Source: a virus. From it: DNA of 60,230 nt. This document shows positions 1 to 60,230 of this stretch, piece after piece; within the stretch, counting starts at the first letter, position 1; each line of letters opens with the position of its first letter. The translations under genes were made by a program, and so were the position numbers. The notes below the pieces were generated by a model that was given only the letters and a program-made list of their open reading frames with translations, was not told where the DNA came from and did not search any database. The stretch is taken from positions 1 through 60,230 of the IMG/VR virus record IMGVR_UViG_3300046683_000059; one strand, 5' to 3'.

Positions 1-81
1 TAAATGCCTTTCCTGTTTTTACTGCGCTTGTGTAGTAGTATACAAAGAACGTTGGTGGATACAACATAAAAAGGTGACAGA

Positions 82-240
82 ATGAGAAGCATAAAAATAG
101 ACAGAAAAGCGATACGGTTTATCTATACCGGTGGGCAAACTAACGCTCATTGGAACCTAATTACTTTCCATCTAAAAATGTTCTTGCTTCTGTGCAAAGA
201 TGGGCTTGTTAATATTTGGTATAGTAAGAGGGTAAAATGA
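82..240 (+). CDS. Small hypothetical protein (52 aa)
   Basis: ATG at 82 follows an AGGTGA ribosome site at about 72-77 and reads 52 codons to TGA at 238-240. The product is basic at both ends with a hydrophobic middle (LKMFLLLCKDGLVNIWY, about residues 32-48), which could be amphipathic rather than a true membrane span. Its stop overlaps the next start as ATGA, the coupling used throughout this operon, which is the main support for it being real. I do not recognise a family. Confidence 0.5.
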   Translation: MRSIKIDRKAIRFIYTGGQTNAHWNLITFHLKMFLLLCKDGLVNIWYSKRVK

Positions 241-410
241 AAAACTATACGTATACGTATACAAATCACAAACTAAAAGATGACGATAAACAAAAGAAAA
301 TAGTAATAGAAGCTGATGGAATAATAGAGGCAGATGAAATATACAAAGAAAAAACAGGCTTAGACCCTGTTAAATGTACCTATATTGGCTGTTCTGTTGG
401 TGTAAAATGA
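237..410 (+). CDS. Small acidic hypothetical protein (57 aa)
   Basis: Starts at ATG 237 inside the stop of the previous gene and ends with TGA at 408-410, which again overlaps the next ATG at 407. The first codons run through a tandem GTATAC repeat (251-262), giving a YTYTY stretch. The rest is charged and lysine/glutamate rich, with two cysteines near the end (CTYIGC). No family is recognised. The back-to-back ATGA overlaps on both sides argue that it is translated. Confidence 0.55.
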   Translation: MKNYTYTYTNHKLKDDDKQKKIVIEADGIIEADEIYKEKTGLDPVKCTYIGCSVGVK

Positions 411-898
411 AACGGTTTTACTTCTTGAAATACTTGGGTCAAGTGTTTGCTCTTGAGCCTAAGACCCGAACCCTGCTGCAAGCCTCACCAGCGGGCGCAG
501 GAGCGCCGCGCCTGACTATCGCGACCCTCGACACACTAGCAATCCCGCCGGGGCGTAGACACACACGTAAAGCGGCTATCTGGGAGCTAACCCCGTTGCG
601 GCTTTTAATAGAGTACGAATTAAATAAGAAAAGAAAGATAGGAGAACCACTAGAGGTAGTTTATCCTTATGTTACTCCATTGCCTAAACCATTGGTAGCG
701 TTTTTATCCAGAGAAGAGTGGACAGAACAAAACCAAAAAGATTGGGATCAATATCAAAGAAATAAAGACAATAAGAAAAAGAAACAACAACGGGATAGGA
801 ACAGGCACCCACATCATCGCGTAGTAAAACTAAGTAGTCAACAAGCTAGTTCGGCATTAGAAGGATATACCACTGTTTTAGATGAAGAGACAGAATAA
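407..898 (+). CDS. Hypothetical protein with basic C-terminus (163 aa)
   Basis: I use the ATG at 407 because it overlaps the upstream stop as ATGA; an in-frame ATG at 374 lies inside the previous gene. The N-terminal third (about residues 17-65) is encoded by a GC-rich island (roughly 470-600) unlike its AT-rich flanks. The segment around residues 120-145 is strongly basic and polar (KDNKKKKQQRDRNRH), suggesting nucleic-acid contact or disorder. It ends in TAATG overlapping the next gene. Function unknown; the abrupt base-composition change within one frame is the odd feature. Confidence 0.6.
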   Translation: MKRFYFLKYLGQVFALEPKTRTLLQASPAGAGAPRLTIATLDTLAIPPGRRHTRKAAIWELTPLRLLIEYELNKKRKIGEPLEVVYPYVTPLPKPLVAFLSREEWTEQNQKDWDQYQRNKDNKKKKQQRDRNRHPHHRVVKLSSQQASSALEGYTTVLDEETE

Positions 899-1089
899 TG
901 TGGAATAGATTAAGGCGTATAGTAATGCGGTGGGTATGGATGAAACAGTATGAAAAGTCTTTAAATGATAGAGCAGAAGTAGAACAAATACTTTTAGATG
1001 TATCTAGGGGAGTGCGGCATATGCTTACGCCTAAAGAGTGTCGCATGTTAGCAATGAAGCTAGGTGTACCTAAAGAGTGGAGAGACTAA
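898..1089 (+). CDS. Small basic hypothetical protein (63 aa)
   Basis: ATG at 898 shares bases with the previous TAA (TAATG). The protein starts MWNRLRRIVMRWVW, an amphipathic, arginine- and tryptophan-rich stretch that could bind membrane or RNA. It is followed by a helical region. The next gene begins at 1091, two bases after this stop. No family recognised. Confidence 0.55.
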   Translation: MWNRLRRIVMRWVWMKQYEKSLNDRAEVEQILLDVSRGVRHMLTPKECRMLAMKLGVPKEWRD

Positions 1090-1090
1090 A

Positions 1091-1276
1091 ATGAGATTTG
1101 AAATAAAAAGAGCTGGCAATGGCCGTTACTACTGGTTTCTTTTTGATGATGATAATCTATTTGTATGTTCTAGTCAAAGAGATTATAAAGAGCCAGAGTT
1201 AGCTTACCAAGCTTGTGAAGAATTAATAAGCACAATGCGGAACCCAAGCGAAGAAATTAAAATTCGGGTGACATAA
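1091..1276 (+). CDS. DUF1508/YegP-like small protein (61 aa)
   Basis: Start chosen at ATG 1091, preceded by GGAGAG at 1079-1084. The beginning (FEIKRAGNGRYYWFLFDDDN) has the look of the DUF1508 (YegP) fold: a beta strand, an NG(R/Q)YYW turn and a second strand followed by a helix. The usual two-repeat form is about 110 residues, so this would be a single repeat. Function of the family is unknown. This is the last gene before the promoter at 1287-1314, so a new transcription unit starts after it. Confidence 0.55.
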   Translation: MRFEIKRAGNGRYYWFLFDDDNLFVCSSQRDYKEPELAYQACEELISTMRNPSEEIKIRVT

Positions 1277-1286
1277 GAAAAAGTGC

Positions 1287-1314
1287 TTGACGGTGGTATT
1301 GGTTGTGCTATACT
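1287..1314 (+). promoter_or_regulatory. sigma70-type promoter
   Basis: TTGACG (1287-1292), a 16-base spacer and TATACT (1309-1314) match the sigma70 consensus. The -35 is preceded by GC, giving GCTTGAC, as at 4461 and in the leftward promoters at 54206 and 58438. The ATG of the metalloprotein gene lies 32 bases after the -10. Confidence 0.75.
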
Positions 1315-1345
1315 GAGAGTGTAAGGCAGTCTTTTGGAGAGTGCT

Positions 1346-2113
1346 ATGCGGAGAAGTTTTAAAAGATCAAATGTTGTCCCACAATGGGCAAGAGAAATAA
1401 CAGACGCAGAAGCGGGAAGCGATGTTAAAATAATCTGGTACTCCTATAAAAATGGATACCGTGGACATGGGAAAGGTAGCCCTTGGGACAAAAGAATTAC
1501 GTGTCACGCAGATAATGATAGAACAAGAGCTAGTGTGTGTTTAGTTTTACATGAGATTACCCATGTAATAACTCCGATTGACGCAGTTAGGAATAGAGAA
1601 AGATGGGCATGGCATGGTCCAGAGTTTATTAAAAGGGTAATTAAACTGTACGAGAAGTATGGCGTATTAGAATATGCTTCTGAATGGGAACACTACAAGC
1701 GAATCCGCAGCGCAATAAAGAGGTATTTACTTATGAACAAATACAAAAATGCAGGTGGTGACAGTAATACGTATGTCCAAGTCAAATGCCCAGTATGTGG
1801 CTATAAGGATATCACACAAGATAAAGCTAACTGGACTTGCTCAGAGTGTGCAGATAAAAAAGAGATGAAAAGTCGAGTAGCAAGCGGAATAAAAACAGCA
1901 ATAGCTGACAAGCGAACTTCGCTAGAGTTAAAGACAGCATTAAATACGCTATTGCCTAAGTTTGAAGAGAAACTGGTACCAGTAAAAGAAGATGACTTTA
2001 TGCAAGCGCTCCGTAAAGTAACCGGGATCAAAGAACCGGAACCGGCAAAGGTAATAAAAGAATATACAGTGAATGGACTCCAGTGTAAGATAGTGAGTAC
2101 CAAGAGGAATTAA
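1346..2113 (+). CDS. SprT-like zinc metalloprotein (255 aa)
   Basis: Residues about 66-72 read LHEITHV, an HExxH metalloprotease motif, and WHGPEF follows about 20 residues later; an HGPEF-type third ligand is typical of SprT-like and related phage metallopeptidase families. A zinc ribbon follows at about residues 145-168 (CPVCGY and CSEC). The C-terminal third is basic and probably disordered. I chose ATG 1346 over TTG 1334 because GGAG at 1336-1339 is correctly placed for it. SprT/SPRTN proteins cut DNA-bound proteins; a role in removing host DNA-binding proteins is inference only. Confidence 0.75.
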   Translation: MRRSFKRSNVVPQWAREITDAEAGSDVKIIWYSYKNGYRGHGKGSPWDKRITCHADNDRTRASVCLVLHEITHVITPIDAVRNRERWAWHGPEFIKRVIKLYEKYGVLEYASEWEHYKRIRSAIKRYLLMNKYKNAGGDSNTYVQVKCPVCGYKDITQDKANWTCSECADKKEMKSRVASGIKTAIADKRTSLELKTALNTLLPKFEEKLVPVKEDDFMQALRKVTGIKEPEPAKVIKEYTVNGLQCKIVSTKRN

Positions 2114-2114
2114 A

Positions 2115-2294
2115 ATGACCAGTCACAAGGAAAAGAAACGCAAGAGGGAACAGTATTATAAAACAAGAATGGCAAAGATTAAAAAGGAATTTCTCTGCGT
2201 GAATTGTGGTCAACCGGGGGCGCATTATGTTCCGCCCGGTTTTGGTATGCCGGGGTTTTTTGATTGTGAGAAGGAGAAAAAGAATGAGAATTAA
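2115..2294 (+). CDS. Small zinc-ribbon protein (59 aa)
   Basis: ATG at 2115, immediately after the metalloprotein stop. A basic N-terminal helix (residues 1-26) precedes CVNCGQPG and a later cysteine in GFFDC. This C-x2-C...C pattern is common in small phage zinc-knuckle proteins that bind nucleic acid or partner proteins. The end overlaps the next gene by 11 bases, and that gene's ribosome site (AAGGAG) lies within this one. Specific role unknown. Confidence 0.65.
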   Translation: MTSHKEKKRKREQYYKTRMAKIKKEFLCVNCGQPGAHYVPPGFGMPGFFDCEKEKKNEN

Positions 2295-2529
2295 AGTACC
2301 AGTAGTAGAAATGGAGATAGATGTAGAAGGAAAAATGATTTGGATTCATTCACCGCTAGGTGCGACAGTGCTTAGAATTAAGTGCTGGAGTGGAATAGAA
2401 CTAAGTAAGTGTACAGATAACCCAGTAACACATTTTGATTTAAATATAGGTTTGCCACCGGGGAATACTTACGGGGATCGTGGGGGTAGAGTTGGTATTT
2501 GTCTTGGTCCAGATGCAGTAAAGGAGTAA
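2284..2529 (+). CDS. Hypothetical protein (81 aa)
   Basis: Start at ATG 2284, with AAGGAG about 10 bases upstream inside the zinc-ribbon gene; a longer open frame from 2206 is discarded because it would overlap that gene far more. The product looks like a small beta-rich domain (alternating hydrophobic residues in RIKVPVVEMEIDV). The tail is glycine rich. No family recognised. Confidence 0.6.
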   Translation: MRIKVPVVEMEIDVEGKMIWIHSPLGATVLRIKCWSGIELSKCTDNPVTHFDLNIGLPPGNTYGDRGGRVGICLGPDAVKE

Positions 2530-2534
2530 ACAAA

Positions 2535-2684
2535 ATGGCAATCAGAAACAGGCGTCGCGGATACATTGTCAGTACCAGAGCAAAAGACGACAGTGCGAAA
2601 CCGAACAGAAAGCGGCACATGGGAAATAAACACAGAAAGAAAGCAAGAAACAAAGTTAAAATGAGAAGTCATAGGAGAAATTAA
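2535..2684 (+). CDS. Highly basic small protein (49 aa)
   Basis: ATG 2535 has AAGGAG at 2521-2526. Nearly half the residues are Arg, Lys or His and there is almost no hydrophobic core, so it is probably disordered and binds nucleic acid. It sits directly upstream of, and abuts, the next gene (TAA at 2682-2684, ATG at 2685). Function unknown. Confidence 0.6.
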   Translation: MAIRNRRRGYIVSTRAKDDSAKPNRKRHMGNKHRKKARNKVKMRSHRRN

Positions 2685-2948
2685 ATGGCATTTAAAGTTG
2701 ATGTACATCGTTTAGGCGAACGTCATGGTACTACTGGTATTTATATTCGGGCTACTGCGCCGGATGGTGGATTTGGTACTTATGATATTGCAGAACTAGA
2801 TCGGGCTTCATTGCGTGACTGGTTGCGCTCGCGTGGTGGTGATAACTTGTGGGCTGAAAATACTGTTTTTATTTTATTGGGACATGAACCTTGGGCACCT
2901 AACGAGGGTCAATATGTTCCAGAAGTAGTAGTGGTTAAAAAAGATTAA
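2685..2948 (+). CDS. Hypothetical protein (87 aa)
   Basis: Starts on the base after the previous stop. The sequence looks like a compact alpha/beta domain: beta-rich N-terminus (VHRLGERHGTTGIYIRATA), then a helix (ELDRASLRDWLRSRG) and a closing strand (VPEVVVV). No family is recognised. Its stop is followed by the long RNA hairpin at 2951-3018. Confidence 0.6.
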   Translation: MAFKVDVHRLGERHGTTGIYIRATAPDGGFGTYDIAELDRASLRDWLRSRGGDNLWAENTVFILLGHEPWAPNEGQYVPEVVVVKKD

Positions 2949-2950
2949 TA

Positions 2951-3018
2951 GACAGCGCGGCAGGAATGAAAGCTAACTGTTTTTGCCCCAGTTAGTGAGT
3001 AGTTCTTGCTGCGCCGTC
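2951..3018 (+). other. Long imperfect RNA hairpin between genes
   Basis: The 5' arm GACAGCGCGGCAGGAA (2951-2966) pairs with TTCTTGCTGCGCCGTC (3003-3018) as a 16-pair helix with one A.C mismatch and two G.U pairs. The loop holds a second hairpin, CTAACT/AGTTAG. There is no U-run, so it is not an intrinsic terminator. It lies between a stop and the ribosome site of the next gene and could be an RNase III-type processing or stability element. Confidence 0.6.
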
Positions 3019-3034
3019 ATGGCTAGGAGGATTT

Positions 3035-3229
3035 ATGTTATCAGGTGTAGTAGTTTTAAGTGTATGGGTACTTGGTTTCGTTTTACTTCTATTGGTCCCA
3101 GTGCATAAGCGCTGGAAGGATGATGGTGACTGTAGAGAAGTAGTGTGGCATACTTTAAGAATCCCGACAAATTTAGAGCGTTTTACTTTATGGCGTTCTA
3201 AGATTTATATTAAGGAGGATGTAAAGTGA
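3035..3229 (+). CDS. Small membrane protein, one N-terminal span (64 aa)
   Basis: A strong AGGAGG at 3025-3030 precedes ATG 3035. Residues 3-23 form a hydrophobic span (GVVVLSVWVLGFVLLLLVPV), followed by a charged tail, so a single-pass inner-membrane protein is likely. The stop overlaps the GTG of the next membrane-protein gene, suggesting that the two act together. Role unknown. Confidence 0.6.
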   Translation: MLSGVVVLSVWVLGFVLLLLVPVHKRWKDDGDCREVVWHTLRIPTNLERFTLWRSKIYIKEDVK

Positions 3230-3396
3230 AAGTGAGGCGTGAAGACCGGGTAGACTTCGACCAGACGGCCCTAGCTGTACAGGCGATGAAGGAACGCCAG
3301 AGGCAACGGGCGCGGCAGAGGGTGTTGCTGGTGATCGGTACGGTGTCCCTGCTGGTTGCCGTGCTGATCGCAGTAGGGGTGAAAATATTTTTCTAA
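3226..3396 (+). CDS. Tail-anchored small membrane protein (56 aa)
   Basis: GTG at 3226 overlaps the upstream stop (GTGA) and follows AAGGAGG. Residues 1-33 are strongly charged and arginine rich (KERQRQRARQR). Residues about 34-53 are a hydrophobic C-terminal anchor (LLVIGTVSLLVAVLIAVGV). The gene is clearly GC-rich with CTG/GTG codons, unlike the AT-rich membrane-protein gene it is coupled to. That suggests different ancestry or selection for efficient translation. Function unknown. Confidence 0.6.
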   Translation: MKVRREDRVDFDQTALAVQAMKERQRQRARQRVLLVIGTVSLLVAVLIAVGVKIFF

Positions 3397-3402
3397 AAGG
3401 TG

Positions 3403-3431
3403 TTGACAACCGGAAAAGATAGGCGTAGAGT
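3403..3431 (+). promoter_or_regulatory. sigma70-type promoter
   Basis: A consensus TTGACA (3403-3408), 17-base spacer and TAGAGT (3426-3431; four of six matches). It overlaps the end of the previous gene closely and sits 60 bases before the gene at 3492. The leader contains TAGGGG/CCCCTA arms able to form a hairpin (about 3443-3470). Confidence 0.65.
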
Positions 3432-3491
3432 CAGCACTGAGCTAGGGGAAGACCTTAGCCGCTACCCCTAAACAAACATAAAGGAAAGACA

Positions 3492-3899
3492 ATGGAATTT
3501 CAGATTTTCTCAAAGGTACCAGCACCCCCGCAGAAGCGTGGTCCCGGCTTTGGTGTACGTGAAAGCAAGTACCCGTTCGATAAGCTGGACGTAGACGATG
3601 TACTGGTGATCCCCGGTACGACCAGCAAGAATTTTGGTCCTACTGTTCGTGCAGCGGAGCAACGTCTAAAGGGTTTTTACTTTACTGTCCGCACCGGTCC
3701 CGTAATGGTCAAGGGTGAAGACGGTTCCGATATCGAAGTGGTCCCGGCAGGTGCCGTTGGCGTATGGCGCATTGCCGTGAAGGCTCCGCGTAAGCCGCAG
3801 AAGGCGCGCAGTGCCGAGGATAAGGCCGCTGCGACGGCGAAGGCGAAGGCGACACGCGAAGCGAACAAGGCCGCTAAGCTGGCTGCGAAAGCCGGGTAA
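3492..3899 (+). CDS. Basic, Ala/Lys-tailed hypothetical protein (135 aa)
   Basis: Has its own promoter (3403-3431) and GGAAAG upstream of the ATG. Residues 1-95 look like a folded beta-rich domain. From about residue 96 to the end the chain is a run of Lys, Ala, Arg and Glu (KAPRKPQKARSAEDKAAATA), like histone-tail or DNA-coating proteins. GC-ending codons dominate, in contrast to most neighbours, which fits high expression early in infection. The tail suggests nucleic-acid binding; no family recognised. Confidence 0.65.
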   Translation: MEFQIFSKVPAPPQKRGPGFGVRESKYPFDKLDVDDVLVIPGTTSKNFGPTVRAAEQRLKGFYFTVRTGPVMVKGEDGSDIEVVPAGAVGVWRIAVKAPRKPQKARSAEDKAAATAKAKATREANKAAKLAAKAG

Positions 3900-3931
3900 T
3901 AGATTTAAAGTAAGTAGCCTCAACACAAGGA

Positions 3932-4244
3932 TGATACCAGACTACAGGGATGGGCAAACTAGGGTATGATAGGCGGAAAGTAGAATAGCAAGACGTGACG
4001 AAACGCCTTGTGAGTGGAGACTAAAATTAGCCTCTCATTCTACAAAAAACGGGGCAAATCAGGACACCCTTGCGAGGGAGCTAAGTCCACCGGACGCTGT
4101 AACCGGTTGCAGTAAGAGAGTTTTAAGAGCTGTTGCATGGAAAAGGAGCGTGGCGAGAGCTTTGGCGAATTTCTCGCGGGTACCCTGAAATGACAGGGAC
4201 TAATACCGTCCTAGAACTGGTCCTCATGCAACAGCCTTTAAAAC
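3932..4244 (+). ncRNA. Candidate large structured noncoding RNA
   Basis: About 310 bases without a credible gene fold into many helices by eye. ATACC (3934-3938) pairs with GGTAT (3963-3967). GTAGAAT (3980-3986) pairs with ATTCTAC (4037-4043) around two hairpins (CAAG/CTTG with CGT/ACG at 3989-4010, and one at 4016-4035), forming a three-way junction. Next come CCCT/AGGG (4067-4078), GTCC/GGAC (4085-4095) and CTGTAA/TTGCAG (4097-4112). A 20-pair helix joins 4120-4139 to 4225-4244 (one mismatch, one wobble) and encloses GCGAGA/TCTCGC and CCCTG/CAGGG hairpins. No U-run ends it, so it may be processed from, or be the 5' leader of, the transcript of the gene at 4271. Family unknown. Confidence 0.65.
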
Positions 4245-4270
4245 TAATATTCATTAGGAGATAAAACCCT

Positions 4271-4423
4271 ATGAAGACTGAAATTGAAATTGCTATTAGA
4301 GCATTGCTAGTTAAGATGACCGCAAGTGTAACAACGGAAGAGGCTTTAAAGTTTACACAATCAATGTTAAACTTAGCTCATACAGCCGTTACGTTAGCTG
4401 CATTAAAGGACAAGCAAGAGTAA
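4271..4423 (+). CDS. Small helical hypothetical protein (50 aa)
   Basis: ATG 4271 has AGGAG at 4256-4260, 10 bases upstream and immediately after the structured RNA. The product is a short alpha-helical protein with a heptad-like hydrophobic pattern (IEIAIRALLVKM and LKFTQSMLNLAHTAVTLAAL). It could be expressed from the same transcript as the RNA element and be controlled by it. Function unknown. Confidence 0.6.
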   Translation: MKTEIEIAIRALLVKMTASVTTEEALKFTQSMLNLAHTAVTLAALKDKQE

Positions 4424-4460
4424 GGAGTTTTTAGTACCAAAACACCGGCAAAAAAAGGGC

Positions 4461-4489
4461 TTGACAAGGCTCCCCGGTAGGCGTATACA
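4461..4489 (+). promoter_or_regulatory. sigma70-type promoter for a short transcript
   Basis: TTGACA (4461-4466), 17-base spacer, TATACA (4484-4489), again with GC before the -35. Transcription should start near 4496, and the only thing before the terminator at 4579-4600 is about 100 bases of structured noncoding sequence. Confidence 0.75.
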
Positions 4490-4495
4490 GGCGGA

Positions 4496-4600
4496 TTCCC
4501 CGGCTCAGGATCACTCTCCGATTAAGGCCGTCGAGCGCTCCGTCTCCCCTGCGCTCCGGTCTGTGCAAGTCAAAGCACAACCCTTAGCCGGGTTTTTTTT
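4496..4600 (+). ncRNA. Candidate small RNA or attenuator leader
   Basis: A transcript from the promoter at 4461-4489 to an intrinsic terminator would be about 105 nt. It holds GAGCGC/GCGCTC (4533-4538 with 4551-4556), TGTGC/GCACA (4562-4566 with 4575-4579), and the terminator hairpin AACCC/GGGTT (4579-4583 with 4590-4594) running into eight Ts (4593-4600). No open frame with a ribosome site lies inside. It may be a free regulatory RNA, or a leader that conditionally terminates before the gene at 4662. Confidence 0.65.
4579..4600 (+). terminator. Intrinsic terminator of the short RNA
   Basis: AACCC, a TTAGCC loop and GGGTT are followed directly by a T-run to 4600. The stem is short (5 pairs), but the U-tract is long. 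Confidence 0.7.
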
Positions 4601-4661
4601 ACTAAGTTTCTAAACTAGACTCACCTAACATAATCCTAGACAACCAAAAGAGAGAAATAAA

Positions 4662-4832
4662 ATGAGCAATGCGATGACGGAATTTAAATCCTATACCGAT
4701 GCAGACAAAGCCGCACTTCGTGAGTTGACCGCTTACGCGAAAGAGAAGACCGGCAAAGACGTGAAGACCGGGGATATGATCTGTGCATTGACACCCGGCT
4801 TAGAGACTCCGAAAGAGTTGATGGGCATCTAA
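4662..4832 (+). CDS. Small hypothetical protein (56 aa)
   Basis: ATG 4662 is preceded by AGAGA (4651-4655). It encodes a compact, mostly helical protein (TDADKAALRELTAYAKEKTG) with GC-leaning codons. The gene is bracketed by terminators at 4579-4600 and 4881-4914, so it is its own small unit, transcribed only by readthrough of the upstream terminator or from an unseen promoter. Function unknown. Confidence 0.6.
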   Translation: MSNAMTEFKSYTDADKAALRELTAYAKEKTGKDVKTGDMICALTPGLETPKELMGI

Positions 4833-4880
4833 TCTAAACCATAACTAAAGGTAGGTGATCCTAAATCTGTTCCAAAGCGA

Positions 4881-4914
4881 AGCCCCGGCGCTTAAACCGG
4901 GGCTATTTTATTTT
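4881..4914 (+). terminator. Intrinsic terminator directly before an SD site
   Basis: AGCCCCGG (4881-4888) pairs with CCGGGGCT (4897-4904), with an 8-base loop, followed by ATTTTATTTT. The GGAGGG ribosome site of the exported-protein gene begins at once (4915), with no room for a promoter. Confidence 0.8.
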
Positions 4915-4926
4915 GGAGGGTTGCAA

Positions 4927-6606
4927 ATGAAAATGAAGAGAGTGTTAGCGGGGGGCTTACTACTGCTTGCTAGTAGTTTAGCTTTCGCAGTACACAACGA
5001 AGGGGTATTAGAGTTAGATGGTAACGCTGTTAATGATCCTGCGGTACCGGGGATCGACTGGCAAGATGTTTTTCTTACTCCCGCTGTAGGTCAGAGTTTT
5101 ATTAATGACCTTTTTAATTCAAGTGCTGATAATGCTTTTATCGGTGGCGGGTCCAAAGATGTACGAGATATTCCTTTATGGGGACAGACTTTAACCGGGT
5201 CACCAGACAAGGATGATTTAGAACACGCAATGGCTGCTTTATTTACCGTTAATGGTGATGAAGTAGTTTATTTTGCTGCGGATCGTGATAGCAATAACGG
5301 AGACAGTGCGATTGGTTTCTGGTTCTTTCGTTCAGCAGTAAAAGTAAATGGTAGTGGTGGGTTTGATGGAGTCCATACCGTAGGGGACATTTTAGTTACG
5401 TCCGATTTTCTACAGGGTGGCGGCGCTTCTGTAATCAATGTGTTTAAGTGGGTGGGTGGTGCTAATCCATTATCACTTTTGGCCCATTCTGAAATTAAGA
5501 ATGGCGTACCGATTGGTGGAACTGTTGATCCTGTAACGGGATTGTTCTGTATTAGCAGCGATATTGCTTGTGCAGTAACAAACAAAGCCGCTACACCGGC
5601 ACCTTGGTCTTATACGTTCAAAGGATCGGCTCCCCCTAATACATTCCCACAAGGTACATTCTTTGAAGGTGGAGTTAATCTAACGCAGCTTTTAGGTGGG
5701 TCTGAGTGCTTTAGTAACTTTCTTGTAATGACCCGTACTTCTGCGAGTACAACGGCACAGTTAAAAGACTTTGTTTTAGGACCGTTTAAGAACTGTTCTA
5801 TCGCAGTGTCCAAGACTTGTAACGTAACTCGTTTAACCACTGCCTCAGACAATACGTCTCTTCTGTACTCTGTGGACTATTCTGGAACGGTAACAAATAC
5901 GTCTGATGGTTCTTTACCGATTGGTACGATTATCACTGTGCGGGATGATGTTGGAACACCGGACCCGGCGACTAGTGACGACCAAAGTCAGTCATTTACT
6001 TTAGCTGCGCCATTAGCTAAGAATGGAACACAAGCTTTTACTGGTAGTTTCTTTAGCAATGACAATCCGCCACATAATACTGTCTATGCAACAGCGGCAT
6101 TTAGTGGCAATTCACTAACAGCTAACTTTAGTATTGACTGTTCTCCGCTTTCCTTAAGTCCAGCTTTATCAGTGACCAAGGTTTGCGGTACACCGGCTGG
6201 TGCGCCGGGAGTAGAGTTAGTCCTTAGTGGTGGTAAATTAGTTACACAAGTAAATGTTTCTGGTACTGTATGCAATACTAGCACTACGGCAGGTTTAAAT
6301 CTATCGGTAACTGTAGCCGATGACGCAGTAGGTATTGCTAATCCGCCCGATCCAACGCAATTGTTTAATGGTACGTTAGTACAAGGTGCTGTTGGTACAC
6401 CGGGGCGTTGCGCTGATTACACGTACAGCTATCAGCCTACAGCAGGCGACGGTAACACGACACCGGCAAGCGTGGCAATGTTTAGCGATACGGTAACGGC
6501 AATGGGTAGCAGTCCTGCGCTGCCAGCGGCACAACAGCCTACAGCTACGGCAACGGCACACTGTGCAGTATGTCCATGCAATGGGTTGAATTGTCCTACT
6601 CCGTAA
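4927..6606 (+). CDS. Sec-exported DUF11-like beta-domain protein (559 aa)
   Basis: The true start is ATG 4927, with GGAGGG at 4915-4920; an open frame extends further upstream but runs through the terminator. Residues 1-21 form a signal peptide: basic MKMKR, a hydrophobic LAGGLLLLASSLAFA core and an AFA cleavage site. No lipobox is evident. The rest is Thr/Ser/Val rich, like beta-sandwich surface domains. Two repeats begin with AVSKTCNV-type and SVTKVCG-type strands (about residues 297-430 and 430-550), as in DUF11-like modules. Paired cysteines suggest disulfides, and the tail is CAVCPCNGLNC. Exported phage proteins often alter the host envelope (superinfection exclusion or conversion); that role is inference. 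Confidence 0.7.
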   Translation: MKMKRVLAGGLLLLASSLAFAVHNEGVLELDGNAVNDPAVPGIDWQDVFLTPAVGQSFINDLFNSSADNAFIGGGSKDVRDIPLWGQTLTGSPDKDDLEHAMAALFTVNGDEVVYFAADRDSNNGDSAIGFWFFRSAVKVNGSGGFDGVHTVGDILVTSDFLQGGGASVINVFKWVGGANPLSLLAHSEIKNGVPIGGTVDPVTGLFCISSDIACAVTNKAATPAPWSYTFKGSAPPNTFPQGTFFEGGVNLTQLLGGSECFSNFLVMTRTSASTTAQLKDFVLGPFKNCSIAVSKTCNVTRLTTASDNTSLLYSVDYSGTVTNTSDGSLPIGTIITVRDDVGTPDPATSDDQSQSFTLAAPLAKNGTQAFTGSFFSNDNPPHNTVYATAAFSGNSLTANFSIDCSPLSLSPALSVTKVCGTPAGAPGVELVLSGGKLVTQVNVSGTVCNTSTTAGLNLSVTVADDAVGIANPPDPTQLFNGTLVQGAVGTPGRCADYTYSYQPTAGDGNTTPASVAMFSDTVTAMGSSPALPAAQQPTATATAHCAVCPCNGLNCPTP

Positions 6607-6620
6607 TAGTTCTAGAACCG

Positions 6621-6638
6621 GGGCGCAAGGATGCGCCC
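6621..6638 (+). other. GC hairpin before a ribosome site
   Basis: GGGCGC (6621-6626) and GCGCCC (6633-6638) form a 6-pair hairpin after the exported-protein stop. It has no U-run and is followed by TAGGAG, the ribosome site for the gene at 6657. It is more likely an mRNA-stability or translation element than a terminator. Confidence 0.5.
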
Positions 6639-6656
6639 ACTAGGAGTTAAATCTAA

Positions 6657-6863
6657 ATGACTAAGCCTTTTGCGTTCTTTAATAGAGATAACGGGTCACT
6701 TAGATTTGAAACTTTGCGTGAATTAAGAAATGCTCGTATAGGTGAGCCAAGAGAGATATCGCTTTATACTCAGGAACAGGTAGATACATTACTGAATGAA
6801 ATTAAAGGACTAAAGGAACTAGCGGGTACTAATAACACAAGACGTTTACCTTTAATAGACTAG
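6657..6863 (+). CDS. Hypothetical protein (68 aa)
   Basis: Preceded by TAGGAG (6641-6646). It reads as a small soluble protein with a C-terminal helix (YTQEQVDTLLNEIKGLKEL). No family recognised. The membrane-protein gene at 6874 follows closely. Confidence 0.6.
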   Translation: MTKPFAFFNRDNGSLRFETLRELRNARIGEPREISLYTQEQVDTLLNEIKGLKELAGTNNTRRLPLID

Positions 6864-6873
6864 GAGTAAAATA

Positions 6874-7035
6874 ATGATTATTGCACTTAGTTTGTTAGTA
6901 TGTATAATTGGTCTTCTAATGTATGCTTTATCAGCTAATCCTAAGCTGGTTCGTGTTGGCGAAATTATGTTCGCTGCTGGTCTATTAGCGTTCCTTATAA
7001 ACGCTAGAGAAATTTTACAGGTAATAGGACATTAA
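6874..7035 (+). CDS. Small two-span membrane protein (53 aa)
   Basis: TAGGAG (6861-6866) precedes ATG 6874. Residues 2-19 (IIALSLLVCIIGLLMYAL) and about 28-43 (VGEIMFAAGLLAFLIN) are hydrophobic spans separated by a short polar loop containing NPK. Similar two-span proteins of about 50 residues occur in many phages, often of unknown function. Its place just upstream of the polymerase argues against a simple holin role. Confidence 0.6.
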   Translation: MIIALSLLVCIIGLLMYALSANPKLVRVGEIMFAAGLLAFLINAREILQVIGH

Positions 7036-7056
7036 CAAGAAAGGACCATCCCACTT

Positions 7057-8961
7057 ATGATTCCTATATTTCTAGATTTTGAAACACATTACTCGAAAGA
7101 GTATTCGCTTAAGCGAATGTCAAATCAAGAGTATATATACGACCCTCGATTTAAAACACATGGTTGCGGTGTGGCTATTGGCCGCGACTCTCCCCGCTGG
7201 TTTAGCGGGCCTACCTTAATAGCGCTTTTACAGCGTGCCGTGCCGGGTAATGTAGTCGTCTGCCATCATGCAGCGTTCGACGTATCTATCTTAGCATGGC
7301 GCTTTAAACTCCGTCCTCGTTTTATAATTGACACACTGGGTATGTCGCGTGCTTTAATTGGCGAGCGCTTACGATCCCATAGTTTAGATTCAATTGCTCA
7401 TTATCTACTTGGCAAAGAGAAAGGACATTATTTAGCTTCTACTATGGGAATTAAAGACTTACGGAAAGATGAAGAGGCGAAATTAGCGGAGTACTGTCTA
7501 GACGATGTTAGATTATGTCGAGAGATTTTTTATGCCTTAATTCCTTACATGCCTAAGCCAGAACTACCGGTAATAGATATGGTAGCACGCATGTATACGG
7601 AACCTAAGCTACTTTTAGATCAAGAACTATTAATGCAATATCACTCAGAAGTAGTAGCCAAAAGACTGTGTGCATTAGATGAAGCAGGTATAGAAAATCC
7701 AACGGAAGTTAGGTCTAATCCGCAGTTTGCAGCGGCGCTACAGCGGCTAGGGGTCATACCCCCTATGAAGACCAGCCCCACGACCGGGAAGCTCACCTAT
7801 GCCTTTGCCAAGACGGATGAAGGGCTACAGGCGCTAGAGGATCACCCCGACGAACGGGTACAGGCACTGGTTGCCGCTAGACTGGAGAATAGAAGTACTT
7901 TAGCAGAAACAAGAGCAGAAAGTTTTATTACTGCTAGTCGATATGGTGAGTTACCTATTGGTTATAATTATAGTGGCGCACAAACTACACATAGATTCTC
8001 CGGTGCTTATGGTATGAATTTACAGAACCTACCTAGAGGGGGAGCGTTACGTAAATCTATTATGGCACCAGAAGGCTATGAACTAGTAGTAGGTGATCAA
8101 AGTCAAATTGAACTTAGAATTACTTTTGCACTGGCAATACATCTATATTTAAAACGATATCCAGATAACGGGTATGAACATTTACCAGAAGTAGAAGCAT
8201 TACAAATACTAGCTGGTGGTGGCGATCTTTATGCTACGTTTGGTAGTTATATTTACCAGACAGAGATAACAAAAGAAACTCATCCTTATGAACGTCAAGT
8301 TAGTAAGAGCGCAGTTTTAGGTTTAGGTTTTGGAATGGGTAAAGATAAGTTTATCGCCTATTGTAGACAGCAGAATATTGAAATGGACGATGGGCTAGCA
8401 GCATATATAGTAAAATTTTATAGAGAGAAATACAGCTTAGTTCCGCAGTTGTGGAAATATCTTAACGATTGTTTTAAAGAGTTCTGTGCTTTTAATGACC
8501 CAATACAGCTTTTCAATGAACCTAATATTACAATCGAATTTACTAGAACGCCACGTAGTGTAATAGCCGGTGCTGTTACTGCATGGGCTAACGATGTATC
8601 CATAGGACTTCCGGGACAACTAAGAGTAAAATATCCTCAATTAATGTTCCATCCCGGTAGTCGCCAGTTTACTTATGAAAGAGCTAATGGAACGACACAC
8701 CTTTTCGCTGGCAAGTTCGTTGAAAATCTGGTACAGTACCTAGCGCGGCAGATCATCATGGAGCAGACCGTAAGAGTTAATCGCCGGTATCCTGTTGTGA
8801 TGAGTACCCATGATGAGATAGCAGCGCTTCCAGAGAAAAGTAAAACAGAACAGTGTAAAGTTGAAATGAAAGAAATAATGGAAGAAAGAATGTCGTGGTG
8901 GCCGAGTCTACCTTTAAATGCTGATATACATAGTGCAGTCAGATACGGAGAAGCAAAGTGA
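7057..8961 (+). CDS. Family A DNA polymerase with 3'-5' exonuclease
   Basis: This 634-residue replicative polymerase has exonuclease motifs LDFET (residues 7-11), VCHHAAFD (about 68-75) and YCLDD (about 148-152). Polymerase motif A is GDQSQIELR (about 346-354), motif B is RQVSKSAVLGLGFG (about 411-424) and motif C is THDE (about 587-590). Aligning motif B with E. coli Pol I places a leucine at position 762, which affects nucleotide selection and speed. There is no 5'-3' exonuclease domain. It is the first gene of the replication operon. A GC-rich island (7741-7885) interrupts otherwise AT-rich codon use between the exonuclease and palm parts. Confidence 0.95.
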   Translation: MIPIFLDFETHYSKEYSLKRMSNQEYIYDPRFKTHGCGVAIGRDSPRWFSGPTLIALLQRAVPGNVVVCHHAAFDVSILAWRFKLRPRFIIDTLGMSRALIGERLRSHSLDSIAHYLLGKEKGHYLASTMGIKDLRKDEEAKLAEYCLDDVRLCREIFYALIPYMPKPELPVIDMVARMYTEPKLLLDQELLMQYHSEVVAKRLCALDEAGIENPTEVRSNPQFAAALQRLGVIPPMKTSPTTGKLTYAFAKTDEGLQALEDHPDERVQALVAARLENRSTLAETRAESFITASRYGELPIGYNYSGAQTTHRFSGAYGMNLQNLPRGGALRKSIMAPEGYELVVGDQSQIELRITFALAIHLYLKRYPDNGYEHLPEVEALQILAGGGDLYATFGSYIYQTEITKETHPYERQVSKSAVLGLGFGMGKDKFIAYCRQQNIEMDDGLAAYIVKFYREKYSLVPQLWKYLNDCFKEFCAFNDPIQLFNEPNITIEFTRTPRSVIAGAVTAWANDVSIGLPGQLRVKYPQLMFHPGSRQFTYERANGTTHLFAGKFVENLVQYLARQIIMEQTVRVNRRYPVVMSTHDEIAALPEKSKTEQCKVEMKEIMEERMSWWPSLPLNADIHSAVRYGEAK

Positions 8962-9245
8962 ATTATATTAAAGAGTTTTCTTTTGTGCAAATGGATGGTT
9001 CTATTAAAGTTTATAATGAACAACCGTGGTGGATGGGGTTGCCGATGCAGAAGCATGAGTACCGGGTTACTCCTCCGTCTAAGAGAAAAACTAAAGCGGA
9101 AAAGATTAGTGATACCATGACTAAGATCGGGCGCATGAACCGGGATACCCATATTACAGCGCTTTTAAGTCAAGGTATTGTTAGACGCAAGCGTGAGACT
9201 GGCAGGGTTACTATTCGGGATGTAATGGACAAACAGGACAAGTGA
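8958..9245 (+). CDS. Basic hypothetical protein (95 aa)
   Basis: Starts at GTG 8958, overlapping the polymerase stop as GTGA, with GGAGAAG just upstream. The C-terminal half is rich in Lys and Arg with a helix-turn pattern (SDTMTKIGRMNRDTHITALL). A DNA-binding or polymerase-accessory role fits the position but is not shown. Its stop overlaps the next GTG. Confidence 0.6.
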   Translation: MNYIKEFSFVQMDGSIKVYNEQPWWMGLPMQKHEYRVTPPSKRKTKAEKISDTMTKIGRMNRDTHITALLSQGIVRRKRETGRVTIRDVMDKQDK

Positions 9246-9376
9246 AAAAGATTGTATTCATGGCGTTGTTTTTTGTACTGGTAATGGCAGGATTAGCTTA
9301 CTGGGACTGGCTTGTATACGGTGAATGTATACAAGCTGGTAATCCTTGGTGGTACTGTGCGAGGGTTGCATCTTGA
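9242..9376 (+). CDS. Single-span small membrane protein (44 aa)
   Basis: GTG 9242 overlaps the preceding stop. KKIVFMALFFVLVMAGLAYW (residues 2-21) is a membrane span, possibly an uncleaved signal anchor. A short tail with two Cys and several Trp follows. The coding region contains the perfect inverted repeat at 9311-9335. The stop overlaps the next start as TTGA. Function unknown. Confidence 0.55.
   Translation: MKKIVFMALFFVLVMAGLAYWDWLVYGECIQAGNPWWYCARVAS
9311..9335 (+). repeat. Inverted repeat CTTGTATAC / GTATACAAG
   Basis: Nine-base arms, perfect, separated by GGTGAAT, lying inside a small gene and 40 bases before the nuclease start. The half-sites resemble the GTATAC sites clustered at 58688-58759 and 38-262. 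It could be an operator or an mRNA hairpin. Confidence 0.5.
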
Positions 9377-10044
9377 GTTCCATAATTTATTCTTGGTCTT
9401 TACTAGAACAATATGAGACTTGCCCTTTTAAAGCTTATCACCAGAATGTGATAAAAGACATTCCTTGGGTAGAAACAGTAGAAAACAAATGGGGCAATGA
9501 AGTACATAGCGCACTAGAACGTTGTGCTAGATTAAGAGTATTACCAGAAGATAGATTTAAAGAGTTAAGCTATATAGCCGCAGCGTTTTTATCTGCAACT
9601 GGAGAACTAAGACCGGAAGTAAAACTAGGAGTAGATAGAGATTTAAACGCTTGTGACTTTTATGCTCCTGAAGTCTTTATACGAGGTAACAACGCAGACT
9701 TAATTATAGATTACAATACATGGGCTGTGGTGTGGGATTACAAGACTGGTAAAAAGAAAACCGGATCAAAACAATTAATGCTTACTGCTCTTATGGTATT
9801 CGCCAAGTTTCCACGTTTAGAAAAATTGATATGCTCTTATATTTGGACACAAGCTAAAACACTAAAACCAGAAAAAGAAATTTACTATAGACACCAGATA
9901 CCCGAAATGTGGAAACGCTTTCTAGTTATAATAGGAGAAATTGAACATTGTAATACAGCGAATATCTGGTATAAAAGACAGAATGGGCTTTGCCGTGCCT
10001 ATTGCCCCGTAACCGGGTGTGAATACAACGGGAGACACAAATGA
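9373..10044 (+). CDS. RecB/Cas4-like PD-(D/E)XK nuclease (223 aa)
   Basis: Start taken as TTG 9373, overlapping the previous stop. YSWSLLEQYETCPFKAYH (about residues 5-22) is the usual opening of RecB-family nucleases. WGNEVHSALE carries the histidine, ADLIIDY the aspartate and WDYKTG the D-x-K. One early cysteine (ETC) plus three near the end (CRAYCPVTGC) recalls the four-cysteine iron-sulfur clamp of AddB and Cas4. The family trims DNA ends in recombination; in phages it sits with replication genes, as here. Confidence 0.75.
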   Translation: MSSIIYSWSLLEQYETCPFKAYHQNVIKDIPWVETVENKWGNEVHSALERCARLRVLPEDRFKELSYIAAAFLSATGELRPEVKLGVDRDLNACDFYAPEVFIRGNNADLIIDYNTWAVVWDYKTGKKKTGSKQLMLTALMVFAKFPRLEKLICSYIWTQAKTLKPEKEIYYRHQIPEMWKRFLVIIGEIEHCNTANIWYKRQNGLCRAYCPVTGCEYNGRHK

Positions 10045-10250
10045 GATGGAAAAACAAAATAATTCCAAAAGAGGGAGATGTTAGAGAAAGAAATGAGTTT
10101 CTTCTATTTCCAAAAACTATTAATGGAGAAACCCGTTGGCTTGAGTTTGCTATGTATCGCCAAGTTTTAAAACTGCAAAAGGGTGATATGAGAGATATGG
10201 TAGATTCAGATTTATGGTATTGGAAAAATTTAGATTGGATAACGCCATGA
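10041..10250 (+). CDS. Tryptophan-rich hypothetical protein (69 aa)
   Basis: Overlaps both neighbours with ATGA. The sequence is rich in Trp and Arg (RWKNK, TRWLEFAMYRQVLKL, WYWKNLDWI), resembling small phage proteins found beside DUF7694 genes. It looks folded, without membrane spans. Function unknown. Confidence 0.6.
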   Translation: MRWKNKIIPKEGDVRERNEFLLFPKTINGETRWLEFAMYRQVLKLQKGDMRDMVDSDLWYWKNLDWITP

Positions 10251-10615
10251 TAAATTTAAATGCTCTTAATTACGCTCGAAACTCAGAATTTGAAAAGAGG
10301 GTTTATGGCGTTACTGGCAATGCGGGTAATGGTGTATTCGTATTTAAGTCTTGTGTGGATGGTGATCCTTTGCGTGTTATTGCTAGCGATGGCGACGGAT
10401 GGGATCATGTTAGTGTGTCACGCATTGACCGGATACCCACGTATGAAGAGATGGAACAAATAGCATCTTTAATTTTTCAACCGGATGAAACAGCAGTACA
10501 ATACCATGTTCCTAAAAGCGAACATGTAAATTACCATCCTTTTTGTTTACATTGGTGGCGTCCAACAAGAGACTATCTGCCAAAACCACCTTTTATTATG
10601 GTAGCGCCAAAATGA
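10247..10615 (+). CDS. DUF7694-like phage protein (122 aa)
   Basis: Start at ATG 10247 by the ATGA overlap. The core DGDGWDHVSVSR (about residues 49-60), then PTYEEMEQIASLIF, VQYHVPKSEHVNYHP and LHWWRP, matches the DUF7694 family. That family is widespread in phages and has conserved Trp, His and Pro positions but no known function. Length is close to the family norm. Confidence 0.7.
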   Translation: MINLNALNYARNSEFEKRVYGVTGNAGNGVFVFKSCVDGDPLRVIASDGDGWDHVSVSRIDRIPTYEEMEQIASLIFQPDETAVQYHVPKSEHVNYHPFCLHWWRPTRDYLPKPPFIMVAPK

Positions 10616-10914
10616 GTACTCCTGAGTCAAAAGTAAAACAGAAAGTTAGAGCGCTTCTGGACAAATACAATATTTATTACTTTATGCCAGTTAAACATCA
10701 ATTATACGGTAAAGCTGGAATCGGAGACTTTATCTGTTGTGTTAACAGTAGATTCTTAGCGATTGAAACTAAAGGACCAGATGGAGAAGAAACAGAGTTA
10801 CAAGAAGAGGATACTAAAAGCGTAAAAAGATCGAATGGAATTAAGGTGGTTATAAAAATGGAAGATTTACACAAATTAGAAGTAATCATACATCAACTAC
10901 TACTGGAGAGTTAA
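10612..10914 (+). CDS. VRR-NUC-like small nuclease (100 aa)
   Basis: Start at ATG 10612 (ATGA overlap). ESKVKQKVRALLDKY opens the fold, GIGDFICC (about residues 41-48) supplies the aspartate and AIETKGPDG (about 54-62) the E-x-K. TELQEED follows, as in VRR-NUC and Holliday-junction-resolvase-like nucleases. In phages this family resolves branched DNA or prepares ends. Stand-alone size fits. Confidence 0.75.
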   Translation: MSTPESKVKQKVRALLDKYNIYYFMPVKHQLYGKAGIGDFICCVNSRFLAIETKGPDGEETELQEEDTKSVKRSNGIKVVIKMEDLHKLEVIIHQLLLES

Positions 10915-10915
10915 A

Positions 10916-11347
10916 ATGACCGCTCTTAAGCAAGAAACTAAGCGCACCGCAGAAGCAATATTTGACGTGATTAGGGATAAAGAAAGTCCTGTAAGTGCAG
11001 GAGATATAGCTAAAGAATTTAATCTTGGAGGAGGACGGCACGCAGACCTTGCCCAAGCTTTAAAGCTTTTAGTGAAACAAGATAAAGTAGAAAAGACAGG
11101 TGAAGGTAGAGGTAGTAAATATCTTATAGTAAAAGATGCTAAACCACTTACTAAAGCAGAAGCGCAAGAGCAATTAAATGTCCCTCCAGTGCCAGAAGGC
11201 AAGAAAGGTAAAGCTGTACCGGTCCATATGGTGGAGGTACCAAGGGCTACGCTTAAGGTGCTGGTGAAGGCTGTGATGCAGTGCTGTACTCCGATGGATA
11301 ACACGCTGTTACGTGCCACGATGCAATGCATGGAGAAACTAATCTAA
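10916..11347 (+). CDS. Winged-helix DNA-binding protein (143 aa)
   Basis: Starts one base after the nuclease stop. Residues about 10-62 look like a winged helix: helix 1 (KRTAEAIFDVIRDKE), a helix-turn-helix (VSAGDIAKEF and HADLAQALKLLVKQDKVEK) and a wing (GEGRGSKYLIV). The C-terminal 50 residues include a GC-rich coded segment and a helix with paired cysteines (VMQCCTPMD). It may regulate early genes or assist replication. Confidence 0.6.
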   Translation: MTALKQETKRTAEAIFDVIRDKESPVSAGDIAKEFNLGGGRHADLAQALKLLVKQDKVEKTGEGRGSKYLIVKDAKPLTKAEAQEQLNVPPVPEGKKGKAVPVHMVEVPRATLKVLVKAVMQCCTPMDNTLLRATMQCMEKLI

Positions 11348-11805
11348 TGAACGCTACTTTAGAATTTGAAATTAATAAAGCAATTGAAAAATCTCTACCG
11401 TCTGAATTGGGTAATGCTTTAAAGAAACGGCTTGAAGATGCGGATAAATTTGAAACAGACTATAAAGGAATAATAGTAAAGTACGATATGGCGTTAAAAG
11501 AAAAAGGAGAATTAAAAGACCAACTAGAAAAAGCGCAACGAGAAAGAGCCAAACACGCTGTTTTAGAAGCAAGGGAAAATGCAGTTAGGATAAGGGAAGA
11601 GAAAGCGGCTGTTACAGAATTGGAAACTAAGTTAAAAGCGGAAGAGAAGATAAGTGCCGCACTTGGTGGTGCTTTAGCTGGACTAGTTCGTAATGCCGAG
11701 TATCGGACTCAAGTGTTTACCAGTGTACCTTTACCTATTGCACCGGGAGGTTATGGTACACAAACCGGACAAGGTTCTGAAACCCGCGAACGCAAACAGG
11801 AGTAA
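11347..11805 (+). CDS. Coiled-coil hypothetical protein (152 aa)
   Basis: Start at ATG 11347, shared with the upstream stop (TAATG). Residues about 5-115 are charged heptad repeats (LEKAQRERAKHAVLEAREN), a long coiled coil. The tail is Gly/Gln/Thr rich and probably disordered. No enzyme motif. It may act as a dimeric adaptor in the replication cluster. Confidence 0.65.
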   Translation: MNATLEFEINKAIEKSLPSELGNALKKRLEDADKFETDYKGIIVKYDMALKEKGELKDQLEKAQRERAKHAVLEARENAVRIREEKAAVTELETKLKAEEKISAALGGALAGLVRNAEYRTQVFTSVPLPIAPGGYGTQTGQGSETRERKQE

Positions 11806-11808
11806 GCC

Positions 11809-12303
11809 ATGACACGCATGACTACTAAAGAAATTGATTTACTAACCTGTGCAAGTTTAATTGCACGATTGAATACTAGTGAAGAAACACCAGAACATAA
11901 GTTATTCAAAGCTGCGTATGATTTAATCAAGGATGAAAGGTACTGGTGTAAATATCATATGAGACAGACTGTTAAAGAAATGGAATTTAGAGCAGTAGCT
12001 GTAAAAATGCCAATGGTTATGGAGTTTGTACACGGTTCTGAAGTAATGGAAGATTTAGATTACACTTTTGAAATACGATATATGCCAGTTTACTTTGACC
12101 AGTTTTGTACTTACGGTGCTTTACGGGAAGCTGCCCGTAATATAGATTGTTTTAGCATAGGTAAAGTAATGGAAATAGTAATCAATGCTTTATCTGATTC
12201 TATTGGTGGTCAACGTATTGACCAGTATAATGATATGCACACTCATGCAGAAGTAATGGGTATGTTTCATAGAACCGCTGAACGGATGGGGTGGTCACTA
12301 TGA
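11809..12303 (+). CDS. Hypothetical protein (164 aa)
   Basis: Starts four bases after the coiled-coil gene. It is a soluble, mostly helical protein with scattered Met and Cys and no recognised motif. The end overlaps the next gene as ATGA. It is within the replication operon, so a DNA-metabolism role is possible but unproven. Confidence 0.6.
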   Translation: MTRMTTKEIDLLTCASLIARLNTSEETPEHKLFKAAYDLIKDERYWCKYHMRQTVKEMEFRAVAVKMPMVMEFVHGSEVMEDLDYTFEIRYMPVYFDQFCTYGALREAARNIDCFSIGKVMEIVINALSDSIGGQRIDQYNDMHTHAEVMGMFHRTAERMGWSL

Positions 12304-12641
12304 GTACAGCACCAGTAAGAGAAAAGATTGAACTGAATGATAAAATAATAGACGTGATGGCTAAAGTAGCAGAAGGCAATCTAGATGCTAGTACTATCCT
12401 TGCACATCTTGTTAGTATGTACCCTACTGAGGGAATTTATACTTTACTTACTCTTAACGATATGAATATGCGCGGTCCTCAAATTGTGGTAGCGTATAAA
12501 GACTTCTGTAAAGAAGATTTAGCTAAGTTTAAAGAGGTAATTGATAACCGCAGTCAAGAGGTAGTAGATGTAGTAAACTCTATTATGGGTCATTATGCAA
12601 CCGCTGTAACTCATGGAGCAAGCTTTAATGCTCGCTCATAA
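12300..12641 (+). CDS. Hypothetical protein (113 aa)
   Basis: Start ATG 12300 overlaps the preceding stop. Helical, acidic, no known motif. Its 3' end overlaps the SNF2 helicase start by 14 bases, and the helicase ribosome site (GGAG at 12616-12619) lies within it. Confidence 0.6.
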   Translation: MSTAPVREKIELNDKIIDVMAKVAEGNLDASTILAHLVSMYPTEGIYTLLTLNDMNMRGPQIVVAYKDFCKEDLAKFKEVIDNRSQEVVDVVNSIMGHYATAVTHGASFNARS

Positions 12642-14166
12642 GGGTCAACTTGTAATGCAGGTAGATCAACCATATGCGGTCTTAGATGCCGTACCCCACG
12701 GTATGATAACTTATGTTAATGGCAAACAGTTTGTAGTAGTTCCACACAACGCAGATGTAGTTAAGATTCTACGTAACATAGGATTAAAGCCACCACTTGT
12801 AGAGTTAGATGGGTTTCAATTTACTGGCAAAGATAAGCCATTTGACCATCAGAAAAGTAGTACACAGTTCCTAGTCACACATAAGAGAGCTTTTAATCTT
12901 AGTGACATGGGAACGGGTAAGACCAAATCGGCTTTATGGGCTGCGGAATACCTTAAACAACATGGGGTTATTAAAAGAATCCTAGTAGCTTGCCCCTTGT
13001 CTGTAATTAGTGTATGGGAAGAAGAGTGTTGGAATACTGTACCACATAGAAGCATCTCAAGGCTATTAGGTACAAGAGAGAGGAGAATAGAGAAACTTAA
13101 ATTAGGTGCGGAGATTTGCGTTATTAACCATGATGGTGTTACTACTATCTTAGATGAATTGATAGCCGCTAATTTTGACTTGCTTATCATTGATGAGGCA
13201 AGTGCATACCGAAACGCTCAGACAAGGCGTACCAAACGAGTCAAGAGGCTCACGCTAGGCATACCGTGGCTATGGCTAATGACCGGCACGCCAGCCCCTA
13301 AAGCGCCTACAGACGCTTTCTCTTTGATTAAACTAGTTAATCCTAGTAGCTTTCCTGCCGGGTTTACATTGTTTAAAGAAATAACAATGATGAAGGTAGC
13401 CAATTTTAAATGGATACCAAGAGCAATAGCTAAAGAATTTGTATACAAGCATCTTCAACCGGCGATTAGGTTTAAGAAAAGCGAATGTTTAGATTTACCA
13501 CCGGTTACACATGTCAACCGTATGTGTGAATTGACAGAACAGCAAAAGAAAGGATTTAAGTTAATGAAAGCCCGCATGGTGATGGAACAGCATGATGGTG
13601 AAAGAATCACAGCCGCTAATGCCGCAGTTAAACTAATTAAACTAGTTCAAATATGCTGTGGTGTTATTAAAGATAATCAAGGATTACACTATAAACTAGA
13701 CTCTACTTTTAGGTTAAAACTTCTAAATGAAATAGTAGAAGAATCGGGAAATAAAAATATTATATTTGTACCATTCCTTGGTGTCATGGCAATGGTCCAA
13801 GAGTATTTAAAGAAACAAGGATATAGCACTGGACTTGTAAATGGTGATGTTAGTTTTACTGAAAGAACAAAAATATTTAACGAGTTTCAGAATGGCGATA
13901 CACAAGTACTAATAGCTCATCCTAGAACTGCTGCCCACGGTTTGAATTTAACTGCATCTGCCTATGTGACGTGGTATGCTCCTATTTTTAGTGCGGAACA
14001 ATACTTACAAGCTAATAACAGAATAGATCGACCGGGGCAAACTAAGAATATGACTATAGCACATATCATAGCTACCCCTTTAGAAGCTGGTTTATATCGT
14101 GCTTTATGGGGACAAGTTAGTATGCAGCAAGCTATTTTAGAACAATACGAGGGGCTAATAAAATGA
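12628..14166 (+). CDS. SNF2-family DEAD-like helicase (512 aa)
   Basis: I prefer ATG 12628 (GGAG eight bases upstream) to ATG 12613. Motifs in order: I DMGTGKTKSA (about residues 93-102), Ia LVACPLSVI, II IIDEAS (about 188-193), III LMTGTPAPK, V HPRTAAHGLNL and VI QANNRIDRPGQT (about 470-481). These are the SF2/SNF2 ATPase signatures of DNA translocases. Phage homologues are thought to act in replication, fork remodelling or annealing. No DnaB-type replicative helicase is visible, so this and the primase-helicase are the motors of the module. Confidence 0.9.
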   Translation: MLAHKGQLVMQVDQPYAVLDAVPHGMITYVNGKQFVVVPHNADVVKILRNIGLKPPLVELDGFQFTGKDKPFDHQKSSTQFLVTHKRAFNLSDMGTGKTKSALWAAEYLKQHGVIKRILVACPLSVISVWEEECWNTVPHRSISRLLGTRERRIEKLKLGAEICVINHDGVTTILDELIAANFDLLIIDEASAYRNAQTRRTKRVKRLTLGIPWLWLMTGTPAPKAPTDAFSLIKLVNPSSFPAGFTLFKEITMMKVANFKWIPRAIAKEFVYKHLQPAIRFKKSECLDLPPVTHVNRMCELTEQQKKGFKLMKARMVMEQHDGERITAANAAVKLIKLVQICCGVIKDNQGLHYKLDSTFRLKLLNEIVEESGNKNIIFVPFLGVMAMVQEYLKKQGYSTGLVNGDVSFTERTKIFNEFQNGDTQVLIAHPRTAAHGLNLTASAYVTWYAPIFSAEQYLQANNRIDRPGQTKNMTIAHIIATPLEAGLYRALWGQVSMQQAILEQYEGLIK

Positions 14167-14474
14167 TAGACTTAGAAGCTAAAATCATGTATCAGTTAAA
14201 GGCGATTCTTGCCGGTGAAGCTACGTTACTGGAACAAGCACATTCATTTAATATTAATGTGGAAAGAGTAGAAGAACAAGTGCGCCGGTTACTAGCAGAG
14301 AAAAAGATTTTTGGATCGGATGACGTAATGGATGTTATCATGGCTGGCTATTGTATAGGTCGAAAGGATCAAGCACTAGCCTCATTCGCTGACTTAGTTG
14401 GTAAAGAGAAACTACAAGAATTATTTAGTAAAGTATGTATCGAACTGGGAATACAACCACAGAGGCTAAACTAA
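14163..14474 (+). CDS. Hypothetical protein with possible HTH (103 aa)
   Basis: ATGA overlap with the helicase gene. Residues about 15-45 (ILAGEATLLEQAHSFNINVE) could form a helix-turn-helix. The rest is helical. No family recognised. The end overlaps the exported-protein gene (TAATG). Confidence 0.55.
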   Translation: MIDLEAKIMYQLKAILAGEATLLEQAHSFNINVERVEEQVRRLLAEKKIFGSDDVMDVIMAGYCIGRKDQALASFADLVGKEKLQELFSKVCIELGIQPQRLN

Positions 14475-15211
14475 TGAAACGTACTCTGCTTTACTCTTTA
14501 ATCTTAGCTGCAACGGCAACAAGCGCTGCTCCTGTAGTTATTATCAATGGAACTTGTACCGTCACGCCTTCTAGTGATATTACGGTAAAAGCGGATACGG
14601 GCAATATTATAGTGACTGGTACTTTTAGCAATGCTTGTGGTAATGTTGTTACGCCACCCCCTGTAGAGCCACCACCGGTAGAAATACCCACTGCCTGTAC
14701 GGAAGGGAGTCCAGTAGGCGAATTAGGTAAATTAGGCTATGGTAGACAATGCAGCGGAAGCATTCGTACTTATAATACTAGTATGAATCCTAAACCAAAA
14801 TGGGATAATACTTATGAAGGATTAATGGCTGGTCCTTGGCCCGGTAATAAAGCTCAATTTGGATGGGCTTTATCTATGTTTGTTAAGTCAATGGGCTTTG
14901 GATCATTTAAATTTAATACAGGACAGGTAGAGGCAGGAGTAACATTTCAAAGTAATACTAGTTATGGTGTTCAAGGAACGATAAGTGTTAGTACAATACC
15001 GGGAGATTTTGAAGACACAACATCAGTTTGTAAAGGATCAGCAGTTAGTATATCAAGTAAAGCTGGAACTAGAGCAACATGTAAACTACAATTGAATACA
15101 GATTATTTCTTAAATATATCCAATGCAAATTACTTCCCACCGCATGAAACTATGTGTGAAGGTGGTAACCAATGTAATATAGCTTGGACTGTCTATAGCT
15201 ACGGAAACTAA
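14474..15211 (+). CDS. Second Sec-exported protein (245 aa)
   Basis: Start at ATG 14474. MKRTLLYSLILAATATSA (residues 1-18) is a signal peptide with a plausible cleavage near TSA-AP. The mature part begins with a short beta segment, then a proline linker (TPPPVEPPPVEIPTAC). A larger domain with at least six cysteines and many Gly, Ser, Thr and Asn follows, typical of a periplasmic or surface protein. It is translationally coupled inside a replication operon, an odd location for an exported protein. It is unrelated in sequence to the exported protein at 4927 as far as I can see. Role unknown; envelope modification is a guess. Confidence 0.65.
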   Translation: MKRTLLYSLILAATATSAAPVVIINGTCTVTPSSDITVKADTGNIIVTGTFSNACGNVVTPPPVEPPPVEIPTACTEGSPVGELGKLGYGRQCSGSIRTYNTSMNPKPKWDNTYEGLMAGPWPGNKAQFGWALSMFVKSMGFGSFKFNTGQVEAGVTFQSNTSYGVQGTISVSTIPGDFEDTTSVCKGSAVSISSKAGTRATCKLQLNTDYFLNISNANYFPPHETMCEGGNQCNIAWTVYSYGN

Positions 15212-15222
15212 AGGATAGTGTT

Positions 15223-15612
15223 ATGCCCACCCCAAAAGTAGAAGATGTAATTAACAAGTTTATAGAACTTAGGGAAAAGCGTTCTGAAATTAAAAAGAAG
15301 TATGAAGAAAAGGATTTGGTTTTGAAAGACGCTATGGAGAAAATTGAAGTATTCCTCTCTCGATACTTAGTTAAAGAGGGACTTCAAAGTGCTAATATTG
15401 GACTCTATACAGCTTACTTTGCCAAAGAGTATAAAGTGGGTTGTGCAGATTGGCCCAATTTTTGGTTGTGGATGGCTACCAATAACCGTTGTGACATGAC
15501 GGAAAAACGTGTAGCCGTTGGTGTTATTAAAGACTATTTGGAAGAAAAGAAGGAATTGCCGCCGTTTGTCAATTTAACCGTTGAAAAAGTTGTCCGAGTG
15601 AGGAGAGTATAA
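15223..15612 (+). CDS. Hypothetical phage protein (129 aa)
   Basis: Begins 11 bases after the exported protein. Residues 5-50 form a charged coiled coil (FIELREKRSEIKKKYEEKD). A conserved-looking part with WPNFWLWMATNNR follows, reminiscent of a family found near replication genes of several podoviruses, but I cannot name it. The stop overlaps the next ATG. Confidence 0.6.
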   Translation: MPTPKVEDVINKFIELREKRSEIKKKYEEKDLVLKDAMEKIEVFLSRYLVKEGLQSANIGLYTAYFAKEYKVGCADWPNFWLWMATNNRCDMTEKRVAVGVIKDYLEEKKELPPFVNLTVEKVVRVRRV

Positions 15613-15920
15613 TGGCTAGCAAAAAGAAACCGTCAAAGAGAATCCATGCAGAAGGTCCAGAAGTAGGCGCGGTTATAGACCGGGCTATAGAGCGTATGGG
15701 AAAGGAACAAGAAACATCAAAGAATCTTGAACCGGGCTTGCACGTTCGCCGGTATAGAGTGGCACCAGAAGGCAAAGTACATTACTCCGTTGTTAGAGTA
15801 ATCGGAGTGGATCGTGGTCATGGTATGTTTATTAAAGTCTATGTTCTCTGTGAAGAATGTAACGTTAAACTTACCAATTACGAAATTGAAACCAGTGACT
15901 TCCAGAGGATAGGTGAATGA
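15612..15920 (+). CDS. Hypothetical protein with CxxC (102 aa)
   Basis: TAATG start. The basic N-terminus (ASKKKPSKR) precedes a beta-rich domain; CEEC near residue 82 could bind metal with other ligands. Overlaps the next gene as ATGA. Unknown function. Confidence 0.6.
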   Translation: MASKKKPSKRIHAEGPEVGAVIDRAIERMGKEQETSKNLEPGLHVRRYRVAPEGKVHYSVVRVIGVDRGHGMFIKVYVLCEECNVKLTNYEIETSDFQRIGE

Positions 15921-16351
15921 GTACTAAACCTGTTAAACCAGCAGCACCTAAAGAAAACATGACTACTTACCTTCTTAATATGAAAGATGGTACAAGGCAA
16001 AAGATTACTTGTCCTACAGAATGGACTGTTACATTTGGTCCATTAACACCGGGTACTAAGGATTCAAACAACGGACATTTTGGGATCGCACTTAGAATTA
16101 GGGATGGACAACGCCAGAAGGCAGTCTTTACCGGTGTTGAATCATTCCGAGATATGTCAATGGCGATTGAAACGGAAGTAACTAAGACTAAAGAAGAAAC
16201 GTTTTATCGGGATGAAGATGGTGAAAAGAAACAGGTTATTGTCCAAGGTGCTATTAAAGAGTGGACTAATCCTGATGCACCGGGAGTACGAGAAGTACCA
16301 ACAAGTAACATGCCTAAAGTCTTAAATGCACTGGAGGTGCAACGTGGATAA
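15917..16351 (+). CDS. Hypothetical protein (144 aa)
   Basis: ATGA start. A Lys/Pro-rich N-terminus leads into a beta-rich domain (YLLNMKDGTRQKI, HFGIALRIRDG). It is coded between the CxxC protein and a gp49-family protein, in a set of small genes ahead of the probable ssDNA-binding protein. No family recognised. Confidence 0.6.
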   Translation: MSTKPVKPAAPKENMTTYLLNMKDGTRQKITCPTEWTVTFGPLTPGTKDSNNGHFGIALRIRDGQRQKAVFTGVESFRDMSMAIETEVTKTKEETFYRDEDGEKKQVIVQGAIKEWTNPDAPGVREVPTSNMPKVLNALEVQRG

Positions 16352-16652
16352 TGACCAGTTAGAACAAGCTATACAAGACAAGGGTTTAACCGCGCCACGT
16401 ATTACTGTAGATCATATTAAGTCTATAGTACACTCTGTATATTATCATGTTCCACCGGCTACCACCCTTACACTTTGCGTTTTAACACTTAAAAATGGTT
16501 TTACGGTAGTAGGCCAAAGTGCTTGCGCTCATGCAGCTAATTTTGATCGTGAATTAGGTGAACGGCTTGCACGGGATGATGCCGAAAATAAGATTTGGGT
16601 ACTGGAGGGTTACTTACTCCGTGATCGTCTTTTCAATAGCAGGAGTGTTTAA
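16344..16652 (+). CDS. Phage gp49-family (Phage_gp49_66) protein (102 aa)
   Basis: Starts at GTG 16344, with GGAGG seven bases upstream. LTLKNGFTVVGQSACAHAANFD (around residues 50-70), GERLARDDAENKIW and LEGYLL are the hallmark blocks of the Phage_gp49_66 family. These are small conserved phage proteins of unknown function, often near recombination or replication genes. Length agrees with the family. Confidence 0.8.
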   Translation: MDNDQLEQAIQDKGLTAPRITVDHIKSIVHSVYYHVPPATTLTLCVLTLKNGFTVVGQSACAHAANFDRELGERLARDDAENKIWVLEGYLLRDRLFNSRSV

Positions 16653-16653
16653 C

Positions 16654-17712
16654 ATGTCACAAGAAATTAGTTTGTTTGACCAACCCACACAGTTGCCGGC
16701 ATATTTGAGTGCCTTTGATAGTAGTCTTGGTACTGATATGGCTCTAGGTGGTTTCTCTGGAAACCGTATTGGTTTGAAAGGTAGTCGGTTCCGTTTGTTA
16801 GTTAATGGTCAAGAAGAAGCTATTCTTGAAACGTTTCATCTGGACATTATCATTGTTGGTGCATCGCCGGGTGTAGGCCGCATTTTCTTTGGTGGTAACT
16901 ATGATCCTGATGAAAAAGCGCATCCGCTTTGCTATAGTGCCGATGGCATAACACCGGGAGCAGACGTAATTAATCCTCAGTCTGTTAAGTGTGCTATTTG
17001 TCCACAGAATGAGAAGGGTAGTAAAATTACACAAGAGGGTGTTAAAACCAAGGCGTGTAATTACTTTAAACGTCTGGTAGTTGCACTGGCAGACGGTAGC
17101 GATCCTGAACATCGTTTGTTTAGACTGGACGCAAAAGCAATGACCATTTTTGGTGAAGGATTGCCAGCGCAGAATAAGTTTACTCTTAATGAGTATTCTA
17201 AGAAATTTTCTACGCGGGGGCTTGATCCAGCTAAATTTGTTACTCGTTTGTCTTTTGATCCAGAGAGTTCTGTACCTAAATTGTACTTCTCTCCTCTTCG
17301 TGTTATTACTGAAGATGAAGTGCCGTGGGTGATGGACTTAGTACATAGTGAAGATACTAAGATTAATGCTACTATTACCGCTATTACTGATGCTTCAGAC
17401 GCAGAAGCGGAGGCACCAGCGGCGGCGCAGCCAGCCCCGGCAGTCAAATCGAACGCTAGCGCCCCTGCCGCGACCGTAGCGCCCCGCGCAGCCCCCGGCC
17501 TTACGCCTAAGATCGTGACCACCGGCAAGCCTGCTGCGCCTGCTCCTGTAGCCGCGCCGGTAATTGTAAAGACAGCACCACTAGCAGCAGTTAGACCCGC
17601 AACACCGGCACCGGCAGTAGCGGCACCAGTACAAGAGATTGGCGCAGCGGATGATGTAGACTTAAATGATTTTTTGAAGAATCTAGAGCTAGATGAAAGT
17701 AGGAGTGCATAA
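16654..17712 (+). CDS. Probable single-stranded DNA-binding protein (352 aa)
   Basis: ATG 16654 has AGGAG 10 bases upstream. Residues 1-250 form a domain with a likely zinc site (HPLCYS, then KCAICPQ and a later ACNYF), and beta-strand patterns follow. Residues about 250-335 are a long Ala/Pro/Val linker from a GC-rich island. The end is acidic and hydrophobic (DDVDLNDFLKNLELDE), like the partner-binding tails of SSB, T7 gp2.5 and T4 gp32. With its position between gp49 and the primase this suggests an ssDNA-binding protein; direct family recognition is weak. Confidence 0.55.
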   Translation: MSQEISLFDQPTQLPAYLSAFDSSLGTDMALGGFSGNRIGLKGSRFRLLVNGQEEAILETFHLDIIIVGASPGVGRIFFGGNYDPDEKAHPLCYSADGITPGADVINPQSVKCAICPQNEKGSKITQEGVKTKACNYFKRLVVALADGSDPEHRLFRLDAKAMTIFGEGLPAQNKFTLNEYSKKFSTRGLDPAKFVTRLSFDPESSVPKLYFSPLRVITEDEVPWVMDLVHSEDTKINATITAITDASDAEAEAPAAAQPAPAVKSNASAPAATVAPRAAPGLTPKIVTTGKPAAPAPVAAPVIVKTAPLAAVRPATPAPAVAAPVQEIGAADDVDLNDFLKNLELDESRSA

Positions 17713-18062
17713 TGAGTGAAGTATATGACTTGCAACAGAAGTTGCAGGAGCTGGCTGCAATGTCTAATGTTTCGCTCAAGAACTTTAAATCATTGCACCA
17801 TGTTTCTTATGTTACTCTGTATCAATTTATAAAAGAACCAAGTCTTGCAAGGCCGCGCACTCTAACGAGTGTGCGGTTAATTTGTGAATTTTTATCTTCC
17901 GCACTTAAAGCCCGGTTACTACCACTACCAAGAGATAACAATGTTGATGTTAGTCATGCCATAAATGTATTGTATGAACGTTGGTGGGCTAATGGAAAGA
18001 AGTTTCCTGAGCGGCTAGAAACAAACGGAGTAGAACCTACAGTAAGTAATCAGGGAACTTAA
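17712..18062 (+). CDS. Hypothetical HTH-like protein (116 aa)
   Basis: TAATG start overlapping the previous gene. VSLKNFKSLHHVSYVTLYQF (about residues 20-39) resembles a helix-turn-helix of the XRE kind; a second helical part follows. It ends 13 bases before the primase. It might be a replication regulator, but this is weak. Confidence 0.55.
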   Translation: MSEVYDLQQKLQELAAMSNVSLKNFKSLHHVSYVTLYQFIKEPSLARPRTLTSVRLICEFLSSALKARLLPLPRDNNVDVSHAINVLYERWWANGKKFPERLETNGVEPTVSNQGT

Positions 18063-18075
18063 TAGGAGAAAGATA

Positions 18076-20976
18076 ATGCTGGACTTTCTCAGGACCGTCT
18101 TACCTAAAGACGGGCCTTTCTGTATTGCTTACCGAAACAAGGAAAGAAAGGGATTTTTTCACCGGGTAGGTAAAGATCATTTAGCGGCTGCTAAACTATC
18201 AGCATGGGGCGCAATAAGAGGATGGGACGTTTATTTCTGTATCTCTAGTCTTAAAGCGCCTGAATGGGTAGATGCTGCCGGAAAACCACATAAACGTAAA
18301 AAAGAGAATTGTGCTAAAACGGGGGTTCTAGTTCTTGATGTGGATATCGGAGCTAGTGCAAGCAAATATCATACGAAAGATGAAGCACTAGAAGCATTAA
18401 CTAAATTTACAACAGCACTTGACTTTAAACCACCGCTTATTGTAGATAGCGGATATGGTTTGCATGTCTATTGGTTAATTAAGAACCCAATGGACTCAAA
18501 AAAATGGGAAATATTAGCAGACTACTTTAAAAAGATAGCGATTGTACTTGATCCGAAATTAACAGCAGACACTACTCGCATTGCAGATTCAGCGGGAGTT
18601 CTACGTGTACCGGGAACTAGAAACTATAGAAAGACAGATGACCCACAAGGAGTAAAACTATTACAATTTACAGAGGATGGTGATACTGCATTAGACATAT
18701 CTAAAAAACTATTCGCAAAAGGACGTGAACTTAATATTCCTGTTACTAGACCAAGAGCAAAACAATTAATACCTGCTGCTAGTTCTAAGCTCGCTAGTGA
18801 TTTAGGCTTAGATGTTCCGCATAATATAGATGCAATAATGCAAAAATGCAACTGGATGCGGAGATATGCAGTAGACATTAAAATAGCGTCTGAAAGTGAA
18901 TGGTATGCAGTTCTTGGACTTCTAAAACACTGTTATCATCCAAAAAAGACAGCGCGAGAATTAGCACACTATTTTTCGCGGGGGCATCCCGGTTATAGTG
19001 AAGAGGAAACAGATCGCAAATTTGAACAAGTAAGACTAGCACAATCTGGTCCATCCATGTGTGCTAGATTTGGTAAAATTGTACCAGAACGTTGTGTGGG
19101 TTGTAAGTTTGCTTCTATGGTAACTTCACCAGCGCAACTAGACCAAGTAGATTTACCAGATGATAGACCCATACTGATAGAAAAACCTTATAAGGATATT
19201 AATGGTCATATATCTAAGTTTGTAGCAGAAGCACTACCTATGCCACAACCTTATTTTAGAGGTAAATCAGGTGGCATCTATATGAACTTAGATGGTCATA
19301 GTGTAAATCCTAATCAAGATGATACTAATACTGTTAGGAAAATTTACGAGTATGATATTCTGCCGCTTGCGAGGTTACAAAACGAAGATACTGGAGAAGA
19401 AGAAATAGAGATAATACTATACTTACCAAAAGATGGACAGAAAATAATCAGGGTTCCTATTGAGTATACTACAGAACCTAAGCGATTTGCAACGTACCTT
19501 GCTGCTAGGGGTGTATTACTAAAACAACATGAGATTTTGCCTCTTATAAACTACATGATTGATTATATTAGACTGATACAAAAGACAAGCGAAGCAAGGG
19601 GAATCTATACTCGTTTTGGCTGGCGGCATCCACAAACACCTGATCCTATATTTGTTCTAGGTGATGGAGTAATTAAAGCAGATGGTACGTTTATTCCCGG
19701 TGGTACGGCTAATTGGTTACAAGAACTAAAACAGTTTGCTTCTGCTACAGGAAACATTACTGAATGGAGAAAAGCATTTGAAATTAATTTACAATATTCA
19801 ATACCAGCCTACCAGTTTACTATGATGCTAGGGTTTGCCTCTCCATTATTTGCTTTAACACCATATAGTGGAATGATGTTTAATATCCTTGGTGCTGGTG
19901 GTATCGGTAAATCTACTGCATTGAAATTTATGACCAGTATTTGGGGTAAGCCTACATATACTCATATTCTTCAAAAGGATAACAGTATACCTGTTTTTAA
20001 TAAGATCGGATATCTTAACTCGCTACCGGTAGCTTATGATGAAATTACTAATTTGCCTGCGGACCAAACTGCCGACTTGGCTTATAGCATCACTGAGGGA
20101 AGAGGTAAAGAAAGAGCTGACCGCTCAGGTAACACTAAAATTAATTTCATCAAATGGTCCACCATACTTGTATCGTGCTCAAATTTATCCCTCTACGAAA
20201 AAATCGGACTTGCAAAAAAAGGCAATACTGCTCCTGCTTATAGAATTTTTGAAGCAAAAATTGAAGAAACCGTTAAAGAGGAAAACAGGCCAAAAATAGA
20301 AGAAGCTATACGTATATTAGATAGTAATTACGGAGTTGCAGGCAGAATGTTTATGCAGTATACAGTATCACATAATACAGAGATTATAGAAAAACTAGTA
20401 AAAGAAGAAGAGAGAATAAGTGTAGAGTTCGGATTAAAAAATGTAGAACGTTTTTGGGGAGGTATGTTTGCTGCTGTAAGTGTCAGCATGGATATCTGCC
20501 ATGAGCTAGGTATACATAGTTTTGAAAAAGAAAAATTATTACAATGGGCGCATAAAGAAATAACTAGCACTAGGGGTAATCTTGTAGAATCCCAAGGTGA
20601 TGCACTCAGTATTTTTACTGACTATCTTAATAGTAATCTACATGCAACTATATACGTAATAGATGGACGTGTTACCGCACATGGTATAACTAATACACCC
20701 AATAAAGAACTACATATACGATTTGAGAAAAAGAATGGTAAATTTACATCTGGTTATATATCTTCGCAAGCTTTCAAAAGATACTGTATAAATAACAAAA
20801 TAGAATATGGATGGTTTAAAGAAGAACTAAAACAACTAGACATGATAATAGCGGGTATAACATCTAAACGTTTAGGCGCAGGAACAGACTTTTTTACTTC
20901 GCCAATTAACTGCTTAAAGTTAAATTTAGAGTCACCACACTTTGATCAGAGTATTATACAGGAACCAACACAATGA
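18076..20976 (+). CDS. AEP primase fused to DUF927-type helicase (966 aa)
   Basis: AGGAG precedes the ATG. The N-terminal 230 residues are an archaeo-eukaryotic primase: VLDVDIG (about 90-96) gives the D-x-D, VDSGYGLHVYWL (about 122-133) the G-x-H-x-Y and RIADSAGVLRVPGTRN the third block. Residues about 255-355 form a linker domain with histidines and cysteines, including CVGC. The C-terminal half is a DUF927-like ATPase: GAGGIGKST Walker A (about 610-618) and PVAYDEIT Walker B (about 651-658). Such fusions start DNA synthesis and unwind DNA in phages and plasmids. It is the largest replication gene and supplies priming here. Confidence 0.85.
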   Translation: MLDFLRTVLPKDGPFCIAYRNKERKGFFHRVGKDHLAAAKLSAWGAIRGWDVYFCISSLKAPEWVDAAGKPHKRKKENCAKTGVLVLDVDIGASASKYHTKDEALEALTKFTTALDFKPPLIVDSGYGLHVYWLIKNPMDSKKWEILADYFKKIAIVLDPKLTADTTRIADSAGVLRVPGTRNYRKTDDPQGVKLLQFTEDGDTALDISKKLFAKGRELNIPVTRPRAKQLIPAASSKLASDLGLDVPHNIDAIMQKCNWMRRYAVDIKIASESEWYAVLGLLKHCYHPKKTARELAHYFSRGHPGYSEEETDRKFEQVRLAQSGPSMCARFGKIVPERCVGCKFASMVTSPAQLDQVDLPDDRPILIEKPYKDINGHISKFVAEALPMPQPYFRGKSGGIYMNLDGHSVNPNQDDTNTVRKIYEYDILPLARLQNEDTGEEEIEIILYLPKDGQKIIRVPIEYTTEPKRFATYLAARGVLLKQHEILPLINYMIDYIRLIQKTSEARGIYTRFGWRHPQTPDPIFVLGDGVIKADGTFIPGGTANWLQELKQFASATGNITEWRKAFEINLQYSIPAYQFTMMLGFASPLFALTPYSGMMFNILGAGGIGKSTALKFMTSIWGKPTYTHILQKDNSIPVFNKIGYLNSLPVAYDEITNLPADQTADLAYSITEGRGKERADRSGNTKINFIKWSTILVSCSNLSLYEKIGLAKKGNTAPAYRIFEAKIEETVKEENRPKIEEAIRILDSNYGVAGRMFMQYTVSHNTEIIEKLVKEEERISVEFGLKNVERFWGGMFAAVSVSMDICHELGIHSFEKEKLLQWAHKEITSTRGNLVESQGDALSIFTDYLNSNLHATIYVIDGRVTAHGITNTPNKELHIRFEKKNGKFTSGYISSQAFKRYCINNKIEYGWFKEELKQLDMIIAGITSKRLGAGTDFFTSPINCLKLNLESPHFDQSIIQEPTQ

Positions 20977-21191
20977 GATACGATATAACACCAACGGAAA
21001 GACTAGGACCGGGTAGTCCTTTATCAGATACAGGATTCTTAAATGATATGCCGCGAATGTTGGTACAGATTAAACGACCAGCGGAAGAGGTTAAAGACTT
21101 ATTAATAGCAATGAAACTTATTGCAGAATATCTAGATGGGATTAAAGATAGAAAAGCGTTGCTTGAAGCAAGAACACACATAAACTACTAA
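20973..21191 (+). CDS. Small hypothetical protein (72 aa)
   Basis: ATGA overlap with the primase. A proline/glycine-rich start and a helical C-terminus (EEVKDLLIAMKLIAEYLDGI). It ends eight bases before the tRNA gene. Function unknown. Confidence 0.6.
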   Translation: MRYDITPTERLGPGSPLSDTGFLNDMPRMLVQIKRPAEEVKDLLIAMKLIAEYLDGIKDRKALLEARTHINY

Positions 21192-21198
21192 AAAACTA

Positions 21199-21283
21199 GC
21201 CTCTATGGTGGAATTGGTAGACACAAGGGACTTAAAATCCCTCGGATAAAACCGTGCCGGTTCGACTCCGGCTGGAGGCACCA
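21199..21283 (+). tRNA. tRNA-Leu (UAA anticodon)
   Basis: An 85-base cloverleaf with the CCA encoded (21281-21283). Acceptor arms GCCTCTA and TGGAGGC pair (one G.U). The anticodon stem AGGGA/TCCCT holds loop CTTAAAA (anticodon TAA at 21233-21235). A class II variable arm CGG/CCG and a T arm GCCGG/CCGGC follow. It closely resembles bacterial tRNA-Leu(UAA). The AT-rich phage genes use TTA often, so this tRNA probably offsets a host poor in it. It sits inside the early operon between two genes. Confidence 0.97.
21274..21278 (+). promoter_or_regulatory. Shine-Dalgarno inside the tRNA acceptor stem
   Basis: GGAGG in the 3' acceptor strand lies seven bases before ATG 21286, ideal spacing, and no other site is available. 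Folding and 3' maturation of the tRNA would hide or remove it, so tRNA production and translation of the next gene should compete. Confidence 0.65.
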
Positions 21284-21285
21284 CT

Positions 21286-21792
21286 ATGAAACCAACAATA
21301 ACTCCTATACAAACAAACTATAAAGGACATTACTTTAGATCAAGACTAGAAGCTAGATGGGCTGTGTTTTTTAGAGAACTAAATATTCCATTTTTATACG
21401 AAAAAGATGCATTTAAATTAGGTACATTAAGATGCTATTTACCAGATTTTTGGTTAGAACTACCAGAAGGAATATGTGACGAATGTAATACTTCCGGTTA
21501 TTGGTTTGAAGTTAAAGGGGGTAGAACGTGTACTAGTGACATGGAGAAATGTCAACAATTAGCTATAAAAACAAGACATTCTTCTATTATAGTAGTTGGT
21601 GATCCTGTAGAATTTAACTACCGTAAATTTTCTTGGTATGATGGTGCTTGTTCTAGTTTCAATTTTAATAGCGAATGGGTAGACGGCAAGTGTATAGGAC
21701 CAGTACATAGATCATTGCTATTTAGACACTGGAATGTTTCGCCTGTTGAATACGACTATGCAGCAAAAACAGCCCGTAGTTACCGTTTTTAA
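21286..21792 (+). CDS. PD-(D/E)XK-type endonuclease-like protein (168 aa)
   Basis: Starts two bases after the tRNA CCA. YKGHYFRSRLEARWAVFF (about residues 12-29) with the E of RLEARW, then YLPDFWLEL (about 51-59) and WFEVKGG (about 72-78), reproduces the E...PD...E-x-K nuclease core seen in many phage endonuclease-like proteins. CDEC (about 64-67) could bind metal. A DNA-processing role is expected; the substrate is not known. Confidence 0.75.
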   Translation: MKPTITPIQTNYKGHYFRSRLEARWAVFFRELNIPFLYEKDAFKLGTLRCYLPDFWLELPEGICDECNTSGYWFEVKGGRTCTSDMEKCQQLAIKTRHSSIIVVGDPVEFNYRKFSWYDGACSSFNFNSEWVDGKCIGPVHRSLLFRHWNVSPVEYDYAAKTARSYRF

Positions 21793-21803
21793 AGGAGAAT
21801 GAA

Positions 21804-22028
21804 ATGGAACCGTGGCAAGAGAGAGTAATACAAGAGAAGAAAGAATTGGATGAGAAGATAGAAAAACTTAGGGGATTTTTATCAGACTTCGCTAATCATA
21901 AAAATAACACGGAACTTAAAGTTAAAGATATAGCTTTTCTAACTACACAACTCCACCATATGATTAGCTACTCCGCTATATTAGGCGAGCGTATTAGGAC
22001 TTGGGAGAAACCAAATGATAACGGATAG
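21804..22028 (+). CDS. crAss001_48-related small coiled-coil protein (74 aa)
   Basis: The start follows AAAGGAG. EKKELDEKIEKLRGFLSD, then LTTQLHHMISYSAILGERI, matches the small phage family annotated as crAss001_48-related: an N-terminal coiled coil and a C-terminal helix with a Q-x2-x-M-x-Y pattern. Family function unknown. Overlaps the next gene by 14 bases. Confidence 0.7.
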   Translation: MEPWQERVIQEKKELDEKIEKLRGFLSDFANHKNNTELKVKDIAFLTTQLHHMISYSAILGERIRTWEKPNDNG

Positions 22029-22182
22029 AATAGACAAAATTAAAAAAGCTATAGAAGAACAGTTACCTAATTGCGAAATTGATTTACGAACTATGGATAA
22101 TGAAACGGAAAGAAGTTTTACTTTACAGATTAGAGTTACAATCCCATTAACATTTGTAATGGAGATAGAACATGAGAGTTAA
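22015..22182 (+). CDS. Small hypothetical protein (55 aa)
   Basis: ATG 22015 with GGGAGA about 10 bases upstream. It reads 55 codons and overlaps both neighbours. A helical first half (ITDRIDKIKKAIEEQL) and a beta-rich second half (FTLQIRVTIPLTFVMEIE). No family recognised. Confidence 0.55.
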   Translation: MITDRIDKIKKAIEEQLPNCEIDLRTMDNETERSFTLQIRVTIPLTFVMEIEHES

Positions 22183-22441
22183 TGTATACGCAGAAGAGAT
22201 GACTAACCGGGTAGAGTTAGTCCATAAAGAGGTAGGCGGGGAGGTTTTTACTGGAGTGAGATTTTACTTAGCACTGCCAGTAACTACACCAGATGGTATG
22301 CAAATAAGCGGGCCTTTTATGCATCACCGTGAAGACGATGATAGCGCCGCTGTTACATTTTGGGGTAAACAGGAGTTAAGAAAGGCTTTAGAAAAAGCAC
22401 TGGACTTACTTAACTCTTCCACTTCCGCCATAAAGGTTTAG
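22172..22441 (+). CDS. Hypothetical protein (89 aa)
   Basis: ATG 22172 follows GGAGA; it overlaps the preceding gene by 11 bases. A beta-rich protein (NVYAEEMTNRVELV) with a closing helix. Followed by a gene-free 135-base gap holding inverted repeats. Confidence 0.6.
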   Translation: MRVNVYAEEMTNRVELVHKEVGGEVFTGVRFYLALPVTTPDGMQISGPFMHHREDDDSAAVTFWGKQELRKALEKALDLLNSSTSAIKV

Positions 22442-22469
22442 AACCGGAAGATTGGGCCTTAGATTTATC

Positions 22470-22535
22470 AGCCCGGTGGAAGTCACACCCTACTCTTTGG
22501 GGTATACCAATTTTCAAGGCGAAAGCCGGGCTTTT
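22470..22535 (+). other. Possible structured leader or weak terminator
   Basis: AGCCCGG (22470-22476) can pair with CCGGGCT (22526-22532), followed by TTT, enclosing about 49 bases with a small ACCC/GGGT hairpin. The long loop makes it a poor terminator; it may be a leader structure for the gene at 22577. Confidence 0.35.
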
Positions 22536-22576
22536 ACACACCGCTAACATAGTATGACTTTGCTTAGGAGTTGAAG

Positions 22577-22915
22577 ATGGCATATGATCCTCGTCCAGAA
22601 GTAGATGAATCTTCTAAGTTTGACATTACCAACGAAATTGATGCTGAACTTATGAAAGATTTAGACGTAATAAAAGAAAAACATGGTTTTAGTAGTATGA
22701 TACTTATAGCCACTACATGTACAGAAGACAAATCTAGTTCTAAACTTGCATTTATAGAAAATCGTAGAGAACCATTCTTTTTACTGGAATGTGCAGTCTC
22801 TATGCAAGAGTACTATTTAGAAAGAGAAATTAAAGTTTACAAGCAACGTATAGAAAAAGTACATGGTATAATGGCTCAAATTGAAAAAGTGTTTACCCAC
22901 CCTAAAGATAATTAA
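22577..22915 (+). CDS. Hypothetical protein, last gene of the early operon (112 aa)
   Basis: AGGAG at 22566-22570 precedes ATG 22577. It is mainly alpha/beta, with a C-terminal amphipathic helix (EYYLEREIKVYKQRIEKV). No family recognised. Its stop overlaps the stop of the giant leftward gene by 4 bases, so both transcripts run into each other with no terminator between. Confidence 0.6.
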   Translation: MAYDPRPEVDESSKFDITNEIDAELMKDLDVIKEKHGFSSMILIATTCTEDKSSSKLAFIENRREPFFLLECAVSMQEYYLEREIKVYKQRIEKVHGIMAQIEKVFTHPKDN

Positions 22916-25900
22916 TGTTCTAATCTAGCTGCTTGTTTAGAGAAGTTTTCCTGAGTTTTAGCCCATTGACTTTGAAGCGCAGCAAGTCTAGAAGTTTTAG
23001 CTGTAGTACCAAGTAAGTTATTATCGGTAATAGCCCTTCTATCCTTGCTGTGTTCTTTTGACGCTTTTACAAATTCTTTATCTAAATCTGCTTTAGTTTG
23101 AATATCTGAAGGAACAGTTTTACCTTGCTTTTCTAAAAAGTCTTTTTCCTTTTTAGCTTGTTCTAAAGTTTGTTTACTACGATAGTATTCTTTACCTGCT
23201 GCATATCTTAGATCATGGTTAAATAGTCCAGCAAAAATAGTAGCTTGACTGTTATCTACATCTAATCCCGCCGTTTCCATATCTTCTTTTTCAACCCCCT
23301 TAAATAAAAGCGAAATAGTACCAGGATCGTAAGACGACATTAAATGTCTTAATGTTTCTGGATACATATCTAAACCGGTATACTCACGTAAAGCGCGTGC
23401 CATAGTTGTATACATCTTACCAGTAGTAGCGCGTGCAGCTTCAGAAGCATAACCCTGAGTATATGCCGGTTTTTCATGTATTTCTGATCCAAAAGCAGTC
23501 TGATTTAGGAAAGACTCGTAACCGGGTCTTGCGACCGATGGCACCAGCCCCCCGGCCAGATCGGCGGCGATCGTTCCACTATCTTCCCCCTCTTTTGTCT
23601 CTATAGGATGTAGCGGACTAACGTTTTCCGCTAGTAAATTCTTTAATGTCCTGCCTGCACTCTGTATTGTAGTATCTCCTGATGCAAGCCTAGTAGCTAA
23701 CATAGCTACACCCCACGACAAGCGCGGCATACCTAAACCTATTGGTAATTTAAGTGGATCGTCACCACCGAACGGCAGTATAACATTCTTTGCTAAATCA
23801 TCATCACTTATCTTTTTAATCTTATCATCACCTAGATTTGTCTTTAATGCAGTATATGCACTTGCTGTAGCAAGACCAAACACTCCCATAGCCATTGCAG
23901 CACGTTTCGCATCTAATTGACCTTTTTCATTTTTAAGTGTCGAAAGCATTACATCTAAACTGGTAACACCAACACGCGCAAACGCAAACCAACTATTTAA
24001 AACACGGCTACCTTGAGAAGTCTGCTGATAATCTAATAGACGTTTAGCATAAAAAGCTGCGTCTATAGGTTTCATACCTGAATCTTTCGCTGAAATAAAT
24101 GATGCTACGCGACCCGCCATCATAGACCCGGTAGCAATAGCATCTTGTAGTTCTGCTAAATACTTAGTTATACGCCTAGGATTAAGTGGATTTAACTTAG
24201 CTTTTTCTAACTCTTCACGTAGTCCCTGAATCGTTTTTGCATTATTAAAACTATCACGGAAGTTAAAACCACCACCAGCTTTATCTAACTGATAAAGTTG
24301 TCCAAGATAAGAATCTGGATTTGCTAATGCATATTTTTCTACATCAGCAAATGTTTTGACTTTTAATCCACCCTCTAATTTAAAAGCAGAAGCCCATGCA
24401 CCAAACGGACCACCAAACTTCATGTAATTAGCAATATAACCCGGTATTAAGTCTGTTCTACCTTGAGACACCATCATACTTGGTATATACAAACCATCGC
24501 GTACAACGGAATTAACTAATGCAAACGGCAATGAAAAAGCCGTATGAACACGACCATATGCAGCAGTAGCTTTACCTACCATTGCACTAGTATCACCTAA
24601 TGCTACTGGATGTTGAGATTCTTTAATAGCTTGTAATTGTGCTGATTCTTCAGGCAAAGTTATCACATATCTATATTTACCTTCATTATGAATAACTGCA
24701 TTACGTCCTGCGGCAACTCGTTTCATAGCACCAAGTTTACGCCCACCTGCTAAAGCATCCTTAGCCATATCATCCATATCAAAACGATGAATAGTTGCAC
24801 CCAATTTCTGATCTGGATTTTTAGCTGCTCTCCATAAAGCTCCGGTAGCTTCATTATCTGCTACATCTTTGGATGAGAACAATAACTTATTAAAAATTCT
24901 ATGTATAGGATCATCAGATAACTTTGGTTGTTCACCATAAAGAGATTTAGTAAATGATCCTAATGGACTACCAAATACATTATTGGGAACACGTATATCT
25001 TCATCAGCCCAATCTGACTTAGGCATGTAATACCGGTTCCCGTAGGCTTTCTGTTGCCGTATATCTGCTTCTGATAAAGAGTTAGCCCTACGTTGATTTT
25101 CAATAATTCTTTCTCGTAGTTTATCAAATGATTTATTAAACTCTTCTCCTATGTCATTGCTGAAGCCTTCTTTGTTTACATTCGATATGATTTGATGCGC
25201 TACTGCATTAGTTATGCCGGATACTGGTTCGACGTGAGACTCTTGCTTTGCTCCCGGTGCATGGACGATCTTTGTTAGTTCCCGCATATAATCGCCAGTA
25301 AACTTATCATCACGTACTTCTTGTAATAGAGGAGCGCGTTTTTTCTCCGCTTCTGGACTTAACTTAATGTTTTCTAACTCATATCGTTTATTAGATTCAA
25401 GCGCATCTTTCGCTCTAATCCACTGTGAAAATCTACCCATAAATTCATCTTCAGTCATATTATGTTTACCAGACATTACTCTTGCAGCATCTAAAATTGG
25501 TGCAATGTAATTAGAGTGATCGGTAGACTGTTCAAAAATCTGTCTTCCACGTAAGACAGTAAAATATTTAAACATATCTTCAGTAGGATCAACTTTGTTT
25601 CCCTGTCGAGCCATATACTCATTGTAGTATTGTAATGGTTGTATTGAATTTACACCCTTCTGTATTATCTTTTGCCATAAACTGGGCTTCAGTGTATCTG
25701 ACGCATCTTTCCATGTCTTAAATGATTGAACTATACCGGGCTTTTTCTTAGTCCAATCTTCTGCCGCTTCTGCTGCTTCCGCCGCTGTTGTTATAGTAGG
25801 TCCACGGCGAGCCATTAACTTACCTACTGTTTCTTTAGGAGCTTTCGCAGCATACAATCTCCGCATAGTACTATCTTCTGGATGATACTTTTCCAGAGTA

Positions 25901-28900
25901 TCTAAAAGCTTATTACGGAATGCTGCTACGTCTGTTAAATAGTCTTTAGTACCTAAATCTGCTTCCCATGTCTTTTTACCAAATAGTTTATCTAAAAACT
26001 TCATAAACGCATCTACTATCTTACCAAAGACAGTTGGATTACGTTGTGCTAACTTATCTAGAAATTCTTTATTGGTAAACGCTTCACCAGTAGCATTTGC
26101 TACTAACTCTTCTGTAGCTCCCTCTTCAGACATTGTATCATATTCTCTTGCACCTTGCAAGCGTTTTGTATATTCCTTTATCTTACCTTGACGTACAACT
26201 TCGTCTCTAAGTTCCTTATATAATGCAGGATTATCTTTTTTTAATTGATGCAAAAATTCATGCGATGCTATTGCTGTAGCTGGACTTGTCGAATTTTCAT
26301 TAACATATAAATTACCATCATGGAAATTAGCACCTTCAAAGTCAAACACTTTCTCTGCTAAGTTTCTAAAAACAATAATCCTATGACCCGTAGCTTCTCC
26401 CCACCGTTGTACAACAGACTGCAATTCAGGAGATAGCGACTTATCATCTACAGTTTCAAACTTCATCTTATCTATATCTTCAGCCTTGAAGTTTTTAGCT
26501 CCAAGCATATTTTTTACATGATCGGTTAATTTATCTGATATGACAGTTGATCTAGCCATTAAGCCGGGGCGTATGCCCGATACCTTTTCTCCACCTTCTC
26601 TACCAGTAGTATCACGTTCTGCAAATGCTGGCTGTTCTTTTCCTTTAATAGCTTCTCGCATTTCTGGAGTAATATCAAAAGAATGAACAGTAATATCTCC
26701 ACCTTTTAATTCATTATGTATAAATCCCTCTACATGAGATTCAGGCATTGTATAAGACAAACCATTACTTTTATCCTTAACACTTACTATATTTCCTTTA
26801 CTACCTTTACTTACACCCTTTACTTCAAAATCATCTCTACTTCTTGTTTTGGTTTCACTTGTTTCAACTTTCCCACCCCATTGTTTTATATAATCAGCAA
26901 CAGCTTTTGGACCAATTTTATCATATAGATTACGATGGAATTGCCCACCAAGGTCTAAGTTTTCACCACTAAAATTAGCTCCATGTTCAGCAGCCATTAC
27001 TTTTTCGGTTAGAGATTTGCCTATTACGTTTTCTAATTTTACTCCATTTGGAATAACACTCTTTAATGGTGAAAATGTTACAATTCCATCTTTATTTACA
27101 TGAAGTGCTATAAGATCATTATTCTTCATACGAACATCGACAATTCTTTCTCCCGCTGGTGTTATACGTACACTTATACTGTGTACTTTTCGGCTAAGCC
27201 CATATCTATGAGTCTGTTGTTCTCCAGTAGTCCAACCAATTTTATCTTGCCCATTCTTAATAGCTTCACTGAGCATATGTTTAATACCCAGTAAGAAGTA
27301 ATCAGACGGATTTGTAAACGGAGCATCTGGTGGTCTTTTTGTACCAGTACCTATAAAATCTCTTTCCGCTACTCGCTCTATTGCTTTCTGTGGCGATCTA
27401 GCAATTATTTTTTCTTTAAAAGTTCCATTATTATCATATACTCTATAAGACTGTATACCATCTTCATCTTTCGGACCATCTTCTTTAGCAGTCCAATCTT
27501 TTATTTTTTCCTTTAGTATGCCTTTATAATCACTAAGTGCTTTCGCCCATTCATTCTGTATTTCATCGGCAAAAAGCATCTTCTTACCATCTCTAGTAAG
27601 TCTTTCATTTGTTCTTAGATGAAGTATAGCATTAACAACCCCTTTAAAATGGGTTGAACGAAATATTTTATTCTTGGCAGCACTTGTTGGTATAGTTAAA
27701 AATACTTCTTTATGGTTTTTCCCACCGGGAGTAGACAAATAAGTACTATCACCTGTTGGTGGATACTCTAACCCGCGAGTTTCATTAAGATCATTCAGAG
27801 CAACAGTTATAGCATCATCTTCACTACCGCCTTCTTCACTTTCAGCTTTAAGGTCACCATGATTATCCCGAACTTCCCAAACATCAGCATATCTTCCGTA
27901 CTTAGTATACCACCCTCTAGGTAAATCTGTAATTTTCGGCATATCACCGCGAGTTTCAGCAGTAATTTTTAAATCATGTGCCGCTAGAAAATCTCTTACT
28001 GCCCACCGAGATATTGTCGGCGCTACAGTAGGTTGGTCTTTTCCAGTTCCTTTAATAACAGGACCGCTTTCTCTATCTAACCATTGGTCAATGCCTAACC
28101 ATTCACGCTCAGACTTTTTAATATCACCCCTTCTTTCGGCATCGTTTAACCATCTCTTCCAAGCATTAGCCGTAAGAGAGTTAAATTTAAGATCGGAGTT
28201 TTCCAGTGTCTTAGCAAGCCTAGAGTAAAAACCACCCTTCCGTTCTGGCTCTAGTTTAGCACTTAGTTTACCTACTGGTTCGACGGATTTAGTCTTGGCC
28301 GCCGCCCCGGCCTTACCTTTTTTTGGTACTGTCTTTTTTGGTGCCGGTGGTTGTTTCTTTAATACATCCTTTCTAGGTGCTTTCTTAATATCAGCAGCCT
28401 TAGCTTGTGATTTCTTTCTAGCTTTAGTGGCATCATTCTTTTTCTTTTGAGCCTTAGCTTCTAATTCCTTAGCAAGCGCAGCTTGCTTATCAGCTATCTT
28501 TTTCTCAGCCAATGTCTGTTTAAGTACATTACCTTTCTTTTCTTCTTTCCTTTTCTTTAAATCAGCCTTAACTTGATCTGCATGTTCTTTCGCTAACTGA
28601 GCCTCATGCTCTGCCTGTTGTTGATCTTTTAAATTCTTTCTATATTCTACTAAATCAGATTCCCTAGCCGCTGATTCTTCTTCAGCAGTTAGTTCACTAT
28701 CTACTTTCGGCAACTGCTTTTCATACTCTGCTTGACGTTGTTTTGCTTCTTCGTCTTCAGCTTCTTGTTTAGCTTTAGCTTCAGCCTCCTTTCTTAGAAC
28801 ATCTTTTCGTTCAGCCTCCTTTCTAGCTTTTTCAGCTAATAGTCTATTGGTCTTCTCCATGACCCTTCTAAATTTAACTATTGGATGCTCATCCCGTTTC

Positions 28901-31900
28901 CCTATTCTTTCAGCTATAGCAGAATGTGCAGTACGTTTATTAGCTTGGTCAAGATATTGACCAGCCCTTGTAGTAATATCATTAGGAGATGGTGAAACAT
29001 CTGGATTTTCGTCCAATAATTCACCAAGAGCTTCCCGACGATTTACATCATGGTCAGGATTATCTAAATCAACACCATGTAATAGTGCAATCTTCTTAGA
29101 CTCATTTTCTAACTCTACTCTTGTAGGCTCTCTTTTATGTGTTGCTCTAAAACTATTAAGTGCTGCCTTTAACAATCCCAATGGATGCCTGATATCAACA
29201 TCGGGGTGAGTAATCGTATGATGGTCTGGAGCCGGTGCCGGTGCCGCTGGCTTGTTGTGTGGATGCCCCGTAGCCTGTCCCATTGGCTCTACGGGAGCCG
29301 CGCCGCCTTCTCGCGCCCCAGTGCCAGCCCCCTCGCCCGCCGTCGCACCCGCACCCGCTGGCTTGCCTCCACCAACTTCCGTAATCTTATTTCCAAAATG
29401 TACATGTTGACCATCGTTCCACATTTCAACTGGTATAAGTCCAACTTCAGGTTTAGTTCTAAATTTAGTAAGCGAATTTTTTCTAACTTTACCAGCATCT
29501 GGACCTTCTAAATTTCGCACTCCTACATAAGTTTCTCCATTAGGCATCCTAAATATATGAAGTCCTGCTTTCGGATACTCTGTCTGTTGACCCGAAAGAT
29601 TATGTTCAGCTTCTAACTCAGTTACATAAACTGTTCTATGCGACCTTGCTTGTGGACCCTCTTCACCGGGATGTTCTGGACGTGCCGCTTTATTACGAGT
29701 AGTTGTACCATCTTCATGCACATCATATGTAGAACCCTTAGCAGTTCTAAATGAACTTACTACTTTAGGTGCGGCTCCCGTAGCCGCTGGTGCTTCTTTA
29801 CCCATACCACCCATTTCTGCTTGTAACTTGTCTATCATATCTCCTATACGTTTAATACTATCCTGTAAATGCGCTGCGTCACCGGGATTAGCTTTAAGTC
29901 TTGCAACAATCTCCTCACGCCTTTTCTTTAGATTTTCTAAAACCATAGACACTTCATCTTTTGCTCTTTCTGTCGTAGCAGGAACCGTTGCTTCCGGTCC
30001 AGCATTACCATGTATATGATCCCACGCTTCTGCCGGTGTTAATTTATACGCCTGTTCTTGAGTAAATCCCAAACGCTGTAACTCAATCATCATAGAACGA
30101 GTAAATCCCGCTGGTGCTTCTCCTCCTACCGCTTCTCCACCTGCTACCCCACCACCCGGCGGAGGGGGTGGTTCTCCACCACCAGCACTACCTTGTGCTT
30201 GGAGTTCTGCCATTTGTCTTTTTAACTGTGAAGCTGCATGAGTATCACCAGACTTAACCGCAGCATCATGTTGTTTCTGTAATCTCGCTATTGCTAAATT
30301 ATTATCTACCGGCGCTGCCACTGGTGTTACTGCCGCACCCGCTTCTGTTTTAGTTGGTTCCGCAGTTTCACCTATAGGTGCCGGTTGATCATTAGCTTTA
30401 CGCCACTCAGCTTCAAAACTTTTCTTAGCATTATTTATCTGTTCTTCTGATAAACCATGACCACCAAGACGTGCCTCTAATTCGTCTAGTCCATCTTTTA
30501 ATATATTATTCGCTGCTTCTGGAGAAGCACCTTCTGGTACTTTATAATCAGGATGTGCAAGTACTTCTTCATAAGCTTTAGTAGCTGCTTCTGGTATAGC
30601 TCCCGTTGCTGCTGGTGTTGTTGTTCCTGCTTTTGTTAATTTAGCTTTTCCATGTATTAAAGAGCCAATAGCACCCATCACAGCACCCATAATACCTGCT
30701 TGATCGGTACCCGCTAAAGCATCTGGCTCTCTCTTTTCTCCTGTTTTAACATTAGTAGCTTGGGTAGTAAGTACATTTTTTACAGCTTGTTGACTAGCAA
30801 AGCCAGTAGCTTCCGCACCAGCAGTTGCAAGAACCCTTTTTAATGTACTAGTACCAACAGCCTTAGCAATAACTCTCTGTGCTGGCGTAGACATACCGCC
30901 ACCACCTATAGAACCCATCACACCACCCATTATTTGGCCTACTTCTTCAGCCGCTTCAGAAGACGCTTTAGCCAACAAATCCTTTGCCTTAGTAGGATCA
31001 CCTGTAGCCTTAAGTAAGGTTTGATATTCCGGTAGTGCATTAAGCTCCTCCGGTTTCATTTTATTAATACGATCTTGTTCTTCTTGTAAACTAGCACCAC
31101 CCATTTCTGACATACCATATAGTGCCGGTCCTACCATACCAGTTGTTGCGCCTAATGCAAGATAAGGAGCAGCACCACCAAGAACTTCTGAAGTAGCCGC
31201 TAAATAAGGATGTTCTTTAAGCGCTTCATCAGTCGATTGTACTGTCTCTTCGCCTGATTTCTTTAACGCAGCAGCACCCGGTTGTATTAATGGATTAAAC
31301 GTAGAGCGTATACCCTCTTCTGCTTGTTTTGCTTTCGCCGAAAGTTCTGGTAAGTATTCATCCGCTACACCTTTTAAACCGGGAGGAACAATCATACCCG
31401 GTATCTTAGCAGCTAAACCCGGCAATCCTGCCGCAACATTCCCCGCGCCCGTTTCCATACTACCTAATGCCCTTGTTCCTAAAGCAGTTGGTACACCCAT
31501 AGCTGGCGTTGCCGCTGTTCCCATTTTAGCATTATGTGCTGCTTCTGCATCTGCTATATCTTTTCTTAACTGCGGCATATACTTAAAAACTTTATGTTTA
31601 AACTGTCCTACTAACGCATCTTCCTCCTTTTTATTCATTTCTACGCCTTGAGCATTATACGTACCAGCAAACTGCCTAGCAAAAGGCTCGGCAAGCATCA
31701 TAATATCAGTATCTGACATATTAGCAGTAGTATTATGATCTTTGCTTGACAACATCTCCTGTATAACATACTCAGGAAATGTAGGTGCATTCCCTAAATT
31801 TGGATGCTCGGTAACTTTTACTTGGTGTCCTTTATACATTAATGGACCACCACCCGGCGGAGTTTGATACATTGGATATGCAGTACCACCACCCGGTGCA

Positions 31901-32106
31901 GGAGTAGGCGTACCATATACAGTCGCACCAGCATCCGGCGGACTACTACCAAGACCCGGCATAGCGTCTTGAGGAGCAGCACTAGTTGACGCGCTCGGTG
32001 CCGGTGGAGTAGCACCAAATACATTCATATTAACTGACGGTGGGAGACTCCCAACATCTGCCGGTGGCATCATACCGGGATTTGCACCATAAGGAAGATT
32101 ATCCAT
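22912..32106 (-). CDS. Giant polyvalent internal virion protein (3064 aa)
   Basis: A single open frame of 9.2 kb, last in the late operon. In order: a Pro/Gly-rich start (1-110); Ala/Gly-rich, partly hydrophobic helices (about 190-490), possibly membrane-inserting; a Lys/Glu/Ala coiled coil (about 1070-1240); a large-polyvalent-protein module starting FYSRLAKTLEN (about 1290) through WTTGEQQTHRYG (about 1624) and VHSFDITPEMRE; a zincin domain HEFLH (about 1948-1952) with a downstream EELVA; and an LPD38-like C-terminal region (about 2515-2920). Such proteins are packaged and ejected with the DNA to protect or condition it in the new host. Its position after the transglycosylase fits the ejection-protein block of podoviruses. 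Catalytic activities other than the HExxH motif are not evident. Confidence 0.8.
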   Translation of the reverse strand: MDNLPYGANPGMMPPADVGSLPPSVNMNVFGATPPAPSASTSAAPQDAMPGLGSSPPDAGATVYGTPTPAPGGGTAYPMYQTPPGGGPLMYKGHQVKVTEHPNLGNAPTFPEYVIQEMLSSKDHNTTANMSDTDIMMLAEPFARQFAGTYNAQGVEMNKKEEDALVGQFKHKVFKYMPQLRKDIADAEAAHNAKMGTAATPAMGVPTALGTRALGSMETGAGNVAAGLPGLAAKIPGMIVPPGLKGVADEYLPELSAKAKQAEEGIRSTFNPLIQPGAAALKKSGEETVQSTDEALKEHPYLAATSEVLGGAAPYLALGATTGMVGPALYGMSEMGGASLQEEQDRINKMKPEELNALPEYQTLLKATGDPTKAKDLLAKASSEAAEEVGQIMGGVMGSIGGGGMSTPAQRVIAKAVGTSTLKRVLATAGAEATGFASQQAVKNVLTTQATNVKTGEKREPDALAGTDQAGIMGAVMGAIGSLIHGKAKLTKAGTTTPAATGAIPEAATKAYEEVLAHPDYKVPEGASPEAANNILKDGLDELEARLGGHGLSEEQINNAKKSFEAEWRKANDQPAPIGETAEPTKTEAGAAVTPVAAPVDNNLAIARLQKQHDAAVKSGDTHAASQLKRQMAELQAQGSAGGGEPPPPPGGGVAGGEAVGGEAPAGFTRSMMIELQRLGFTQEQAYKLTPAEAWDHIHGNAGPEATVPATTERAKDEVSMVLENLKKRREEIVARLKANPGDAAHLQDSIKRIGDMIDKLQAEMGGMGKEAPAATGAAPKVVSSFRTAKGSTYDVHEDGTTTRNKAARPEHPGEEGPQARSHRTVYVTELEAEHNLSGQQTEYPKAGLHIFRMPNGETYVGVRNLEGPDAGKVRKNSLTKFRTKPEVGLIPVEMWNDGQHVHFGNKITEVGGGKPAGAGATAGEGAGTGAREGGAAPVEPMGQATGHPHNKPAAPAPAPDHHTITHPDVDIRHPLGLLKAALNSFRATHKREPTRVELENESKKIALLHGVDLDNPDHDVNRREALGELLDENPDVSPSPNDITTRAGQYLDQANKRTAHSAIAERIGKRDEHPIVKFRRVMEKTNRLLAEKARKEAERKDVLRKEAEAKAKQEAEDEEAKQRQAEYEKQLPKVDSELTAEEESAARESDLVEYRKNLKDQQQAEHEAQLAKEHADQVKADLKKRKEEKKGNVLKQTLAEKKIADKQAALAKELEAKAQKKKNDATKARKKSQAKAADIKKAPRKDVLKKQPPAPKKTVPKKGKAGAAAKTKSVEPVGKLSAKLEPERKGGFYSRLAKTLENSDLKFNSLTANAWKRWLNDAERRGDIKKSEREWLGIDQWLDRESGPVIKGTGKDQPTVAPTISRWAVRDFLAAHDLKITAETRGDMPKITDLPRGWYTKYGRYADVWEVRDNHGDLKAESEEGGSEDDAITVALNDLNETRGLEYPPTGDSTYLSTPGGKNHKEVFLTIPTSAAKNKIFRSTHFKGVVNAILHLRTNERLTRDGKKMLFADEIQNEWAKALSDYKGILKEKIKDWTAKEDGPKDEDGIQSYRVYDNNGTFKEKIIARSPQKAIERVAERDFIGTGTKRPPDAPFTNPSDYFLLGIKHMLSEAIKNGQDKIGWTTGEQQTHRYGLSRKVHSISVRITPAGERIVDVRMKNNDLIALHVNKDGIVTFSPLKSVIPNGVKLENVIGKSLTEKVMAAEHGANFSGENLDLGGQFHRNLYDKIGPKAVADYIKQWGGKVETSETKTRSRDDFEVKGVSKGSKGNIVSVKDKSNGLSYTMPESHVEGFIHNELKGGDITVHSFDITPEMREAIKGKEQPAFAERDTTGREGGEKVSGIRPGLMARSTVISDKLTDHVKNMLGAKNFKAEDIDKMKFETVDDKSLSPELQSVVQRWGEATGHRIIVFRNLAEKVFDFEGANFHDGNLYVNENSTSPATAIASHEFLHQLKKDNPALYKELRDEVVRQGKIKEYTKRLQGAREYDTMSEEGATEELVANATGEAFTNKEFLDKLAQRNPTVFGKIVDAFMKFLDKLFGKKTWEADLGTKDYLTDVAAFRNKLLDTLEKYHPEDSTMRRLYAAKAPKETVGKLMARRGPTITTAAEAAEAAEDWTKKKPGIVQSFKTWKDASDTLKPSLWQKIIQKGVNSIQPLQYYNEYMARQGNKVDPTEDMFKYFTVLRGRQIFEQSTDHSNYIAPILDAARVMSGKHNMTEDEFMGRFSQWIRAKDALESNKRYELENIKLSPEAEKKRAPLLQEVRDDKFTGDYMRELTKIVHAPGAKQESHVEPVSGITNAVAHQIISNVNKEGFSNDIGEEFNKSFDKLRERIIENQRRANSLSEADIRQQKAYGNRYYMPKSDWADEDIRVPNNVFGSPLGSFTKSLYGEQPKLSDDPIHRIFNKLLFSSKDVADNEATGALWRAAKNPDQKLGATIHRFDMDDMAKDALAGGRKLGAMKRVAAGRNAVIHNEGKYRYVITLPEESAQLQAIKESQHPVALGDTSAMVGKATAAYGRVHTAFSLPFALVNSVVRDGLYIPSMMVSQGRTDLIPGYIANYMKFGGPFGAWASAFKLEGGLKVKTFADVEKYALANPDSYLGQLYQLDKAGGGFNFRDSFNNAKTIQGLREELEKAKLNPLNPRRITKYLAELQDAIATGSMMAGRVASFISAKDSGMKPIDAAFYAKRLLDYQQTSQGSRVLNSWFAFARVGVTSLDVMLSTLKNEKGQLDAKRAAMAMGVFGLATASAYTALKTNLGDDKIKKISDDDLAKNVILPFGGDDPLKLPIGLGMPRLSWGVAMLATRLASGDTTIQSAGRTLKNLLAENVSPLHPIETKEGEDSGTIAADLAGGLVPSVARPGYESFLNQTAFGSEIHEKPAYTQGYASEAARATTGKMYTTMARALREYTGLDMYPETLRHLMSSYDPGTISLLFKGVEKEDMETAGLDVDNSQATIFAGLFNHDLRYAAGKEYYRSKQTLEQAKKEKDFLEKQGKTVPSDIQTKADLDKEFVKASKEHSKDRRAITDNNLLGTTAKTSRLAALQSQWAKTQENFSKQAARLEH

Positions 32107-32114
32107 AGTAATTC

Positions 32115-32453
32115 CTATACTTCATCAACTATTCGACGTAATACTGATCTTACGAGTTTATTACCATAACCTTGATACTGAGGAAATAATCTATCTTGAG
32201 GCGACGCTTTTTCTATTAATGCCATTGGGTCTAGTTCTTCAGCAACTAAAGTTGGCTTCTTGCCATACATCTCAGCAATCTTATTTCTTTTTGGAGATAT
32301 AGGTGTCGCCTTAATTCCCTTATCGCCAACAGTCACATAGGCTTTTTTAATATGATCTTTAGTATCAGGTGATTTATACTCAAGGTAATTGTGCAGTTGA
32401 CTTATCGTAGTTGCTCGATCTATTAGGGTTCGCCCCTTGGATGTATCTGGCAT
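32115..32453 (-). CDS. Hypothetical virion-module protein, overlapping start (112 aa)
   Basis: ATG at 32453 has a GGAGG five bases upstream, inside the preceding transglycosylase gene, which it overlaps by 74 bases. The protein is basic, with a Pro/Lys-rich middle and a helical end. Alternatively, the upstream gene ends in CCT TGA, where a +1 slip would continue into this frame and append its last roughly 85 residues. The strong ribosome site makes independent initiation the simpler reading. Function unknown. Confidence 0.55.
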   Translation of the reverse strand: MPDTSKGRTLIDRATTISQLHNYLEYKSPDTKDHIKKAYVTVGDKGIKATPISPKRNKIAEMYGKKPTLVAEELDPMALIEKASPQDRLFPQYQGYGNKLVRSVLRRIVDEV

Positions 32454-33234
32454 GCTGTCCTCCAGCTTTGTCTGATCCTGCGTTAAAAACTTTACTTAAA
32501 TAACCGTTTACAGTTCCCGAATTTGGTATTTCATCATCCCATGCACTAGGATCATGCGCCTTAGCTGGAAAAAAGTGATTCGCCATAGACTTAAACGGAT
32601 CACCACCAAATCTTACTAATGAATCACCCATATCTTTTCTAAATTTTTCTTCTTGTATTTCTGGCGGTGCATCCATAGCTCTTGGATATCCTTTATAGTT
32701 ACCCCATGTTCCATGTGTATATCCAAAATAACCAGACGCAGTACCACGTCCTTTGGGATTAGGATCATATGGTAAATGATCTGCTTTACCTATATAATTA
32801 GTAGGATCACCACTAGATTCTACACTTTTAACCTTACCTAATAAGTAATCAACCATTTCACTTCTTGTTAAATCAGGATGCACACCAAAACCATTTGGTC
32901 CATAAGGTGTGTGCATTATATCACCAGTAGGATACCCCGGCTGTGGTTGCTGTGATTGCTGTGCTTGACGTACATTAGTTGGCATCCCCGGTGATCCCGG
33001 TGGGGGATTCGGTGAAGCATTTGGATTACCACCATACTGTGTAGGTGCTGGTGGTCTAGCATTAAACTGTGGTATCATTGTTGGTGGCATTGCTGCTTGT
33101 GGTGCTGGTCCATAAGACGTAGGCGCAGATGCCGCACTACCTCTACTAACTTGCGGAATACCCTGCATAGGAGTACCCCGCATAGCTTCTGGAACATTAG
33201 CCATTAAACGTGGATCAGCGCCGTATGCGTTCAT
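32380..33234 (-). CDS. Virion lytic transglycosylase (284 aa)
   Basis: The first 110 residues are Pro/Gln/Gly-rich and disordered. The domain from about residue 120 has VESSGDPTNYIGK (catalytic-type E-S), then GRGTASGYFGYTHGTWGNY, matching the E-S-x-G and G-x2-Q/FGYT pattern of SLT-type lytic transglycosylases. These cleave peptidoglycan glycan strands so that DNA can cross the wall. Position beside the giant protein marks it as an ejected virion enzyme, not a free endolysin. Reads leftward and is coupled to the upstream gene (4-base overlap). Confidence 0.75.
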   Translation of the reverse strand: MNAYGADPRLMANVPEAMRGTPMQGIPQVSRGSAASAPTSYGPAPQAAMPPTMIPQFNARPPAPTQYGGNPNASPNPPPGSPGMPTNVRQAQQSQQPQPGYPTGDIMHTPYGPNGFGVHPDLTRSEMVDYLLGKVKSVESSGDPTNYIGKADHLPYDPNPKGRGTASGYFGYTHGTWGNYKGYPRAMDAPPEIQEEKFRKDMGDSLVRFGGDPFKSMANHFFPAKAHDPSAWDDEIPNSGTVNGYLSKVFNAGSDKAGGQHARYIQGANPNRSSNYDKSTAQLP

Positions 33235-34409
33235 TGGGTTACCATTTGTTTAGGACTAGAACGTCTATTATGCTGGAATGTTGGTCCCGATGTTGCTGGT
33301 GTTTCACTACTATCAGCCCAAATCTGTTTCCCCGGTGTTGGTCTATTTTGTGACGGTACAGTTGGATTTGGTGTAAGCCTAATAGGTGCTGGATACTGCC
33401 CCGCTGGCGGATAAGTAAATTGAGGACTAGCAACCGTAGGAGTAGCACTTGGAGTATTATCTTCTGGACGTGCAAAAGATACTTGATTTCCTCTCATTGG
33501 CACATTATCGGCATTTCTACCATCATTTGTTGGACTATAAAATGAAGGTTCTTGTGGGTCCGGTTCTCCTGCCATACGAGGAGTATTCTGTACAACGGTA
33601 CCTTGATTATAATGTTGCATCCCCGGCTCATTTGATGTATCTCTATTAGCATAACTAAATTCACTGGTAGTTTCATCTCCCGGCATACTTGAAACTGCTG
33701 GAAATGCTCTTGGTGTAGTATCTCCTACCGGTATTCCTGAATTTGTATTATCTGGTAACATAGGATTATAAAAAGATGAAGTTGGATCAGTAGCTAATAT
33801 ATTAGGTAATGTGTGAATATTCCCCGGTTGTCCTCTTTGTCCACCTGTACCTCCACCTCCACCTCCACCTCCACCTCCCGGTGCTCCAGTCCAACTCTCG
33901 GTATTTAATCCTAAAGGATCATGTGTTTGACCCGCTCCAGCACTACCATATTGAGAATAATATTGTGGGAACTTATGCATACCAGCAGCCGACATAATAC
34001 TAGTACTCATTAATGCTCCCGGTATATTTCCTACTGCAAATTGAGCTAATAATGCAGTAGCTTGCGGGTCTAAACGTCCATCTTTATCATACTGAAGAAA
34101 ATTAATATCAGTAGTTCCCATAGTATTTGCCATGTGCTGCCTGAGTATATCTAATGCTTGTCTACTACCAGTTAAAGCAGCATTAGCATACATCTGCATC
34201 TGTGCTTTATTCTGTGCCATAACATCCATATTTTCTTTTGTTTGAACTTCTATTTTTCTATGTGGGTCATACCATTTTCTAAAATCTGCTTCTCTATCAG
34301 AGTCACGAAACTTACGTTGTGCTTCTCCTAAATCAATAGCTTGTTTTTGTCCCGCTTCTTGTCCTTTGACATATGAGCCGAAAGGATCGCCATAGACTAG
34401 ATTAGCCAT
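33231..34409 (-). CDS. Gly/Pro-rich internal virion protein (392 aa)
   Basis: I take ATG 34409 (GGAGAG upstream); an upstream GTG at 34415 is the alternative. Residues 1-160 are helical and charged. A polyglycine run (about residues 177-187) is encoded by a tandem CCACCT repeat, and the last 200 residues are Pro/Thr/Asn/Gly-rich and disordered. It sits between a structural gene and the transglycosylase, so it is likely an internal core or ejection protein comparable in role, not sequence, to T7 gp14-gp16. Confidence 0.6.
   Translation of the reverse strand: MANLVYGDPFGSYVKGQEAGQKQAIDLGEAQRKFRDSDREADFRKWYDPHRKIEVQTKENMDVMAQNKAQMQMYANAALTGSRQALDILRQHMANTMGTTDINFLQYDKDGRLDPQATALLAQFAVGNIPGALMSTSIMSAAGMHKFPQYYSQYGSAGAGQTHDPLGLNTESWTGAPGGGGGGGGGGTGGQRGQPGNIHTLPNILATDPTSSFYNPMLPDNTNSGIPVGDTTPRAFPAVSSMPGDETTSEFSYANRDTSNEPGMQHYNQGTVVQNTPRMAGEPDPQEPSFYSPTNDGRNADNVPMRGNQVSFARPEDNTPSATPTVASPQFTYPPAGQYPAPIRLTPNPTVPSQNRPTPGKQIWADSSETPATSGPTFQHNRRSSPKQMVTQ
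33851..33880. repeat. Tandem CCACCT microsatellite
   Basis: About five copies of CCACCT encode a run of glycines on the minus strand. Slippage would change the linker length in steps of two residues without breaking the frame. Confidence 0.7.
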
Positions 34410-35433
34410 TTTCACTCTCCATTCCGCTCTTCATAATTCTATCATTACTAGAATCTGATTTTATTAACCCTTTCATATAATCTCCATAATCTTTCTTTTC
34501 TGATGCTCTCTGTCTTTGTCTATCTTCAATTCTATTTGTTGTATCTGTAAAACCAGAATATGTTGACAGACCATTAGACAAAGCACCAAGAGAACCAGCC
34601 TTTTGTGCTCGCGCTTCACTAAGCCCCTTAACAGAAGTTGCTAAACCTCTACGTGCTGCAAGACCAACACCTATTCCAATATTAAGAATGTCAGCTTGAT
34701 GTTTATGACGCTGTTCATCATACATCATTTTACGATGGTCTTCAAATCTAAATCCTAAATTCCATCCTTCAAGTTCTGCATTTAAACGTGCTGTTGCATA
34801 CTTATAATCTACACGTCTTCCATGACCTACATTATAACGTCCAACTTTACGACGAGTATTTAACCATTCTGCATCGTGATGTAACGACGCTTTAGATTGA
34901 CCGCGACCAGTAGACGCTAAATAATCTAATGCTCCATACATTGAAACAGGAAATTGAGATGTATAATATGGACGACCTTTAGCTTCATTTAAAGCCATTT
35001 CCATATATGGTCTATATCCCTGAAACGTACCCGGTGGTGCAGTTGGTGTAATAGGTTTCAATATAAATTTATCATCAGGACCTATATCAGTAGTATACTT
35101 ACTCGCTATAACACCCCTATCCCAAAAATCAAAATCTTGTTGATTAATACCTTGATATTGCAGAGCTAAATTTCTATTTTCTTCTAAAAACTGAAGTTGT
35201 CCTTTAAACTCTGTAAAAAGTATGTCATCAACACCACCAAACAAATGAAATGGATCAGCTATATCTCTAAAGATATTTAGAATTTTTTGTGGTGGCGATC
35301 CAATTAACAAAATAGTAGAAAGAAGCGCTCTAGCTCCTCCCATTGCTAAAGTACCTAATGACCGTAAATGGTCATTAAGTATCGGCGGGTCTTCTACTTG
35401 GTTTTTACCAGAGTATGTAATATCATTAGCCAT
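34402..35433 (-). CDS. Structural/internal virion protein (343 aa)
   Basis: A block of virion genes surrounds it. The N-terminal part has a hydrophobic segment (LAMGGARALLSTILLIG, about residues 28-44) and then many aromatic residues. A Gly/Ala helix near residues 250-262 (ILNIGIGVGLAARRG) could insert in membrane. The tail is charged. A core or ejection protein is likely; no named family. Confidence 0.55.
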   Translation of the reverse strand: MANDITYSGKNQVEDPPILNDHLRSLGTLAMGGARALLSTILLIGSPPQKILNIFRDIADPFHLFGGVDDILFTEFKGQLQFLEENRNLALQYQGINQQDFDFWDRGVIASKYTTDIGPDDKFILKPITPTAPPGTFQGYRPYMEMALNEAKGRPYYTSQFPVSMYGALDYLASTGRGQSKASLHHDAEWLNTRRKVGRYNVGHGRRVDYKYATARLNAELEGWNLGFRFEDHRKMMYDEQRHKHQADILNIGIGVGLAARRGLATSVKGLSEARAQKAGSLGALSNGLSTYSGFTDTTNRIEDRQRQRASEKKDYGDYMKGLIKSDSSNDRIMKSGMESENG

Positions 35434-35440
35434 TTCAAAA

Positions 35441-36166
35441 TCACCTACCTAAAAAGAAATGGTCATATAAAGTTGGGTCTGAACCTAAGTCTTTATCTAA
35501 AGCCTTTTGTATTTGACGATAACCAGCAAAAGTAGCTAAACCATTTAAAGCAGTATTTCCTTCATTAATTAAATCTCCTTGAGCTTTATCAAATATATCA
35601 AAACTAACAGCTAATCCTTCTGCTACTTCATAAGCTTCTTTAACTCCATATGATAATGCACCCATTTGACTTGCCCAACGACGTTCATTAAGTACATCAC
35701 GTTTATGTTCTTCATAACGAAACATATAACTAGTCCAATCATCTCTTATATTAGCTACATCCATATCACGACTACTTGAATCAAGTGTAAAACTTCCGTA
35801 TGGATTATAACGTCTTGCGTATGATTGCCAATAACCATTTGTACCAACGGCACCTAAAAAATTTATACGCGCCTGTAATTCAGGACGAAACATAAATAAA
35901 GCACCGGGAGGCCAAAGACTATAACCATAATCTATACCTATGTAATCAGGTATGTACAAGTAAATTCCAAATTGCTCATATACAAATGGTCCTTCTCCCT
36001 GCATCTGGAAATGATCGAAATAAAACTGTCTTTGCATACTGTAATTATCATATTGTTGTAGTGCCATTGCATGAAAAGTTGTTTCAATTTTACTAACTCT
36101 TGTAGCCATAGCAACAGCTAATGCAGATTCTACTGCTAGTTCAACAATTTGCCCATAATCTGCCAT
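35441..36166 (-). CDS. Structural virion protein, Tyr/Phe-rich (241 aa)
   Basis: Very rich in Tyr, Phe and Trp (QQYDNYSMQRQFYFDHFQM), with helical ends. It is located between two other leftward structural genes with short spacers. It looks like an internal virion or tail-tip component. No family recognised. Confidence 0.55.
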   Translation of the reverse strand: MADYGQIVELAVESALAVAMATRVSKIETTFHAMALQQYDNYSMQRQFYFDHFQMQGEGPFVYEQFGIYLYIPDYIGIDYGYSLWPPGALFMFRPELQARINFLGAVGTNGYWQSYARRYNPYGSFTLDSSSRDMDVANIRDDWTSYMFRYEEHKRDVLNERRWASQMGALSYGVKEAYEVAEGLAVSFDIFDKAQGDLINEGNTALNGLATFAGYRQIQKALDKDLGSDPTLYDHFFLGR

Positions 36167-36170
36167 GATC

Positions 36171-36704
36171 TTATCTCAAAAACGGCTCAAATGTTTTTTT
36201 CATTTCTAATGAATATTTTCGCATTGCTAATCTGCCTTTCAAACAAAAAACAATAGCTGGAAGTAATTCAAGCCAACAATTTCTATTATGATACTGTAAA
36301 TTATCCCATATAGGTTCTTGCTCTCTTATTGCCATATCATTAGCATCTAAAAAAGCATTAATAGACATATTTAATATAGGCACTAAATATGTAGCATTCT
36401 TTATCCAAAAAGTATTAGTGTTTAACGCAAATGTTAAATCAGCTATAGCAGTAATTGTAGAAAAATTCCCAGAACCAACCATAGCTCCCGATACATTCAT
36501 AAAGCTCATAAATACATCTAATGCAGCTAAAGATTCTGCTAATCTACGCTGGTAATCAAGACTTTTCTTTTCCTCTTCAGAACTAGGAGGATCAGGCATT
36601 AAAAATTGTGCAGCCCGTTCTCTCATACCAATAAACATTTCCGTATGAGCTTTAAAAATACTATCTATTTGTTCTTTATTAGGCATTTGCTGTAGCATTT
36701 TCAT
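36171..36704 (-). CDS. Hypothetical virion-associated protein (177 aa)
   Basis: Two in-frame ATGs (36704, 36698) precede MLQQMPNKEQ; the start overlaps the tail-tube gene. The middle has weakly hydrophobic helices (FMSFMNVSGAMVGSG, TYLVPILNMSINAFL) and ends YHNRNCWLELLPAIVFCLKG, a recognisable pattern in related podovirus gene blocks. Possibly an internal membrane-interacting virion protein. Confidence 0.55.
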   Translation of the reverse strand: MKMLQQMPNKEQIDSIFKAHTEMFIGMRERAAQFLMPDPPSSEEEKKSLDYQRRLAESLAALDVFMSFMNVSGAMVGSGNFSTITAIADLTFALNTNTFWIKNATYLVPILNMSINAFLDANDMAIREQEPIWDNLQYHNRNCWLELLPAIVFCLKGRLAMRKYSLEMKKTFEPFLR

Positions 36705-38562
36705 TCTCTATTAAGTCTTGATAGGAAGTTGAAAGATGAACTTCTTCAACTACGGCTTTACCTTCTAACTTTATTTCCCATTCTAAACATTTATGTTGGT
36801 GGGGTATTCTAAACGGTTTACTATGACCAACTTGACGAGTAAATATAAAATCAGGATTACCTACTCTACCTGGCCCTTGTCCACTTGTTCTATAACCATA
36901 CAGTGTTACTGTTAAAGCTCCACTATTATCATTAACTATTTTCATTCCAGCAAATGTTGTAAGTCCCGGCATTACATAACGCTTAGAAAGCCACGTATAC
37001 GGAGCTAATGGCGATGAATCATATCCATATCCCGGCAATGGAAGTGTATATATTATGTTATCAAAAGCAATAAATAAACCTGATCCCGTAGTTATACTAT
37101 CAATAAAATTACCGTGTGGAGTATCTATAGTAATTAACTGTCCTAATGGAAACTCTTGATTACTTGGTGAAGGTTGATTAAATACATATCCATTAATTTG
37201 ACTATTTCCATTGTTCACAAAACCAAAATAATTACCATTCCACCACGCTGCATGTTTTGCATCAGATAACTTTAAACCTATAAATGAGTTAAAAATAGGA
37301 AAAGGTACAATTAAATCATCACCGGGACTCGCTACAGATTTAGATGTAACTCTATCTTCATCTGAAGTTAATGCAATAAGCCCATCTACTGAAGCATACA
37401 TAGCCCCAAAATTAGTAGCAACCATTGTATTCGGAACACATGCAAATTCGTTAGCGAATCTCCTAACTTGTGTATTAAGAACTTCACCATCTCCTACTTC
37501 TACTCTTATATGATATGCTGTATTTCGTGTACCTATAAATATATCATCATAATAAATAGCAGCACTAGTTATTATTTCAGGTATACTAATTGTATTTTGC
37601 ATCGGCCATGCATGAGACATGTACCGTTCTGAAAACTGTATAACACAAGGTGCAGTAGGTGGATCACCAAAAGCGCCAGCAGCATCATATCGTACTAAAA
37701 CATTCCATCCACCTTCTGATTGTCCATAGAAAATAGGTGACTTATTTGGATTTACTGTTGGTGGAATCCATTGATCGCTAATTAGTAAATCACCGGGAAT
37801 ATTTGTTGAATCAGAACTATCATAAAAAGAAAAGTGTCCAGAAGGATCAATACCTAGAGTATCAACGCGATGAAAACCAGTTTCTACAGGATTACCTAAT
37901 TCTTCACCTGTATCAAATCCCGGTATTGTTCTATATAAATTTATTGCAGTTATACCATATTGCTGTATTTGAACACTATCAAGATGACCTTCTAAAAATA
38001 TACCATCACCTTCATACAAATTACCATATATACCTATTTGTTCAAATATTGTAGGTGGTCCTTCTTGATTCATACTCGAAAAAGTAATAGCATATGTACG
38101 TGCTATTGGATATATACCTTTAGGTGATCTAACTGGAGGAGAGAATGTATGATCTAAAACAGTAGGTGCAGGAACACCTAAGTATGCAAATTTTGGGTGG
38201 CTTGTAGTACCACCGGGGATATAATGCCCCATATATTTAAATGAATCTTTAGTGTAAATACCAGTTAATAAATTACTATTAAAAGGCTCTCCAATATTAT
38301 ACACTCCATTAGCAAAATAATAATCATAACTAAATCCTAATGGTTGTCCAGCAACAACAGCTAAACTATTAGCAGTAGGATTTTTAAAAAGTCCAGCAGG
38401 TGTATTAGAAATATTTATAATTGGTTTCCACTGTGGCATAGGATGTAACCAACCATCCCATAATAAACAATTATGAGCTACTTGAGCATGATCATTCGCT
38501 AATTCTTTTGGATTAGCTGTAGGTAATAATCCTGCAAAACGAGTTATCCGAATACTTGGCAT
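36679..38562 (-). CDS. Tail tube/nozzle protein, T7 gp12-like role (627 aa)
   Basis: I start at ATG 38562, right after the upstream stop, rather than at TTG 38574. The opening (ITRFAGLLPTANPKELANDH, then AQVAHNCLLWDGWLHP) is typical of podovirus tail tubular protein B-type proteins. A long beta-propeller-like body follows (repeated ISIPEIITSAAIYYDD, FGAMYASVDGLIAL). It forms the tail nozzle to which fibres attach. Position downstream of the adaptors fits. Confidence 0.7.
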   Translation of the reverse strand: MPSIRITRFAGLLPTANPKELANDHAQVAHNCLLWDGWLHPMPQWKPIINISNTPAGLFKNPTANSLAVVAGQPLGFSYDYYFANGVYNIGEPFNSNLLTGIYTKDSFKYMGHYIPGGTTSHPKFAYLGVPAPTVLDHTFSPPVRSPKGIYPIARTYAITFSSMNQEGPPTIFEQIGIYGNLYEGDGIFLEGHLDSVQIQQYGITAINLYRTIPGFDTGEELGNPVETGFHRVDTLGIDPSGHFSFYDSSDSTNIPGDLLISDQWIPPTVNPNKSPIFYGQSEGGWNVLVRYDAAGAFGDPPTAPCVIQFSERYMSHAWPMQNTISIPEIITSAAIYYDDIFIGTRNTAYHIRVEVGDGEVLNTQVRRFANEFACVPNTMVATNFGAMYASVDGLIALTSDEDRVTSKSVASPGDDLIVPFPIFNSFIGLKLSDAKHAAWWNGNYFGFVNNGNSQINGYVFNQPSPSNQEFPLGQLITIDTPHGNFIDSITTGSGLFIAFDNIIYTLPLPGYGYDSSPLAPYTWLSKRYVMPGLTTFAGMKIVNDNSGALTVTLYGYRTSGQGPGRVGNPDFIFTRQVGHSKPFRIPHQHKCLEWEIKLEGKAVVEEVHLSTSYQDLIENENATANA

Positions 38563-38563
38563 T

Positions 38564-39937
38564 TTAATTACCAATTACATGAGCATAGTAGCTTCCAATT
38601 ACCTGTGTACCAGCAAGTGGAGTAGTTTTTACTACTAAATTTCCTGAAAGTGGACCCGTTACACGATACTTAAGATGCCGTATATTACTTGCTATTGTAT
38701 TAGATACACCAGCTAAAAGAGTAACACCAGTAGCATCAAAAAGCCCAACACCAAAAGTTTGTATAGTGCTAAGACTTAGTGGATCATACATTTCTACATA
38801 TAAATCTATGACTGCAAATCTACCTGAGACTACAATTACAGGAATTACGAAACCAGAAATTGGGTTTGTATAAGCAGTTGGAGAAAGTGCATTTTGATTT
38901 CCAACTACAGAAAGAGTATCTACTGTAAGTCCAAGCTCTAAAGCATCTAATACAGTATCAAGTCCTGCCGGAGTAACTGCTTGTGTATTATTAGCAGAAT
39001 CTCTTGATCCTGCTGTAGTATTTGGAGCTAATTGCACTAAACCCTGATGCGTTGAATCTGCTGATCTAATATCAATTGTCAACAAACCATTAGTAGGACC
39101 ACCTAATGTTAAACCACTAGTTGATGTAGAAACACCACTAATTAATGAACCAGTAAATCCTGTCACTTGTCCATAAGCATTAAGACTTATACCACCATAT
39201 GTACCTGCACCGGGACCAGTAGGCGTAAGTCCAACTGTAGGATTAATAGTTGGAGTAGAACCAGAAATTGTAATACCCGGACCAGCAACAAGATTAAGTA
39301 CAGTACCGGGCGCACCGGGAACAATTGTAGAATTTATTGTAAATGCTGGATATGTACCTGATATAGAAATACCAGTACCAGCAGTTAATATAACTCCATC
39401 AACATTTATATTAAAATTATACGGACCACCTGTAACTTCAGCAATACCAGTACCAGTAAAAGTAAATGGAGTACCGATACTAGTTTGGGAAATTAAAACA
39501 TCGTATGGCCCCGGTCCAAAAGAAACATCCATACCAGCACCAGCAGTAAATGTCCATGCTGGTGAATCGACATTATAAGCAGGACCACCAGTAACTGTAC
39601 TTCCGCCACTACCAGTTAATGTAGTCGATCCACCGGGGGCAACATCACCAATACCGGCTGTAGTCCAAACAAATCTAACTTGTGATCCAGCAGCAAGTGG
39701 TACGGCTACAGTACCATCCTGCCCACGTACTACATCAGCAGCACCAGCAGTTACACTAACAATATTCATTACTTCATAACCAACACCATCAGTTACAGAT
39801 ACTGCGGTATAGTAACCTCCCGCAAGCTGTGTTGAAAGCATAGCAATGACAGATGCAGGTAATGCTATCTGCGATGCCCCAACAGCCGTGTATGCTGTGG
39901 TATTAGTTATAAGATTTTGAAGGGCTTTAAAAGTCAT
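38564..39937 (-). CDS. Gly/Thr-rich tail fibre or appendage protein (457 aa)
   Basis: Residues 130-270 carry repeats of the type GTGISISGTYPAFTIN and GPGITISGSTPTINPT, a beta-rich phage-fibre repeat. Residues 340 to the end form a compact C-terminal domain. The first 100 residues (LPASVIAMLSTQLAGGYY) may attach it to the tail. Coupled closely to the tail-tube gene. Confidence 0.65.
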   Translation of the reverse strand: MTFKALQNLITNTTAYTAVGASQIALPASVIAMLSTQLAGGYYTAVSVTDGVGYEVMNIVSVTAGAADVVRGQDGTVAVPLAAGSQVRFVWTTAGIGDVAPGGSTTLTGSGGSTVTGGPAYNVDSPAWTFTAGAGMDVSFGPGPYDVLISQTSIGTPFTFTGTGIAEVTGGPYNFNINVDGVILTAGTGISISGTYPAFTINSTIVPGAPGTVLNLVAGPGITISGSTPTINPTVGLTPTGPGAGTYGGISLNAYGQVTGFTGSLISGVSTSTSGLTLGGPTNGLLTIDIRSADSTHQGLVQLAPNTTAGSRDSANNTQAVTPAGLDTVLDALELGLTVDTLSVVGNQNALSPTAYTNPISGFVIPVIVVSGRFAVIDLYVEMYDPLSLSTIQTFGVGLFDATGVTLLAGVSNTIASNIRHLKYRVTGPLSGNLVVKTTPLAGTQVIGSYYAHVIGN

Positions 39938-39945
39938 GGCTATGC

Positions 39946-40326
39946 CTACTGAGAATAGGGAGAAAACACAGTATTATTGTCACCAACCAGCATCTCAATT
40001 GAGCCGCACGGATTACCCCTAATTACCACATCCCCTACATAATAACCCGGTACAGCTTCTTTAAGTAAATCATCAATAAAGAATTGAACATCAATACCCT
40101 GTATATGATATGCGGGATATTGTACAAAATACTGTTTATCAGGTATAAGTCCTTTTCGATATACATTCATTACAATGTCATTTACAGTTAAATTAGTACA
40201 AAATACACAGTCAACACAGCCTAAACAAGCTGCACAACTACAATTACAACCTGTAAGTTTCATAGAAGCGCCGACTATATTAGTATCGGCATTAACATAA
40301 GGAATCTTAACTTGAGTCTGTAACAT
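39946..40326 (-). CDS. Cysteine-cluster tail-region protein (126 aa)
   Basis: Start at ATG 40326, overlapping the previous stop (TAATG). Residues about 26-42 read CNCSCAACLGCVDCVFC: seven cysteines within 17 residues, with another in NPCGS. Such spacing could bind a metal cluster or form a disulfide knot. The rest is a small beta domain. Encoded among adaptor and tail genes, so probably a virion part. No family recognised. Confidence 0.6.
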   Translation of the reverse strand: MLQTQVKIPYVNADTNIVGASMKLTGCNCSCAACLGCVDCVFCTNLTVNDIVMNVYRKGLIPDKQYFVQYPAYHIQGIDVQFFIDDLLKEAVPGYYVGDVVIRGNPCGSIEMLVGDNNTVFSPYSQ

Positions 40327-41012
40327 TATCGACCCCCACCCGGCCAATAACCGGCACCACCACCCCATCCACGATTAGCTGGACCAACCCAAGGATTAGT
40401 TTTTGCAATAGATGTTGTACCAAAAGCACGGTCTGCTTCAGCACGACACCGAACTTTTTCCTTTCGGAACTTTAACTCGTATCTATCTGCTTCTTTTGGA
40501 TTATACCAATTCGTATTAGGAAGTGCTATTAAAGTAGAAATAGCACCATATGCTATTCCTTGCACCCACTGTTCATATAAATAGTTATCTAAAACACACG
40601 AATCTTGTTTAGGTGCAACAATCGCTTCAACTTCTAATCCTTGCGGATCATCTTTATTCGGTGGACGGCGCAAATGTATCATTGTAGGTGAAGTCATTTG
40701 ATACAGATATGCACCTATTCCAGCCGGTAATTTAGCTGTAATTGGCGTATAATCCCAACGTTCATCTACAGTAACTCGTTTTATTCGTATTATATTATAA
40801 TTACAATCAGTAATAAGCTGATAGTCTTGTACACCTTTTTGCAAATCATATTTATTTATATCGTGTATAATACCTGACCAATTGCATAACTCTATTGCCG
40901 CCATACGAATATGATGTAAAATTAACTCCGGTGGCGCACCAATTACATATGGTACTACATATGGCAATGCCGCATCCCAAGAAAGAGTAGCATTTGGATT
41001 AATAAAACTCAT
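40326..41012 (-). CDS. Head-tail adaptor / tail tubular A-like protein (228 aa)
   Basis: LPYVVPYVIGAPPELILHHI, then RMAAIELCNWSGIIHDI (about residues 15-51), has the helical start of podovirus adaptor proteins that sit below the portal. A beta core follows (VEAIVAPKQDSCVLDNYLYE), then the Gly/Trp-rich tail GGGAGYWPGGGR. Position between another adaptor and the tail-tube gene matches T7 gp11 in role. Confidence 0.65.
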   Translation of the reverse strand: MSFINPNATLSWDAALPYVVPYVIGAPPELILHHIRMAAIELCNWSGIIHDINKYDLQKGVQDYQLITDCNYNIIRIKRVTVDERWDYTPITAKLPAGIGAYLYQMTSPTMIHLRRPPNKDDPQGLEVEAIVAPKQDSCVLDNYLYEQWVQGIAYGAISTLIALPNTNWYNPKEADRYELKFRKEKVRCRAEADRAFGTTSIAKTNPWVGPANRGWGGGAGYWPGGGR

Positions 41013-41749
41013 GGCTGTCTCGATTTAGTCATTTGGTTAGAACCACCTTGACCAGCAAATGTTCCTGAATTATATTTAGTCTCTTGCGAGAACTTCACAC
41101 CTAATGAATTATAAAACTTTTTATAAAATGCTGTACTTTCAGCTTGGGATGTTGCTGATTCAGTATCAACTTCAAATGCTTTTGCCGCTATAAAGAAACC
41201 TAACGCTGTAAGATAAACACTGTCTATTACAACAGTAACATTAGGGTCTGTATATGCAACTGGAGCAAGCACCATTGTACCCGTTACTTTTATTGTTGTT
41301 GGAAACCCTATTGGTACCATCGGTGTTACATAAAAATTCTTTGGGTCTTTTACATCATAAGCATAAGATAAAATACGAAAACTATTTTGTCCACCACTTG
41401 GCAAACACGGCTTTTTAGAAAATGCCCGCATTAACTGTAAATCACACTGAGTGATAGGCTCCCCCGGACTATAATTTGACGTAAGACTCATTGCGTCAAT
41501 GGATTTTAATAATCTATATCTAGGGTCTAATACTTGTCTATATCTCCCTGTAATTATATTCAAATCTGCCGTTTCTAAAAAAGCATCCGGTCTATAATTA
41601 TTAATCTCTAATAATCCCTTATTCATATAGTCCATTAGATCATTTTGAGTCCAACGAACAAAATTAAGAGCAGGATTACTAACTCCTCCCTCTTGGTCAT
41701 TTAAGGGGGAGGAGGATACAGAAGTAATAATTTGCAGCCCGGTAGACAT
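41009..41749 (-). CDS. Phage adaptor protein, DUF6682-like (246 aa)
   Basis: FVRWTQNDLMDYMNKGLLEI, then NNYRPDAF (about residues 30-57), is the signature of DUF6682 phage adaptor proteins: a helix after RWT-x-N/E-L and the RPDA motif. Beta strands and C-terminal helices follow. It probably links portal and tail. ATGA-type coupling to the next gene. Confidence 0.7.
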   Translation of the reverse strand: MSTGLQIITSVSSSPLNDQEGGVSNPALNFVRWTQNDLMDYMNKGLLEINNYRPDAFLETADLNIITGRYRQVLDPRYRLLKSIDAMSLTSNYSPGEPITQCDLQLMRAFSKKPCLPSGGQNSFRILSYAYDVKDPKNFYVTPMVPIGFPTTIKVTGTMVLAPVAYTDPNVTVVIDSVYLTALGFFIAAKAFEVDTESATSQAESTAFYKKFYNSLGVKFSQETKYNSGTFAGQGGSNQMTKSRQP

Positions 41750-42051
41750 TATCCTATCCGTTCTTGTGGTAATGGACCTTCGTAATTAACAGCCCTATCA
41801 CGCTCAAAAGGACTCTTCTTTACTTTCTTTGGCTTGATAATCTTAGTTTCATTACCAGCCGCATCACGCCTAAAAATCTCTACATCTTCACGTTTTGCAC
41901 CTTCTCTTTCAAATGGATATACACGACCAGACTCAATATGCCGCATATAAAGACCAACACCTAATACCGTTGGCCCACCAATATCCAAACTATTATCGAC
42001 TAAATTTTTACGATTAGAAATTACTACTCTTGCAATATTTGGCTGATCCAT
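41749..42051 (-). CDS. Hypothetical virion-module protein (100 aa)
   Basis: First gene after the terminator at 42070-42101. A charged protein with a Lys/Arg-rich C-terminal half (KIIKPKKVKKSPFERDR). It may be a small head-completion or decoration-related factor. No family recognised. Expression should be lower than the capsid genes because of the terminator. Confidence 0.55.
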   Translation of the reverse strand: MDQPNIARVVISNRKNLVDNSLDIGGPTVLGVGLYMRHIESGRVYPFEREGAKREDVEIFRRDAAGNETKIIKPKKVKKSPFERDRAVNYEGPLPQERIG

Positions 42052-42069
42052 TGTAAAATCCTCTTGTTT

Positions 42070-42101
42070 AAAAAGGAGGGAGCCGGGATGCGACCCCCTC
42101 C
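42070..42101 (-). terminator. Intrinsic terminator after the capsid genes
   Basis: On the minus strand GGAGGG and CCCTCC pair around a 15-base loop and are followed by TTTTT (the A-run at 42070-42074 of the plus strand). It lies after the capsid pair and 19 bases before the next start, with no promoter between, so it probably lowers rather than ends downstream expression. Confidence 0.7.
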
Positions 42102-42118
42102 ACTACCACCCCACTTAC

Positions 42119-42706
42119 TCAGTTCATCATACCACTTTGGAAATTAAAGTACACTGGTGTAAGTGTGATACTAAAAGCAGACCACACATTTGGCGTTGGA
42201 AGCGCCGTAACTACAAGATCAACAATATCCGGTGTTGTAAACATATGAAACAGTAATGCAGCCGCTGCACCAATAGTACCCGGTACTGCTGTAGCATTAG
42301 GATAAGTCGCAAATCCGGTTGTTGGTGTAACATGTGGATCAAGACCCGCTATTAAATCTGCTGCTGCACCACGAACTCGTAACTTAAATGTGCCACCTGT
42401 ACCTGCAATGATACTATTCACTTTATACCAAAGACCGAAAAACAATGAATTTGAAGGAATAACAACTGCTCCAAATGCATCACCATTAACAACCGCACCA
42501 GTAACCAAATTTTTCTTCAAAAAATAACTTAACGCTTTATCATTAGTAAAATCCAGAGTACGCGACGCACCATATACAACTGGATGTTTACTCGGTGGTG
42601 CTAAATTCGACGTATTTGCCGAACTAAAAGGAGCCGCTGGAAAGATAGCCCAATCAGTATTTTGCTGACGAGGACCACCCAAATACAACTCATATACACT
42701 AGCCAT
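42119..42706 (-). CDS. Capsid-associated protein, possible decoration protein (195 aa)
   Basis: Directly follows the major capsid gene and ends at the terminator. It is rich in Ala, Thr, Pro and Val, with beta-strand patterns (GTFKLRVRGAAADLIAGL), like capsid decoration or head-fibre proteins. The co-terminated pair suggests stoichiometric expression with the capsid. No named family. Confidence 0.55.
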   Translation of the reverse strand: MASVYELYLGGPRQQNTDWAIFPAAPFSSANTSNLAPPSKHPVVYGASRTLDFTNDKALSYFLKKNLVTGAVVNGDAFGAVVIPSNSLFFGLWYKVNSIIAGTGGTFKLRVRGAAADLIAGLDPHVTPTTGFATYPNATAVPGTIGAAAALLFHMFTTPDIVDLVVTALPTPNVWSAFSITLTPVYFNFQSGMMN

Positions 42707-42718
42707 GTCTATCTCCTA

Positions 42719-43654
42719 TCAGCTAAAGCGGGCATAAAGTGCTGCAACACCTTTCGGGTACAGTACTTTAAAGCCATACACCGCTAAACCTTGATAGTAG
42801 CGGTCCCATGAGTCTTTATCTTCAATTACGCGCGTTTGGTCAATCTGTGCAGCAAACGCAGTTGCCATCTTAACACCGGCAATAACTTGATAGCAGTTCG
42901 CACTAACAGCCGCATCAAAGAACGGTGGTAAGAAGTTAGAAATATAGATATTAAATCCGGCAACATTGGGCGGCAAACGCCCGTTAATCATCGGAGAAAT
43001 ATCCATACCGGTTAAATACGCAGCGCGTAAGTCACTATTCAAGAGCGTAGTATATGCAATAGCTGGCATCACTACATAGCGGTTCTCTCGCGGCGCACAC
43101 TGTTCATCTAAAACACCATGCAGGTAAGTAAGCACCTGATTAATGTTAGACGATGTAACAGCTACCGGATTACCTGTAGCTCCAAGATTATACGCATGAG
43201 ATACATAACCCGCAGACGTACCCGCATTATCTAAGTCTACATCCATATAAACGGATGCAAACAAAGACGTATCAATTGCTTGCGCTAACCGATACGCAGC
43301 ACGCTTCAGGAAACTCTCACGCCAAGACGGCCAATTACAAATTTGCTTCTCATCAATCTGACTAATGACCATACTAAAGTCTTTAGCCTTATCAATAACA
43401 AGTGTAGTTGGCTCACTATCAATCGTATCATGTACAATCGTGCCACCTTTCTCGTAGTCACGAATGGTAACTTCAGGCTCACGCCAGAACGTTACTTGGT
43501 CACCACATTTTTCAATAGTACCACTATATTCTGTAGTACTAATTTCACCATAGACACTAGAGCAATAAAACAACTCCAGCAAGTCCATACTGAACATCGG
43601 TGATATAAGGTTACCACTATATTGAGGGTAACTAGATGCTACGGCAACGGCCAT
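42719..43654 (-). CDS. Major capsid protein (311 aa)
   Basis: Located just after the scaffold-like gene and before the terminator. The chain has HK97-fold features: a charged strand region (GDQVTFWREPEVTIRDYEKG), a helix with RLAQAIDTSLFASVYM, and the RYVVMPAIAYTTLL and GFKVLYPKGVAALYARF segments near the end. It has more G+C-ending codons than neighbours, as expected for an abundant protein. Confidence 0.85.
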   Translation of the reverse strand: MAVAVASSYPQYSGNLISPMFSMDLLELFYCSSVYGEISTTEYSGTIEKCGDQVTFWREPEVTIRDYEKGGTIVHDTIDSEPTTLVIDKAKDFSMVISQIDEKQICNWPSWRESFLKRAAYRLAQAIDTSLFASVYMDVDLDNAGTSAGYVSHAYNLGATGNPVAVTSSNINQVLTYLHGVLDEQCAPRENRYVVMPAIAYTTLLNSDLRAAYLTGMDISPMINGRLPPNVAGFNIYISNFLPPFFDAAVSANCYQVIAGVKMATAFAAQIDQTRVIEDKDSWDRYYQGLAVYGFKVLYPKGVAALYARFS

Positions 43655-43664
43655 GATTTAGTCC

Positions 43665-44633
43665 TCATGCATTAAAATCAATTCGACCTTCTGCCTCAGC
43701 TTCTTTAAACAGTTTATCCCACTCATCGCGTACTTGCTTAGTAATTTTGCCTTTCACAAAATCATCACTGACCTTTTTACGGTCAGATAATTTAAGCATC
43801 GGCTTTCGACTCCCGTTTAAATTTACAGGAGGAGCGCCACCGCCAAGATTAGGAGTAACCATTGCAGCTAAGGCATCCTTAGAGGGTTTAAAACCCCCAA
43901 AAATTTCAACTATGGTATCTAAATCCCGATCCACATGTGCCTGCGCTAACATGTCATAGACAGTCTTGCGCGAGTATGGAGCTTTTGTAGCAATATACTG
44001 TTTCCATTCATCACTTGCGACTATATCATCGAAGTGTTTAATCCTAGATTTTACGTGCGACATAAACTGTTCTTCACTGGTCGATGTTAGATCAGTTTGA
44101 ACACGAGTATTTGCTTCACGTAACTCTTTCAATTCTTTTTTAATATCTGCCATAGCGGCAGAAGTTTCACCTTTTGCTATCTTACGGGCTATCTTGGTGA
44201 TTACACCTTGAGATTCGCCATATGTTGCTAACTCTTCTTCCGTTAAATCATCAGGATCAGGAATCGCCGGTGGTGGCGGTAGGGCTTCGCGTACCTCCTT
44301 TAATTCCTTCTCTAATCTTTCACGTTCTGCTTTCTCTCTTTTCAGAGTCGGTTCTAAACTATCAATAACACCCTGCAAAGACTTCCATCTTTGCTCGTTT
44401 TTCTGCGCTTCCGCTTTCCACTGCTGTTCTAACGTAAGCTCCGGTTTTGTCTCTACTGGAGCCGGTGTTGGTTCTGGTATTGGAGTTACTACAGGTGGTT
44501 TAGCCGCTGGACCATCCATATGTGGAATAACTACTTCTTTCGGTTGCACAACTTCAGCCGGTGGTGTTTCACCAGCTAGTTGTGCTCTTAAAATCTCTCG
44601 CTTTTGAACCATTGCTTGCGGTAAACCCGGCAT
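43665..44633 (-). CDS. Scaffolding protein (322 aa)
   Basis: Immediately upstream of the capsid gene. Residues 1-80 are Pro/Val/Glu-rich. Residues about 80-200 are a long charged coiled coil (LKREKAERERLEKELKEVRE), and the C-terminal part ends in basic helices (SDRKKVSDDFVKGKITK). This acidic, coiled, disordered pattern before the capsid gene is typical of scaffolds that shape the prohead and then leave it. Confidence 0.75.
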   Translation of the reverse strand: MPGLPQAMVQKREILRAQLAGETPPAEVVQPKEVVIPHMDGPAAKPPVVTPIPEPTPAPVETKPELTLEQQWKAEAQKNEQRWKSLQGVIDSLEPTLKREKAERERLEKELKEVREALPPPPAIPDPDDLTEEELATYGESQGVITKIARKIAKGETSAAMADIKKELKELREANTRVQTDLTSTSEEQFMSHVKSRIKHFDDIVASDEWKQYIATKAPYSRKTVYDMLAQAHVDRDLDTIVEIFGGFKPSKDALAAMVTPNLGGGAPPVNLNGSRKPMLKLSDRKKVSDDFVKGKITKQVRDEWDKLFKEAEAEGRIDFNA

Positions 44634-44635
44634 GT

Positions 44636-44857
44636 CTATTCTCCACTAGGCTCTTTAGCTTTAAGAGCCTCTAGTAATGAATCAATTTCCAATGCCCTAC
44701 CTTTAATTTCTAAAAAATTTTCAGGTAAAGCACGCCTAAACGCATCATTTAACTGTTGCTCTCTCTCACGTAGTATTTCTGCCAAAAGTTCAGCAAAATT
44801 AGATCGAGCAAAATGCTCTATCTTTCTTGCTTGATTTGGCGTAATGCGGTATTTCAT
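44636..44857 (-). CDS. Small helical protein (73 aa)
   Basis: Start at ATG 44857 overlapping the previous stop (ATGA). One long amphipathic helix (FARSNFAELLAEILREREQQ). It sits just before the scaffold. Function unknown. Confidence 0.55.
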   Translation of the reverse strand: MKYRITPNQARKIEHFARSNFAELLAEILREREQQLNDAFRRALPENFLEIKGRALEIDSLLEALKAKEPSGE

Positions 44858-45063
44858 CCGCAGGTTGCACAACCGGCAGACTTCTTACTGTTACGCTGTT
44901 CATTAGCACCGGGATTCTTACCTAAGAAAGAACCACCCGATTTAGCACCACCAACAGTACCACCAAAACCACCCTTCCAAATCTTGGAAGTATCACCACG
45001 CGCCTGTGGTGTCCACATAGAACTACCACTTGTTGAGGCATTTGGCATTAGACCCTTACCCAT
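44854..45063 (-). CDS. Small Gly/Ser-rich protein with C-terminal CATCG (69 aa)
   Basis: Follows GAGGAG. The protein is mostly Gly, Ser and Lys (GGFGGTVGGAKSGGSFLGKN) and ends GCATCG, a C-x2-C. Such small proteins often occur next to portal and scaffold genes in podoviruses, of unknown role. A GAGCGAAAGCTC hairpin lies in the leader (45084-45095). Confidence 0.55.
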   Translation of the reverse strand: MGKGLMPNASTSGSSMWTPQARGDTSKIWKGGFGGTVGGAKSGGSFLGKNPGANEQRNSKKSAGCATCG

Positions 45064-45097
45064 TTCATTTACTCCTCAGTTATGAGCTTTCGCTCGG

Positions 45098-46609
45098 TTA
45101 ATGAATATTAACAGATGTAATAACTTTTTTATAGCATCTATTAGGTGCACTATATATTGTAATTCCCGGCCACATAGCTAATGGCTCTAAATACGTTTGA
45201 CAATTATCACCATTATAATGATATGCTGGTAACGCCGGAATCATAACACCACCACCAACACTAGGGTCTACTGTATTAATAAAATACTGAGTAGCTGGTC
45301 TACAGAATAATGGTCCCGGCGGTCCTACTGTAGCTACTGTATGATCGCTCATCATATGAAACGATGCAGTAAACGTAAATACATCAAGTGATGTATATAG
45401 TAAAGGTATACTTCCTAATTTAGTATTTCCCCCTTCAAAAATTAATTTTCCATATCCACCAAATGCTCCAAGTAAATAACCCGGATTCACTGTTCCTGTT
45501 TGTCCAACATCAATATTAACACCCCTAAAACTTATATGTCCATTAACACCAATAGAATAACCAACTGGTACATAAACACCCCCACCATCAGTTGGTAATA
45601 CCAACGTAATTTTTATTGTTGGGAAATTGATTTCTCTACATAAATATGGTACAACATTTGTTCCATTCGCATTATTATAAGCAGTAATAGCATCAATTGC
45701 TGGATCATTATATGGTGCAAATGTAATTTGCTTGTCACTTATATTTAAAGGAGTAGTAAGATTTAGCGCCGCTTGTGTTGTCATACCACCAATAACATCA
45801 ATAGGAGTTGCAGGGGTTCCAGTATATGCTGTAGTAACCGTACTAAATATGTCTCCAGCACGTAAAAATATAACAGCTATAGTTCTATCAGGAATACGAG
45901 ATATAGCAAATTGTATAGTTTGTAATGGAGTTGTTGAATCAGTACCTAAATTAGCATCATTTCCTACCATACTAGATACATATTGATAAGCATATTTACC
46001 CGCATCTATACCATAATATAAACCTTCCGGTCCATATTCATCTGTATTTGGATCAATACCGGGATCATCTGGAATAGTGGGAGAATGTCTAACTTGCAAA
46101 AGATTACTATCCAAATTAGACTTCTTTAAGTATACTCTAACTTGATTTTCTACCATTTCAACATGTGTTGTTTCCGTATCTACAAACTCCAACATTCCAT
46201 TAGCTATAGCAAAAGCACTTAATCCAAATGACCATAAGCCTAAACCGGATTCATGGTAAGCACACGTAGTAACACCCAATCCATCCGAAAGCTGGAATGT
46301 ATACTTACCGGTCATATCAATGACCAACACATTATTCCTATTTGATAACTGTACATGCCGTCCATTTAAAACCATAGGAGCAGCGTAATTTTTACCATCT
46401 CTTTCGGTAGTAACTGTACAAACAGTAATAGTACTGGCATCATTCAAAAATCCATACGCTTTTACAATTATAGCTGTCTCAGATACGTCAATAATATGAG
46501 ACATTAAATTCTTACTACCGGCATGAAAAATCGCATTGGGGGGCTGGTTCTCAGTCCCCTGCGGATCAACCGGTGTATTAAAAATAGGTATGCCAGTACT
46601 GATTTTCAT
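45098..46609 (-). CDS. Tail spike or head-fibre protein, beta-helix-like (503 aa)
   Basis: Residues 1-190 form a beta-rich N-terminal domain. From about 200 (KYAYQYVSSMVGNDANLGTD, then TPLQTIQFAISRIPDRT) it has the opening of right-handed beta-helix spike domains: a GNDAN-type turn and a long Q-x2-I-x2-A helix-like start. Receptor or exopolysaccharide binding is likely; depolymerase activity cannot be decided from sequence. Confidence 0.6.
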   Translation of the reverse strand: MKISTGIPIFNTPVDPQGTENQPPNAIFHAGSKNLMSHIIDVSETAIIVKAYGFLNDASTITVCTVTTERDGKNYAAPMVLNGRHVQLSNRNNVLVIDMTGKYTFQLSDGLGVTTCAYHESGLGLWSFGLSAFAIANGMLEFVDTETTHVEMVENQVRVYLKKSNLDSNLLQVRHSPTIPDDPGIDPNTDEYGPEGLYYGIDAGKYAYQYVSSMVGNDANLGTDSTTPLQTIQFAISRIPDRTIAVIFLRAGDIFSTVTTAYTGTPATPIDVIGGMTTQAALNLTTPLNISDKQITFAPYNDPAIDAITAYNNANGTNVVPYLCREINFPTIKITLVLPTDGGGVYVPVGYSIGVNGHISFRGVNIDVGQTGTVNPGYLLGAFGGYGKLIFEGGNTKLGSIPLLYTSLDVFTFTASFHMMSDHTVATVGPPGPLFCRPATQYFINTVDPSVGGGVMIPALPAYHYNGDNCQTYLEPLAMWPGITIYSAPNRCYKKVITSVNIH

Positions 46610-46618
46610 GTCTTATCC

Positions 46619-46978
46619 TTAAACAATTTCAGCTTTAACTAATAAATTCCAACTACCAATCGTAATTGCTGCCGCTGCATTAGTTGAAGGATTAATAAGT
46701 GTTGGAATAGTAACAGTAAGTGCTACTGTAATATTAACATTATTAAAGCTTACTGAAGCCGATGCAGGAGCAACAAAACTAACTCTGTCACCTACTGCAT
46801 ATCCTATATCTGCAACAGTACATCTAAGTTCTAACCATACCTGTTTCGGACGTACTCCAAGTCCATGAGGAATTACCGTTGTAGTAGTAACTGCATATAC
46901 ATATTCATCTGTATAATATGAGTTTTCCGGTGCTGCATTTTCACGCCCGGTTTGACCTACTTTTACTAATGCTGGCAT
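46619..46978 (-). CDS. Small beta-rich structural protein (119 aa)
   Basis: Between the spike and the portal genes. Val/Thr/Ala-rich strands (VITVALTVTIP-like pattern near residues 80-92) suggest a small beta-sandwich attached to fibre or head. No family recognised. Confidence 0.5.
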   Translation of the reverse strand: MPALVKVGQTGRENAAPENSYYTDEYVYAVTTTTVIPHGLGVRPKQVWLELRCTVADIGYAVGDRVSFVAPASASVSFNNVNITVALTVTIPTLINPSTNAAAAITIGSWNLLVKAEIV

Positions 46979-47008
46979 TTCAATTTACTCCTCTCTACGG
47001 TTGTTGAA

Positions 47009-49138
47009 CTACGACCCTGAAGGCATGTTGACTGGTGTCTGACTCCCTGCCCCGCTAGGCGGCGCGGTTGGGGCTGTAGGCGACGGCAAGCCCCCCGGCG
47101 TGCTTGGGACAGCGGATCGAGCGTCGAGCTTAGGCGCGCTGCTGGAGCCTGTTAGCATGGCATTAGCCGATGAAGGACTACCACCCGCCATACCTTGTAT
47201 TAACTGCGCTATCATCTGTGGATTACCACCTACAGAACCTAGACTTGTTAAAAGCGCACTTAGTTTATCTGGATTAGGTATAATCTCATCCACTGGTAAA
47301 CCAGTAGTCTTAAGCACTTCACGTAGTAAAATCTGCATACCTTCTGCTGGTACAAGTGGTGCAACACCCGGTTGCGGTATAGCATACGGAGCAAGTGCTT
47401 GTAATAGCTCAAGAGTTTTAGCTTGTGCCAACTCGCGTTGCAGAAGTCCAGTAGCGCCACGCGCAATAACTTGAACATCTGCTTTAATATCTGGATCATC
47501 ATCAAATCGCATATTCATGTTATAATAGAACGTTATTACATCTTCTATAACATCACGATCCAAATTTAAAATACTATTCTTAATACCCTTAGCAGCATTA
47601 GCCATTAACATGCTAAGACCGCCCATTGTACGACCAGCACCCTGTGCTTGCATATTACCCATTATATACGGCGGAACACCACTTAAATCATCCGCTATTT
47701 GACTAAATTTATCCCATACTTGTAATAATTCCGGTACTACTGTGGGTATAACAAACCAACGATAAGCAGGATTACCCTTACCTGTTGGGTCTGTTTCCAC
47801 ATGATATAGTTTATATGGGAATACTTCATCTGGTATTTCTCCAGCAGTTAAACGATCTACATCAACTTCACCTACTGGACCAGACGAATAACTCATATTA
47901 CGTACAATAGACCGCGCAGCAGAGTTAACTACTCTCTGCGTATCTCGTAATATGTCTGCTAAACCTTCGCCCCATAACGCGCCCGGTACTTTAACAAACG
48001 ACGATGAGAATATAGGACGTGCTTGTAATGGATACGGATTAATAACCGCTTTAACAGTGTAGTTATTGATCGTCCAAATCTCACATTCATATTGTGCCTC
48101 CGGGTCTTTTACTAATATATTACGTTCTATAAGATACTTGCCCGGTATTTTACCATTATAAATGATTAAATCTAAAGTCTTTCGATCTAAAGTAGGCGTA
48201 AATGTGTCTTGAAGAAACTTTCTTTGATAATCCGGCCTTAGTTGTTCTTCAAAACCAGTATTAGCATATTTTTCTAATACCGTTCTAATAGTCTCATCAT
48301 TAAATCCTTGTAGTCCAAGACACAAATGTAATTCATCCATCTGTATCTTACGACGTTCTATAAAGAACCGTCCATTCTGTGGAGTAGTACTCTCCATAGA
48401 TGGATATGCATCAAATGGGCTTATTCTCCGAGATACATAAATTGTATCAACTTTTTCAACAACTTTCTTACCATTCCATTCTAGTCTTCTTTTATTCTCT
48501 ATAACCGGCGCTCGCATAAAAGCCGCTGGAAACGTACAAAAATCTTGTATAAACTCTGCAAACGCTGGACGCCAATCACCTTCTAATAACTGATCTTCTA
48601 TTTTTAATTCCATTCCATCACAAGCAGACTTAGCTTTTTCTCTAGCATATTTTAAAGCTGCGTCTTTAAGCTGTTTCGCTCTAGCACGTAAATCTTCTGG
48701 TACACCTGATTGCTGTAACTCTAATTCCAGAGCGTCTACAACTTGCTCTTTCATCCACGGCGGAAGTTCTGGAATTGGAGTAGGAGATAACGTCCAAGGT
48801 TTATCTATCGCACTAAGTAAAATGTCATTAATCCAACTTTCAGCAGCGCGACACTTAAGAGCAGTAAGACCAATATATACATCAATCGCACCAACAAGTC
48901 CTGCGTCTTCTGGATCATATACATACCGTCTTGCTCTTAATGCCCGTAAAAGCCGTTCTTCTACCCCCGATACCCGGCGATACATTTCTGCTTCAATGAA
49001 AGCACTTCTTACATAACGAGCTAAATCATCTTGTATCTCCTCTTGCATTACCGGCGCTACCGGTGTTGCCAATGGTGACACGCCTCCCGATGACGGAGAG
49101 GATGGCATGTAACTCATACCAGCAGTTGATAAGCTCAT
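47009..49138 (-). CDS. Portal protein (709 aa)
   Basis: P22-class length. [40 protein letters not shown] and the [20 protein letters not shown] segment (about residues 237-256) are typical of podovirus portals. The N-terminus is Ser/Pro-rich, and the last roughly 60 residues are disordered Pro/Gly/Ser, partly encoded by a GC-rich island (about 47035-47150). It makes the DNA channel at one capsid vertex and docks the terminase. ATGA coupling to the fibre gene. Confidence 0.8.
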
Positions 49139-50412
49139 TGGTTATTACATCCGCCTATATAATAAAAAATAGCATTGCCATCCCAAAAAAATCTAAATAT
49201 CGAATTCTTTCCTGCAATTAAAGTAACTCCCGGTTGTCCATGAACACTTGCCGGAAACGTTGGAAGACCCGCAACACCTGCATAAACATTAAGAGTAAGT
49301 ATAGCAGGATAAAGCGGAGGACTAAACGTAAAAGTAAGCGCAGCACTATTATTTGGAGCAACAGCTTGAATACTACCATTACCCCAAGCAATATTACTTG
49401 TTGTTGTAGTTATACCATTATCATAGAATTGATAAAGTAAATTAGAAAGTAAAACATCAGTAAACGTTTTCCGTCCAGAAGGCAATACTTGATTACCGGA
49501 AATAATTACACCACCAAAAGTTGCACTTGCTGGTTGTAAAGTAAGAACTGTTCCTGCTATTGATGCACCACCAGCGTTTGGAGTAGCACCAATATTAGCA
49601 ACACTACTAATTCCACCACCTGTACCTGAAAAATTCGCTGCCGTCAAATTACCGGGAATAATGAGATTTCCCGCTGTATCCACCCTCATTACAAGTGTAC
49701 CACCAGCCCCCGGATCATATGCACTATCGCTATGCACACCACCACTATACCATGCAAAATTCGCTCCACTACGACTATAATACACACCACCTTGAACACC
49801 TATACCATAAGAAGTCGCATACAAATTCACCATCTGGCGGGTTGCTGCACCAAAACTTAAGGTACTTGGTACACCAATAGTTACATTACCATAAAAAGTT
49901 TTATCACCTCCAATAGCTTGAGCTACAGCAGTTAAAACACCGGGAAGAAGATTATTTGCCGGTTGTAAAGTAAATACACCACTAACAAGTGTTGCAGCAT
50001 TCGCATTTGGCGCATTACCTACAGCAGCGAGACTCGCAACACCAGTAGCGCCAGTAGCACCGGTGGCACCTGTAGGACCAGTAGTACCTGTAGCACCAGT
50101 AGGTCCAGCACCAGTAGCCCCGGTAGGCCCAGTAGGCCCAATAGAACCAGTTGTACCTGTAGCACCTGTTGCCCCCTGTAAACCTATTCCTGTAGCTCCT
50201 GTAGCTCCTGTTGGACCTTGTACGCCTATTCCGGTAGCGCCTGTAGGCCCGGTAGCACCTATTCCCGTTGCGCCTGTAGCTCCTGTTGGACCCGGTAAGC
50301 CTATGCCTGTAGCTCCTGTTGGACCCGTTGGTCCTGCGCCGGTAGCTCCCGTTGCGCCCGTTGCTCCGGTCGCACCTACACCAACAGCAGGGAGCGCAGA
50401 ACTACTACCCAT
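49135..50412 (-). CDS. Collagen-like tail fibre (425 aa)
   Basis: Residues about 10-128 are continuous Gly-x-Thr/Pro triplets ([18 protein letters not shown]), a collagen-like triple helix. A beta-rich globular region follows, with repeated [14 protein letters not shown] and [14 protein letters not shown] segments. It ends in a compact knob with aromatics ([16 protein letters not shown]). Such trimeric fibres hold receptor-binding heads away from the virion. Confidence 0.75.
50030..50395. repeat. GC-rich triplet repeat encoding collagen-like region
   Basis: About 350 bases of near-repeats built on minus-strand GGNCCNACNGG and GGNGCNACNGG units. It contrasts sharply with AT-rich flanks and is prone to length change by recombination while keeping frame. 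Confidence 0.8.
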
Positions 50413-50681
50413 TATGGTTGTAACACCACATAATCAATGCCTATTAGAGTATGTCCACTAGGTGGCACTGTACTAGGCGCACCTACTGTAACCCAAGACT
50501 CTTCTACTCCTCCTGCTACATACCAACCACGATTTTTATATTTATAGACTGGCGCAGTAGTGACTGTAGAGATAGGAATTAAATAACAGTTTTCTCTACA
50601 AAAATTAGCTTCGCTACTAGACATTTGCGACATAGTAGCATTAGAACCTGCATCTTGTAAATAGCAATCTCTAAGAGTCAC
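50412..50681 (-). CDS. Small fibre-cassette protein (89 aa)
   Basis: Coupled to genes on both sides. It carries several cysteines and a beta-rich C-terminus ([20 protein letters not shown]). Located between two fibre genes, so it may be a fibre connector or chaperone. No family recognised. Confidence 0.5.
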
Positions 50682-51682
50682 GATGTATTTATAGGTCCAT
50701 CATTCCAAGGAATTATCAAACCCTGTGCGCTAACTTGTATAAAATGTGCTGGTCCTGCTGCTGGATATCCGTCCCCCGGTGCTATAGCTGTCGATCCTAT
50801 CCACATATCTTGAAATACACCAATTCTACCTCTACCACCTACTGTACTTCCTACTGCTGCTACAGGAAATATATCCCATGTTCCACTTATTTCACTTTGT
50901 ATTGTAAGATTAGATTGAGATTCATATGACTGAGCAATTGTACAACTTACGCCATTTTGCGCTGTAATTCCCGCAAAATTCGCAATTCCAGTAGTATGAG
51001 CTAACGTAACTCCTGTATTCGCTGCTCCCGGCGTACCAAGTGTTAAAAAGTTTAATTTATCAAAAGCCCAAAAATATTGCATGTTACCAACTGCAAACAT
51101 AACAACTCTAGTACACTGACCATCTGTAGATTGCATAACAGACCAACGCGATGCAAAATCAACAGCTACATTTATCCATGCACTACCACCTGAACCACCA
51201 TTTAAGAGAGTATAACCACTATCAGTTCCAGTTGGATCATTAAGAGTAGTTCCGCCTGTATATCCAGCAGCACAAGAACCAACTCTAAAACTATTAGGCG
51301 AACCACCACTTAATGGATTACATGATAGAAGAACATGATAATTAGGTATACTTGGATTTCTTAAAACTATCCATGAATGAGCACCACCCGGTTGATTCCA
51401 TACTAAATTAGCATCTGTTACCCAACGATCTACTCCATCTAAAGCAGCAGCAACACTATTAGAACTTCCAACAACCACCCAAGGACTTAGCGCAAAACCA
51501 AGCATTGCATTTTTAACTGCTCGTAACTGCGCTCTTATAGATGCTAAAACAGTTCCTTGAGCAACAATAGGGTTATTAACATTAAACTGCCACGTTTTAC
51601 TAAAAATTGGAGCCGCTAATAGAGATGGACTAGGCGGAATAATTAGCTTTTTATCCGGTACAATAATCTTACGGGTAACCAT
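50678..51682 (-). CDS. Tail fibre/structural protein (334 aa)
   Basis: I take ATG 51682 (TAATG with the upstream stop); GTG 51703 is an alternative. A beta-sandwich-like body rich in Trp, Gly and Ser (DRWVTDANLVWNQPGG, SGGSAWINVAVDFASRWSVM) resembles lectin-like or appended fibre domains. Likely part of a host-recognition complex. Confidence 0.55.
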   Translation of the reverse strand: MVTRKIIVPDKKLIIPPSPSLLAAPIFSKTWQFNVNNPIVAQGTVLASIRAQLRAVKNAMLGFALSPWVVVGSSNSVAAALDGVDRWVTDANLVWNQPGGAHSWIVLRNPSIPNYHVLLSCNPLSGGSPNSFRVGSCAAGYTGGTTLNDPTGTDSGYTLLNGGSGGSAWINVAVDFASRWSVMQSTDGQCTRVVMFAVGNMQYFWAFDKLNFLTLGTPGAANTGVTLAHTTGIANFAGITAQNGVSCTIAQSYESQSNLTIQSEISGTWDIFPVAAVGSTVGGRGRIGVFQDMWIGSTAIAPGDGYPAAGPAHFIQVSAQGLIIPWNDGPINTS

Positions 51683-52653
51683 TACGGCTGTATCTCCAAC
51701 CACGATCCACGGTTAGTTACTTGGTCACCAGCCGTAGTAATCCAACAACGTGTAGTAAATATACCTGCAACTGCCCCCGGTCTAAATGCTGTAGATACAT
51801 CTACAGTTACTAGAGTAGCATTTAATCCAGCAGTTGTAGGCGTACTAGCTATAATCACTGGTGATCCTGCCCCGGTTTCACGTAATAAATCTCCACCTAC
51901 TAAGTTTGCCCCGTTTGTTGTCTCTAATAACATGCAAAGCTTAACTATAGACGCTGAACCTAATCCCCAACTAGCATCATTCGGATCAAAATATTTAGAC
52001 CCTAACGCAAGTTTAGTTGTAGCATCATACTTTGAAGACTGTGTTGAATCACTAAAGGTAAAAGGATATTTTCTCGGAACTGGCGCGGCTGATACAGTCA
52101 AGCCACGCATGTTAAAAAAGTAACCGCTGTTCGGATAATCAGCCCATATAAGCGGTTTGGATACTTGTCCCGGTGTTATGGGTTCTGTAAGTGTAAGCGC
52201 TCCCGGTGTTATTGGGCTTAAAAAGTAAACAGAATTAGGCGTTAAGCCTGTAAAGACAAGTAAAGTAGGATCAATGTAACCACCATAACAAATAGTAAAC
52301 GTATTAGCATCTATTACGGCTACTACTATTCCTACTACTTCAGCGTTTACTGCATTATTAGCTTGTGCTTTTGTGTAAGTACCAGCACCACTTAATCTAA
52401 CAACATTACCTACCAGTAATCCATGTGCTGTCTGTATTATATTCTCTACAAAATCAGTACCACTACCCCCGCTACCACCCCCTCCACCTGTAGTTCCTTT
52501 AACTGTTCCTGTTATAGTTGTCCCACCAGTGGATAGGTGTGACAACATATTAAGAATAAAATTAACAGACGCACCATCATTTAAACCTCTAAAATTAAAA
52601 TTACCCTGCCCATTGGGAGCTACAAACCCCTCTAAAATAAGATTGAGAGACAT
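51682..52653 (-). CDS. Tail fibre with HGL-x-VG / YFLSP module (323 aa)
   Basis: After a Gly-rich hinge (residues 57-66), HGLLVGNVVRLSGAGTYTKA, GIVVAVIDANTFTICYGGYI and NSVYFLSPITPGALT (about 78-170) match a module common in phage tail fibres and appendages. A C-terminal beta domain follows. Role: receptor-binding structure. Confidence 0.65.
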   Translation of the reverse strand: MSLNLILEGFVAPNGQGNFNFRGLNDGASVNFILNMLSHLSTGGTTITGTVKGTTGGGGGSGGSGTDFVENIIQTAHGLLVGNVVRLSGAGTYTKAQANNAVNAEVVGIVVAVIDANTFTICYGGYIDPTLLVFTGLTPNSVYFLSPITPGALTLTEPITPGQVSKPLIWADYPNSGYFFNMRGLTVSAAPVPRKYPFTFSDSTQSSKYDATTKLALGSKYFDPNDASWGLGSASIVKLCMLLETTNGANLVGGDLLRETGAGSPVIIASTPTTAGLNATLVTVDVSTAFRPGAVAGIFTTRCWITTAGDQVTNRGSWLEIQP

Positions 52654-52952
52654 TATCTTTGCTTAACATTCACATACACACCGCAAAGACCAGCAGTAAC
52701 TGTCTTATCAAATACGTAAAATGTACCACCTTGAAGATATAAAGATGGAACAGTGGCAGTCAGTTTAATAGCAACACCCGCAGCATCTGTAAGCACTTTA
52801 TTTGTTGACCCCGCTACAACTGAAATATTTACTACTTCTGCGGTTGCTAAATTATCTGCACTTACATGAAACCCATCACATCCCCTTGCATCAAATACAG
52901 GAGACGTTTTAGCCGCAGTCTGTGGTGAAATATAAGCAAAGTCAGCAGACAT
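52653..52952 (-). CDS. Small beta-rich virion protein (99 aa)
   Basis: Overlaps both neighbours by one base or a few. A single beta-domain (VVNISVVAGSTNKVL, FYVFDKTVTAGLCGVYVNV). Similar small proteins accompany fibre cassettes. No family recognised. Confidence 0.5.
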   Translation of the reverse strand: MSADFAYISPQTAAKTSPVFDARGCDGFHVSADNLATAEVVNISVVAGSTNKVLTDAAGVAIKLTATVPSLYLQGGTFYVFDKTVTAGLCGVYVNVKQR

Positions 52953-53104
52953 TATTTTACCCTCTTGAGACGTGGATTTTTCGCTTTAGCTGCCGCACTT
53001 GCTCCCCTTGTCTTTGCCGCTAAAATTGCACCGGGATTTTTTACCCCCGATTGCTTCGCTATCTTTGCTTCTACCGCTTTAAAACCCGGATGCGCCTTAG
53101 CCAC
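52952..53104 (-). CDS. Small basic phage protein, KAHPGFK family (50 aa)
   Basis: GTG start at 53104 with AGGAG upstream (minus strand). It reads AKAHPGFKAVEAKIAKQSGV and ends ASAAAKAKNPRLKRVK. The A-K-x-HPGFK opening and ASAAAK-x-NPxLK ending are recurrent in small phage proteins beside late genes. It is strongly basic, perhaps DNA-binding or virion-internal. The stop overlaps the next gene (TAATG). Confidence 0.65.
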   Translation of the reverse strand: MAKAHPGFKAVEAKIAKQSGVKNPGAILAAKTRGASAAAKAKNPRLKRVK

Positions 53105-53113
53105 AACACTCTC

Positions 53114-53272
53114 CTAAATTTTACCCAATATAAGTAATATAATAAGAATTACAACAAGTAAACCTAAACCACCACTAGGAAAATACCCCCAGTTTGCACT
53201 ATGCGGCCAAGTAGGTAACGCGCCAATAAGTATCAATATTAAAAGAATTAAAAGAATCGTACCTAGTGACAT
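53114..53272 (-). CDS. DUF3309-family small membrane protein (52 aa)
   Basis: MSLGTILLILLILILIGALP, then TWPHSANWGYFPSGG, is the DUF3309 signature: a first span, the P-T-W-P-H-S and WGY-x-PSGG turn, and a second span (LGLLVVILIILLILG). AGGAGAG precedes the ATG (53272). DUF3309 is known from proteobacteria and has no assigned function. Here it lies in a late-gene group of small membrane proteins without another holin candidate of two spans, so a lysis or membrane role is plausible. Confidence 0.8.
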   Translation of the reverse strand: MSLGTILLILLILILIGALPTWPHSANWGYFPSGGLGLLVVILIILLILGKI

Positions 53273-53281
53273 AATGCTCTC

Positions 53282-53533
53282 CTACTTCATCATTACAAAC
53301 TTAACTATCGCAGCAATAATAGCCGCTACAACACCCACAAGAGCCGCAACCTTAAATAAAACTTGCCACTTAACTTTGGCTGTTGCAATTGCTGTAACGA
53401 CTATTATCTTTAAGTCTGCAAAATCCTTCGCTAAACTATCTTGCTTAGTTTCAATGCGCTGTTCGACACGGCCAAGACTCTCTTCTAAGATTTTGGTCCT
53501 AGCTTGCAAGTCAGCTATGTCTCTATCGGGCAT
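53282..53533 (-). CDS. Tail-anchored coiled-coil membrane protein (83 aa)
   Basis: Residues 1-45 form a coiled coil (DLQARTKILEESLGRVEQRI), residues about 58-79 a hydrophobic anchor (VLFKVAALVGVVAAIIAAIV). Small N-in, C-anchored phage proteins of this design include holins and related lysis proteins. It precedes the DUF3309 gene by nine bases. Role is inferred only from architecture and position. Confidence 0.6.
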   Translation of the reverse strand: MPDRDIADLQARTKILEESLGRVEQRIETKQDSLAKDFADLKIIVVTAIATAKVKWQVLFKVAALVGVVAAIIAAIVKFVMMK

Positions 53534-54114
53534 TATTTAACAGCTTTCTTTACCGGACCACTCTCTGTAGGAGTAGCAGTAGGAGTATAAATACCCTGCC
53601 GTACATCACTGATTAAAGACTCAAATGCTAATTCCTTAGCATCCGCTGGACCCTTTTCCGAACTAGTCTGTCCAAGGAAACTACTATCCCCTTCATTGAA
53701 ATTAGCTGCAAAAGCTAATCCCGGTAATGCCTGCGCACGACCCGCTACATAGCCCCACACAACCGGAAGCAAACGACGACCACCAAAGAACACACCTGCC
53801 GAAACGCAAGATAACTGGATACTGCGCTTCTGTTCATCAGTAAGTTCTTTCTGATAATCACGCATTGTCGCAGCCCATGCACAATGATTAACAGTATCCT
53901 TAGCCCAATTAAGAGCAATCTTCTGCTGGTCCTTGGTATCCCAGTTATAAGACCCTGCAAATGCAATAACACTAGCAACACCCAATGACTGTACTAAACC
54001 TCCCGGTCCATTCGGTGCGCTCGCATACCCTACCGGATACGCCGGGTCTTGCGGTAAATCCGATACATCTTCGAGTTTCGGTAAACGCATACGTAAAGCT
54101 TCTACATGTTCCAT
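53533..54114 (-). CDS. Hypothetical late protein, Ala/Gly-rich (193 aa)
   Basis: The first gene after promoter 54178-54206. It has moderately hydrophobic stretches (LGVASVIAFAGSYNWD, LLPVVWGYVAGRAQALPGLA) and a disordered Pro/Thr/Lys tail. No endolysin motif is visible, although it heads the group of small membrane proteins. Function unknown. Confidence 0.55.
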   Translation of the reverse strand: MEHVEALRMRLPKLEDVSDLPQDPAYPVGYASAPNGPGGLVQSLGVASVIAFAGSYNWDTKDQQKIALNWAKDTVNHCAWAATMRDYQKELTDEQKRSIQLSCVSAGVFFGGRRLLPVVWGYVAGRAQALPGLAFAANFNEGDSSFLGQTSSEKGPADAKELAFESLISDVRQGIYTPTATPTESGPVKKAVK

Positions 54115-54177
54115 GACATTAGTTCCTTTATATTAAAAGTGGGGGAAACGGCACAGGGACGCCCGCGCCGGGGGACG

Positions 54178-54206
54178 CTTGTAACACAACAGAAAGGGGT
54201 TGTCAA
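54178..54206 (-). promoter_or_regulatory. sigma70-type leftward promoter
   Basis: Minus strand: GCTTGACA (-35 TTGACA at 54201-54206), 17-base spacer, TACAAG (-10 at 54178-54183). It lies in the 160-base gap before the gene at 54114, just after a terminator-like hairpin. The GC-rich leader (54145-54178) can fold. Confidence 0.7.
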
Positions 54207-54223
54207 GCAGAATTTATCAAATC

Positions 54224-54258
54224 GGTTCAGAGAGTTACAAACTAGTTGTCTCCGAACC
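54224..54258 (-). terminator. Terminator-like hairpin
   Basis: GGTTCGGAGA and TCTCTGAACC (minus strand) pair over 10 positions with one wobble around a 15-base loop, followed by a weak T-rich stretch. It lies between the GNAT gene and the promoter at 54178-54206, so it probably separates two late units. Confidence 0.55.
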
Positions 54259-54275
54259 CCTGCGATCTATCCCGG

Positions 54276-54707
54276 TTAAGCCTGATCCGGTAGCAGTCGA
54301 TCCCCAGTTGGACGACTCCAAACAATCGCATTAATACCGGCACCATAGAAGGATGGACGTGTACCAATCCTATTAAAGCCAAAGCGTTCTAACATTGCGA
54401 TAGGCGCTATAGCATTCTCTGGTGTTTCGGCATTCATTTCCAATATTCCTTTATTTTTTACAAAACTATACCAAGCTTGATATAATAATAATGCTGCTTT
54501 TGCACTTACCGCACATATAGTTCTTCCATGCCCTTTATCCCATACAGCATAACCAATAATTTCATTTTCTCTCTCTACTACTACACACTCTTGTCCAGCA
54601 CGTATTGCATAAACAAAACTAATCCACGGCCAAGGACTAGCTTGATGTAGCTTTTCCAGAACTACTATCTGATCCAAGTCTTTCTCTTCCATCTGCCGAA
54701 TCTGCAT
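54276..54707 (-). CDS. GNAT-like N-acetyltransferase (143 aa)
   Basis: AAGGAGG precedes ATG 54707. IRQMEEKDLDQIVVLEK (residues 3-19), ECVVVERENEIIGYAVWD (about 40-57) and LEMNAETPENAIAPIAMLERFGF (split: LEMNAETPEN and MLERFGFNRIG, about 90-113) follow the RimI-type GNAT fold with its N-x2-A...F-Y/E-x2-GF end. The acetyl-CoA loop Q/R-x2-G-x-G/A is poorly kept (AVSAKAAL), so activity is uncertain. It follows the terminase; the target is unknown. Confidence 0.65.
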   Translation of the reverse strand: MQIRQMEEKDLDQIVVLEKLHQASPWPWISFVYAIRAGQECVVVERENEIIGYAVWDKGHGRTICAVSAKAALLLYQAWYSFVKNKGILEMNAETPENAIAPIAMLERFGFNRIGTRPSFYGAGINAIVWSRPTGDRLLPDQA

Positions 54708-54837
54708 GTTCCTCCTTACATTTCTCTAGATGTTTAGCTATTTTACTTCTCGCATGTTTCATGTCTATTCCACGAAAAGTCAATCGCTTCATACAGTAAG
54801 GACAAGTCACTCTTTCCCAAGCTAATTTTATGCCCAT
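54637..54837 (-). CDS. Zinc-finger protein (66 aa)
   Basis: CPYCMKRLTFRG (residues 12-23) plus KHLEKC with a histidine (about 36-41) gives a C-x2-C...H-x3-C zinc finger. It overlaps the terminase end by 10 bases and the GNAT gene by 71 bases; its Ser/Gly-rich tail is coded in the overlap. The ribosome site is weak, so expression by coupling is likely. It may help terminase or bind DNA. Confidence 0.55.
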   Translation of the reverse strand: MGIKLAWERVTCPYCMKRLTFRGIDMKHARSKIAKHLEKCKEEHADSADGRERLGSDSSSGKATSS

Positions 54838-56315
54838 AAGAATTTTTTCTTTGGTGCCTCATCATTGCCCATGCCATTCAACATTCTACCTGCTCGTTGA
54901 ACGCCACTACCCTTTCTTACAAACAACGCTACATACTGTTCCGCATCTTGTCCATGACTATATCTATTCTTCTCTGCCTTCTCTTTATATCTAGTCGCAC
55001 CTGCCATTGTGTTACTCATCTTTTCATAGACATACCCGCCCGCACATCCCTCAATCATATACTGACAGTGCGGGGATATTAAAAAACCATCATTACGGTT
55101 TAAAAAGAAGTCAACTGCCTCTTTGCGAGGAGCAAAATTATTTGTCGGCGCTAGTTGTAACTTAAGATGAAAGTCTGCGAGAACGTCAAACGCAGTTCTC
55201 TTATCTAAACCAGACCTACCCCGCGCCGCCGGATCACCTACGCAAACATAGGTATAGCCAGAATATTTTTGATTTAATAAAGGCATTACATACTCCATGC
55301 AGAAAGACTCTAAATCCTCATCTGCTGGAGCTAGTTCATCTATTATTCTTAGTCCCCCTCTTCTAGATAACTGATTAATTATACATGCTGGATTAAGACC
55401 AAAATCCCACCCTAGTATAAGCGGTAATCCTCTTTCTCCTCTTAATATCTCCTTCGCTACATGCCGATTTTGGCTAAACTGTGGATATATAGGTTTGCCA
55501 AATAACTGTACACCATACTCATTTGCCAGCATTACCCTAATATAAGACTCAGAATTACCCTGAATCTGGTTTTTATAGTAGTTTGGAGGCAGATTTTTAA
55601 GGTTTTCAGCATCTGGATTCGGTACCCACGTACTAGTTTTATTGTCCCAAAACACCGCCGCAGGGTACTCAAATAGCTTAAAATCGTCTAGTTTTTCCTC
55701 TCCTTCAAACAACATATACAGCCAATGACCCACTTTTGGCCTATTTGTGTCTGCTATAATACCAGACCAAGTAGCTCCACCCTCTTTTATAGCTGGATAT
55801 CGGGGTATACGACCACGTAGAAAGTCAATTATTGCCTTTGGAACCTCTCTTACCTCGTTTATCCATGCTCCAGTAAGCTCCAAAGACAATAATTTCTTAA
55901 TATCATCCTCAGTTTCCAGTGCTAAAAAGATAAACTCTATGTCTGCTATGGTCCCATCATTTAATCTTTGTCTAAAATTCGCTCTAATCGGTACATCAAA
56001 GACTACTGGACATATATTATTCGGTACCCATTCTTGGAAAGTCTTAATAGTTGTCGATTTTAACTCTGGATAAGTGTTACGTATGATAGCCCAACGTGAT
56101 TTCCTTACCCCTTGGAACGGTGCTTGCTCAAAGCCACGCATTAAAAGCTCCATAACGCATCCAGCAGACTTGCCACATCCTACTGGACCCATTAAGAACC
56201 GGTAAAGCGTATCATCATTATGAAATAAACGGGCAGTAGGCTCTGCATCATACGTCAATAAGCCTGTCCTGCCCGTTGGTTTTAGCTCTATATTACGCGG
56301 ATGAGCTGCACTCAT
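54828..56315 (-). CDS. Terminase large subunit (495 aa)
   Basis: Walker A GPVGCGKSAG (about residues 43-52), and a Walker B-like acidic site in GAWINEVREV (about 145-154). The nuclease domain has LGWDFGLNP (about 295-303), VCVGDPAARGRSG and YSHGQDAEQYVAL near the end. This ATPase-nuclease pumps DNA into the prohead and cuts it. The start overlaps the stop of the small basic gene (TAATG). Size and order (small subunit upstream) are normal. Confidence 0.92.
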   Translation of the reverse strand: MSAAHPRNIELKPTGRTGLLTYDAEPTARLFHNDDTLYRFLMGPVGCGKSAGCVMELLMRGFEQAPFQGVRKSRWAIIRNTYPELKSTTIKTFQEWVPNNICPVVFDVPIRANFRQRLNDGTIADIEFIFLALETEDDIKKLLSLELTGAWINEVREVPKAIIDFLRGRIPRYPAIKEGGATWSGIIADTNRPKVGHWLYMLFEGEEKLDDFKLFEYPAAVFWDNKTSTWVPNPDAENLKNLPPNYYKNQIQGNSESYIRVMLANEYGVQLFGKPIYPQFSQNRHVAKEILRGERGLPLILGWDFGLNPACIINQLSRRGGLRIIDELAPADEDLESFCMEYVMPLLNQKYSGYTYVCVGDPAARGRSGLDKRTAFDVLADFHLKLQLAPTNNFAPRKEAVDFFLNRNDGFLISPHCQYMIEGCAGGYVYEKMSNTMAGATRYKEKAEKNRYSHGQDAEQYVALFVRKGSGVQRAGRMLNGMGNDEAPKKKFLWA

Positions 56316-56425
56316 TACATACGCCCCGTTGGGGGTCCACCGGGATTAGGCGTAAAACCACGCTTTCTACTTTTACTCTTCTCAAACTTCTCTTTTACTG
56401 TCTTACCTTTAGATTTCTTTTTCAC
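56315..56425 (-). CDS. Tiny basic protein before the terminase (36 aa)
   Basis: GTG 56425 has GAGAGGAA upstream on the minus strand. KKKSKGKTVKEKFEKSKSRK is followed by a Pro/Gly end (TPNPGGPPTGRM). It is coupled to the terminase by TAATG. Probably disordered and nucleic-acid binding. Support is the ribosome site and exact overlap. Confidence 0.5.
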   Translation of the reverse strand: MKKKSKGKTVKEKFEKSKSRKRGFTPNPGGPPTGRM

Positions 56426-56479
56426 GTCTTAATTCCTCTCTTTCGCTCTGCTCTCTCCTGCGCAGGAGTGTCTTTAGGA

Positions 56480-57196
56480 TTATCCTTGCGGTTCTTGTTC
56501 TGGCTCGAAAAGGGGGGTTTCTTGGGCTTTTGCTTCTTCATAATTCATATCCTCTTTCGGTATGGTTAAGTCAATCGCGTTTAACCCCGATCCCAAATAG
56601 TTCGTAAAGTCAAATGATACCGGTGGATTGGGATCACCTTTATGTTCTATTACACTTGCTTTTTCTCTAACCAATTTCTCTTTCTGTTCTGGCAACAGTC
56701 CTACATTGAAATTATACGTAACCGTTGCCCCCGCTGCTATCCCCGACACGTCCACCTTCTGACCCCATCTCTTCTGTCCAAAACCCTTTGCCATTATCCG
56801 TTTATGGTTAGCTATTTTCTCTGCTTTATCTAACTGTTTATCTGATGGTACAAATACTTCTTCTAACTTATCCCTTGCTTCAAACATTAAGTTATCCGCT
56901 TCATGGTTTAACGCCCACTCCCATTCTGCTTTCCTCTCTGCGTCATTGTCTATCCATCGCATTAAAATATGCTGAGATATCTGTAACGCTGTCGCTATTT
57001 GTTTAGGAGAGAACTGATTTAATAATAGGTCTGTTATTATCTCCATCCCTATTGCTTCAAGATACTGTAAAGGGTGAGTATGCTTAGAATAAAAGGCATC
57101 ATAAGACCGGGGGTCAAAATGCTTAAACGGTGCCTTGTACTGTATTTTATCTAATAACTGTAACGGAGTTTCCTTTTCTTTGACTAAAGCGTTCAT
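56480..57196 (-). CDS. Terminase small subunit (238 aa)
   Basis: Residues about 50-85 contain a helix-turn-helix (SPKQIATALQISQHILMRWI) as in terminase small subunits that recognise the packaging site. ADNLMFEARDKLEEVFV and a KRIMAKGFGQKRWGQKVDVS segment follow, like small-subunit oligomerisation and C-terminal parts. It is immediately upstream of the large subunit, with one tiny gene between. Confidence 0.7.
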   Translation of the reverse strand: MNALVKEKETPLQLLDKIQYKAPFKHFDPRSYDAFYSKHTHPLQYLEAIGMEIITDLLLNQFSPKQIATALQISQHILMRWIDNDAERKAEWEWALNHEADNLMFEARDKLEEVFVPSDKQLDKAEKIANHKRIMAKGFGQKRWGQKVDVSGIAAGATVTYNFNVGLLPEQKEKLVREKASVIEHKGDPNPPVSFDFTNYLGSGLNAIDLTIPKEDMNYEEAKAQETPLFEPEQEPQG

Positions 57197-57519
57197 AACT
57201 CACCCGCATCCTCTGTTTCTTCTAAGGCTTCAAGAACAGTGATACGCTTTAATAAGGCATCATGTACAACTGCCGGTGTTAGACTTCTCCCTATTGATCC
57301 CCTAGCAGCCCAAAAAGACGTACCTATTGTACCGTCCATGTTCCAGACGACCAAAGCATAACCCGCTGCATGACCCTGTGACAAAAGTTCATTCTTAGCA
57401 TGTTGTAAATGCCTAGTAATCTCCTCATGCGTTTTATCTGGTAGACTAGTCAAATCTACCAGTTTCGGCTTCGGTAACGGTTTGTTTTTGACTATCTTTA
57501 TCTCTCTCTTTTTGCTCAT
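57193..57519 (-). CDS. Hypothetical phage protein (108 aa)
   Basis: AGGAGA precedes ATG 57519, and the end overlaps the terminase small subunit by 4 bases. Basic N-terminus (KKREIKIVKNKPLPKPK), then an alpha/beta part with YALVVWNMDGTIGTSFWAAR. Proteins with this WNMDG-type segment are seen in other phages; function unknown. It overlaps the upstream gene by 74 bases. Confidence 0.6.
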   Translation of the reverse strand: MSKKREIKIVKNKPLPKPKLVDLTSLPDKTHEEITRHLQHAKNELLSQGHAAGYALVVWNMDGTIGTSFWAARGSIGRSLTPAVVHDALLKRITVLEALEETEDAGEL

Positions 57520-57781
57520 CTAATTTCTCCTGAAACCTTGCTCTGTAATGCTCTATGTGTAAATCTTCCAGCCACTTGCTAAACTCTCCCGGCTTGCGAA
57601 CTTCAAACTCTATGACTCTTGACAAAGCTCTTTTGATTTTAGGTGCATAAAGATTAAATTGCGGTATAGTGTTTGGTAAGAGCCTAGTATTTTTCGTTAC
57701 AGGTTTAATTAACCTATTTTCTTTCTTTAACCTTTTATACATTGCCCGCTTCGCTTTCCTTCTTGAAGATGATCTACTCAT
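57446..57781 (-). CDS. Basic hypothetical protein (111 aa)
   Basis: A very basic N-terminus (SRSSSRRKAKRAMYKRLKKE) and a charged coiled C-terminal half. The 3' part overlaps the start of the next gene by 74 bases, and that gene's ribosome site lies inside this one. Likely nucleic-acid binding. No family recognised. Confidence 0.55.
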   Translation of the reverse strand: MSRSSSRRKAKRAMYKRLKKENRLIKPVTKNTRLLPNTIPQFNLYAPKIKRALSRVIEFEVRKPGEFSKWLEDLHIEHYRARFQEKLDEQKERDKDSQKQTVTEAETGRFD

Positions 57782-57790
57782 AATAATTCC

Positions 57791-57967
57791 TTACCATTTC
57801 CCTTTAGGACATACCTGATCTTTTAGCCAAGTCTTGCCTTCCACCACGCATAGGCATACCGAACATAACGAAAGAACCGCAGGAAAAGCCCTTCTGTAAA
57901 ACGGACAAGTCTTACAGATTTTAAGCCTCTTTTCCCGTTCATCATCCATTGCAAATCTAAAACGCAT
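57791..57967 (-). CDS. Zn-ribbon protein, DUF6171-like (58 aa)
   Basis: ATG 57967. KICKTCPFYRR (about residues 16-26), CSVCLC (35-40) and a closing CPKGKW (53-58) form a zinc-ribbon layout like small DUF6171-type phage proteins (C-x2-C...C-x2-C-x-C...CPxGxW). It sits in the group preceding the terminase. No specific role known. Confidence 0.65.
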   Translation of the reverse strand: MRFRFAMDDEREKRLKICKTCPFYRRAFPAVLSLCSVCLCVVEGKTWLKDQVCPKGKW

Positions 57968-57970
57968 CTT

Positions 57971-58378
57971 TTAATTCCCAAGTGCTGGCGGTGGCTGTGT
58001 GTCTTGTCCAGCTAAAGGAGGATCAGTTACCGCTTCTTTAGGTGCATGTCCTTTTATTAACTCTTCCGGTCCTATTGAACTTCTCACTCTACCTAATACC
58101 TCTTCTGTCTTTGCCGCCTGTCCTAACTGATACGGCATCCACATAGCATAACCACCTTTCTCTGGTTTAGGTTTACCAGACTCTAACTGCCAAAGAGGCG
58201 CTTTAGAAATATACCTTGTTTGACCAGAAGCACTTATTACGAAAAGACTTACTTCTTCTGGACTGTGAACTGCGATTATATCTGCCTTTAATGGATCATT
58301 ATTATGCTGTTCTAAATTATCTACGTTCTTTGGTATATACCACACTACTCTTCCAACAGTTGGTTTAATAAAGCTCAT
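57971..58378 (-). CDS. First late gene, hypothetical protein (135 aa)
   Basis: Start at ATG 58378, because the promoter -10 at 58410-58415 excludes a longer frame, and AGGAG is well placed. A beta-rich N-terminal domain (TVGRVVWYIPKNVDN, DIIAVHSPEEVSLFVI) with a Pro-rich tail. Related small phage proteins occur near terminase genes, with unknown function. Confidence 0.65.
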   Translation of the reverse strand: MSFIKPTVGRVVWYIPKNVDNLEQHNNDPLKADIIAVHSPEEVSLFVISASGQTRYISKAPLWQLESGKPKPEKGGYAMWMPYQLGQAAKTEEVLGRVRSSIGPEELIKGHAPKEAVTDPPLAGQDTQPPPALGN

Positions 58379-58409
58379 TTCGTTTCTCCTGTGGCGGCGG
58401 GAATCCCCG

Positions 58410-58438
58410 CGTATAGCATAGGCCGGGAGGGAAGTCAA
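58410..58438 (-). promoter_or_regulatory. Main leftward (late) sigma70-type promoter
   Basis: Minus strand GCTTGACT (-35 TTGACT at 58433-58438), 17-base spacer, TATACG (-10 at 58410-58415). Transcription would start near 58403 and enter the first late gene at 58378. Confidence 0.75.
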
Positions 58439-58629
58439 GCAAAATTTTTTCGGCTGTGTGAAAGAATCGGGAAGAATAGTTAATAGGGATTACCGGGTTT
58501 GTTTTACTGAGAAGCGAAAATTATTTTTTAGGACTCTTAGACATACCGGGAAAGATAAGATAAACGCAATTATTAGATTTTTAAATTATTATTTTTTGGT
58601 ACGACTTAAACCAATTGTGCGAGTTATAG

Positions 58630-58648
58630 AGGGTCCCTATGGGACCCT
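58630..58648. repeat. Perfect 8-base inverted repeat
   Basis: AGGGTCCC and GGGACCCT with a TAT loop. Seven As follow on the plus strand, so neither strand has the U-run needed for a terminator. A repeated TAGGGTCG-like half-site follows at 58656-58664. Confidence 0.6.
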
Positions 58649-58687
58649 AAAAAAATAGGGTCGTCCGTGGTCCGCGTCAGGGGTCTA

Positions 58688-58813
58688 GTATACAATGTCA
58701 CAATACCGGTTTGTATACATATGCACAACACCGCATCCTGAACTACTGCACTTGTATACAATGTTGCGTGATGCCTGGACGATTACCGGACATTGTGCCG
58801 GGTGTTGCATTTA
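58688..58813. repeat. Cluster of GTATAC and ACAATGT repeats
   Basis: GTATAC occurs at 58688-58693, 58713-58718 and 58754-58759, the last within the 10-base palindrome TTGTATACAA. ACAATGT occurs at 58692-58698 and 58758-58764, and its inverse ACATTGT at 58790-58796. Related GTATAC sites lie at 38-43 and 251-262 in the early genes. These may be protein-binding iterons or operators. Confidence 0.5.
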
Positions 58814-58840
58814 GATTGAATAAGGAGTAAACTCGAAACC

Positions 58841-58869
58841 GTAGGGCAAAAGCGAAAGGCTAGCCCTAC
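58841..58869 (+). other. Leader hairpin upstream of the DUF932 gene
   Basis: GTAGGGC (58841-58847) pairs with GCCCTAC (58863-58869); inside, AGC/GCT closes a GAAA-type loop. It lies in the probable 5' leader of the first rightward gene and could affect mRNA stability or translation. Confidence 0.5.
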
Positions 58870-58915
58870 TCCCGCTTCACCGGTAAGCCCACTCAATATC
58901 TAAGGAGGGTCAAGG

Positions 58916-58966
58916 GTGAAGCATTGTCTAAACTATCGGAGACTTTCAAATGGCACACGAACTTGA
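58916..58966 (+). CDS. Possible 16-residue leader peptide (uORF)
   Basis: A strong AAGGAGG (58902-58908) sits seven bases before GTG 58916, and the frame stops at 58964-58966, 14 bases into the DUF932 gene in another frame. The ribosome site is better than that of DUF932 itself, so translation may be coupled. Support is only this layout. Confidence 0.35.
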   Translation: MKHCLNYRRLSNGTRT

Positions 58967-59990
58967 TTTTTCGAAGGGTTTCGCAGCAGTTGCGGCAATC
59001 GGTGGCGCAGAGTCCATGTGGCACAAGCTTGGTAATGCGATCCTGCCGACTGATACGCCGGAACAGATACAGGAGAAAGCGGGCGCAGCCTTCAATGTCA
59101 ACATTGCGCCGGTAGAGTTTCAGCGGGAGATTGTGGGGCTTGATGGTAAGCCACTCAAGGTTTCGACTACCGCAGAAAACCGCTTTGTGCTGTATCGCAG
59201 CGATACCGGCGCAGTTATGAATACCGTGACCGAACGGTATAAGCCGGTTCAGCCTACAACGATTTTCCAATTCTTTAAGCAACTTTGCAGTAAGTACGGT
59301 TACCAGATTGAAACTGCTGGCGTGTTGTTTAACGGCGGTCGATACTGGTGTACGGCTAACACCGGTTGCGTGTTGGAATTGCCGGGTAAGGACAAAATGC
59401 ACCAATTTGTTACGGTCGCAACGTCCTGCGATGGAAGCATGAGTACCGAAGGATTCACCGGTGAATTGCGACCGGTCTGCAATAACACGCTGCAATCGGC
59501 ACGGCATAGCAATGTGCTAAGTGTCAAGAACCGGCACTCTACTGTTGTAGACTGGGATAAGATTTGCATTAGGCTTGAACTGGTAAGCGATGCATGGAAT
59601 CAGTTTAGCGAAAATGCAAAGCGAATGGCGAAGCAAAAGGTCAGCGAAGAACAGGTAATCAAGATGTTGCTAAACGCTTACTACGGTTTAGATTCAGATG
59701 AAAAAATCGCTGAACACTTCGCAAAGGAAAATGAAAAGAAAAATAAGGAAAGGGAAAGCCGGACTGTTCAAGTGTTACAGCGGCTTGGCGCAGCACTGAA
59801 GAATGCGCCCGGTTCTGATCTGGCAAGCGCACGCGGAACATTGTGGGGCGCGATTAATGCCGTGACTTACGATATCGACCATGCGGGAACCGGTCGCACT
59901 GAAGAGGCTAAGTTTATCTCCTCACAGTGGGGCAAAGGTGCCGACGTGAAACAGCGCATGTGGGATGCTGCGGTGGCACTGGCAGCGTAA
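58950..59990 (+). CDS. DUF932 phage/plasmid-like protein (346 aa)
   Basis: ATG 58950 has CGGAGA 9 bases upstream. The opening (AAIGGAESMWHKLGNAI), the central NTVTERYKPVQPTTIFQFF and HSTVVDW near residues 189-195 are characteristic of the DUF932 family found on phages and plasmids beside replication or anti-restriction genes. Biochemical role is not established. GC-rich, host-like codon use and its own strong terminator (59998-60024) suggest high early expression. Confidence 0.8.
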   Translation: MAHELDFSKGFAAVAAIGGAESMWHKLGNAILPTDTPEQIQEKAGAAFNVNIAPVEFQREIVGLDGKPLKVSTTAENRFVLYRSDTGAVMNTVTERYKPVQPTTIFQFFKQLCSKYGYQIETAGVLFNGGRYWCTANTGCVLELPGKDKMHQFVTVATSCDGSMSTEGFTGELRPVCNNTLQSARHSNVLSVKNRHSTVVDWDKICIRLELVSDAWNQFSENAKRMAKQKVSEEQVIKMLLNAYYGLDSDEKIAEHFAKENEKKNKERESRTVQVLQRLGAALKNAPGSDLASARGTLWGAINAVTYDIDHAGTGRTEEAKFISSQWGKGADVKQRMWDAAVALAA

Positions 59991-59997
59991 CTAAACC

Positions 59998-60024
59998 GGG
60001 GGGCTGGCAACAGCCCCCCTTTTT
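59998..60024 (+). terminator. Strong intrinsic terminator
   Basis: GGGGGGCTG (59998-60006), a GCAA tetraloop and CAGCCCCCC (60011-60019) form a perfect 9-pair hairpin followed by TTTTT. It ends the DUF932 transcript. Confidence 0.9.
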
Positions 60025-60052
60025 CTTATACCTAATTGGAGAATAAAACAAA

Positions 60053-60226
60053 ATGAATGCAGAACAAGCAAAGAAAGCAATTAAAACCGCATTAGGCGGA
60101 ATTGGATTTGTGGATAATCCAGAAGAGTTGGAAGAGGTAATTAAATTTATCGACCAACAGGAAAAGGAATTAAACCGCGCACACCGGGACGCTCAAGACA
60201 ATGAAGACCGCGCACGCTGTTGGTGA
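60053..60226 (+). CDS. Small helical hypothetical protein (57 aa)
   Basis: GGAGAA (60038-60043) precedes ATG 60053; the stop is at 60224-60226, four bases before the window end. A charged helical protein (EELEEVIKFIDQQEKELNRA), likely coiled coil. If the genome is circular or permuted, it is followed by the small genes at 82 onward. Function unknown. Confidence 0.65.
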   Translation: MNAEQAKKAIKTALGGIGFVDNPEELEEVIKFIDQQEKELNRAHRDAQDNEDRARCW

Positions 60227-60230
60227 TATA

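Follow-up and report, generated by a model that had tools for sequence, protein, structure and literature searches.

The window analysed here is the whole of virus record IMGVR_UViG_3300046683_000059 (60,230 bases). A crude gene map places almost every gene in the first 22 kb or so of the window on the + strand, and most of those from there to about 58.5 kb on the − strand. The + side includes DNA polymerase, helicase, primase and exonuclease and the − side portal and terminase, so the term "early region" used for this locus in the first-pass annotation is a fair one. A sigma70-type promoter at 3403-3431 is presumed to drive a transcript covering gene 3492, the spacer behind it and gene 4271; no terminator-like site was seen on the + strand between 3403 and 4579. 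The motif TTGACA-N13-GGCGTA was rejected as a phage-wide promoter, its count being at chance level apart from two good sites. No gap in the first 30 kb of the crude gene map is larger than the spacer, which has no credible gene over its 371 bp and takes in the gene-free stretch of about 310 bases reported earlier. The features of the locus are as follows.

3403-3431, + strand: sigma70-type promoter, TTGACA-17-TAGAGT, matching the consensus at 10 of 12 positions
3492-3899, + strand: upstream gene, 135 aa with a basic C-terminus (ORF translation)
3900-4270, + strand: untranslated intergenic spacer, 371 bp, in which the two phages compared below share no conserved ORF
3925-3978, + strand: 5′ edge of the core, hypervariable, with differences from the relative at 8 of 54 positions
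3979-4088, either strand: invariant centre of the core (three-way junction, GGAC/GTCC and CCCT/AGGG hairpin), 0 of 110 positions differing
3980-4043, either strand: three-way junction, closed by 3980-3986/4037-4043, with arms 3989-3996/4003-4010 and 4017-4024/4027-4034
4062-4088, either strand: compound hairpin, GGAC 4062-4065/GTCC 4085-4088 enclosing CCCT 4067-4070/AGGG 4075-4078
4089-4107, either strand: 5-bp hairpin with the 9-nt loop ACGCTGTAA at 4094-4102, the loop identical in the relative
4119-4245, + strand: indel hairpin module, a 21-bp terminal inverted repeat with 85 nt and two hairpins inside, absent from the relative
4137-4193, + strand: 18-codon frame with its start codon within the stem, absent from the relative and not conserved
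4256-4260, + strand: AGGAG ribosome-binding site of gene 4271, identical in the relative
4271-4423, + strand: downstream gene, 50 aa, an identical protein being found only in the relative

The only relative found was IMGVR_UViG_3300046782_000096, which is syntenic with the window across much of the genome and about 99% identical in the flanking genes. Divergence is 1.0% over 2944-3899 and 0.8% over 4921-6606, nearly all of it at third codon positions. Gene 3492 differs by six changes, all at third positions, and its protein is identical. Within the spacer the comparison falls into three regimes: the variable edge (8/54 differences), the centre without a single difference, and a highly divergent part from 4089 onwards. 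Positions 4107-4248 are swapped for 16 unrelated bases in the relative, so the big helix and its two hairpins constitute a separate indel module. The relative keeps the core, lacks the module and has gene 4271 intact. The 20-pair domain is therefore separable and dispensable and, being an indel, cannot be essential to a conserved RNA. The first-pass annotation had described one multi-branched RNA of about 310 nt, and this description fails, since the relative lacks that domain entirely. The spacer is probably a composite of two pieces unrelated to each other, the core, 3925-4108, and the module, 4119-4245. With two sequences and no outgroup, gain of the module here and its loss in the relative are equally possible.

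The helix coordinates given earlier, those of GTAGAAT 3980-3986/ATTCTAC 4037-4043 and of the long stem, were confirmed by reading the sequence. The stem that encloses the two hairpins, previously counted as 20 pairs, has arms at 4119-4139 and 4225-4245 and spans 21 positions, namely 19 Watson-Crick pairs, one G.U and one A.C. No inverted repeat in the 60-kb window is better than this one of 21 nt, which only 3 of 500 dinucleotide shuffles matched. The module as a whole folds with z -4.5 on the + strand and -5.7 on the − strand, and ends 11 nt upstream of the ribosome-binding site of gene 4271. The view that the pairing exceeds chance is thus borne out for the inverted repeat, but not for the segment as a whole: on the + strand 3932-4244 folded no better than shuffled sequence (z -1.6; 7 of 100 shuffles folded equally well). 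The 18-codon frame is present and reads MEKERGESFGEFLAGTLK, but it is absent, along with the module, from the relative, and no protein frame conserved across the region was found. One module arm, GUUUUAAGAGCUG, resembles the layout of a type II CRISPR repeat:anti-repeat (lower stem, GA bulge, upper stem), which can serve as a lead only. That likeness was treated as coincidence, since the "bulge" consists of the G.U and A.C positions and Rfam gave no tracrRNA match. The inner arm has some likeness to certain insertion-sequence ends; no search supports either resemblance.

No conserved helix could be demonstrated in the 5′ edge of the core (3925-3978), and a candidate conserved hairpin at 3934-3938/3963-3967 was discarded because the relative's version was not more stable than random substitutions. 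The three-way junction gave z -3.0 on the + strand and -4.9 on the − strand, for a region chosen after the fact; each of its two arms contains one A.C on the + strand, which is G.U on the − strand. The compound hairpin at 4062-4088 is found in the − strand minimum-energy fold and is invariant between the two phages. A long-range helix on the − strand, 4064-4070/3961-3967, was rejected because by eye it is broken in the relative. The core without the insert gave z -0.1 on the + strand in both phages, and 3979-4108 gave -1.5 (+) and -1.9 (−).

The hairpin at 4089-4107 differs from its counterpart in the relative by an exchange of A-T for G-C at 4089-4107 and of G-C for C-G at 4093-4103, with all five pairs kept. 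All four changes sit on these two pairs. The observed choice of bases was the only one as stable among 81, and random placement of four changes did equally well in 1.2% of trials. The hairpin has been kept in a neighbourhood whose coding sequence diverges by about 1%, almost entirely at third positions. Covariation, proposed as a check of the structure, is thus seen at two compensated pairs of one 5-bp hairpin but nowhere else. As judged from the two sequences, this hairpin is the sole evolutionary support for pairing, and it would suit either strand, and RNA as well as DNA.

The spacer scored below the gathering threshold for the Rfam 15 families, among them group I and II introns, tmRNA, RNase P, riboswitches, GOLLD and ROOL; the only gathering-level match in the whole window was the tRNA at 21199. 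At E<=10 on both strands, the region and the relative's uninterrupted core gave chance-level matches only. ARAGORN detected no tmRNA and only a tRNA-Leu at 21199-21283. The reverse transcriptase profile PF00078, used for retrons and DGRs, had no match in the 60-kb record, and the control genomes were positive. The earlier statement that the locus fits no known class therefore stands. Blastn against phages and plasmids returned no match for the region. The upstream protein 3492 had no homologue in phages; viral contigs yielded a single close relative and a single distant, partial match that lacks the RNA. Neither blastn nor the covariance model R1 detected an RNA homologue in 80 loci (1.1 Mb) of DNA polymerase relatives, the next best of which had 41% identity; the best weak match among these loci was L050, at E 0.16. 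When viral and genome contigs were scanned for exact patterns, the known relative was the only true match, and the others were chance-like. These homologue searches are low in power because a model built from two near-identical sequences finds close kin alone.

The minimum-energy fold of the + strand lacks the GTAGAAT/ATTCTAC junction, and that of the − strand forms it. When 802 windows of 120 nt were scanned, 3961-4080 on the − strand was the only spacer stretch in the lowest 1% (0.7%); 4501-4620 on the + strand, outside the spacer, ranked fourth. Promoter-like sites on the + strand were ranked by a weight-matrix scan of both strands, and those at 3403 and 4461 ranked 10 and 27 among 120,398 start positions; the best − strand site within 3980-4700 ranked 522 of 120,398. 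We kept + as the transcribed strand, with moderate confidence, because strong promoter-like sites lie on it and none of note lies nearby on the − strand.

We tentatively read the spacer, with somewhat less than even confidence, as an untranslated part of an early polycistronic mRNA that carries cis-acting structure and runs from the 3403-3431 promoter past gene 3492 and on into gene 4271. The two cistrons would be set apart by the folded core and the long stem, which might shield the 5′ end of the message for gene 4271 or leave it exposed. A leader role for gene 4271, which had been suggested earlier, is possible and comes close to this reading. Host RNase III could cut at the 21-bp stem, which makes about two helical turns, much as it cuts T7 early messages between genes: a double-stranded stem of about two turns lies between co-directional genes whose co-transcription is itself presumed. 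We infer + strand co-transcription, RNase III cutting and an effect on gene 4271; the cutting is predicted from the length of the stem alone, by analogy, and the relative manages without a stem. Against a structured mRNA, the + strand fold of the core and of the whole segment is ordinary, and the junction fits the − strand better.

The best precedent is T7, in which host RNase III cuts the early polycistronic mRNA at five sites (PMC4858673). The locus resembles the T7 R1.1 site (PMC4858673) in that a stem-loop would lie in a phage early mRNA, here in a spacer between early genes and ahead of a ribosome-binding site. It differs in that R1.1 is a hairpin substrate of 60 nt (PMC4858673), whereas the present module has a 21-bp stem closed by a branched loop of 85 nt, is absent in the relative, and would be cut only by prediction.

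The helices could also be chance pairings or a structure at the DNA level, such as a replication or recombination site, with no RNA function. Ordinary energies over most of the segment, and a comparison of two sequences only, are consistent with that. The stem is, however, the genome's best inverted repeat, the hairpin at 4089-4107 is compensated, no direct repeats (iterons) occur in the spacer, and the skew minimum lies near 58 kb, away from it; we regard chance or DNA-level structure as unlikely. The core might instead be a genus-specific stand-alone or cis-acting RNA, either a regulatory leader or a ligand- or protein-binding element, with the 9-nt loop ACGCUGUAA as its contact site. The loop and the centre are identical in both phages while the edges vary, and the stem of the loop covaries. 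In both phages, by eye, CUGUA of the loop is complementary to UACAG at 3943-3947, and in a stand-alone core RNA the two may pair as a pseudoknot. Yet further relatives were not found, the + strand fold energy of the core is ordinary, and an identical block of 110 nt is by our estimate expected about 1/3 of the time at 1% divergence and about 1/100 at 4%. We regard such a genus-specific RNA as unlikely; a stand-alone RNA in the core has little positive support. It is very doubtful that the core (3925-4108) represents a new structured RNA specific to this phage genus, in which the fixed junction and the 9-nt loop on its covarying stem would form a binding site, the edges would evolve fast and the module would be an add-on domain.

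If the core were transcribed from the − strand, giving an RNA antisense to the spacer, this would explain why both junction arms have G.U there in place of A.C and why the − strand fold forms the junction; 3961-4080 on that strand falls within the lowest 0.7% of the phage's z-scores, and the core reaches z -3.4 (-2.2 in the relative). However, all neighbouring genes are on the + strand, 3979-4108 on the − strand has a z of merely -1.9, and the ranking of − strand promoter-like sites in 3980-4700 offers nothing better than the 522nd site. We hold an antisense core to be improbable. For the module, entry into the phage as a small non-autonomous MITE-like element would be compatible with the mRNA reading that we prefer for the core. 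Its 127 bp, its 21-bp terminal inverted repeats and its absence from the relative agree with such an origin. The multiple copies and target-site duplication of a MITE are absent: the window has the module once and the relative not at all, the inner arms spaced 70-100 nt apart were found in no other viral contig, and the relative has 16 unrelated bases where a clean empty site would be expected, with no recognisable duplication. Deletion in the relative is equally possible. A MITE-like module is distinctly unlikely. The enterobacterial MITE-like repeat RU-1, also 127 bp (PMC2759123), is likewise small, intergenic and of inverted-repeat character; the equal length is coincidental. Unlike a repeat family, the module is single copy and shows no evidence of mobility, and no sequence relation to RU-1 is claimed.

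Should the core prove functional, the non-coding regions of phages, which are poorly charted, would gain an orphan structured element, and the stem, present in one and absent from the other of two nearly identical phages, would offer a natural experiment on the role of an intercistronic hairpin; if it does not, separate elements in one gap mimic a single ornate RNA when one genome is read. The ornate RNAs GOLLD and ROOL are larger than the spacer RNA and widely distributed. The spacer shares with these phage RNAs a non-coding, multi-helix character and a location in phage DNA (PMC12286853), but differs in having no Rfam match at E<=10.

Several other features of the window were recorded. The late side contains further large gene-free gaps, at 39938-40325, 32107-32379 and 57197-57445. 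A single − strand ORF of 3064 aa occupies 22912-32106, in a stretch strongly divergent from the relative. The tRNA-Leu (taa) at 21199-21287 sits where 99% identity with the relative (14873-21287) drops to about 75-81%, possibly a recombination boundary. The 56-aa gene at 4662-4832 on the + strand has 16 of its 171 bases changed in the relative, 13 of them at third positions, against about 1% for its neighbours, which may reflect recombination at this place or a history of its own. ORF 4855-6606 (+), of at most 583 aa, lies among the early genes, has no Pfam or PHROGs match and a signal-peptide-like start near 4927, and by its sequence looks like an exported or surface protein.

Downstream of gene 4271, a + strand element at 4461-4603 begins with the near-consensus promoter TTGACA-17-TATACA (4461-4489), whose flanking sequence is similar (96% over 25 bases, E 0.2) to a promoter annotated in Pseudomonas phage UFV-P2. 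The element had no convincing Rfam match, and its 17-base pattern was found in no other viral contig. The promoter is followed by a closed branched fold of about 105 nt (z -5.0; 0 of 200 shuffles as stable), and a stem with eight T at 4579-4602, an intrinsic terminator, ends the element. Positions 4496-4602 are identical in the relative. The element is a probable discrete phage small RNA gene and, by its anatomy, a better candidate than the spacer.
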